Assembly: GCA_002689655.1 (NCBI GenBank)
Contig: NZHC01000083.1
Coordinates: 181,934-218,510 of the forward strand
Length of the DNA stretch: 36,577 nt
Source: Rhodopirellula sp.
GTDB lineage: Bacteria > Planctomycetota > Planctomycetia > Pirellulales > Pirellulaceae
Direction: 5' to 3'
Positions 1-36,577 of the stretch are shown piece by piece (within the stretch, counting starts at the first letter, position 1; every line of letters starts with the position of its first letter). Below the pieces are notes generated by a model. That model worked only from the letters and a program-made list of their open reading frames with translations. It did not search any database and was not told the DNA's origin. The position numbers and the translations under genes were made by a program.

Positions 1-425
1 AGCGACTTGGTGACTCTTCGGCCGTTGGGAACGTGTCGTGAGCCCTTCCCTGCTCCGGTTGGTATGCGGCGACTAATGGCATGAATCAACTCTCTTCGTG
101 TGCGTTTGTCATCGACTGCATCCTCTGGCAAATTGGTTTGCAGTAGGCTCATGGAGCATTTGATATCAAAGCCGACTGGGCCCGGATAAATGTGTGTCGG
201 CGAGGCGAGAACACAGCCAATAGGGGCTCCGTAACCGCAGTGCGCGTCAGGGTTCAGAATGACTTCCGACACACCCGGAGCTCGCCGGCAGTTGATGGCT
301 TGCTGAAGGCAAATGGAATCAAAGGACTCGCGGATGGACTCGTTGCCAAAGACTTGGATGGGGGTGACGTGATCGCCGGCAGGCAAGATGGCTGTTGCTT
401 CACCGGTGGGAATGAGATGGTTCAC
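1..425 (-). CDS. rtcB: RNA-splicing ligase RtcB, N-terminal part (cut by window edge)
   Basis: Reading the minus strand from a GTG at 425 gives 141 stop-free codons that run off the left edge. The translation contains NPDAHCGYGAPIGC and GPVGFDIKCSMSLL, which match the metal-binding 'PDxHxGYGxPIG' and 'GxVGxDIxC' blocks of the RtcB 3'-phosphate RNA ligase family. RtcB joins 2',3'-cyclic phosphate and 5'-hydroxyl RNA ends in tRNA splicing or RNA repair, using GTP and manganese in the cytoplasm. The GTG is taken as the start because a TAA lies three codons upstream in the same frame and the next in-frame ATG is deep inside the conserved core. No good ribosome binding site is visible. The family is clear; the exact start is moderately sure. 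The nucleotidyl-histidine part of the enzyme lies outside the window. Confidence 0.85.
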   Translation of the reverse strand, partial: MNHLIPTGEATAILPAGDHVTPIQVFGNESIRESFDSICLQQAINCRRAPGVSEVILNPDAHCGYGAPIGCVLASPTHIYPGPVGFDIKCSMSLLQTNLPEDAVDDKRTRRELIHAISRRIPTGAGKGSRHVPNGRRVTKS

Positions 426-529
426 GGTTTTTTATCAAAAGATACGGTTCTAGGCAGGTCGATATTGCCGGTTGCATCTCAGGAGCCAATCGGGCCTCCG
501 GAGGTTCAGGGGTGCCTGCCAAAAAAGCG

Positions 530-1030
530 GAGTTTTAAAATAACCAGCGTGGCCGCCAAGGTGCTGCAGAGAATTCCCAAGGCAGCCGCCATTCATGCCA
601 ATGGTCATTGATTCGTCACATGATCCATCAGGTCGCAACCCGTAAACATTGAGGACAGAATGGGCGTGTCTGAAATCGGCGAACACTGATTGCCAAATAC
701 AGCTCCTCCCAGTACCGCACGACAACAGATGGACAGATAGGTCGGGTCCACTTGAATCGCCCGTGCCAGTGGCATCGCAATGGGGAACACCACCGCATAG
801 GTGCTGAAACTGCTTCCGCGTGCGAATGCAATCAACATGCATAGCAGCGTCAATAAAGTCGGGAGTGCGATCGCGGGGACATTATATCCAATCAAATGGA
901 CCATTTACTCCGCTGTGTGGAGTTCTTTGAATACAAAACCGATCGTAATCGCCAGTCACAGAATGATGGCTCCAACAGTCATCGTTTTGCAACCAGCCAG
1001 AAAGTCTGTTCTTTTCTGACGGGTACAGAG
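530..1030 (-). pseudogene. Remnant of NhaC-type Na+/H+ antiporter gene (3' part, decayed)
   Basis: The minus strand encodes pieces of an NhaC-family sodium/proton antiporter in broken order of frames. FLAGCKTMTVGAIIL, an in-frame TGA and LAITIGFVFKELHTAE lie in one frame. After a TAA near 900 the protein continues in another frame with MVHLIGYNVPAIALP, GSSFSTYAVVFPIAMPLA and GNQCSPISDTPILSS (605-904). A TGA after CDLMDHVTNQ is followed by one more hydrophobic segment (AAALGILCSTLAATLVIL) containing further stops. The conserved motif order is that of the C-terminal half of the family, and the N-terminal half is missing. At least three disabling changes make this a pseudogene and not a sequencing slip. 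It lies between ispH and rtcB, so deletion of the 5' half is likely old. The boundaries are approximate. Confidence 0.8.
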
Positions 1031-1204
1031 ATCGAAGTTGCTTCTAGTGTCATTGATTTATATTTCGCCAGGTTCATCATGTAGCGTTCAGCGTCTGCAG
1101 CATATTTTTGATGATTGATAGCAGACTACTATATCGGGAGCCCCAGAATTTTTGATTTGCGGCTTCCAGAGTTCAGGGCAACACTATTTTGAAAACCGTA
1201 CGAA

Positions 1205-2152
1205 TCACTCGGTTTTTAATTCAGCTGCAAAACTGCGCAGCGGTTTGGGGAGGGGGAAGTGAACGGATTCTTCACGGATTGTTTCCAATTCAACTGTTGC
1301 ATTGAACTCGTTGACGAGACAGTCAAGTGTTTGCTGAACGACTGATTCTGGCGCACTCGCACCGGCAGTCATCAGTACTGTCTGGCTGGTATTCAACTGG
1401 CTGATGTCCAGATCCTGCGGTCCATCGATCAAGAATGCGGTGATCCCTCGGTCGCTGGCAAGTTGTTTGAGTCGTTGGCTGTTGCTGCTGTTTTGGCTAC
1501 CCAAGACAATCACCACATCTGCTCGGTCAGCCAATAAGCGGACAGCTTCTTGGCGATTTTGCGTGGCATAGCAGATGTCTTCTTTGGGCGGGCTTTCGAT
1601 GTTTGGAAAGCGTTCTTTGATTTTCTTGATGATTCGATTGGCATCATCAACGCTAAGCGTTGTCTGCGTCAGATAGGCAAGTTTCGTTTCATCTTCTATG
1701 ACCAAAGATTGAACCTCCTGCTCATCTTCCACTAAAAGGATTGCCTCCGGCGCTTCGCCCATGGTACCAATCACTTCATCATGTCCTTCATGGCCAATTA
1801 GCAGAATCGTGTAATTCAACTTGGCGTATTTGATTGCTTCAAGGTGAACCTTGGTGACCAGTGGACAGGTGGCATCCAAGGCATGCAGGTTCCTTTGATT
1901 TGCCGCTGCTCGGATCTCGGGTGAGACGCCGTGTGCCGAGAAGAGCAGGACACTGCCGATGGGGACTTCCTCAATCGAATCGACAAAGATGGCTCCCTTT
2001 TCGCGGAACTGATCAACCACATATTGGTTGTGTACGATTTCGTGGTACACATAGACTGGTGCACCAAATTTTTTGAGCGTCAAATCCAGCGATTCAATTG
2101 CCATGTTTACGCCAGCGCAAAACCCTCTTGGGGCTGCCAAAATGATCTTCAT
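1205..2152 (-). CDS. ispH: 4-hydroxy-3-methylbut-2-enyl diphosphate reductase IspH (LytB)
   Basis: IspH is the last enzyme of the MEP pathway: a cytoplasmic [4Fe-4S] protein that reduces HMBPP to IPP and DMAPP. The three cluster cysteines are visible in APRGFCAGV, DATCPLVTK and ICYATQNRQ, and the substrate-binding SQNSSNSQRL and AGASAPE motifs follow. The length of 315 residues is normal. The reading frame is open to 2176, but the ATG at 2152 is preferred because it places the typical MKIILAAPRGFCAGV at the N-terminus and has GGAA a few bases upstream. The gene is divergent from the squalene genes that use its product, sharing roughly 160 bases of upstream DNA with hpnC. This suggests coordinated control of precursor supply and squalene synthesis, although no operator was recognised. 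Confidence 0.96.
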   Translation of the reverse strand: MKIILAAPRGFCAGVNMAIESLDLTLKKFGAPVYVYHEIVHNQYVVDQFREKGAIFVDSIEEVPIGSVLLFSAHGVSPEIRAAANQRNLHALDATCPLVTKVHLEAIKYAKLNYTILLIGHEGHDEVIGTMGEAPEAILLVEDEQEVQSLVIEDETKLAYLTQTTLSVDDANRIIKKIKERFPNIESPPKEDICYATQNRQEAVRLLADRADVVIVLGSQNSSNSQRLKQLASDRGITAFLIDGPQDLDISQLNTSQTVLMTAGASAPESVVQQTLDCLVNEFNATVELETIREESVHFPLPKPLRSFAAELKTE

Positions 2153-2205
2153 TCCTGTTCCAGTGCCGTCTTCCAATACAATGGTGCTGTTTTGAACCGT
2201 TCCAG

Positions 2206-2250
2206 TGAACCCTCTGAACCCTCAGAGCCCTCTGAATCCTCAGACACCTC
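2206..2250 (+). repeat. Five imperfect 9-bp tandem repeats between ispH and hpnC
   Basis: Five consecutive 9-base units read TGAACCCTC, TGAACCCTC, AGAGCCCTC, TGAATCCTC and AGACACCTC. They lie in the region between the divergent ispH and hpnC starts. If hpnC starts at the TTG at 2192, the units would be translated as a Ser-Glu-Pro rich tail; otherwise they are noncoding. Both readings remain open. Confidence 0.8.
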
Positions 2251-2314
2251 GAGTTCTGGATCTCCTGAGGCGGAATCCAAAGGAACTGATCCGTCAGCCT
2301 CCCAGCATAACCGT

Positions 2315-3205
2315 GTGGTGGCATCATCGTCTAACCATGGTGAATTTGGCGACTGCCCGCACACGCTTCGACAATCGAGGGCTTTCACGCGGAAAATCGC
2401 GACTTCGCATTATGAGAATTTCCTGGTCGCAAGCATTCTCTTGCCAAAGAAACTTCGTCAACCTTTTTATGACGTTTACGCTTTTTGCCGGACGGCAGAT
2501 GATTTGGCGGATGAGTCGCCAAATTCAGAGGAGGCGTTGAGAGGACTTGAACGTTTTCAGTACCAGCTTGACGCTACGTTCAAAGGGTGCCCGCAGACGC
2601 CTCTTTTCGTCGCGTTGCACGCGACTATTCAGCATTATCAAATTCCCAAGCAGCCCTTTGATGATTTGCTCGATGCGTTTCGACAGGATCAGCATCGGAA
2701 TCGATACACGAGCATTGAGGATTTACTTGAGTATTGTCAACGTTCAGCTAATCCTGTTGGGCATATCGTTTTGCACCTTGGGGATTCCTACACCGCAGAA
2801 AACCGCGTTCTTTCTGACCATATCTGTACCGGATTGCAGTTGGCCAATTTTTGGCAAGACGTAGCAAGAGATTTTGCCATGGACCGGATTTATATTCCTC
2901 AAACTCTGATGCGTGAGTTTGGAGTGGATGAGGAGATGTTTAGACAGAACACGACAGCGGAACCTCTGCGGCGCCTTTTAGACCATGAATGTAAGCGTGC
3001 CGAAGCAATGTTTCGGACGGGGCTTCCACTTGCGAAAAGAGTGAAGCCATGGCTCGCAAACGATGTAAAACTCTTCGCACATGGCGGTTTGCAGACCCTG
3101 CGAGCAATTCAAAAGATTGAATTTGATGTTTTGGGTTGCCGACCCACGGTCGGAAAAATGCAGCAGTTCGGCTTGGTTTTACGTGTTCTTGCAGGCAGAT
3201 TGTAA
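2315..3205 (+). CDS. hpnC: Hydroxysqualene synthase HpnC (squalene/phytoene synthase family)
   Basis: HpnC is a trans-isoprenyl diphosphate synthase-like protein that converts presqualene diphosphate, made by HpnD, to hydroxysqualene. Both aspartate-rich motifs are visible: CRTADDLADE around residues 58-67 and FWQDVARDFAMDRIYIP around residue 180. The typical N-terminal block FTRKIATSHYENFLVASILLP comes shortly after the start. The frame is open back to 1931, but that would overlap ispH. No in-frame ATG exists near the homologous start, so GTG 2315 (296 residues) is chosen; GTG 2318 or TTG 2192 with a Ser/Glu/Pro-rich extension are alternatives. It is the first gene of the hpnC-hpnD-hpnE operon. 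Family and role are secure, the start is not. Confidence 0.9.
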   Translation: MVASSSNHGEFGDCPHTLRQSRAFTRKIATSHYENFLVASILLPKKLRQPFYDVYAFCRTADDLADESPNSEEALRGLERFQYQLDATFKGCPQTPLFVALHATIQHYQIPKQPFDDLLDAFRQDQHRNRYTSIEDLLEYCQRSANPVGHIVLHLGDSYTAENRVLSDHICTGLQLANFWQDVARDFAMDRIYIPQTLMREFGVDEEMFRQNTTAEPLRRLLDHECKRAEAMFRTGLPLAKRVKPWLANDVKLFAHGGLQTLRAIQKIEFDVLGCRPTVGKMQQFGLVLRVLAGRL

Positions 3206-3281
3206 ACGTAGGGCTGTCGACGAAATGTGTACCAGGAATGACCCAGCAGTCATCGACGCGACCTGCGGTTATGATGGGGGT

Positions 3282-4283
3282 ATGGATGAAAGTAGTTCCG
3301 TTGCTGCAAGTTATCGGCATGTTCGGCGTATCTCACGGCGAAGTGGCAGTAATTTTTATCGATCGTTTTGGTTGCTTCCCAAGCCGAAACGCGAAGCGAT
3401 GTGCGCGCTTTATGCTTTTGCACGCACCACGGATGATCTTGGCGATTGTGAAGAGCCGATTGCTCTCCGCACTTTGTGGCTAGGGTGGTGGCGGCAAACC
3501 GTTGCTTTGAACCTGCTTGGGGACATTTCATCAGAGCAAATCATTTTGCCGGAGGGCTTGCTCCCTGAGGGCGCGTCGGCAGGGACCGAGAATTGGCCCA
3601 TTGATTTGCATCGACGTGCAAAGGAAATTTTGCCAGCGCTACGTGATTCGGCGAAGCGATACGAAATTCCTTCACGATATCTTCTGGAGATTGTGGATGG
3701 CGTTCTGGCAGACCAACAGAAAACCAGATTCGATACATACGAACAAGTCGAGCATTATTGCTATCTGGTGGCATCCGCGGTCGGCTTGGCATGCATTCAC
3801 ATTTGGGAATACGAAGACCCCATCCCCACGTCTGCAGCAATCGATTGTGGCTTGGCCTTTCAGTTGACTAACATCCTCCGGGATGTTCTAGAGGATGCTC
3901 AACGTGGACGCATTTATCTACCGCGTCAGCATTACGAGCAACATGGGCTTAGCGAAGATGATTTGTTGAAACCACGTCCTGATGACCGCTTTCAGTGCCT
4001 TGTCTTGGATGAGGTCACACGGGCCCGGAGGCTGTTCGATTCTGGTTGGGGCATCTGGGACTCGCTAAATCCAGATGGAAAGCCAATGTTCAGTATGATG
4101 TGGAGAACATATCGACAATTGTTGGAGCGGATTGCTGAGTCCCCTCGCTCAGTTGCCCTGCATCGAATTCGCCTGACACCCGGGGAAAAGCTTGGGCTTG
4201 TCTCGCGTCACTTTTGTTCCCCCCTGTTCCGTCGCTTGCCCGTACCGCCGCGTGAACTAGGAATGTCGGAAACTGAATCGTGA
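3282..4283 (+). CDS. hpnD: Presqualene diphosphate synthase HpnD
   Basis: This second member of the squalene/phytoene synthase family condenses two farnesyl diphosphates into presqualene diphosphate. The block RISRRSGSNFYRSFWLLP is typical of HpnD. The first aspartate-rich motif is ARTTDDLGD, and the second is in LTNILRDVLEDAQRGRIYLP. The ATG at 3282 follows a G-rich run (GATGGGGG) and gives 333 residues with the expected short N-terminus; an in-frame ATG at 3225 is the alternative. The stop codon overlaps the GTG start of hpnE (GTGA), which indicates translational coupling. Its close neighbours hpnC and hpnE make the HpnD assignment stronger than sequence resemblance alone, since the family also holds phytoene synthases. 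Confidence 0.92.
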   Translation: MDESSSVAASYRHVRRISRRSGSNFYRSFWLLPKPKREAMCALYAFARTTDDLGDCEEPIALRTLWLGWWRQTVALNLLGDISSEQIILPEGLLPEGASAGTENWPIDLHRRAKEILPALRDSAKRYEIPSRYLLEIVDGVLADQQKTRFDTYEQVEHYCYLVASAVGLACIHIWEYEDPIPTSAAIDCGLAFQLTNILRDVLEDAQRGRIYLPRQHYEQHGLSEDDLLKPRPDDRFQCLVLDEVTRARRLFDSGWGIWDSLNPDGKPMFSMMWRTYRQLLERIAESPRSVALHRIRLTPGEKLGLVSRHFCSPLFRRLPVPPRELGMSETES

Positions 4284-5704
4284 ACGTATTCACTCGAACA
4301 GTGAAAACCACGAATCACAAGAAACAAGTGTTGATTGTCGGTGGTGGTCTGGCAGGGCTTACTACCGCAGAGTCCCTGGCGCGGAACTACTCGGACCGCT
4401 TTGAAATATCTCTTTTGGAAGCCAAACGCACGACAGGCGGACGTGCTGGGTCATTTCAGGAAAGCAAGACGGGCGGAACGGTTGATTATTGCCAGCATGT
4501 AGCCATGGGTTGCTGCACCAATTTTTTAGGGCTGCTTCAAAGGCAGGGCTTGGATAGTCAGTTGCATCGATACACTCGGCTGAAATTTTTCCATCCTGAA
4601 CACCCCGTCAGTACATTCACGCCATCTCGTTGGCTGCCCGCACCTTTTCACCTGATGCCGGCGCTGTCAAACCTTCGTTATTTAGATCGATCCCAACGGC
4701 GACAGATCAAGCATGCACTGTTACGCCTTTTTCGGACAAGTTCGGAAGATTTGGGAGACTTGCTGGCTGAACCTTGGCTGGAGGCTCAAGGTCAGGATAA
4801 GACGACGATCGGAGATTTTTGGAGTGTGATTGTTGTCAGCGCCCTCGGTGAGTCGATCGACCGGGTTTCACTCGCTGCCGTTCGTAAAGTTTTTGTCGAC
4901 GGGTTTGCCGCAGCACATGGGGCGTCTGATGTGCTCGTTCCCAAGCTGCCTCTCGCTGATCTGATTGGGAGGCAACTGACCGTTGCAATTGAACAGCTTG
5001 GAGTTGTAGTCAAAACTGGCCAAGTGGTTCGACAGGTTTCTTCGGAGAAAGAGATTGCCATGGCTGACGGAAGGGTGTTGGCGGCTGATCATGTGGTGGT
5101 CGCTGTGCCATGGCATGTTGTCAATGATTTAGTGCCATCGGGTGCTGTCGAAAAGTTGGAAAGTCTGGCGGTTGCACCAGCTTCGCCGATCAGTGGTTTG
5201 CATTTGTGGTTCGATCGGCAAATCACGGATCTTCCCCACGCTGTCCTCGTGGGGACTGTCGCCCAGTGGGTGTTTCGGCAGCCCTGGGTAGATGGGAAGA
5301 CATCGGCTGGGTTCTACTACCAAGTGGTGATTAGTGCGTCGCAGTCCGCCCGCTGCTTACCGCGTCAAGAGCTGATTGAGATTGTCCTGAGAGAGTTGCG
5401 GCATGCTTTTCCAGAGGCGCAGAGTGCAAAATTGGTACAGAGTAAAGTCGTGACGGATCCGAAGTCGGTTTTCTCCATTACGCCGCAATTTGAGGAACTT
5501 AGGCCGCCCTCGCGAACTCGTTTGCCGTGGCTGCATTTGGCCGGGGATTGGGTCGCGACAGGGTGGCCGGCGACCATGGAGAGTGCGGTGATTAGCGGTA
5601 GAATGGCTGCCGCGAGTGTCGTTCAGAGCGAATTTGGGGATAATCTGGAGGTAGAGGCCGGTTTGCCGCGTAATTGGCTCACGCGATGCCTAATCAAACC
5701 ATAA
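4280..5704 (+). CDS. hpnE: Hydroxysqualene dehydroxylase HpnE (FAD-dependent)
   Basis: HpnE is a flavoprotein of the amine oxidase/phytoene desaturase superfamily that reduces hydroxysqualene to squalene, completing the HpnCDE route. The FAD-binding Rossmann motif VLIVGGGLAGLTTAESLA is near residues 18-35 and is followed by GGRAGSF. The family-typical blocks DYCQHVAMGCCTNFLGLLQR, PHAVLVGTVAQWVF, YYQVVISASQS and the C-terminal FAD contact LAGDWVATGWPATMESAV are all present. The start is a GTG that overlaps the hpnD stop by four bases. The length of 474 residues is normal. It lies only about 50 bases ahead of the photolyase fusion gene, so all four plus-strand genes are probably one transcript. 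Confidence 0.92.
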   Translation: MNVFTRTVKTTNHKKQVLIVGGGLAGLTTAESLARNYSDRFEISLLEAKRTTGGRAGSFQESKTGGTVDYCQHVAMGCCTNFLGLLQRQGLDSQLHRYTRLKFFHPEHPVSTFTPSRWLPAPFHLMPALSNLRYLDRSQRRQIKHALLRLFRTSSEDLGDLLAEPWLEAQGQDKTTIGDFWSVIVVSALGESIDRVSLAAVRKVFVDGFAAAHGASDVLVPKLPLADLIGRQLTVAIEQLGVVVKTGQVVRQVSSEKEIAMADGRVLAADHVVVAVPWHVVNDLVPSGAVEKLESLAVAPASPISGLHLWFDRQITDLPHAVLVGTVAQWVFRQPWVDGKTSAGFYYQVVISASQSARCLPRQELIEIVLRELRHAFPEAQSAKLVQSKVVTDPKSVFSITPQFEELRPPSRTRLPWLHLAGDWVATGWPATMESAVISGRMAAASVVQSEFGDNLEVEAGLPRNWLTRCLIKP

Positions 5705-5756
5705 GAGCGGTTTGACGACTGGCTATGATCTAGTGGATATTGCCAACAAAGCGAGA

Positions 5757-8234
5757 ATGCACGTGGATGATTCACTACCCCCAGCGTTAGCGGAACGATT
5801 TCGCTGGCTCGTTAGCCCCGCAGACGTACAGCACCAACCGGGTGAATTCGTCCTGTATTGGATGCATAGTGCGATGCGAGCGCACGAAAACCCCGCTTTG
5901 GACGCGGCGGTTTGTTTGGCCCGTCAAAATGGGTTGCCTTTGCTGGTCTACCATGCCTTGTCGGAAGATTATCCATTTTCTTCAGATAGGTTCCACGCGT
6001 TTATCTTGCAGGGGCAGCGCGATGTACAGCGAGAACTTGCAGATCGTGGAATCGAAGCCCATTTTCATCTTGCCCGAGATGGAGATCGGGGTCCGCATCT
6101 GCGAGATCTGACCAGACGCGCGGCAGTCCTTGTAACGGAAGATATGCCTGTCCAACCACTCGCGGGTTGGATGGAGAGGTTGGTCAGTCGTACTTCGACG
6201 CCGATCGCCATGGTTGATGCGTCGTGTATCGTACCCATGCAACTGAGTCCAAAGTCGTATCGGCGGGCATTCGAGTATCGAAACGCGACTAAGAAGTTTT
6301 ACGAAGATCGGATTGATCAGGCTTACTGCGAGCAGAACATTGACTGTGATTTCTTTCACGGGCCACTGCCATTTGAATCGCTCAATTTACAGGATGTTTG
6401 TCTTGCGTCATTGATTGCAGGATGCCAGATCGACCACTCCATCGCTCCGGTTGCGGACACGCCTGGAGGCACACGGGCAGGCTACAGCCGTTGGGATCGG
6501 TTTCGGGCCAATGGGTTGTCTCAGTATGAAGATCAACGCAATGACGCAAGCAACCGCGATGGCGTCAGTCGCATGAGTGCCTATCTGCACTTTGGCATGG
6601 TAAGCCCATTTCGGATCGCTCGTCAGGCGAGTGCGGCAGGCGCCGACAAGTACTTGGACGAATTGCTCATTTGGCGCGAGCTGTCGTTCAATTTTTGTTT
6701 CCACAACCTCGACGTAATCGATTCGACTGATGCGTTGCCAGCTTGGGCTATTGAGACACTTGACGAGCACGCCTCGGACGAAAGGCAAGATCTCTACTCG
6801 TGGGAAGTCCTTTCGCGTGGCAAGACTCAGCAACCACTCTGGGATGCTTGCCAACGCAGTTTGGTTAAACACGGTGAATTGCATAACAACGTACGGATGA
6901 CTTGGGGAAAGTCTTTCCTGCGTTGGGCTTCTTCTCCTGCCGCCGCTATGCGGCTCACGATGGACTTGAATCATCGCTACGCGTTGGATGGCAGAGACCC
7001 GTGCAGCTACGGAGGTGTGCTTTGGTGCTTTGGCCTTTTCGATCGACCCTTCAAGCCGGCGGGGGATATTTTTGGCCATGTACGGGAACGTCCCTGCGAG
7101 ATCCACGAAACACGTTTGGACCTGAATAAGTTCGGAGAGTCAGTTGACCGCCCCATTGCCGGGCGAACTCCCCGGATAGCGATGGTTGGAGCAGGCGTAG
7201 GTGGTTTGATGGCATCGAGATGCCTGCAGGACCACGGTCTCGATGTGACGGTGTTTGACAAGTCAAGAAGCGTTGGTGGTCGCTTGGCAACCCGCCGTGA
7301 AGATGGCTTAGCATTCGACCATGGTGCACAGTACTTCACAGCCCGGGATAGCCGCTTCACTCGTTACGTCCGTAGTTGGATGCAGCAGGGTCTTGTGGAA
7401 CCTTGGATGGGTCGCATCGTAAAACTTGATTCAGACGGTGGTTGTGAAGATCAATATGGGACCCCGCGTTATGTGGCGGTGCCTGGCATGAACACGCTTG
7501 CTGAGCATCTCGCGGAGGAACTCACGGTCAGGACGAGCACCTCCGTTTCAAGAATTGATCCTGCTGACGGGAAGTGGCAAATCACCGATACCGCAGGAAA
7601 GAATGCCGGGGTTTTCGATTGGGTCATTCTTAATTGCCCACCCAAGCAAAGCCTCAAGATTTTGGATGGACAGTCAGTACTTTCGGACAAAATCGCCAAT
7701 GTCGAGATGAATCCCTGCTGGGCGATGATGCTGACAACGGCAGACTTGGGAGATGTCGATTTTGATGGTGCATTTGTCGAAAATAGTCCGCTTTCGTGGA
7801 TTGCTAACGATGGAAGCAAGCCGCAACGCCATGAGGCTGATGCTGTGACCAACTGGACGCTGCACGCTTCCGCGGAATGGTCCGCAGCCCGCTTAGAGTG
7901 CTGTCCGTCGCAGATCGAGAATGAATTGCTGCAGGCATTTGAGAAAACTGTGCAGAAGAAGGTCAGGCCGCTGCACTGCAAGGTTCATCGCTGGAGATAC
8001 GCCATTCCAAAGGTGGCTTTGGACGAACAGTGCCTTTGGGATTCTGTTTCTGGTCTTGGAGCATGTGGAGACTGGTGTTTCAGTCCGCGCATCGAGGGCG
8101 CTTTCTTGAGTGGGATGGCGATGGCTGGGACCTTATTGCGGCAGCTAACGATAGATCGACCAGCCGCCGCCAGTGTTTCGCAGATAGCGGCTGCAACTTT
8201 GACCCAGGCAAGTGCGACAGCAAGTCATCAGTAA
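5757..8234 (+). CDS. Fusion protein: class II-like deoxyribodipyrimidine photolyase + renalase-like FAD/NAD(P) oxidoreductase
   Basis: The first ~460 residues resemble class II DNA photolyases. GEFVLYWMHSAMRAHENPAL begins the antenna-binding Rossmann-like part, and the FAD-binding helical part has ALDGRDPCSYGGVLWCFG and IFGHVRERP, the class II 'DGRDPN.Y.G..W..G' region. This half would split cyclobutane pyrimidine dimers using light and FADH-. The last ~340 residues begin with a second dinucleotide-binding motif, IAMVGAGVGGLMASRCL, followed by GGRLATRR and FDHGAQYFTARD. They end with IEGAFLSGMAMAG, the layout of renalase-like amine oxidase-superfamily flavoproteins. There is no stop or frame break at the junction near 7150. 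ATG 5757 is chosen because it gives the usual short photolyase N-terminus; TTG 5712, with AAGAG upstream, would add 15 residues. The gene closes the squalene operon. The activity of the second half is unknown. Confidence 0.85.
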   Translation: MHVDDSLPPALAERFRWLVSPADVQHQPGEFVLYWMHSAMRAHENPALDAAVCLARQNGLPLLVYHALSEDYPFSSDRFHAFILQGQRDVQRELADRGIEAHFHLARDGDRGPHLRDLTRRAAVLVTEDMPVQPLAGWMERLVSRTSTPIAMVDASCIVPMQLSPKSYRRAFEYRNATKKFYEDRIDQAYCEQNIDCDFFHGPLPFESLNLQDVCLASLIAGCQIDHSIAPVADTPGGTRAGYSRWDRFRANGLSQYEDQRNDASNRDGVSRMSAYLHFGMVSPFRIARQASAAGADKYLDELLIWRELSFNFCFHNLDVIDSTDALPAWAIETLDEHASDERQDLYSWEVLSRGKTQQPLWDACQRSLVKHGELHNNVRMTWGKSFLRWASSPAAAMRLTMDLNHRYALDGRDPCSYGGVLWCFGLFDRPFKPAGDIFGHVRERPCEIHETRLDLNKFGESVDRPIAGRTPRIAMVGAGVGGLMASRCLQDHGLDVTVFDKSRSVGGRLATRREDGLAFDHGAQYFTARDSRFTRYVRSWMQQGLVEPWMGRIVKLDSDGGCEDQYGTPRYVAVPGMNTLAEHLAEELTVRTSTSVSRIDPADGKWQITDTAGKNAGVFDWVILNCPPKQSLKILDGQSVLSDKIANVEMNPCWAMMLTTADLGDVDFDGAFVENSPLSWIANDGSKPQRHEADAVTNWTLHASAEWSAARLECCPSQIENELLQAFEKTVQKKVRPLHCKVHRWRYAIPKVALDEQCLWDSVSGLGACGDWCFSPRIEGAFLSGMAMAGTLLRQLTIDRPAAASVSQIAAATLTQASATASHQ

Positions 8235-8343
8235 GGTTAGGCGAACTGATAGTGATAGCACAGCCATCATGCGCCGCGGAACTATAATGCATAGGGAACT
8301 GATGCAAGGGGTTTCCATCTTGCCGTTTATGGAGATTGGCGGT

Positions 8344-9960
8344 TTAGACGGCGGCGATGCGGTTCTGCAACTCTGAGGCTAGGTCATTGAGGTGGATTCG
8401 ACTCTGCTCCAATGTATCCCGGTCTCTCACTGTGACCGTTTGATTCTCAAGCGTCTCGGTATCGACCGTGATGCAAAACGGGGTTCCAGCCTCGTCCTGA
8501 CGTCGGTAACGCCGGCCCACCGCACCCTTCTCGTCGTAAAATACCGTCATGTGCTGTTTTAGATTCCCGTAAATCTCCCGTGCAACTTCCGGCATGCCAT
8601 CTTTTTTCACTAATGGGAATACCGCCGCTTTGATCGGCGCGATTCGTGGGTTTAGTCGCATCACAGTGCGAGTCTGCATCTTGCCCTTTTCGTCAGGAGC
8701 TTCATCCTCGGTGAATGCTTCGCAGAGAAACGCTAGCACTCCACGGTCCGCACCGGCTGATGGTTCAATGACATGCGGAACAAATTTCTCACCTCGGATT
8801 TCATCACGATAGCTCAGGTCTTTGCCACTTCCGCGGTATTTCGGTTTTCCATGTTCATTAAGTTCGACCGTCATCGGGCTGGTTGATGGGTCCAGTTTGC
8901 CTTCCATGTGGCTGCGAAGATCGAAGTCACCTCGATGGGCAATTCCCTCAAGTTCGCCATATTCTCCCTTTGGCAGGAAAGGGAATGCGTACTCGATATC
9001 GGCCGTGCCGACACTGTAATGGGCAAGTTCTTCTTGATGATGCTCTCGCATGATCAGCGAATCACTGGATAAGCCGAGAGAGATATACCAGTTCAGTCGG
9101 CGGTCACGCCAGTAGCGGTACCATTCCTGGGACTGGCTGGGGTGGCAGAAAAACTCAATTTCCATCTGTTCGAATTCACGCGAGCGGAAGGTGAAGTTTC
9201 TCGGGGTGATTTCGTTGCGAAAGCTCTTGCCAATTTGTCCAATTCCAAAGGGAATACGTACTCTGCTGCTATCGAGAACATTTTTGAAATTGACAAAAAT
9301 CCCCTGAGCAGTCTCGGGCCGCAGGAAAGTAGCATCCTCTTCACCTCCAAGAGCACCCAGGGTCGTCTTGAACATCAGATTGAACTCGCGTGGTTCGGTA
9401 AGCGTGTCCAGATTCTTGGCATCAGGAGCCAATACTTCGGTGGTGGAATCAAGTTTGTCCAAGGTGATGGATTCATCACCGACCGTGATCTTGTCAGCAT
9501 CTTTGTTACGAAGACGAAAAAACTTCATGCCTCGCCTTCGGACGTCGTCGAGTTCGTTCTCAATGTCAGCCAACGTGGATACAAAGATTTTCCTGTCTTG
9601 ATATTCCACCCATCGGCCACGGACTTGATCAAAGCGATATCGTTTTTTCGATTCTTTGCAGTCGACCATGTGATCATGAAAAAGGTCGTAGTGGCCACTG
9701 CATTTCCAGACCTGTGGATGCATGATGATCGTGCAGTCCAAACCCACCATTTCAAAGTTGGAGGGGGCGGCGTCTGGGGTAAGCAACTCGTTGTGCCCGG
9801 CAATCATGTCCTGCCACCATGCTTCTTTGAGGTTGCGTTTCAGCTCAACCCCCAACGGCCCGTAGTCCCAACAACCCTGCACACCGCCATAAATTTCGCT
9901 GGATTGAAACAGAAAGCCACGTCGCTTGCAGAGCGACACAATTTTTTCCATCGACTTCAT
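8344..9960 (-). CDS. glyQS: Glycine--tRNA ligase, alpha2 (single-chain) type
   Basis: This class II aminoacyl-tRNA synthetase charges tRNA(Gly) with glycine in the cytoplasm. The N-terminus has the family block IVSLCKRRGFLFQSSEIYGG with YGPLGVELKRN. Motif 2 is visible in FRNEITPRNFTFRSREFEQM and motif 3 in EPSAGADRGVLAFL. The C-terminal anticodon-binding domain starts near LNPRIAPIKAAVFPLVKK and includes GRRYRRQDEAGTPFC. The length of 538 residues fits the homodimeric type found in archaea, eukaryotes and some bacteria, not the split GlyQ/GlyS tetramer. An ATG three codons in (9951) is an alternative start. No Shine-Dalgarno sequence is obvious. The gene converges on the photolyase gene, with 109 bases between the two stop codons and no clear terminator there. 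Confidence 0.95.
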   Translation of the reverse strand: MKSMEKIVSLCKRRGFLFQSSEIYGGVQGCWDYGPLGVELKRNLKEAWWQDMIAGHNELLTPDAAPSNFEMVGLDCTIIMHPQVWKCSGHYDLFHDHMVDCKESKKRYRFDQVRGRWVEYQDRKIFVSTLADIENELDDVRRRGMKFFRLRNKDADKITVGDESITLDKLDSTTEVLAPDAKNLDTLTEPREFNLMFKTTLGALGGEEDATFLRPETAQGIFVNFKNVLDSSRVRIPFGIGQIGKSFRNEITPRNFTFRSREFEQMEIEFFCHPSQSQEWYRYWRDRRLNWYISLGLSSDSLIMREHHQEELAHYSVGTADIEYAFPFLPKGEYGELEGIAHRGDFDLRSHMEGKLDPSTSPMTVELNEHGKPKYRGSGKDLSYRDEIRGEKFVPHVIEPSAGADRGVLAFLCEAFTEDEAPDEKGKMQTRTVMRLNPRIAPIKAAVFPLVKKDGMPEVAREIYGNLKQHMTVFYDEKGAVGRRYRRQDEAGTPFCITVDTETLENQTVTVRDRDTLEQSRIHLNDLASELQNRIAAV

Positions 9961-10115
9961 AATGATTCAGTGGTTGAGCTTGGGTGAAGCTGGTGCGGTC
10001 GTTATTTCCCGCAAAATTTAGAGGTTTTGAAGCTGCCGTCGTAGGCCAGCAAACCTCACGAAGATGATTTTAGAGGACTGGTTTTCGTCAGTCTGAATAA
10101 GGGCGAATCTCAAAC

Positions 10116-10133
10116 GCCCTCACCGGTGAGGGC
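10116..10133. repeat. Perfect 18-bp palindrome GCCCTCACCGGTGAGGGC
   Basis: The sequence GCCCTCACCGGTGAGGGC equals its own reverse complement. It lies between the end of the TPR lipoprotein gene and the start of glyQS, both on the minus strand. As RNA it could form a strong GC hairpin, but the T-run after it is short (GTTTG on the minus strand), so it is a weak intrinsic terminator at best. It could equally be a binding site for a dimeric regulator upstream of glyQS. Confidence 0.75.
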
Positions 10134-10208
10134 TGCGATCGATCAGAGATTTATCTGTTGATCAGGAGGGCGATCAGCATCAGGGTTGCTGGCAATCAAC
10201 CAGAGGCT

Positions 10209-11027
10209 TTAGTACCTGTTCAAAAAGCCACCCCCGTACGCAGGGGCAGCAATTTGCGCTTGACCGGGTGGCGTCGCGGACTGGGCATTTCCACTGATTT
10301 GGTGGTTGAGCTTGGCGACTTCAGCAGCAGCCATTGGTTGGGCAGGGTTGATTGCAAGGCTCTGTTGGTAGTTTTGTAAGGCTTGCGGCAGGTCACCGGA
10401 CTGCTGCCGCAGTTTCGCGAGTGCGAGCCATGCCCGAGGGTTATTTGCGTCCTTTTGAACGGCATCTTCAAGATATTTCATCGCCGTATCGGGATCATTG
10501 GCTTCTTCATAAAGCCTAGCCAATTCGATTCTGGCTTCCGCACTGGTCGGATTCTGGGTGGCCCAGTTTTTCATGAGCGCAAAGGCGCGGTCGTTGCGGC
10601 CTGTATCGACGAGCAGTACAGCCAGGCCTCTGTGGCACTCTAGGTGATTTGGGTCGTGGTCGAGGCATTGATTGTAGAGTGACTCAGCTTGAGTCAGCAT
10701 GCTCTGATCGCCTCGCTGGTTCCCCAGACGGTGGGTTGTGGCCGCAAGGTTGTAATAACCGTCAGCGTTTTGTGGATCGGTAGCAATTACCTTTTGGAAT
10801 CGCTGCAAAGCTGAAGTGTATTGGCCTTGCTCATAAAGCTGGGTGCCGGTTGTGTTGTGTCCACTGGCCGCCCATTGGCATCCTGCAGCTGTTAAAAGCA
10901 AGGTTGCGGGCAAGACATGGACAAAAATTCTGAAAGACGCCCGGATCTGTGCTCGATTTACCCATCGGCTGCCGAAGGTATTAAGTGAGCCGGAGGTTCG
11001 TTGACGAACTAGGTTCTGCAGGGCCAT
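10209..11027 (-). CDS. TPR-repeat lipoprotein
   Basis: The ATG at 11027 has AGGAAG upstream and gives 272 residues. The frame is open to 11147, but the added part has no signal character. A long basic N-region is followed by a hydrophobic stretch and the lipobox LTAAGC, so Cys50 is predicted to be lipidated and the rest to face the periplasm. About five tetratricopeptide repeats follow, for example EQGQYTSALQRFQKVIATDP and GDLPQALQNYQQSLAINP. These are helical hairpins that usually bind other proteins. The C-terminus is Pro/Ala/Gly-rich. Planctomycetes have many such lipoproteins of unknown role. It is a minus-strand gene upstream of glyQS, but the 248-base gap argues against a tight operon. 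Confidence 0.85.
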   Translation of the reverse strand: MALQNLVRQRTSGSLNTFGSRWVNRAQIRASFRIFVHVLPATLLLTAAGCQWAASGHNTTGTQLYEQGQYTSALQRFQKVIATDPQNADGYYNLAATTHRLGNQRGDQSMLTQAESLYNQCLDHDPNHLECHRGLAVLLVDTGRNDRAFALMKNWATQNPTSAEARIELARLYEEANDPDTAMKYLEDAVQKDANNPRAWLALAKLRQQSGDLPQALQNYQQSLAINPAQPMAAAEVAKLNHQISGNAQSATPPGQAQIAAPAYGGGFLNRY

Positions 11028-11389
11028 TTTTCGTGTCTTCCTGACGCGTGTGGCATTCGTGTACCTGAAAATAGTGTTCTTATGTTCACTTTTTTCTGGG
11101 TGCGTTTTATCCGATTTGAAGGATCGATAGCTTTCGGACGTTATCAACCCAGCGTCAAACCTTGCAAGACCGGAACTTTTACCCCGAGTCAGCCGTCAAA
11201 CACCGCTGGAGCGAGGTATTGCCCGAATACCACATACAACCGCGCCAAACCGACCTAACCCCAGTACCACAGACGATTTCTGTTGCTAAATCACACTGTC
11301 TAACTACACTCCGAAGCTGGTTTCGGCTCCGGAATCCGTTAACTAATTTGATGATGTAATGATCGTCTTTTTTGAATAAATATCCCGTT

Positions 11390-11407
11390 GGGCACTATTT
11401 GGTGCCC
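11390..11407. repeat. Inverted repeat GGGCAC-N6-GTGCCC
   Basis: Two perfect 6-base arms (11390-11395 and 11402-11407) flank the loop TATTTG. It sits 16 bases upstream of a TATAAT box and about 110 bases before the ATG of the giant gene, overlapping the place where a -35 box would be. This position is compatible with an operator. There is no T-run directly after the second arm, so it does not look like a terminator for plus-strand transcripts. Confidence 0.5.
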
Positions 11408-11429
11408 CTCAGGACCCGAATTTTATAAT
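11399..11429 (+). promoter_or_regulatory. Possible promoter of the giant surface-protein gene
   Basis: A perfect -10 box TATAAT occupies 11424-11429. The best -35 candidate, TTGGTG at 11399-11404, is only a partial match with a long 19-base spacer and overlaps the inverted repeat. The -10 lies about 90 bases before the ATG. Planctomycete promoters are poorly characterised, so this is tentative. Confidence 0.35.
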
Positions 11430-11517
11430 GAGGCAACTTCGCCGCGCAGGGATGGCAGCGGAGATGTTTAACACGATTGCCAATTGAATTTGGCACCTTG
11501 AATACAGAGGCTGCTTG

Positions 11518-14500
11518 ATGACTCTCCGTGACTCGAGTGTTCGCAACGTTCTCCGCAAAGGCGACCGCAAATCCAGCGGGCGACTTCGTGATAAGCGTCG
11601 CCGTATGGAACGACGTCTATTGTCGGAATCGCTGGAACAACGGCAACTGCTGGCAGGTCCAGAAGTATCCGGGATCCAGCCCAGCGAGGGCGCCTTGCTT
11701 GGCGAAGGCACTGTTCTGAGCGTTTCGCCGCGCGAACTGATTTTTCAGTTCGACGATGAAGCCAATTTGGATAGCAGCACATTATCTGCAATCCGGATCA
11801 CTCAAGCAGGGGACGGTGGCGCTTTTGACTCAGCGACCGCGATCAGCGACTTGGGTACTCAGAACGCACTGAGTGTGGAATTCCGAGCTGTGGAAACAGG
11901 TGTCATTGGTAATGGGATTGAAGTGGAGTTCACTTCCAATCCATTATCCTTGGTTACCACTCCCTCAATAACTGTCACAAACCGTGTCGTTGCAATCGAA
12001 GTCAGCAGCAATCCTGCCGCTGAGACAACGATGCAGGACTTGATTTCGTCAGTTTCGAATGACGCTTCTGCTTCGGCTCTGATTGAAGTGATTCAGGTGA
12101 CTGGGTCTTCGCTTTCGCCATTTGGACAACAGATCGGAAGTGGCCTAAATCTGACTCTTCAAGGGGCGAATTCTGCTGAGGCGGTAACCGACTTTGGAAC
12201 CAACGGCGATGTGCAGGTTCGTTTTGTCGCTCAGGAGCCTGGTCCAGGCGGTTTGGGGACTGAGCTGATTTTTGAGCAGCGCAATTTTGGAGGCCCTGCG
12301 TTTCCCGTGATTGTCGTTAATGGCAGTTCAATTCGTGTGCAGCTCAATAGCACTCCGGGTAATGAAACAACGGCTCAGGAATTTCTTTCGTCGATCAGCA
12401 ATGATCCAGCGGCCTCGCAGTTAGTGTCGGCTTCGTTGCAGCAGGGCAACGATCAAACTTTGATTGGTGCGTCTCTTGCATTACCTGGTGTTCTGACACT
12501 GACGGGTGTTGCGGATCTTGCGGTCGAGCCAGGTTACATCGGTTTTGGTAATTCATCTCGGGAAGTCGTTTTCCGATTTGCGGAGCCGCTTGAGGATGAC
12601 CTTTATCAGATTGATATTTCTGGCAGTGGTGCGGGAGCACTGCGAAACCTTGACGGTGAGTTGTTTCAGGATGGTGTTGACTTCAGTCAGCAGTTCAGCG
12701 TGAATCTTGGGCCGAAGGTTGCAGCTGTTGTTCCAGAGCCGGTCAAGCGGGCCGCAAATGGTGACTTGGAGCCCGCTGTTGGTCAGATAGAAATCTACTT
12801 CAATAACGACAAGCTCGATCCAGTTCGAGCGGTTGACCCGAGCTTCTATGCGCTGATTTTTACGCGGGATACCGTCAACAATACAGACGATGTTCTCGTC
12901 CAACCTGACAGCGTTACTTACAAAAGCACCACCAACGTCGTCACTCTCGATTTTGGGAGGCCCCTATCACGGATCACTCACCCAAGTGATCCTGCCGTTG
13001 GGTTTCTGACCGGCGCAGCCAGGTTACGCGTGGGCTCGGATGTCGCGGCGGATCCAGGGGCAACTGATGGGTCGCCTTACGTCGCGCCATTGGAATTTGC
13101 TTTGGATCCTGCGACAGAGGAACCCGGTGATTCCTTCGCGACAGCTTTTGATATTTCAACTGTCCTGCCTGGAGCGGTCAGTTCCACGACGACGACTTCG
13201 GTGCGTCTGTCAAGTGAAATTTACAACGCAACACCATTTGAATTGGACTTGCCTGGACCCGATGTGGATGGTGTACGAGAGATTCGTGAGGACGATCCGT
13301 CGCGACTCGAACGTACTGTACCATTGGACTACCTCCGCAACGGTGCCGACGCTGTCGACGGCATCTCAGTCATGCAGTACGACTTCGTTTCTTCATGGCT
13401 TGGTGACGATCCCACGGCACTGGGGATTGAGGAAGATCGCACCTATTTCAGCGTGATCAGTGAGCAGCAAAAAGAACGCATTCGTGAGGTAATGACTCAA
13501 TACAGTGAGTATTTGGGGATCAGCTTCATTGAAGTCGAGGGTGCACCCACTAGTGAAGCGTTCATGTCAATCGCCGTGGGTGACCTCTACGGTGCTGATG
13601 AAACGGCTACTAGCGGTGATGGTGGTTTGGCGGTTGCAACACGCGATCGTAATGGCGATGGTATCGATGATCTTGCTGTCATGGATTTTCAGGATTTCGA
13701 TGAGTCGGTTGACGACGCGTTTGGCGGTGAATTTTTCCGTGGAGGAATGTTTGCGGTGGGGCAATTGCTCGGCTACGGCTACGCCGATGATTTGCCCCAA
13801 CCAGTGACCCAAAGTTCTGATTTTATATTCAGTCCGGGCACAGACAACGAAGCGGCTTTTCCGAGCGTTGCTGATATTGTCCATGGTCAATATTTGTACC
13901 GGCCTGACAGTACAGACATCGATTTGTATCGTTTCGACCTGCCAGCCAGCGGCTCGCTCTCGGTTGAAACCATCGCGGAGCGACTTGGTAACCCAAGTTT
14001 GCTCGATTCCGTCCTGCGAGTCTATCAACTGGGGGCAGACGGTGCATTTGAAGAAGTCGCTTCCAATGATGACTACTTCAGCAATGACTCGTTGGTCGAT
14101 TTAGAAGTGAACGCAGGCACGTACATGATTGGTGTCAGTGCACGTGGAAATGCGAGTTACGATCCGACGATTGAGGGAACCGGATTTGGTGGTCTGACGG
14201 AGGGTAGTTATGAATTATTGCTGGATTTCCGTCCCAATCTCTCCAGCGGACTGACGGACACAACCGGGGTTGCACTTGATGGCGATGGAGATGGCAGACC
14301 AGGAGATGTCTTTAATTTCTGGTTTGTTCCCAGTGATGTGAATGACACTCTGTATGTTGATAAGGCAGCGACTTCGGCATCGGGCAATCTCGGTACCGTT
14401 AACAATCCATTCCGGGAAATTGACCAAGCTATTGCTGCAGCTACTGAGGGTACGACCATTCGTGTGCTGGGTAATGGTGGTGTCGATGGTCAGATGGAAA

Positions 14501-17500
14501 CGCTGACGGATAACTACAGTTATCAGATTGGATACACGACCAATGGCATGCCTTTACCTGACGGGACGACATTGGATGTTCCCAAGGGTGTGCGTTTAAT
14601 TATCGATTCCGGTGCCATCCTGAAAATGAGCCGAAGCCGTCTTGGTGTTGGCAGTGCGTCACTTGAAGACCAAAGTGGTGCTTCGTTGCAAGTCTTGGGA
14701 ACGCCTTCGATCATCACTTCTGCGGGCTTGCCTGCCCGTGATGAATTTAATGTTGTCATTCCTGGCAGTGTTTTCCTGACAAGCATCAACGATGACTCCA
14801 TCGGGAATGGAAATACGACGGGCTCCAACCCCATCGCCGGCGAATGGGGAGGCATTGATCTGCGAGGAGATTTGGACAGTCAGGACGAGTCGCGTCGTAA
14901 TCTTGAAGATGAAGGGGTGTTCCTCAATCATCTTCAGCATGTTGATATCCGGTACGGTGGTGGTCAGGTCTTGATCGGCGGACAGTCGGTAGTGGTGTCA
15001 CCTATCGATATGGCAGTCACCCGACCCACGATTATCAATTCATCTGTCACTGAAAGTGCAGACGCTGCGATTGCTGCAACACCTGATACCTTCACTGAGA
15101 CTCGCTTCACTGCTCCTTCTTACCAAGCTGGCGGTGCGTTTAGTCCGGACTACGATCGCGTTGGTCCCCACATTTGGGGAAATACCGTTGTCGATAATAC
15201 GATTAACGGTTTGTTTGTTCGCGTTCGTACCCGTGCCGGTGATGTTCTTGAGACGATCTCTAGCTCGGCACGTTTTGATGATGGCGATATTCCTATTGTA
15301 CTGACGGAAACGCTACAAATTGAGGGCACGCCTGGCGGCCCAGTGCTTCAGTCTACAGCACCCTCGTCTTTGCTGGTTCGGTTGAGTGATACACCAGTCG
15401 GTGATGTTCCCGCCGGTACCTATCAGTATCGTATTACGAATGTAGACTCAGCAGGTTTGGAATCGGCTTCTAGTTTGGCAACCGTTTCCATTGACTTGGC
15501 TGACACTGCGGGTATTCAACTGGATCAGTTGCCTGCGGTGAGCAGTGGAAGTGGCTATGTCGGAAGACGGCTTTATCGTGCCGAGGTCGTAGGAGACATC
15601 GTTGGAGACTATTTGCTTGTTCAGGAATTAAATGCGACGGACACTGTCGCAGTTGATCGAGCTGCTTCAGGTACGACGGTATTGTCGACCGAGGCAAGCG
15701 TCCTGCGGAGTCGGCTTGATGCAAGCTTGACGATTGATCCCGGGACCGTGGTCAAAATCGACGGATCGCGAATTGAAGCTCGGTTTGGTGGCAACTTGAT
15801 TGCTGAGGGAAATCCAGGTGTCCCCGTGGTCTTCACTTCACTGGAAGATCAGCGATACGGTGGAGGCGGTACTTTCAACACCAATGATCGCCCTCAAGAA
15901 GCTACTCTGTCACCTGGCGACTGGGGTGGAATCTACATCGGCCACGCGGGTTCAGCCAGCATTGATCAAGCGGTTATTGCCGGTGCAGGTGGTACGACAC
16001 GGATCGAGGGTGGATTTGCCTCCTTTAATGCCATTGAGGTGCAGCAGGCAGACTTGCGACTTGCCAACACACGGCTCGAATTGAATGCCGATGGACGTGC
16101 GCAACCCAATGGAGATCGAGTTGGCCGGGCTGACAATGGAGACGCAACGGTGTTTGTGCGTGCCGCGCAGCCAGTCATCGTTAACAATGAATTCATCGAC
16201 AATGATGCCGCGGCTATTTCTGTCGATGTCAATTCCTTTTCTGCGTCAGAGGTTTTTGATTCAGGACGCGCGACGGGTGAAATTGATGCAACGGTTGTTG
16301 CAGGGAACTCAGGTCCCCTGATTGAGGGAAATGAAATTCAGGACAATGAACTCAATGGAATGATTGTTCGTGGTGGGCAGTTGGCAACCTTGGGCGTGAT
16401 GGATGATGTTGACATCGTTCATGTGGTGCGAGATGCCATTGAGGTTCCCAATAAACATATTTTCGGTGGTTTGCGACTTGAGAGTGATGCTCGTGGGAGT
16501 CTCATTGTCAAGTTTGAGAGTGCTGAGAATGAGAATGCCGGGTTGGTGATTGGTGGCTCCTTACTGAGTGGTGATGACGAGTTCCGGGATATTTCCGACC
16601 GAATCGGTGGTAGCTTGCAACTACTCGGGCACCCTGATTTCCCTGTTGTCCTGACGACATTGGCGGATGACACCGTGGGTGCCGGATTCACGCTTGATGG
16701 CAGAGCGCAACGCGATACCAACGGTGATGGTATTGCCTTTGATGATTTGGCCAATCAGGGCGTGGGTGGTCTGCCTACTCTGCCCACTGGTCCTGAAGTC
16801 AATCGAGGACTGACAATCGATAATGACGTTGACATTAATTTGCCGGGTTATTTCGAGGCAACCATCGCAGACGCGGGTGATGTTGGCTCCTCGGGTGTAA
16901 CCGTCGAGGATCTTTCAACTAGCACCATTTTGATAAGCCAGGATTACATCTTTGCCTACAACACATTTGTCACAACGGCGACTGGTGTTGAGAGGCTTAG
17001 TGCGACGACGATCACGCAACCGGCAACATTGGTTGCCGATGATGTTGTTGAGAGCCAGGGAACGTTTGCAGGGCCCAATGGTCTCGTTTCTTGGACTGCG
17101 ACTTCATTGTTTGAAAATGGAGTCAGCCGGTTGGTGACGACTCTCGACTTTGATAGTGGGCAAGCAACGCTGGGTGATATCCAGGTGGTTTCCTATCTTG
17201 ACGAGGACGTTGAGGGCATTTCGGACGACATTCTTGTCACCACGGGAATACCCGGAGCTGATGGGTTTCGTGCATTCACGCTTGACTCACTGAGAAGAAT
17301 TGGATTCTCGCAGGGCGGGCACTACATTGAGGATGGAATCAACCTGGTAAACGCAACTTATACGGGTTGGGCTGCAGATCAGTTTCCCGAGCTGCAAACG
17401 TCCATCGCGGCTGGGACGCAGACTTACAGCATTGCCGGCGAGATCGATCTTGATGATCTTCCAGCGAGTGCAGATCCAGTTTTCGGACAGCAGTTTGGTC

Positions 17501-20500
17501 CCAACGATATCACCACCGCGTTCGCTTGGAACACTGATGTTATCTCTACGACAGCACGAGTCACCACATTTCTTGAGCTGTTGTCACGCGACCCAGCGGT
17601 AGCGCCACCGTTGTTCGACTTTGAAGCAGGGCTTTGGGATGGTGTCGTGGTACGCGAAGGTGCTGACGACCGTAATGTCGCAGCATTCGCTGAAAGTGAG
17701 CCTGTTCGTTCTGGATTTGTCGACACCAACGCCATTCCAGCACAGTCGCAGTTCCTCGGTGAAATTGCACCGAATCTTCAGTCAGGCGACGAGAATCGTC
17801 GGCTTGGCTTTATCGTCAACGGTTCCGTGTCTCAACGTGATGACCTTGATGTCTATTCCTTCGTGGCTGAGAGTGGAACGGAAGTTTTCCTTGACATTGA
17901 CATGACTGGTAACCAGTTCGATTCTGTGATCGAACTCATCAATGCCAATGGTGCTGTGCTGGCGTCTTCCAACGATTCGATTCTTGCCGAGACAGATGAG
18001 TCCGCTGTTTACACTGACTCATCGATTACACCAGAATCAGCTCAGCCGTTGTCCGTTGTCAGCCAGCCGCTGCCGGTTCAACGACTAACGATTGATCACA
18101 CGATTGCTGATGCGACTGATGGTGAATTGCTTCTCACGCTGTCCGGTTTTGAAGATGCTATTCCAGTTTTAGTAGAAGATTTTCAAATCAATCCTGCTGC
18201 GGCTGTGCAAGCGGCACTGGTGGCAGCCTATCCGAATGAGTTGGGTACAACCCTCTGCACGTTGTTAGAACGGGAAGCGACGGATGATTTCGTTGTGCAG
18301 TTGGAATTTGATGGTCAGCAGTTCACCGCTGATACGTTGCCACAAATTACGGTGGATGGCAGTGGTGTCATTGGTGCGGTAGTCACGGGAAGTGCTGCGG
18401 AGACACTGTTGCTTTCGCAGTTGCAGGATGATTACAGCACAAACGTGAGAGACGCTGGCTTCCGAGTACGATTGCCGGGAGAGTTGGGTACGCGAAATCT
18501 TTACCATGTTCGCGTACGAAGTAGTAACACTACCGATCCTCTCGATTTTGCAACTCTGAATAATCCCTCAATGGTTCGTGATGGATTAACGTTCGGTAGT
18601 TATGAAATGCAAATCCGATTGCAGGAGGGAAATGAGCGTGCAGGCACACAGATTCGTCTGTCGGATGTTCGTTTCGCAACGACTGGATTGCAAATCATTG
18701 GTCAGCCACTGCACTCGCCATTGCTGGGCGAAGATTATGAAACTGCAGCAAATAATGATTCATTAGCTCAAGCACAGCCGCTGGGCCTGCATAACGTTGC
18801 TGGTGATCTTGTTGCTGCGAGTGGGCCTCTGCAAAGCGATCAGCTCGCAAAATCGTTCTCAGGAACGATCGATTCGGCAACTGATGTAGATTGGTACCGT
18901 TTCGATGTGACCTATGAGAACATCACGCGTGATAGCGCTGCGCTTTATCTCTCGACCGTATTCGACCTGGATTATGCAAGTGGCTACGCCCGTGCGGACA
19001 TGGCACTGAATGTGTTCAACGCGCAAGGTCAGTTGGTGTTGACAGGTGGCGACAGCAATATTGCTGAAGATTTGCCAGTGCCGTCCGAGAGTAATAGTAC
19101 CGACGATCTCTCGCGTGGAAGCGCGGCCGTTGAAGATCCATTCATTGGTGCAGCGGAACTTGCTGAAGGAACGTATTTTGTTTCTGTATCCAATCAACAG
19201 CAGGTCCCGCAACCGCTTGATCAGTTCTTTGATGCCAACAGCCTGAATCCACTCCTGCGTCTCGAGCCGATTGACTCTGTCAAGCGAATTGTTGAGGACC
19301 GTATCGGAACTGTGGGCGGTGGTACCGGCGACAATACCGAAACCCCGCTTTTGTTCGAAAATACATCAATTCAGAAACATTCGTTTGATGACACTTTGGT
19401 TTACGTGAACACGGCGACGGGATTGCTGCTGGTGAATCCTGCTACTGGTGTGCAGTATGGAACGGTTGGTGGACTCGGTGATCGGATCGATGACATCGCA
19501 TTCCGGGCCAACGGTGAACTTTTCGGATATACGGAAACGGGTGGTACAGACGATTCAACTGAATACGTTCGGATCGATACTGGTGATGGGTCACTTGCCG
19601 TTATCGGCTTGACTGGGATGGAGACAAGGCATCGTGGGACCGATCCAGAAGAAACGCTACTGACCGAAGTCAGCAATGATGGTTTTCAGGTTAATGCGAT
19701 CAGTATCCGTGATTTTCAAGGTGTAGAGCGAGGCTTCCTTGTTGGTGAACGTGCTGCCCCGCCGCAACTGGGCTTGGACTACATCACCAATATTCTCTAC
19801 GAGTTTGATGATGCGACCGGGGAAATTCTCGGGCAGACAGGGGATATCCCGGTAACTGATGCTGGTGCTGGTACGGTCCCACGGGAAATAGGGCAAATCA
19901 ACACATCGCCCAACAGTATTTTTGCCAATCAGTTGGGTATCTCCAACGCTACCGAAGTGGGTAGCAATGGCGTAGCTGTTCCAAGCTTGGTGGATGGAGA
20001 TTTCTTCACTCTATCCAATGTCACTGAATTCGTGACATTTGAGTTTGATCAGTCTTACACTCTTTTTGCGGATGGATCTCAGCCAGTCCGCGATGGCGAC
20101 GCTGTGGTTGTTGATGGTGTGAAATTCGAGTTCGAAACGGCTCAGCGTTTGCAATTGTCTGAGGTTGCTCCCACTGGCTTGCTTAGCGAAGGAACCACGA
20201 TCAGCATTGAGGGTGCTGAAGGCATCGTGACCTTTGAGTTTATACGACTCGGTGATCCGGCTGAGGGTAATGTTGGAGTCACGATTGTCGACTCACTCGG
20301 AGTACCGCTCACGGCTGATGAGATCACGTTGGATCTTGTGAATCAAATCAATATTAATCTGCCCGATCTCGCTGCGGTCGCGTTTGATAGCGAAGTTCAC
20401 TTTTCTGAGCCAGCAATTTCTTTGAATACGCTCGGCGCCGGTGTCAGCATTCTGGGGTCAGATGGTTTGACCGATCCCGCGGCGAAAGCTGTCTCCGTGT

Positions 20501-23500
20501 CATCCAACCTTGGGCAGGAAGAGTTGATCACTGCTTTGGCGAATGCCATTCGAAATGAGGGACTCGCTGTTTCAGAAAGTGGAGCACAGCTGAGTCTGCC
20601 TAATTCTGTGTCTTTGGCTGTGGTGCCTGATCCTGATGTAACGCCATCAGCATTTGCGATCACAGGGACGCCGGGTGTTGGAGCAGGCAATGTGCCAATT
20701 GATTTACTGCCAACGGACACATTTGAGGTCATCGCAAATCGCATAGCGGCCGCTGTTCAACAAGCCAATGATGCAGGTGACTTGCCAAATGTCACAGCGG
20801 TTCCCAATGGTCGGTCCTTGACGATCCTTGGCGGATTTGTGGGTGATTCTTCTGATAATTTGACGGCAGGCGGACAGCCTAACGGTGGAACAATTACAGG
20901 AGTTGAGCTTGTCAACGATCGCCTGTATGCAATTTCAAATACTGGTGGATTGTACGAGGTCAACGCTGCCGAGTTGAGTGTCAGTGCCGGCAATGAGCAG
21001 GTGGGAACTTACGTTTCGACGGCGACCGACTTGATTGGAGTCAACTTTGCTGGGTTGCGAGCTGGGCCAATGTCCGTTGCGGACGGTGCACTCAGTGACC
21101 TGCTGTTTGGAATCACCGACAACGGGGATATTCACGCCTTCAATGTGCGAGGGGAGTTGCAGCCAGTTTTCTCAGGTGGTCGCTCGGTCGTTTCCACGGG
21201 AGTTGCAGGAGCTTTGGGGCTCGATTTTACCACCGTGGACTTCAATCTTTGGCATACAACAGGTACACGTGGTGGAGACCAAGGTCATGGCATTGAGGCT
21301 CTGCCAAACGGCACGCGTGATGCGGTCGCAGGCGGTACTAGTCTTGCATTCAATTACGAGAATGACGCGTTCAGCGAGAACTTCCCATCCGCGTCCGAAC
21401 AGCCAGTTGCGGAGCCACGAACCGATGGAACTGCAGTAGCGAGTTCCTTCAATGTTCCAGGTGGTGCGAGAGGTGCAATCGAAACCAATCCATTTAGTCT
21501 GCGGCAATACGCTTCTGCTGATAAGCCAACGCTTTATTACAATTATTTTGCAGCGAACGATGGCAATGACGATCGCCTTCGAGTGTATGTCATTACTGAG
21601 GACGGGGCTCAGCATCTGGTTACATCCAATACCTTGGCACGCGGTGCTGATGTGGATGATGATGAGTTCGATGATCCAGCTGAGGAAGGCCAGTACGACG
21701 ATGATATTGATGTGACTGTTCAGCAGTCCTTTGATAATACTGGGTCGTGGCGTCAGGCCAGAGTTGACCTTGGCAACTTCGCTGGTATGGAAAATCTTCA
21801 ATTGCGAGTCGAGTACTCCACTAGCGGTACTGCTCTCAGTTCTTCAGACGCTATTCGAGCAGTAAGTGGAAAGATACTCGCGAATTCTGTCGACCTAGAA
21901 TTCGTTGTCGAGGGGAGCCAGATCGCAGCAGATGCAGAGAAGTTTGTCGTGCAGTTGGCCCCAGCGGTCGCGATTCCGTCAGGAAGTGAGATCGCTGCTC
22001 TCTATGTTGACCCGGCTGAACAGGCACTGCTTACCATTGATGGGCTGGAGTACCTGCTCAACGATGGAAGTCGAAGTGCGACGTTGGGGCAGGTTGATGT
22101 TGACCTGTTGGCCGACTCGGAGCCAGGAACCACTTTGGACCAGTTGAGTGCTGCTGAAGTCGCGAGGATTGTCACGGCTGCCGTCAATGCTAACCTGCCA
22201 CCGAATCCGGTGATCTCTGGGGTAGCGTTTTCCGACCCAGAAGACACTCCGCCAGCTTTGGGACGCAATGACTTCCTGTACGAAGCTACTTCCTTGCCGT
22301 ACGCAGGCGGAAATGTGACGATTGAGGGTACAGGTCGGTTGGGGACACTCAACGGTGTTGATCCACCATCCAACGTTGATGATGTTGATCTGATGCGATT
22401 GAATGTGAAAGCTGGAACATTGGTGGCAGTCGATCTTGATCTACTTGCAGATGATCTCAGTCAGACGCCGATCAACTCCGTAATTAGATTCTTTGATGCT
22501 GACGGGGAGGAGTTGACCGCAGTTCCAAATCTGGGAGAAGACAAAGTTCAAACCACGGCGTTGGTTGATGGACTGATCTATATCGGATTCAGCGGAGTTG
22601 GGAATGAGGCGTATGATCCGCGGATTGAGGGGTCAGCCCAAGCAGGACAAATGGGTACTTACTCGGCAACGATTAGCATGACACTGCCTAGTGTTTATCG
22701 GGCAGATGGGAATGTGATTGAATTCGCTGGTGGCCAGCAATCAATCACAGTTTCACAGCCTGACTTGTTTAACGTTGTACAAAGCTCTTCGCTCGATGCG
22801 ACTGAAGTCTCAGTCAGTAGATTCATGACGGCCGCTGAAGTTGCCGGCGAAGTCCAACGAGCCATTGCGAATCGCTTCGTGGATGGTGAGCTTGATCTGC
22901 TGCCCACGTCAGGAGCCAGTGTTCGTCTACCAGCGCTTCGTATCCTAGATGCTGGCCCATTCCAGTCCGAGAGTGATCGGTATGGCGAGCAGTTCGCAAG
23001 TGGAGTCGTTGTCGGTGCGCGTGATAACGCTCACGAGGGAATTTATCTTGATGACTTTGTGATTGGACTCGCTGAACGTGGTGAAGTTGTGAGTGGATCC
23101 AATGTTGTGGATACACCATTCACAACGGACTTGCGACCTGCTTTTTCAACGCCAGCTGATCCAACATCAGACTTGGTGACTGGTTCCTACAGTGTTGAAA
23201 TTCGTGACGCGAGTGAGTACGTAAATTCACTTGAGAGTGAGCAGTTTCGAGCATTCGATACCAATGACCGCTTATCTGAATCGGTAGCTATCACTGCTAG
23301 GGGCGCGGCTGATATCAGCGATGGTGACACGTTCACTCTCTCGGATGGTCGCTCGGTCGTGGTCTTTGAGTTTGACCAGGTTGAGCTGGGTAACGGTGTG
23401 GAGCCAGGACGAGTTGCTGTTCCATTCACGTTGGAAAAGCTGGACCTGCTCTCTGGGTTTGAACGAGCAGAGACTGCTGCCGAGGTGGCGAGAAATATTA

Positions 23501-26500
23501 TCACTTCGATCAACAGAAGCGATGTTCAAGCTGTTTTCCAAATCCCCGCTATGCTCGCCGGTGGTATCGATAGCTCAGGTGGGAATCGCATTGATTTGGT
23601 CGGCGAGGTGATTGTCGGCAATGCGGATGGTGTACTCGCCTCTGTGGCTCAGAATCGTTTCCGTGGAGATGAGAATCGTGTCCGGGAAAGTCAGGGTGTT
23701 ATTCTAGTTGAGAATAGCCGCTTCCTCTTTAACGAAGATCATGGCATCGTGATTGACCATGGGTTCACTGCAGAGGTAGACGGTCAGGTGACGCCAGTGA
23801 TTGCACGCTATCCTCGAAACCTCATAGAGTTGAACACTGAGAATCTTGCCAGTGGCGTCGTCGTTCAGAGCAACGTACTGGCATTCAACGATCTAGGTGG
23901 ATTGAAGATTGTTGGTGTTCCACAAGGTGCCGGAGAAACTTTGCGTGATCCTGTCTGGTACGACCGTATTGTCAACAACACAATCATCGGCGGAGATATT
24001 TCTCCGGGTCGTACTGCACCACCTGAGTCGTTTAAAGGCGTCTTGTTCCCATCCGGTGTGGTGTCCTTCGCAGATTCCGTGGTTGACTACGATCCGACTG
24101 CGGGTGGCGTGCCACCGATTACGATCCATCAGAATCCTGCTAATGCACTCGGTGCACCGGATGCTCCCGGAATTGGTGCTGAGCCTGATGTTGGGGACAC
24201 CACTGTTTCTCTTGGGTTTGGTGGGTCGCTGACTCTACAGTTTGTTGACAACCTGTTGGCAGGTAATGGCAATGCTCAGCCGGATTTGGTTGTCTTTGAG
24301 TCCGGGGAAATCGAGTCGGTTCTGGTGGAGATCAGCCGTGACGGAACAACATTCTTTGATGTTGGTGTTGTCGGTGGACTCGCGAATACCTTGGATATTG
24401 ATGCCTATGGTTTTGGAGTACAGGATCGCTTTGCTTTTGTAAGGGTGACCGATCTTCGTCAGGGCGATCCAGATAGTACTTCGGCAGGTGCTGATATTGA
24501 TGCCATTGGAGCAATCAGTTCCGCTTCGGTCGAAGCCTACACGCCAAGCGGTATCGGTGTGGAATTGACTGGCAACGCAGCCCCCGTCCTGCTGAACAAT
24601 ATTATCTCGAATTCAGATGTCGGTATCGAGTTGGATCCCACGTATGACGTGCCACTGCTTGGTGGTAACTCTTATTACCGAAACACTCAAAATGTGACGA
24701 CGGATGGCAGCGTAGGCCAGTTTGCTCAGGAACTTACTGATGCTGAGGTGATCTTTGTCGGTGCTCCAACACTCGTGTTTGCACCCGCTGCAAATGCATC
24801 GATCATTGACAGTTCTATCGACTCTCTAGAGGATCGGGCAAGTCTGACCGCTGTCAAAAATCCACTGGGGTTGCCCCCGTCGCCAATCATTGCTCCGCAG
24901 TTTGATGTGAACGGGCAGTTGCGAGTTGACGATCCTACTGTGCAAACTCCAAATGGACTTGGTGAATTTGTCTTCAAGGACAGGGGAGCATTCGATCGTG
25001 GTGATGTGGTGAAGCCTCGAGTCGTTCTACTGACCCCGAATGCACCGAGCCTTGGTCCGGATGCGGGAGTTGCAGAAGTTACAGGTGACATCCCGCTGTT
25101 CTTCGAAGCACAGTTCATTGACGGCATTGCTCCTGCAGATGTTGTGCCCGGGACTGGAATTGATGATTACAGTGTTACCAGTCAGTCGGTGCTATTGCTT
25201 AAGGATGGTGTCGCGCAAGTTGAGGGAGTTGATTACCGATTTGGGTATCACCCAAGTACGAACGTCATTCGTTTAACACCGATCGCAGGTGCTTGGGAAC
25301 CAGCATCCACCTACGTCATTCGAATGATTGACTCGACAGATGCCATCGTGAGTGCGAGTGCAGGTAATACCTACAGCGATGGCGAACGCCTGAATGTCAT
25401 CGACTTGGAAGGCAATACATCGACCTTCGAGTACGATACCGGCTTGACGCTAAGTATCAACTCACTACTGATTGACTTGGGCTTGGCAGATGGTCTCACT
25501 ATCGAGGTCTTTGACGGTGTTACAGCTGTTACCTTTGAACTCGATGATGATGATGTTTCCGCTGCCCTTAATACTGCGGTCCCTGTTCCAAGCACAGTGG
25601 AAATACTTGCAAGTTCTATCGCTGATGCGATCAATGCCTCTGACTTGAATCTTTCGGCTACCGCATTCGGACAATCGGTTCAATTGTTAGGCGACAATCC
25701 GCTTGCCAGCGTGACACCAAGCAGTGCTCTCTTCTCCGTGAGGGGTGAGGTTGGAGTGTCGTCCGGTTTCGGGTTGAGAATTCCGAATGATGGTGTGGGC
25801 ATTTCCGACACCCTGGAAGAGGGCCAAACCTTCAGTGTGCGTCAAGGTTCGCTTAATAATATTACCTTCGAGTTTGATAGTGATAACAACGTTGAAAGTA
25901 ATGATGCGGGTGTGTTAAACGTAGCGATTCCTTTCTCTGCGGTTTCCACGCTTGATAGTCTTGCGGACGCCATTGCTCTTGCAATTGGTGGAGAACCTCT
26001 TGGGTTGGATCCATTCAACGTGGGATCAGGTCGTATCTCGCTTGGAGGCGATGCTAACTACTCACTCGATTTGAGTGAAACAGTTTTGACTCCGATTGGT
26101 GTTCCCGGAGAAACAGCCAGTAACGCTGTTGTCATTCAAATTGATTCGAGTGATGATGAGAACGCTCAGGTCATTGCGGCAGCCATTGATGCGGCGGCAA
26201 TCCCAGGAGTCGTCGCTTCTGTAGTCGACCGTCAGATTTTCCTTGAGGGCACGGCTGGCGTAAGTGGTGTTGGTGCTGTCGAGATCGTTCCTGTACGCGA
26301 CGAAGTTGGTAACTTGCTGCAAAGTAACCAAGTTAATGGTCGGACAGAACTGATTATCTACGTCGGCGGAGGGTATGATTACGGCGATGCACCAGATCCT
26401 TACCTGACCAGCATGGCTGATGGTGGACCACGACATGGGGTCGACCAGAGCTTTGCTCTCTCGCCTGTCGACAGTGGGCGGGCTATTACGGCTGACAGTG

Positions 26501-27381
26501 AGCCTCGTCTGGATAACCTTGACGAAGATAACGGGGTGAATTTGACCGGTTCCCTCATCGCCGGATTCACTGGAAACTTCCAAGTCTCAATCACTAACGA
26601 TGACAATCGTGATTTCTATCTGGATGCTTGGTTCGATTGGGATCAAAGTGGTACTTTTGATCTCGACGAGTTGAAGCGATACGGCTCCGTTATCGCGCCT
26701 GGTATTATCCCGATCGCTTCCGGTGACAACATCGGAATCGCCGTTCCGGGTGATGCCGAGATCGGTGAGACCTACGCACGCTTCCGATTGAGTGAGGTTG
26801 CCGGGCTTGGTCCCAATGGAGATGCTGCCTCCGGTGAAGTAGAAGATTGGGCTTTTGTAATCGAAGCGAACCCATTCCAAAATCCGGTTTCAAACACTGA
26901 CGTGAATGATTCGGGGGCAACGACACCGATTGATGGTTTGCAGATTATCAATGCTCTTTCTCGCAATGGCGGTGGGAATATCTTCCTCGATGTATTGCCA
27001 TTGCCAGAGAATCTGCCGACCTACCCAGACGTAAGCGGCGATGGAAAGATTAGTCCACTCGATTCGCTACTTGTGCTCAATAAGTTGGCTGAACTTTATA
27101 ACTCAGGCAGCGGTGAGGGAGAGGCAAGTGGCTACGTTCCTGTGGCAGGTGGTGTTATGGCATCCGGAGGGACGATCATTGGAGATGAACTGCTCCGCCG
27201 CGAGGTTGAGCATGCTGCTGGGTTGCCGACTGCAGATACCTCAAAATCTTCAGTAAGCGTCTTTGACAGCCCGGCAGTGGTCGACCTTGACCAGGTCGTT
27301 GATTCACTCGCTTTGGATACAGCGAGTGTCCGGGACGTTGAAGACTTAAATTCGATTGATGCGTTGTTTGCCTCTCTTTGA
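11518..27381 (+). CDS. Giant secreted/surface mosaic protein (~5287 aa) with LEPR-XLL-like N-terminus, beta-helix, PPC, GEVED and dockerin domains
   Basis: One uninterrupted 15.9-kb frame. ATG 11518 has AGAGG upstream; a TTG directly before it is in frame. The basic N-terminus carries ESLEQRQLLAG (~residues 36-47), like planctomycete LEPR-XLL proteins. Next come two tandem ~110-residue units (~105-335), each with a [ST]NDxxAS motif, Ig-like segments (~335-510) and a metalloprotease-like domain lacking its zinc site (~600-790). A PPC-like domain starts with DSTDIDLYRFDLP (~795). A parallel beta-helix region begins at YVDKAATSASGNLGTVNNPF (~944), and more PPC-like domains lie near 2096, 2443 and 3623. 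Repeated 'GD.F.L...G...FEFD' units occur at ~2840, 3935, 4620 and 4770, a second beta-helix stretch near 4045, and a GEVED domain at ~4955-5115 (YGDAPDPYL...GEVEDWAF). A two-part dockerin follows (~5127-5195; DVNDSGATTPIDGL, DVSGDGKISPLDSL). It is acidic and Asp-rich, as expected for a calcium-binding extracellular protein. No enzymatic activity can be assigned. Confidence 0.9.
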   Translation: MTLRDSSVRNVLRKGDRKSSGRLRDKRRRMERRLLSESLEQRQLLAGPEVSGIQPSEGALLGEGTVLSVSPRELIFQFDDEANLDSSTLSAIRITQAGDGGAFDSATAISDLGTQNALSVEFRAVETGVIGNGIEVEFTSNPLSLVTTPSITVTNRVVAIEVSSNPAAETTMQDLISSVSNDASASALIEVIQVTGSSLSPFGQQIGSGLNLTLQGANSAEAVTDFGTNGDVQVRFVAQEPGPGGLGTELIFEQRNFGGPAFPVIVVNGSSIRVQLNSTPGNETTAQEFLSSISNDPAASQLVSASLQQGNDQTLIGASLALPGVLTLTGVADLAVEPGYIGFGNSSREVVFRFAEPLEDDLYQIDISGSGAGALRNLDGELFQDGVDFSQQFSVNLGPKVAAVVPEPVKRAANGDLEPAVGQIEIYFNNDKLDPVRAVDPSFYALIFTRDTVNNTDDVLVQPDSVTYKSTTNVVTLDFGRPLSRITHPSDPAVGFLTGAARLRVGSDVAADPGATDGSPYVAPLEFALDPATEEPGDSFATAFDISTVLPGAVSSTTTTSVRLSSEIYNATPFELDLPGPDVDGVREIREDDPSRLERTVPLDYLRNGADAVDGISVMQYDFVSSWLGDDPTALGIEEDRTYFSVISEQQKERIREVMTQYSEYLGISFIEVEGAPTSEAFMSIAVGDLYGADETATSGDGGLAVATRDRNGDGIDDLAVMDFQDFDESVDDAFGGEFFRGGMFAVGQLLGYGYADDLPQPVTQSSDFIFSPGTDNEAAFPSVADIVHGQYLYRPDSTDIDLYRFDLPASGSLSVETIAERLGNPSLLDSVLRVYQLGADGAFEEVASNDDYFSNDSLVDLEVNAGTYMIGVSARGNASYDPTIEGTGFGGLTEGSYELLLDFRPNLSSGLTDTTGVALDGDGDGRPGDVFNFWFVPSDVNDTLYVDKAATSASGNLGTVNNPFREIDQAIAAATEGTTIRVLGNGGVDGQMETLTDNYSYQIGYTTNGMPLPDGTTLDVPKGVRLIIDSGAILKMSRSRLGVGSASLEDQSGASLQVLGTPSIITSAGLPARDEFNVVIPGSVFLTSINDDSIGNGNTTGSNPIAGEWGGIDLRGDLDSQDESRRNLEDEGVFLNHLQHVDIRYGGGQVLIGGQSVVVSPIDMAVTRPTIINSSVTESADAAIAATPDTFTETRFTAPSYQAGGAFSPDYDRVGPHIWGNTVVDNTINGLFVRVRTRAGDVLETISSSARFDDGDIPIVLTETLQIEGTPGGPVLQSTAPSSLLVRLSDTPVGDVPAGTYQYRITNVDSAGLESASSLATVSIDLADTAGIQLDQLPAVSSGSGYVGRRLYRAEVVGDIVGDYLLVQELNATDTVAVDRAASGTTVLSTEASVLRSRLDASLTIDPGTVVKIDGSRIEARFGGNLIAEGNPGVPVVFTSLEDQRYGGGGTFNTNDRPQEATLSPGDWGGIYIGHAGSASIDQAVIAGAGGTTRIEGGFASFNAIEVQQADLRLANTRLELNADGRAQPNGDRVGRADNGDATVFVRAAQPVIVNNEFIDNDAAAISVDVNSFSASEVFDSGRATGEIDATVVAGNSGPLIEGNEIQDNELNGMIVRGGQLATLGVMDDVDIVHVVRDAIEVPNKHIFGGLRLESDARGSLIVKFESAENENAGLVIGGSLLSGDDEFRDISDRIGGSLQLLGHPDFPVVLTTLADDTVGAGFTLDGRAQRDTNGDGIAFDDLANQGVGGLPTLPTGPEVNRGLTIDNDVDINLPGYFEATIADAGDVGSSGVTVEDLSTSTILISQDYIFAYNTFVTTATGVERLSATTITQPATLVADDVVESQGTFAGPNGLVSWTATSLFENGVSRLVTTLDFDSGQATLGDIQVVSYLDEDVEGISDDILVTTGIPGADGFRAFTLDSLRRIGFSQGGHYIEDGINLVNATYTGWAADQFPELQTSIAAGTQTYSIAGEIDLDDLPASADPVFGQQFGPNDITTAFAWNTDVISTTARVTTFLELLSRDPAVAPPLFDFEAGLWDGVVVREGADDRNVAAFAESEPVRSGFVDTNAIPAQSQFLGEIAPNLQSGDENRRLGFIVNGSVSQRDDLDVYSFVAESGTEVFLDIDMTGNQFDSVIELINANGAVLASSNDSILAETDESAVYTDSSITPESAQPLSVVSQPLPVQRLTIDHTIADATDGELLLTLSGFEDAIPVLVEDFQINPAAAVQAALVAAYPNELGTTLCTLLEREATDDFVVQLEFDGQQFTADTLPQITVDGSGVIGAVVTGSAAETLLLSQLQDDYSTNVRDAGFRVRLPGELGTRNLYHVRVRSSNTTDPLDFATLNNPSMVRDGLTFGSYEMQIRLQEGNERAGTQIRLSDVRFATTGLQIIGQPLHSPLLGEDYETAANNDSLAQAQPLGLHNVAGDLVAASGPLQSDQLAKSFSGTIDSATDVDWYRFDVTYENITRDSAALYLSTVFDLDYASGYARADMALNVFNAQGQLVLTGGDSNIAEDLPVPSESNSTDDLSRGSAAVEDPFIGAAELAEGTYFVSVSNQQQVPQPLDQFFDANSLNPLLRLEPIDSVKRIVEDRIGTVGGGTGDNTETPLLFENTSIQKHSFDDTLVYVNTATGLLLVNPATGVQYGTVGGLGDRIDDIAFRANGELFGYTETGGTDDSTEYVRIDTGDGSLAVIGLTGMETRHRGTDPEETLLTEVSNDGFQVNAISIRDFQGVERGFLVGERAAPPQLGLDYITNILYEFDDATGEILGQTGDIPVTDAGAGTVPREIGQINTSPNSIFANQLGISNATEVGSNGVAVPSLVDGDFFTLSNVTEFVTFEFDQSYTLFADGSQPVRDGDAVVVDGVKFEFETAQRLQLSEVAPTGLLSEGTTISIEGAEGIVTFEFIRLGDPAEGNVGVTIVDSLGVPLTADEITLDLVNQININLPDLAAVAFDSEVHFSEPAISLNTLGAGVSILGSDGLTDPAAKAVSVSSNLGQEELITALANAIRNEGLAVSESGAQLSLPNSVSLAVVPDPDVTPSAFAITGTPGVGAGNVPIDLLPTDTFEVIANRIAAAVQQANDAGDLPNVTAVPNGRSLTILGGFVGDSSDNLTAGGQPNGGTITGVELVNDRLYAISNTGGLYEVNAAELSVSAGNEQVGTYVSTATDLIGVNFAGLRAGPMSVADGALSDLLFGITDNGDIHAFNVRGELQPVFSGGRSVVSTGVAGALGLDFTTVDFNLWHTTGTRGGDQGHGIEALPNGTRDAVAGGTSLAFNYENDAFSENFPSASEQPVAEPRTDGTAVASSFNVPGGARGAIETNPFSLRQYASADKPTLYYNYFAANDGNDDRLRVYVITEDGAQHLVTSNTLARGADVDDDEFDDPAEEGQYDDDIDVTVQQSFDNTGSWRQARVDLGNFAGMENLQLRVEYSTSGTALSSSDAIRAVSGKILANSVDLEFVVEGSQIAADAEKFVVQLAPAVAIPSGSEIAALYVDPAEQALLTIDGLEYLLNDGSRSATLGQVDVDLLADSEPGTTLDQLSAAEVARIVTAAVNANLPPNPVISGVAFSDPEDTPPALGRNDFLYEATSLPYAGGNVTIEGTGRLGTLNGVDPPSNVDDVDLMRLNVKAGTLVAVDLDLLADDLSQTPINSVIRFFDADGEELTAVPNLGEDKVQTTALVDGLIYIGFSGVGNEAYDPRIEGSAQAGQMGTYSATISMTLPSVYRADGNVIEFAGGQQSITVSQPDLFNVVQSSSLDATEVSVSRFMTAAEVAGEVQRAIANRFVDGELDLLPTSGASVRLPALRILDAGPFQSESDRYGEQFASGVVVGARDNAHEGIYLDDFVIGLAERGEVVSGSNVVDTPFTTDLRPAFSTPADPTSDLVTGSYSVEIRDASEYVNSLESEQFRAFDTNDRLSESVAITARGAADISDGDTFTLSDGRSVVVFEFDQVELGNGVEPGRVAVPFTLEKLDLLSGFERAETAAEVARNIITSINRSDVQAVFQIPAMLAGGIDSSGGNRIDLVGEVIVGNADGVLASVAQNRFRGDENRVRESQGVILVENSRFLFNEDHGIVIDHGFTAEVDGQVTPVIARYPRNLIELNTENLASGVVVQSNVLAFNDLGGLKIVGVPQGAGETLRDPVWYDRIVNNTIIGGDISPGRTAPPESFKGVLFPSGVVSFADSVVDYDPTAGGVPPITIHQNPANALGAPDAPGIGAEPDVGDTTVSLGFGGSLTLQFVDNLLAGNGNAQPDLVVFESGEIESVLVEISRDGTTFFDVGVVGGLANTLDIDAYGFGVQDRFAFVRVTDLRQGDPDSTSAGADIDAIGAISSASVEAYTPSGIGVELTGNAAPVLLNNIISNSDVGIELDPTYDVPLLGGNSYYRNTQNVTTDGSVGQFAQELTDAEVIFVGAPTLVFAPAANASIIDSSIDSLEDRASLTAVKNPLGLPPSPIIAPQFDVNGQLRVDDPTVQTPNGLGEFVFKDRGAFDRGDVVKPRVVLLTPNAPSLGPDAGVAEVTGDIPLFFEAQFIDGIAPADVVPGTGIDDYSVTSQSVLLLKDGVAQVEGVDYRFGYHPSTNVIRLTPIAGAWEPASTYVIRMIDSTDAIVSASAGNTYSDGERLNVIDLEGNTSTFEYDTGLTLSINSLLIDLGLADGLTIEVFDGVTAVTFELDDDDVSAALNTAVPVPSTVEILASSIADAINASDLNLSATAFGQSVQLLGDNPLASVTPSSALFSVRGEVGVSSGFGLRIPNDGVGISDTLEEGQTFSVRQGSLNNITFEFDSDNNVESNDAGVLNVAIPFSAVSTLDSLADAIALAIGGEPLGLDPFNVGSGRISLGGDANYSLDLSETVLTPIGVPGETASNAVVIQIDSSDDENAQVIAAAIDAAAIPGVVASVVDRQIFLEGTAGVSGVGAVEIVPVRDEVGNLLQSNQVNGRTELIIYVGGGYDYGDAPDPYLTSMADGGPRHGVDQSFALSPVDSGRAITADSEPRLDNLDEDNGVNLTGSLIAGFTGNFQVSITNDDNRDFYLDAWFDWDQSGTFDLDELKRYGSVIAPGIIPIASGDNIGIAVPGDAEIGETYARFRLSEVAGLGPNGDAASGEVEDWAFVIEANPFQNPVSNTDVNDSGATTPIDGLQIINALSRNGGGNIFLDVLPLPENLPTYPDVSGDGKISPLDSLLVLNKLAELYNSGSGEGEASGYVPVAGGVMASGGTIIGDELLRREVEHAAGLPTADTSKSSVSVFDSPAVVDLDQVVDSLALDTASVRDVEDLNSIDALFASL

Positions 27382-27566
27382 TCTGGATGTCTTTTTCAGT
27401 CGCTGTAAATTGCTAGCGGGTTGTTCAGTATCAGTTTGCACAGCGTCATGAAGGGAATCATGCAGAAGGACACTCCTAAACAGTAGTGGGACGGCTTTTT
27501 GCTGAGAATTGAAAAAACGGGGAGATTTTGTGAGACAGATTTCGAATTTTTGAATCTAAGCATCGT

Positions 27567-27594
27567 TTGCTAGCTTGAGTACCACGCCTATTAT
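27567..27594 (+). promoter_or_regulatory. Possible promoter of the zinc-peptidase gene
   Basis: TTGCTA (27567-27572) and TATTAT (27589-27594) are separated by 16 bases and match the housekeeping -35/-10 consensus at 4 of 6 and 5 of 6 positions. The -10 ends 35 bases before the ATG at 27630. It lies in the 248-base gap after the giant gene, where no clear terminator was found. Confidence 0.4.
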
Positions 27595-27629
27595 CCAAGC
27601 ACCCTCGGGTTACGGGATCTCGCTCATCC

Positions 27630-30191
27630 ATGAAAAGACGTCGCTCAAAATCGTATGATAACAATCGACTGTCGGTGAGACGGTTGCGAATGGAGTCTTT
27701 GGAGCAGCGTCGGTTGTTGGCCGTGACACCACTTGGGGCGACACATCTGGATACTGGCGAATTCTTGCTCGGCAGCGTCGCCGTGACGCCGGTCCTTTTT
27801 GAAAGTAATGGATCGATTGATGCCGAGTCACAAAATTGGACTGCAGCGGAAATCGATGAAGCGCTTGCCAAGATGGGAGAAGGTGTAAATTGGTGGAGTG
27901 ACACGCTTGACGGACTCAATACGGTCCACACCGTAGATTTTGTTTTTGACAACGCCTTTGCGCTCAATCCAGTCGAGACCGGTTACGAGCCGATCGATCG
28001 GATCAGCAATGATTTCAATCTCTATGTGGGAGAATTTCTGATCGCCCAAGGTTTCGGGAATGTGGGGAGCATTGAGGAAGGAGTGAAGCAATTCAATGAC
28101 CACCAGCGCGAGCAGATGGGTACGGATTGGGCTTTCACCATCTTTATGGTTGATTCGTCTGATGACCCGGATGGTCGCTTTATCCCGGGGGGGTTTTTCC
28201 AAACGGCTTTTGCTTATGCGGGTGGTCTGTTTATGGTGACTCCGTCGACCCGGCCTGCTTCCACCATCGCACACGAAATGGGGCACATATTCTGGGCGAA
28301 GGATGAGTATCCTGGTGGCGCAACATGGACAGATCGCCGAGGTTACTACAATTCCCAAAATCTGAACGCATTTGATAATCCGACACCCGGATTTACTCAG
28401 GAAGATAGCATCATGAGCAGTGGGTTGGTGTTGGCTAATGCCTATGCTGCGAACGAGAGTCCAGACGCGACTTTGGCTATGATTGGATGGCGTGATTCTG
28501 ATGGGGATGGCGTTTTTGATCTCGCTGATGTGCCGTTGGATTTTGAAGGCGTAGGTTATTTTGATTCCTCATCGTCGACTTACTATTTCACTGGATCTGC
28601 CTCTGCTGTTCCCTTGATCAATGAGAACTCGTCAGGACCACAAAGCGATATTACGCTTAACCGTATCAGCAAGCTGCAGTATCGGTTGGACGAGGGGGTT
28701 TGGGTTACCGTGTTACAGCCTGATCAACAAAGAGCGGTTTTTGATGTAACTTTACCGATTGCTCAGGCATTTTCTTCTATTCAGTGGCGCGTCATCGATG
28801 ATGCGACTGGTGTGACAAGTGAAGTGATTGATGGAGACGCCATTTTGCCTGCCTTCTCGCTGACGAGTGGATCGGGCGTCGTTTTCCTCGACGAGGATAA
28901 TGATGATCAACGTGATTCTGCTGAACAACTGCTAGTGGGCGCAACGGTAGGTATCAAGCACATCGACGGAAGCAACCTCGTTTTCCATGAGATAGAGGCA
29001 TCGAATTATCAAACTGGGTTCCTTCCGGTCGATCTACCAGATGTTTCCCTGACCTCACAGCATCCAACTTTTGATGTAGTGTCGGTCGGTGAGTTGGTAC
29101 CGAGTGGTGTTCGGATACTTCAGCAGTTTGATGCAAATCTTGGTAACCTTGTTTTGAGAGATTCGTGGACGCAGGACCAACCGCTGTCAGCGACTTTCGA
29201 TTCGCCAGTAGGCGAAGTATCTGTTGATGTTTTTGGGGCCGCTGCGGGAAGCTTTGTGAGAATTGAGGCGATGGATGCGGCAGGCAATCTGTTGCAACGT
29301 ACCACCAGCGATTTGATTAGCTCGGATACTTTTGGCACGGTGCGAGTGAATGATCCGCTAGGAAGGATAGCCAGCGTTTTAGTTTTCGGTCATGCAGAAA
29401 CCGAAGCCCTCATTCGCGGAATTAGTTTTGGTACCAAGCCGGTGGTTAGCACCGGGCCGGCTGGAGACTGGCGTTTTGACAATTTGCCAGTAGGCCAGTA
29501 CACGGTTGACTTGACTCCGGAATTGTTGATTCATCAATTTGATCAAGCGAGTTTCACAATCGATGTGACGGAGAGCGGTAGTAGCCTTGTTCAGTCACCC
29601 GCCAGTCGCGTGGATTGCCCATTTTTCAATGCTGCACTGCCCGAAGACACCAACAAAAGTGGCAACGTGACAGTACTTGATGCTTTGACCGTTCTTAACG
29701 ATATCGCGCGGGACGGAGTCAGAGTTTTGCAGGCAAATGAGGTGCTGACGAACTACATCGATGTCAATAATGATGGCCGAGTCTCCACGTTGGATGCCCT
29801 GCTGGTCCTCAACAAAGTGGCTTTGATTTCCGCGGGTGGTGAGGGTGAAGCTGCTGATTTCGGACGGTTTCTGGCAATCCGGAATAGTGAGGCCGGTTCG
29901 AACCCTGATTTTCTGGTCATGAATTACTGCTTTGCTGCCACATCACAACGAAACCTCATTTGGGGGGTGTGGAACTATGCGGATTCCCACAGGCGTTCCG
30001 AAAGTATCGGCAGCGCGAATGCCGATAATGCCGTCTATGGGCCACTGCATCAGGCGATGCCCGCAATCGAAAATGCGTTTTTAAGGCAAACAACGGCACA
30101 AAAGCCACTTGAGGTGGATTCAGAGACTATTGATCGAGATGTGTTTGATCATCAATTCGGTCTCAAGACCACGCCGCAATCAACAGAATAA
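27630..30191 (+). CDS. Secreted putative zinc metallopeptidase with SdrD B-like and dockerin domains (853 aa)
   Basis: The N-terminus is basic and carries MESLEQRRLLAV (~residues 21-32), the motif shared with both large neighbours. A peptidase-like domain contains IAHEMGHIFWAKDEY. His215, Glu216 and His219 form an HExxH zinc site and an Asp-Glu-Tyr follows six residues later, the pattern of HExGHxxxxxxDEY peptidases resembling the M64 (IgA peptidase-like) group. After it come a segment with an Ig/Fn-like look, a SdrD B-like module starting GVVFLDEDNDDQRDSAEQLL (~residue 416) and a second small module (WRFDNLPVGQYTVDLTP). A two-part dockerin follows (~675-735: DTNKSGNVTVLDALTVLNDI and DVNNDGRVSTLDALLVLNKV), then GGEGEA. 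The C-terminal ~110 residues are not recognised. Likely exported and calcium-dependent. The substrate is unknown, but the giant neighbour or other surface proteins are candidates. Confidence 0.87.
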   Translation: MKRRRSKSYDNNRLSVRRLRMESLEQRRLLAVTPLGATHLDTGEFLLGSVAVTPVLFESNGSIDAESQNWTAAEIDEALAKMGEGVNWWSDTLDGLNTVHTVDFVFDNAFALNPVETGYEPIDRISNDFNLYVGEFLIAQGFGNVGSIEEGVKQFNDHQREQMGTDWAFTIFMVDSSDDPDGRFIPGGFFQTAFAYAGGLFMVTPSTRPASTIAHEMGHIFWAKDEYPGGATWTDRRGYYNSQNLNAFDNPTPGFTQEDSIMSSGLVLANAYAANESPDATLAMIGWRDSDGDGVFDLADVPLDFEGVGYFDSSSSTYYFTGSASAVPLINENSSGPQSDITLNRISKLQYRLDEGVWVTVLQPDQQRAVFDVTLPIAQAFSSIQWRVIDDATGVTSEVIDGDAILPAFSLTSGSGVVFLDEDNDDQRDSAEQLLVGATVGIKHIDGSNLVFHEIEASNYQTGFLPVDLPDVSLTSQHPTFDVVSVGELVPSGVRILQQFDANLGNLVLRDSWTQDQPLSATFDSPVGEVSVDVFGAAAGSFVRIEAMDAAGNLLQRTTSDLISSDTFGTVRVNDPLGRIASVLVFGHAETEALIRGISFGTKPVVSTGPAGDWRFDNLPVGQYTVDLTPELLIHQFDQASFTIDVTESGSSLVQSPASRVDCPFFNAALPEDTNKSGNVTVLDALTVLNDIARDGVRVLQANEVLTNYIDVNNDGRVSTLDALLVLNKVALISAGGEGEAADFGRFLAIRNSEAGSNPDFLVMNYCFAATSQRNLIWGVWNYADSHRRSESIGSANADNAVYGPLHQAMPAIENAFLRQTTAQKPLEVDSETIDRDVFDHQFGLKTTPQSTE

Positions 30192-30229
30192 TCGGAACCT
30201 TTTTGCTGCTTGTTGGTCTAAAGGCCAGA

Positions 30230-30245
30230 CGGGCGTTTGCGCCCG
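30230..30245 (+). repeat. GC-rich hairpin CGGGCG-TTTG-CGCCCG after the peptidase gene
   Basis: A perfect 6-bp stem with a TTTG loop begins 38 bases after the stop of the 853-residue protein gene. No T-run follows, so it would not be a classical intrinsic terminator, but it may protect the 3' end of the transcript or assist termination. Confidence 0.4.
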
Positions 30246-30264
30246 CTGCGAATGGATGCGCAAG

Positions 30265-30292
30265 TTGAGAAAACGGATGATTTAAGTAAGAT
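30265..30292 (+). promoter_or_regulatory. Possible promoter of the VCBS-repeat protein gene
   Basis: TTGAGA (30265-30270, 5 of 6 to consensus) and TAAGAT (30287-30292, 4 of 6) are spaced by 16 bases, about 127 bases before the ATG at 30419. It lies just downstream of the GC hairpin, which fits a transcript boundary between the two genes. Confidence 0.3.
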
Positions 30293-30418
30293 AGAGCAAC
30301 CCGAAACGGCCCGCGGTTTACATTGCATTGGGCTTGGAGCTGAATTTTGGCTTCGAGCGTCGAGGTTCGTTTTGACGACAATTTCCCACACGATACCCGC
30401 ATCTTCTCGAGAAAATAG

Positions 30419-33400
30419 ATGAGAAATCTGCGTAAATTCCTCTCCAATAGTCTGACGCCTCGATCGCACAAGCGTCGCAGTTCTGCAAGACGATCGCGAA
30501 ACGAGTACTCGTTGGGACGACAGCTATCGAGTGAGTCGTTGGAGAAGCGAGAGCTGTTGGCCGGTGATGTGGTGGACAATACGAGTCACAACTATCACAC
30601 ACCTTTTGATGTGAATGCTGACTACCAAATCACTGTAGGTGATGCGCTCGTTGTACTTACCCAGCTTGGCAAGCTTGGAGTGGAAGGAGAAGCAGCAGCG
30701 TCGAACGAGGAAAACCGACTCTTCCCCGATGTCAATAACGACGGACGACTTTCCGCCTCGGATGCACTCGGCGTGATCAACGCCGTGGGACGCGGCGAGG
30801 GAGTTGGTGAGTTGGTTGAGATGTTTCTCACGGCCCGAGACAAAGACGATAACGCCATCGAAACAGTCAACGGCGAGTACAACATCCCAGTTGGTGAAAA
30901 GTTTTTTCTTGAGGTGGCTTATAGTGATTTGCGGACGCCTATTGATGCTAATGGGGCATTTCAACTTAGGGCGGACGTGATTGCAAGTTTGCCTGATTAT
31001 CTGGTGCCTGTGATGCGTGAGACGCAGAGGCTACGCTTCAATCCAGAAGTCTACAGTTCTGAAAACTTGGAGAGCGTGACTTTTACTCAAGAAGGGACGG
31101 GTCTCGCCTATGTCGCACCTGCTGCAAGTTGGCAAGCGAACGATAACTTCCAAGTTCTGCTCGCCATGCAGGAGTTTGGGTATGAACTGAACACTGATTA
31201 CGTGCTGGACCCAACCCTTCAGTTCGCTGGTGGTGATAGGGGCTACCTCATTCACTGGATTGGTGATGTTTATGACGACGTCGATGTGCCGAACATCAGT
31301 ATCACTATCCAGCAGAACGGTGGCGCAGCGATGGAGGCGAGTGTCACTGAGTTCGCCCCCTTTCTAGCGGGTGCCGACACGATACTCGGTACTGCTGATG
31401 ATATTCCGAACTCTGATGCAGTGCAGTTCAATCTTGATTTGGATGTACGTACATGGAGTCCCTTTTACGGCAGCAACCAGAAACGCACTTTCTATGACTC
31501 ACTCAATACTGGTGAGTTTGATACGCAGCGAGATGATGACCCATCGCGACCTGGTTTTATCAAAGCGGGTGGCGTCGGTGCGAATAGTCCAACTGGTTTG
31601 GCGGGTGTTGACATCGGGTGGCAGGGGGCAACCCCCAATGATGCGTTCAGTTTGCCAGTTCGATTAGTTCAGCCTGTGCAGGGATTGATCGTTAATTTGA
31701 CGCCTTCCTTCGACACAGATTCCGAGTCAGTCTTGCTGTATGGAGAGTCAGAGCCAACGGACGCATCGCAGGTGGTACTGGATTCATACGATGGCACAGG
31801 TAGCCCTGTAGATACAGGCGTCCCAGGTGTGGCTCACGTCATCATCAATGCGATCGGTGAAAATCGTGACCCTGTGGTAAGCGATCAAATTGTGAAGTCG
31901 TTCACGCAGAACGTGAATCAGACAGCAGTTGATTTGCTGGAATTTGCCTCAGATCCCGACAACAATCCATTGTCCGTGGACGCCAGCAGCGTGATCGTCA
32001 CGGGTGATGTCAGCGGTTTGTTGGTGTCTGGCGATGAAGCGATTGTTGACCCAACTGAGTATTCATTTCTCGCCGAGTCCGAACAGGAAGTCATCACCAT
32101 CAGTTATGACATCGTTGACGGTGCCGGCGGTTCGGTTGCCCAACTCGCTACGATCACGGTAACCGGCCTCAATGATCCTGCGACGGCGATTACTGGTAAT
32201 GCAACTGGCAGCGTGACTGAGGATGGAATACTCATAGCCAATGGTTCGTTAACGGTTGCCGATCTCGATGCGGGTGAGGATCAAGTGCAGCCGCAAACAG
32301 ATTCAAGCGGTATCTATGGAACGTTCTCGATCGATGCTTCCGGATCTTGGACTTACTCACTGAACAACGCTGATTCCGTAGTGCAGGCATTGGCTGCTGG
32401 TGCCGCACCAACTGATACGTTTTCTGTTGTTTCCAAAGATGGTGCTGTCTCGGTTGACGTAATCGTCACGGTCAACGGGACGAATGATGCTCCAACCAAG
32501 GGTGCACCCGTTACCGCCACCTTCAGCGAGGAACAGGAAGTCACTTCAGTCGATTTGTTGACCGGGGCATCGGACATTGATCAGGGTGACGTGCTCAGCG
32601 TCGCAAACTATGCCGTTGCAAGTGGAGACGCGGTGGGTGTTGTCAAAAATGGTAATAACGTCGATGTTGACCCCGGAGCCTATGGAACGCTTGAAGATGG
32701 GCAGTCTGAGGTGATTGTTCTGGATTACGATATCAGCGACGGGAACGGTGGCTCGGTGGGACAGACCGCAACCATCACTATTACAGGCGTTTCCAACTTC
32801 TCTCCGGTAATTACCGTCGAGGTGGGTGATGGCGACACTGGCGCGGTTAATGAACAGGCAGACACAACTGGTGATGAGGTCACTGTAGCCACAGCATCAG
32901 GCACGTTGAGTTTCACCGACCAAGACCCTGATGACACGCATACAGTGGCAACCGCGGCAACCGCGCCGGGATACATCGGAACATTCTCCGCAAGTCTCAC
33001 GCCTGCAGTGAATGGTCTCGATGGTGAAGTCGTTTGGAGTTTCTCCGCTACTGATGCTGAATTAGACGAGCTCTTCGATGGCGAAGAGCGACAGCAGATC
33101 TATGAGGTCACAGTGACCGATAGCAGTAATGGCACTGATGTCCAACAGGTTGTTATCACCCTCAATGGAGCGAATGATCAGCCACAAGTTACAGGTCCTA
33201 TTGCTCGAATCTTCAACTCGGGTATGCCGGTTGAAGATATCAACTTGGTGACCAATGCAGTTGATGTCGATGGAGACGTGCTTCGTGTTGGAGATGATCC
33301 GGTTGTAATAACCGGTGGTGATGCTAGTGGAGTGTCGGTCGACCAACCTAATAACCTTGTGACGGTGACCCCATCAGCTTATGCCTCGCTTGACGTAGGC

Positions 33401-35866
33401 GAACAGGAGGTCGTCGAACTCTCCTATGCCATTGTTGATGATCATGGAGGCACTGTTGCCCAGACCGCGACCCTTACGTTCAATGGGATTAATGATCCCC
33501 CGACGCCGGGATCACCAATTTCTAGAACGTTCAGTCAGAATGACAGTGTATCGACTGTCAGTTTGATCACAGGGGCAACTGATCCTGAGAATGATACGCT
33601 AACGATCGATCAGGTATCGTTCCAGCCTGTGAACCCTATCGGATTCCAGATCGTTAACGATGATTCGGTAGAAGTGACACCCGCCGCTTATGTGTCTCTC
33701 AATGCTGAAGAGGAAATAGATATACAAATCAATTATGTCATCGATGACGGCGCTGGGAACCAGACCCCCCAGCAAACCGCGACGATCACAATCACTGGCG
33801 CGAATGATGTCGCGACCATTAATGGAGATGATACTGGAGACGTGGTCGAAGATACTGCGGTAACTAATGATTTGTTGACCACCAGTGGTCAGTTGGTGGT
33901 GAGCGATGTAGATACGGGGCAGGCGATCTTCAATACTTCCGTTACTGGTGCGGAAGGTAATCTCGGTATGCTGTTCATTACCGAAGCAGGTGAGTGGTCC
34001 TACACCGTGGACAACAATGACCCTTCGGTACAGCAGTTGGCTGCGGGAAGTCAGTTGACAGACACGTTCACCGTCGAGTCACGCGATGGCACCGCGACGA
34101 AGAATATTGTGATCACGATCACAGGTGTGAACGATATCGCAGTGATCAGCGGAAGTAATGTAGGGGCTGTGACCGAGGATGATTCGGATTCATTGAACAC
34201 TTCAGGAAATCTTACCATCACTGATGTCGATGCAGGCGAGGCTGTCTTTGACGTCACCTCCGTGGTGAAGTTAGGCTCAGAGCTTGGGAACCTGACTATT
34301 AATTCAGAAGGTCAATGGAACTACACGCTTGATAACGCCTTACCAGCGGTGCAGGAACTGCCTGCTGGTGCGACTCTCGTCGAACGTTTCGAAGTCAGGT
34401 CCTTTGATCAGGGCACAACAGAGACCATTGTGGTAACCGTCACTGGGGTTAATGACGTACCTGTATTTGGTGGCGTCACGGCCGGGTCGGTTAATGAAGA
34501 TGCAGCTGCGACGCTGGCGACTACAGGTGCGTTGACAATCCTTGATGTTGATGTAGCTGAGTCATTTGTGCAGACCACGGTCGTGCCCACAGGTGAAACG
34601 CTGGGGACGTTGGTTGTGCAAACGGATGGTGTATGGACCTATCAGGCTGATAACTCTCAAGATGACATACAGGCCCTGGTAGGCAATCAATCTATCGTGG
34701 AACGTTTCACTGTGACTTCTGCTGATGGAAGTCAAACGCAGGTTGTCACCATCACGATCAATGGGAACAACGACAACCCCGAAGCGGTTGACGATACACG
34801 CCTCGCTTTGAAAGACAGTGATGGCATCCTGATTGATGTGCTGGCCAATGACAATGCAGGGGCTGGTGGTCTGGAAGACCCAAACCAAACAATCACAATC
34901 GCGGGTGATTCACTCCAATTAAGCGAGAGTGCGACAGAAGGTGTTCCAGACGGATTCATTGCGATTGAGGATGGCAATATCCGCTATGTACCAGGCGAGG
35001 GTTTTGAAGGTACGGCGACGATCGAGTACGAAGTCTTTGATGGTGAGCTTGTTGACTCAGGGACGGTGACAGTCACGGTTGTTGATTTCGTGCCATCCAC
35101 GCTCGGTGGTAGTGTGTTTGTTGACCATGTCGAGAATTTCCGGGATGTGCGAGACAACGGTGCGGAGCCATACAGGGATGGCGTTCAAGATGACGATGAA
35201 AAGGGCTTTGCAAGCATCCGAATAAAGTTGGTTTCCGAAAATAACTACACCAATAGTCCCATCGAGCGCGAAGTTTTGACGGATGTGGACGGTAACTTTG
35301 AGTTCACAGATATCGCGCCAGGTGAATACAAGGTTGTTTACGAACATTCCGAGCAGATCAGGTACGATGGGCCTGTAGAGTATGTGGTCGATATTCCGGC
35401 TTTAGGAGATGTTCAACGCAATGATCTTAACTATGGGCTGATTGGCACTCAGGGAGCAGCAATGGCGGGTGTCGGCTTGCTTGCATCAAGCTACCTCCGC
35501 ACGAACGCTACGTTAGCTCAAATCTCGGATGGCGGACGCGAGGGAGGCTTGGTTTGTCTAGACTCAAGTGGTCAGCAAAGTTTCATGGTGCTGGGGTCCG
35601 GTTTCGAAAATGTTGAATTCGCCGAACTGGAGCTCAACGAGGCAAATGACGCTGCATTGCTGACTCTTCTTACGGAAGAAGGACAACGGCTTTCGACGAT
35701 CTTGACGGACGATTTCTTCGTGGTGAGTAACGATCAATGCGGAATTCAGTTCTTCGGCAGTTTGAATGACCATTTCTTCCAAGAAGCAGGTTCAACTGAC
35801 GGGACCCCCTTTGATGATACCCGCACCGCCGTCGATGATTTTGAGGACAACAACAACGATGCCTAA
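30419..35866 (+). CDS. Adhesin-like surface protein with N-terminal dockerin and VCBS/cadherin-like repeats (1815 aa)
   Basis: The basic N-terminus carries SESLEKRELLAG (~residues 37-48), the motif of the two preceding large proteins. Unlike in them, the dockerin-type pair is at the N-terminus (~60-125: DVNADYQITVGDALVVL and DVNNDGRLSASDALGVI), with VEGEAAAS between the halves. Residues ~140-480 form an unrecognised region. From ~482 to ~1452 nine repeats of ~105-125 residues follow, of two kinds: cadherin-like units ending 'QTATITITGxND' and VCBS units with 'SWTYSLNNADSVVQALAAG'-type cores. Another cadherin-like unit comes next (~1453-1556, DDTRLALKDSDGILIDVLAN), then a SdrD B-like module (~1561-1671; VFVDHVENFRDVRDNG, TDVDGNFEFTDIAPGEYKV). 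An acidic C-terminal region of ~140 residues ends DDFEDNNNDA. Such repeats build rigid, calcium-stiffened stalks in bacterial adhesins, so a role in attachment or the cell envelope is inferred. A clear terminator lies 73 bases after the stop. Confidence 0.9.
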   Translation: MRNLRKFLSNSLTPRSHKRRSSARRSRNEYSLGRQLSSESLEKRELLAGDVVDNTSHNYHTPFDVNADYQITVGDALVVLTQLGKLGVEGEAAASNEENRLFPDVNNDGRLSASDALGVINAVGRGEGVGELVEMFLTARDKDDNAIETVNGEYNIPVGEKFFLEVAYSDLRTPIDANGAFQLRADVIASLPDYLVPVMRETQRLRFNPEVYSSENLESVTFTQEGTGLAYVAPAASWQANDNFQVLLAMQEFGYELNTDYVLDPTLQFAGGDRGYLIHWIGDVYDDVDVPNISITIQQNGGAAMEASVTEFAPFLAGADTILGTADDIPNSDAVQFNLDLDVRTWSPFYGSNQKRTFYDSLNTGEFDTQRDDDPSRPGFIKAGGVGANSPTGLAGVDIGWQGATPNDAFSLPVRLVQPVQGLIVNLTPSFDTDSESVLLYGESEPTDASQVVLDSYDGTGSPVDTGVPGVAHVIINAIGENRDPVVSDQIVKSFTQNVNQTAVDLLEFASDPDNNPLSVDASSVIVTGDVSGLLVSGDEAIVDPTEYSFLAESEQEVITISYDIVDGAGGSVAQLATITVTGLNDPATAITGNATGSVTEDGILIANGSLTVADLDAGEDQVQPQTDSSGIYGTFSIDASGSWTYSLNNADSVVQALAAGAAPTDTFSVVSKDGAVSVDVIVTVNGTNDAPTKGAPVTATFSEEQEVTSVDLLTGASDIDQGDVLSVANYAVASGDAVGVVKNGNNVDVDPGAYGTLEDGQSEVIVLDYDISDGNGGSVGQTATITITGVSNFSPVITVEVGDGDTGAVNEQADTTGDEVTVATASGTLSFTDQDPDDTHTVATAATAPGYIGTFSASLTPAVNGLDGEVVWSFSATDAELDELFDGEERQQIYEVTVTDSSNGTDVQQVVITLNGANDQPQVTGPIARIFNSGMPVEDINLVTNAVDVDGDVLRVGDDPVVITGGDASGVSVDQPNNLVTVTPSAYASLDVGEQEVVELSYAIVDDHGGTVAQTATLTFNGINDPPTPGSPISRTFSQNDSVSTVSLITGATDPENDTLTIDQVSFQPVNPIGFQIVNDDSVEVTPAAYVSLNAEEEIDIQINYVIDDGAGNQTPQQTATITITGANDVATINGDDTGDVVEDTAVTNDLLTTSGQLVVSDVDTGQAIFNTSVTGAEGNLGMLFITEAGEWSYTVDNNDPSVQQLAAGSQLTDTFTVESRDGTATKNIVITITGVNDIAVISGSNVGAVTEDDSDSLNTSGNLTITDVDAGEAVFDVTSVVKLGSELGNLTINSEGQWNYTLDNALPAVQELPAGATLVERFEVRSFDQGTTETIVVTVTGVNDVPVFGGVTAGSVNEDAAATLATTGALTILDVDVAESFVQTTVVPTGETLGTLVVQTDGVWTYQADNSQDDIQALVGNQSIVERFTVTSADGSQTQVVTITINGNNDNPEAVDDTRLALKDSDGILIDVLANDNAGAGGLEDPNQTITIAGDSLQLSESATEGVPDGFIAIEDGNIRYVPGEGFEGTATIEYEVFDGELVDSGTVTVTVVDFVPSTLGGSVFVDHVENFRDVRDNGAEPYRDGVQDDDEKGFASIRIKLVSENNYTNSPIEREVLTDVDGNFEFTDIAPGEYKVVYEHSEQIRYDGPVEYVVDIPALGDVQRNDLNYGLIGTQGAAMAGVGLLASSYLRTNATLAQISDGGREGGLVCLDSSGQQSFMVLGSGFENVEFAELELNEANDAALLTLLTEEGQRLSTILTDDFFVVSNDQCGIQFFGSLNDHFFQEAGSTDGTPFDDTRTAVDDFEDNNNDA
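31864..34773 (+). repeat. Nine diverged tandem VCBS/cadherin-like protein repeats
   Basis: Within the 1815-residue protein, repeat borders are marked by recurring 'TGxND' or 'NGxND' ends, at about 32175, 32486, 32796, 33175, 33493, 33808, 34131, 34455 and 34773. Cadherin-like units (A) and VCBS units (V) follow the order A-V-A-V(longer)-A-A-V-V-V. The units are clearly alike in protein, for example VQALAAGAAPTDTFSV, VQQLAAGSQLTDTFTV and VQELPAGATLVERFEV. The DNA is well diverged, so the array is old and not freshly amplified. Confidence 0.8.
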
Positions 35867-35939
35867 GTGAAAGGAATCGTATTTTGAGTGGGGATGCCTC
35901 AGGTGGTAGGTTGGTATTCCTCACCGGATGGTATTGAAG

Positions 35940-35968
35940 AGCCCGGGACTTTGTTTCGGGCTTTTTTT
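35940..35968 (+). terminator. Rho-independent terminator after the VCBS-repeat protein gene
   Basis: AGCCCG and CGGGCT form a perfect 6-bp GC-rich stem around an 11-base loop, and the second arm runs into seven Ts (35962-35968). It lies 73 bases after the stop of the 1815-residue protein gene. It also sits inside the 5' part of the longest open frame of the next gene, which shows that this gene starts further downstream. Confidence 0.85.
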
Positions 35969-36001
35969 GCAGCCGAAGTACATTCATCTGGCAGTATTGG
36001 C

Positions 36002-36391
36002 ATGCATGAAATTCAATTAAGGCGACCTTGGCATCGGATGTCCGAAATGGATCGACCACCTTTGGTAGTTGATGTTCCCGATTCCTCTGCCGCGTCTGAC
36101 TGTTCAGTGACTGCAGGCGATCAGGTCATGTATCAACGTGGCTTCAATTCACCAACCGGTCTGACTGGCGAAGACATGATTGGGTTGTGCATTGGTGCAT
36201 GGCAGGGACGGTTGGTATCAGTGCAAGTCAATGGAACTCTGTTTGCACCTGCAAACGCACCTTTAGTACTCGATCTATCAAAGATCCTTTTGGGCTTCAA
36301 CAAGATCGAGATAACACTCGTATCCGATTCCGGGGAGTTGCCCCGTATCATTGGCGATGTTGTATTGCGAATTCAGCAAAAAACGAGTTGA
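36002..36391 (+). CDS. Small conserved-looking hypothetical protein (129 aa)
   Basis: No family was recognised with certainty. The frame is open from 35888, but the terminator at 35940-35968 lies in that extension, so ATG 36002 (MHEIQLRRPWHR...) is chosen. The protein has no signal peptide or membrane segment. A C-terminal half such as GRLVSVQVNGTLFAPANAPL, VLDLSKILLGFNKIEITL and IIGDVVLRIQ reads as alternating beta strands. It could be a small jelly-roll or carbohydrate-binding-like fold, where 'xVNGxxLxxxxxPLxLDLxxxLxxxNxIxIxL' patterns are common. It stands alone between the terminator and the convergent pyruvate kinase gene. Confidence 0.65.
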   Translation: MHEIQLRRPWHRMSEMDRPPLVVDVPDSSAASDCSVTAGDQVMYQRGFNSPTGLTGEDMIGLCIGAWQGRLVSVQVNGTLFAPANAPLVLDLSKILLGFNKIEITLVSDSGELPRIIGDVVLRIQQKTS

Positions 36392-36430
36392 TCTGCTTGC
36401 AATGACTTCAACTCATTTTTCTGGCAAGTC

Positions 36431-36577
36431 TCATTCGACTGTATGAACCACCATCAAATTGTGGGCTTTGTCAACGACGCCAGTGCCCGTTACAAAAACG
36501 ACGTGGTCGTGTTGTCGAAGGTGGGTATGCTCATGCCCCCAACGGCACATTTGATCAATGAAAAGTGAGGTGTCTTC
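36431..36577 (-). CDS. pyk: Pyruvate kinase, C-terminal end (cut by window edge)
   Basis: The last 48 codons and stop of a gene entering from the right edge on the minus strand. The translation includes HDHVVFVTGTGVVDKAHNLM and ends VVHTVE. It matches the final beta strand and loop of the pyruvate kinase C-terminal domain ('vvxxGxx....TNxixvhxv'), the allosteric effector region of the enzyme that converts phosphoenolpyruvate and ADP to pyruvate and ATP. Only the end is visible, so length and active site cannot be judged. The assignment is by resemblance of the tail and is moderately sure. Confidence 0.7.
   Translation of the reverse strand, partial: EDTSLFIDQMCRWGHEHTHLRQHDHVVFVTGTGVVDKAHNLMVVHTVE

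Follow-up and report, generated by a model that had tools for sequence, protein, structure and literature searches.

The window, i.e., the whole stretch of 36,577 nucleotides of Rhodopirellula sp. DNA analyzed here, contains an open reading frame for a giant protein of 5288 amino acids on the forward strand (11515–27381), in which a TTG codon at 11515 is directly followed by an ATG at 11518 that may be the true start. All features of the giant described here lie on that same strand. Its N-terminus carries a Planc_extracel-like export motif (residues 33–48, 11611–11658; Pfam PF07595, 23.8 and 21.4 bits in two runs, both below the curated cut-off of 25.5), and residues 611–797 (13345–13905) form the subject of this work, a matrixin-like metzincin domain without a zinc site, delimited here with the linker to the following domain on the basis of profile search, alignment, AlphaFold2 model and Foldseek search. 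Behind it come a pre-peptidase C-terminal (PPC)-like domain (residues 802–876, 13918–14142; PF04151, 24.3 and 20.6 bits in two runs, below the cut-off of 25.9), a right-handed beta-helix-like region (residues 1469–1621, 15919–16377; PF13229, 20.3 bits, below the cut-off of 25.9), a GEVED domain (26617–26853; PF20009, E 2.1e-10, above cut-off) and, near the C-terminus, a type I dockerin (26896–27087; PF00404, 27.9 bits, above the cut-off of 22.9). The last two are the only Pfam matches of the giant above curated cut-offs, and an NCBIfam search of the protein returned no match. The N-terminal motif, the dockerin and the habit of the family suggest that the protein is exported and probably located at the cell surface. 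Although dockerin-bearing proteins are present in the genome, a Pfam search of it detected no cohesin at E ≤ 0.01, and cohesin–dockerin anchoring was for this reason dropped as a demonstrated mechanism.

The next gene (27630–30191, forward strand) encodes an 853-residue zincin with a dockerin and an intact zinc site, HEMGHIFWAKDEY (residues 215–227, 28272–28310). Its best label is putative M6-like, based on a sub-threshold match to the NCBIfam M6 domain (E 0.028, 14.3 bits, cut-off 110.8) and on the pattern HExxHxxxxxDEY, which we take to be M6-like. The original prediction had placed a gene with an intact HExxH beside the giant; the motif is there, but in a zincin of another family rather than in a matrixin. 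Further downstream, positions 30419–35866 encode a 1,815-residue VCBS/cadherin-repeat protein with a type I dockerin near its N-terminus (residues 63–123), an unusual placement compared with the two preceding genes. Upstream, the reading frame at 5712–8234 matches photolyase (phr2) in its N-terminal half and FAD-dependent oxidoreductases in its C-terminal half, an apparent photolyase-oxidoreductase fusion.

To place the domain within a family, the window segment was searched against 147 related genomes, 93 of which gave a match at E ≤ 0.001, the homologous stretch corresponding to residues about 611–797. A first collection of 112 loci, including three complete copies from the window's own genome and taken from the stronger matches of that search, was aligned over the domain. 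A profile built exclusively from the 44 rows with an intact zinc site recovers the window protein at E 5.1e-39, and with the motif masked (19 residues) it still finds the whole giant protein at E 1.7e-27. The window segment scores 132.4 bits with the intact-only profile, and the highest score among 2000 shuffled versions of it is 9.8 bits; this difference and the masked-motif match indicate that the similarity is more than chance. Recognition of the matrixin family itself depended on these relatives, since the window segment alone gave no match to PF00413 (M10) in Pfam and only a weak one to DUF4853. In a 38-member family alignment, in contrast, Pfam M10 matches 26 of the 38 members at E ≤ 1, and the family profile finds MMP-12 among PDB sequences at E 4.8e-7 in an alignment that runs through the HEIGH motif. 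Judged from these sequence comparisons, the window domain is homologous to catalytic metzincins of the matrixin type.

The predicted fold points in the same direction. An AlphaFold2 model of the window domain, made from 66 sequences, reached a best pLDDT of 76.1 and a pTM of 0.78 (63.9–76.1 pLDDT over five models), which is a medium confidence; the alignment contained intact relatives, and these help to pull the model toward a metzincin fold. In the 221-residue segment modeled, strands are predicted at 39–45, 48–51, 63–66, 90–94, 105–110, 128–131 and 141–145, and helices at 71–88 and 160–173, a metzincin-like strand-helix-strand order in which helix 160–173 occupies the expected place of the active-site helix. 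The model thus contains, as a prediction, the five-stranded sheet, backing helix and active-site helix of metzincins. Foldseek returned 133 matches at E ≤ 0.001, all 50 of those listed being serralysin-type proteases, MMPs or karilysin; the best ones (serralysin, MMP-11 and karilysin) have E values of about 1e-5 and a probability of 1.00, with moderate TM-scores (0.46–0.57 by query, at most 0.74 by target). A control model of the intact relative L160 (pLDDT 75.6, pTM 0.68) likewise has MMP-11 as its best match, with an AB5 holotoxin entry at rank 3. Neither model is independent of the homology, because both alignments held intact and erased rows. The original prediction of a matrixin-type domain ahead of the PPC domain is thus supported jointly by the intact-only profile, the fold prediction and the structural search, which it had proposed as a check and which favors a metzincin, with the extent of the domain refined to residues 611–797.

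Within this domain, the intact-only profile aligns MFAVGQLLGYGY column by column to HEiGHlLglgH, and many relatives have a textbook zinc site at the same place, e.g., L031 with FQTAIHEVGHMLGLGHTDEL. The erased active-site helix and loop of the window protein, MFAVGQLLGYGYADDLP (residues 745–761, 13747–13797), holds F746 (13750), A747 (13753), Q750 (13762) and Y756 (13780) in the columns of the HExxHxxGxxH motif, replacing His, Glu, His and His, respectively, and the zinc ligands and catalytic Glu of an active matrixin (M10) peptidase are therefore all absent. The Met-turn methionine is also missing, Gln766 (codon 13810–13812) standing in that column, which is weakly diagnostic because this column is Met in 29 of the 44 intact rows and Gln in 11. 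The motif alignment of the original prediction is borne out exactly by zinc-intact homologues such as L031 and by the intact-only profile, and alignment with relatives, suggested as a further check, finds the substitutions to be common to homologues.

These homologues include a clade of 24 rows, on a single branch with support 99, in which the site is erased in every row, and a sequencing slip is thereby excluded as its cause. The loss is old within this clade. Its His1 column is Phe in 15 rows and Leu in 9, the Glu column is A, G, V, I, T or L, the His2 column is Gln in 24/24, and the His3 column is Tyr in 23 and Phe in one. Nine positions of the erased helix (G, Q, G, G, A, L, Q, P and Q) are each invariant in all 24 rows, whereas other erased lineages vary widely at the helix columns fixed in this clade. 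A second collection, consisting of 80 of 204 relatives and partly overlapping the first (same genomes), contributed 29 rows of the window type (L113–L141), with Gln at His2 in 29/29 and Tyr (27) or Phe (2) at His3. Window-type rows come, among others, from Rhodopirellula baltica (the strain of L128 has an erased copy), R. maiorica, R. sallentina and Rubripirellula obstinata, as well as from Roseiconus nitratireducens, Stieleria tagensis, Neorhodopirellula pilleata and Aporhodopirellula aestuarii. The alignment search of the window's own genome recovered three complete copies, each of them erased, plus one truncated by a contig end, whose motif is not visible. Two further giants of this genome, C15 and C44 (L272 and L273), have the domain erased in a different manner (AGLR) and belong to a separate clade. 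Pfam M10 matches seven other places of the genome at E ≤ 1, two of them above cut-off, and HExxH is present in all four of the seven that were read.

Loss of the site extends well beyond the window clade. All four residues (HE..H.....H) are present in 44 of the 112 aligned rows, 55 rows have none of them and 13 have one to three, so that the full site is absent in 68/112 relatives; in the second collection it is intact in 29/80. These fractions are not unbiased estimates of prevalence, because the searches began from an erased sequence or from an alignment headed by one, and because the first collection covers the stronger matches. In a quick, midpoint-rooted tree of the domain and the following region, from which the motif columns were excluded, parsimony requires the site to switch between the intact and the erased state at least 16 times. 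If the ancestor is taken as intact and each erased clade as one loss, the tree as resolved has 19 such clades, and 16 remain after collapsing branches with support below 80. The exact number of losses is thus uncertain, but repeated loss is not, since seven independent pairs remain when only starred branches are used. The window clade joins the erased L042 (support 91) and then the erased L027, L032, L035 and L037 (support 99), the next neighbors of which are the intact pair L036 and L054 (support 89). A pair resembling GQ...GY arose elsewhere, in L076 (SGQY), which is paired with the intact L050 (support 87). The erasure that had been noticed in the window domain is real, though it is one of many losses in the family rather than a one-off event.

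Two candidate changes accompanying the loss were considered and dropped. An Arg three residues before the motif Met (‘FFR’, before Met745 in the window protein) occurs in 42/68 erased versus 2/44 intact rows, and the independent pairs, which change the same way in 1.1 and the other way in 0.5 of 7, did not uphold it as a coupled change. Loss of the Met-turn Met likewise had no independent association with erasure across the pairs of the tree.

The erased domain of the window clade is strongly conserved. The window giant was aligned with 20 of the 23 other clade members (G012, G013 and G058 were left out), and in 20/20 comparisons sequence identity is higher over the domain than over the remainder of the protein. 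No other stretch of the same length is equally conserved in 9 of these comparisons, and in 15 at most 4 of the 210–235 overlapping stretches match the domain; the equally conserved stretches in the other five number 61 (G010), 10 (G007), 15 (G020), 35 (G016) and 49 (G066). For six additional pairs of clade members, the numbers of such stretches are 0, 6, 0, 0, 26 and 54. In all eight clade pairs with dS defined for both parts, dN/dS is lower in the domain (0.011–0.119) than in the rest of the giant (0.049–0.218), the individual domain/rest values being 0.029/0.049, 0.011/0.053, 0.014/0.049, 0.023/0.056, 0.028/0.110, 0.045/0.144, 0.043/0.143 and 0.119/0.218; these are rough values, because dS is high in most pairs and near or beyond saturation in many. 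Since the domain ranks first or close to first in conservation in 15/20 comparisons, it is not decaying in this clade, and the original suggestion that it is kept as a folded module agrees with this strong constraint. Such conservation is not confined to erased domains, because intact ones are also well kept in their giants: six intact pairs used as controls gave 4, 20, 40, 13, 0 and 44 equally conserved stretches (for G025–G070, 0 of 194). Nor does it hold for every erased lineage, given that the AGL-type erased clade shows no special conservation (81, 67, 79 and 11 equally conserved stretches of 178–280).

For the M6-like zincin of the next gene, a search of 99 genomes gave matches in 60, some of them through the dockerin alone, and among the stronger matches HExxH is present in 47/47 homologues, with DEY after it in 46 and DEH in the remaining one. 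This search covered 22 of the 24 window-clade genomes, and in 20 of the 22 the gene follows the domain on the same strand at a distance of 12.7–14.4 kb; G058 and G012 have the domain and the zincin gene on separate contigs. The same gene order is found in six genomes outside the clade, with the giant erased in G046, G044, G027 and G026 and intact in G029 and G042, and the gene pair thus exists with either a live or a dead giant domain. The idea that the downstream zincin took over the function of the dead domain was rejected because the zincin is also intact beside the intact giants of G029 and G042.

Taken as a whole, residues 611–797 are likely a former zinc protease of the matrixin-like metzincins that now serves as a non-catalytic binding or structural module under purifying selection. 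As an enzyme homologue that lacks its catalytic residues and is retained under selection, it qualifies by its sequence as a pseudopeptidase, and its probable present role is binding or structural, because it is among the best-preserved parts of the giant despite the lost site. In the proposed course of events, the three zinc ligands and the catalytic Glu all disappeared in an ancestor of the window clade, and the active-site helix was then re-packed without metal: Phe or Leu replaced His1, an aliphatic or small residue took the place of Glu, the invariant Gln that of His2, and Tyr or Phe that of His3. The domain stayed folded and was then strongly constrained by purifying selection in a non-catalytic capacity, the pseudoprotease and the PPC-like domain behind it may form a rigid unit of the exported giant, and the old substrate cleft or surface could hold a partner protein or peptide, or a neighboring part of the giant, without cutting it. 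Homology to intact members, loss of the site and constraint are shown by the data, and we infer from there the binding role and what would be bound. A broader reading, offered tentatively and at somewhat under even chances, is that giants of the Pirellulales contain an embedded metzincin platform that has been repeatedly disarmed, and that the Rhodopirellula/Rubripirellula/Stieleria clade has turned it into a zinc-free recognition module with the fixed core F/L-x-x-G-Q-L-L-G-Y-G-Y-A, beside the always-active zincin of the next gene.

The main rival to a binding module is a purely structural use, which sequence does not tell apart from binding: the domain would be a folded unit assisting the folding or export of the PPC-like domain and the giant, with no partner and an irrelevant cleft. 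In every alignment made, the domain indeed stands ahead of the PPC-like domain, the linker DIVHGQYLYRP is conserved together with it, and export of a giant could favor a rigid N-terminal unit; however, the extreme conservation of the erased helix in the window clade goes beyond the need of a mere spacer, and we regard this explanation as rather unlikely. That the domain lost catalysis and is simply drifting is very improbable for the window clade. Such decay would fit the AGL-type clade, in which, besides the lack of special conservation, the C15–C44 pair from the window's genome has a higher dN/dS in the domain than in the rest (0.115 versus 0.060), but the window clade displays the opposite pattern and none of its 24 rows contains a frame break or internal stop. 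The strong constraint accordingly applies to the window clade and not to every erased lineage.

The remaining alternatives concern the catalytic history of the domain. It is scarcely probable that the domain is still catalytic through other residues or another metal: the Gln and Tyr fixed at His2 and His3 are what a re-used polar site might look like, but within the clade any of A, G, V, I, T and L can stand at the Glu position, and Gln, Phe and Ala are not usual ligands of zinc or other metals. Equally concerned with history, and hardly credible, is descent from a domain that never had a zinc site, with the intact members having gained the motif. Parsimony on an unrooted tree does not by itself distinguish gain from loss, and the midpoint root falls beside an erased clade. 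However, HExxHxxGxxH stands in the intact members in the same full context as in MMPs and serralysins, at many points of the tree erased rows fall among intact ones, partly erased forms exist (the 13 of 112 rows with one to three of the four residues changed), and the syntenic giants with the same downstream zincin include the intact G029 and G042. Loss from a catalytic ancestor, followed by retention as a non-catalytic module, is the reading that we prefer.

Among known systems, the window domain resembles the matrixins (PF00413, Peptidase_M10; e.g., MMP-12, MMP-11 and karilysin) and the serralysins in predicted fold and sequence family, and its intact relatives have, like the matrixins, HExxHxxGxxH and often the Met-turn Met. 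In contrast to matrixins, it has all three ligands and the Glu replaced, sits in a 5,288-residue protein and is without a Pfam M10 match. Dead metzincins that act in interactions are known from animals, where catalytically dead ADAMs are described along with other metallo-pseudopeptidases, and the window domain is like them a metzincin that lacks active-site residues and is retained as a folded module of a larger protein; whereas the dead ADAMs, in the parts of that account consulted, are animal membrane proteins with partners known in several cases, the domain described here is bacterial and its family has lost the site many separate times (PMC11266112). The CLCA proteins and other zincin families mix intact and substituted HExxH motifs, the substitutions being conserved and non-random and their role unknown according to the sections of the source consulted, and the His to Arg substitution found there also occurs here, at His1 in 10 of the 44 other erased rows; CLCA is nevertheless a different zincin family, and the text seen of that source has no occurrence of Planctomycetes (PMC3650047). 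Giant genes of planctomycetes have been published (PMC5177795; PMC11573180), and one giant of Stieleria varia, Pla52n_17500 with 6858 amino acids, is annotated as Matrixin; it likely belongs to the same general family as the window giant, and the portion of the source consulted does not discuss the state of its zinc site (PMC7717043).

Pseudoproteases are thus a known kind of protein, and the literature searched, outside which most subscription journals lay, contained no account of zinc-site loss in planctomycete giants and no description of a bacterial, repeatedly disarmed family of this type. To our knowledge, bacterial metallo-pseudoproteases have been little described. Giant proteins are abundant in planctomycetes and mostly uncharacterized. 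The interest of the present family stems from the loss being repeated, shared and then conserved: it presents one domain, in comparable places, with its site intact, partly erased or fully erased, which could make testable what a metzincin fold does after catalysis ends and may offer a first handle on the role of planctomycete giant proteins.
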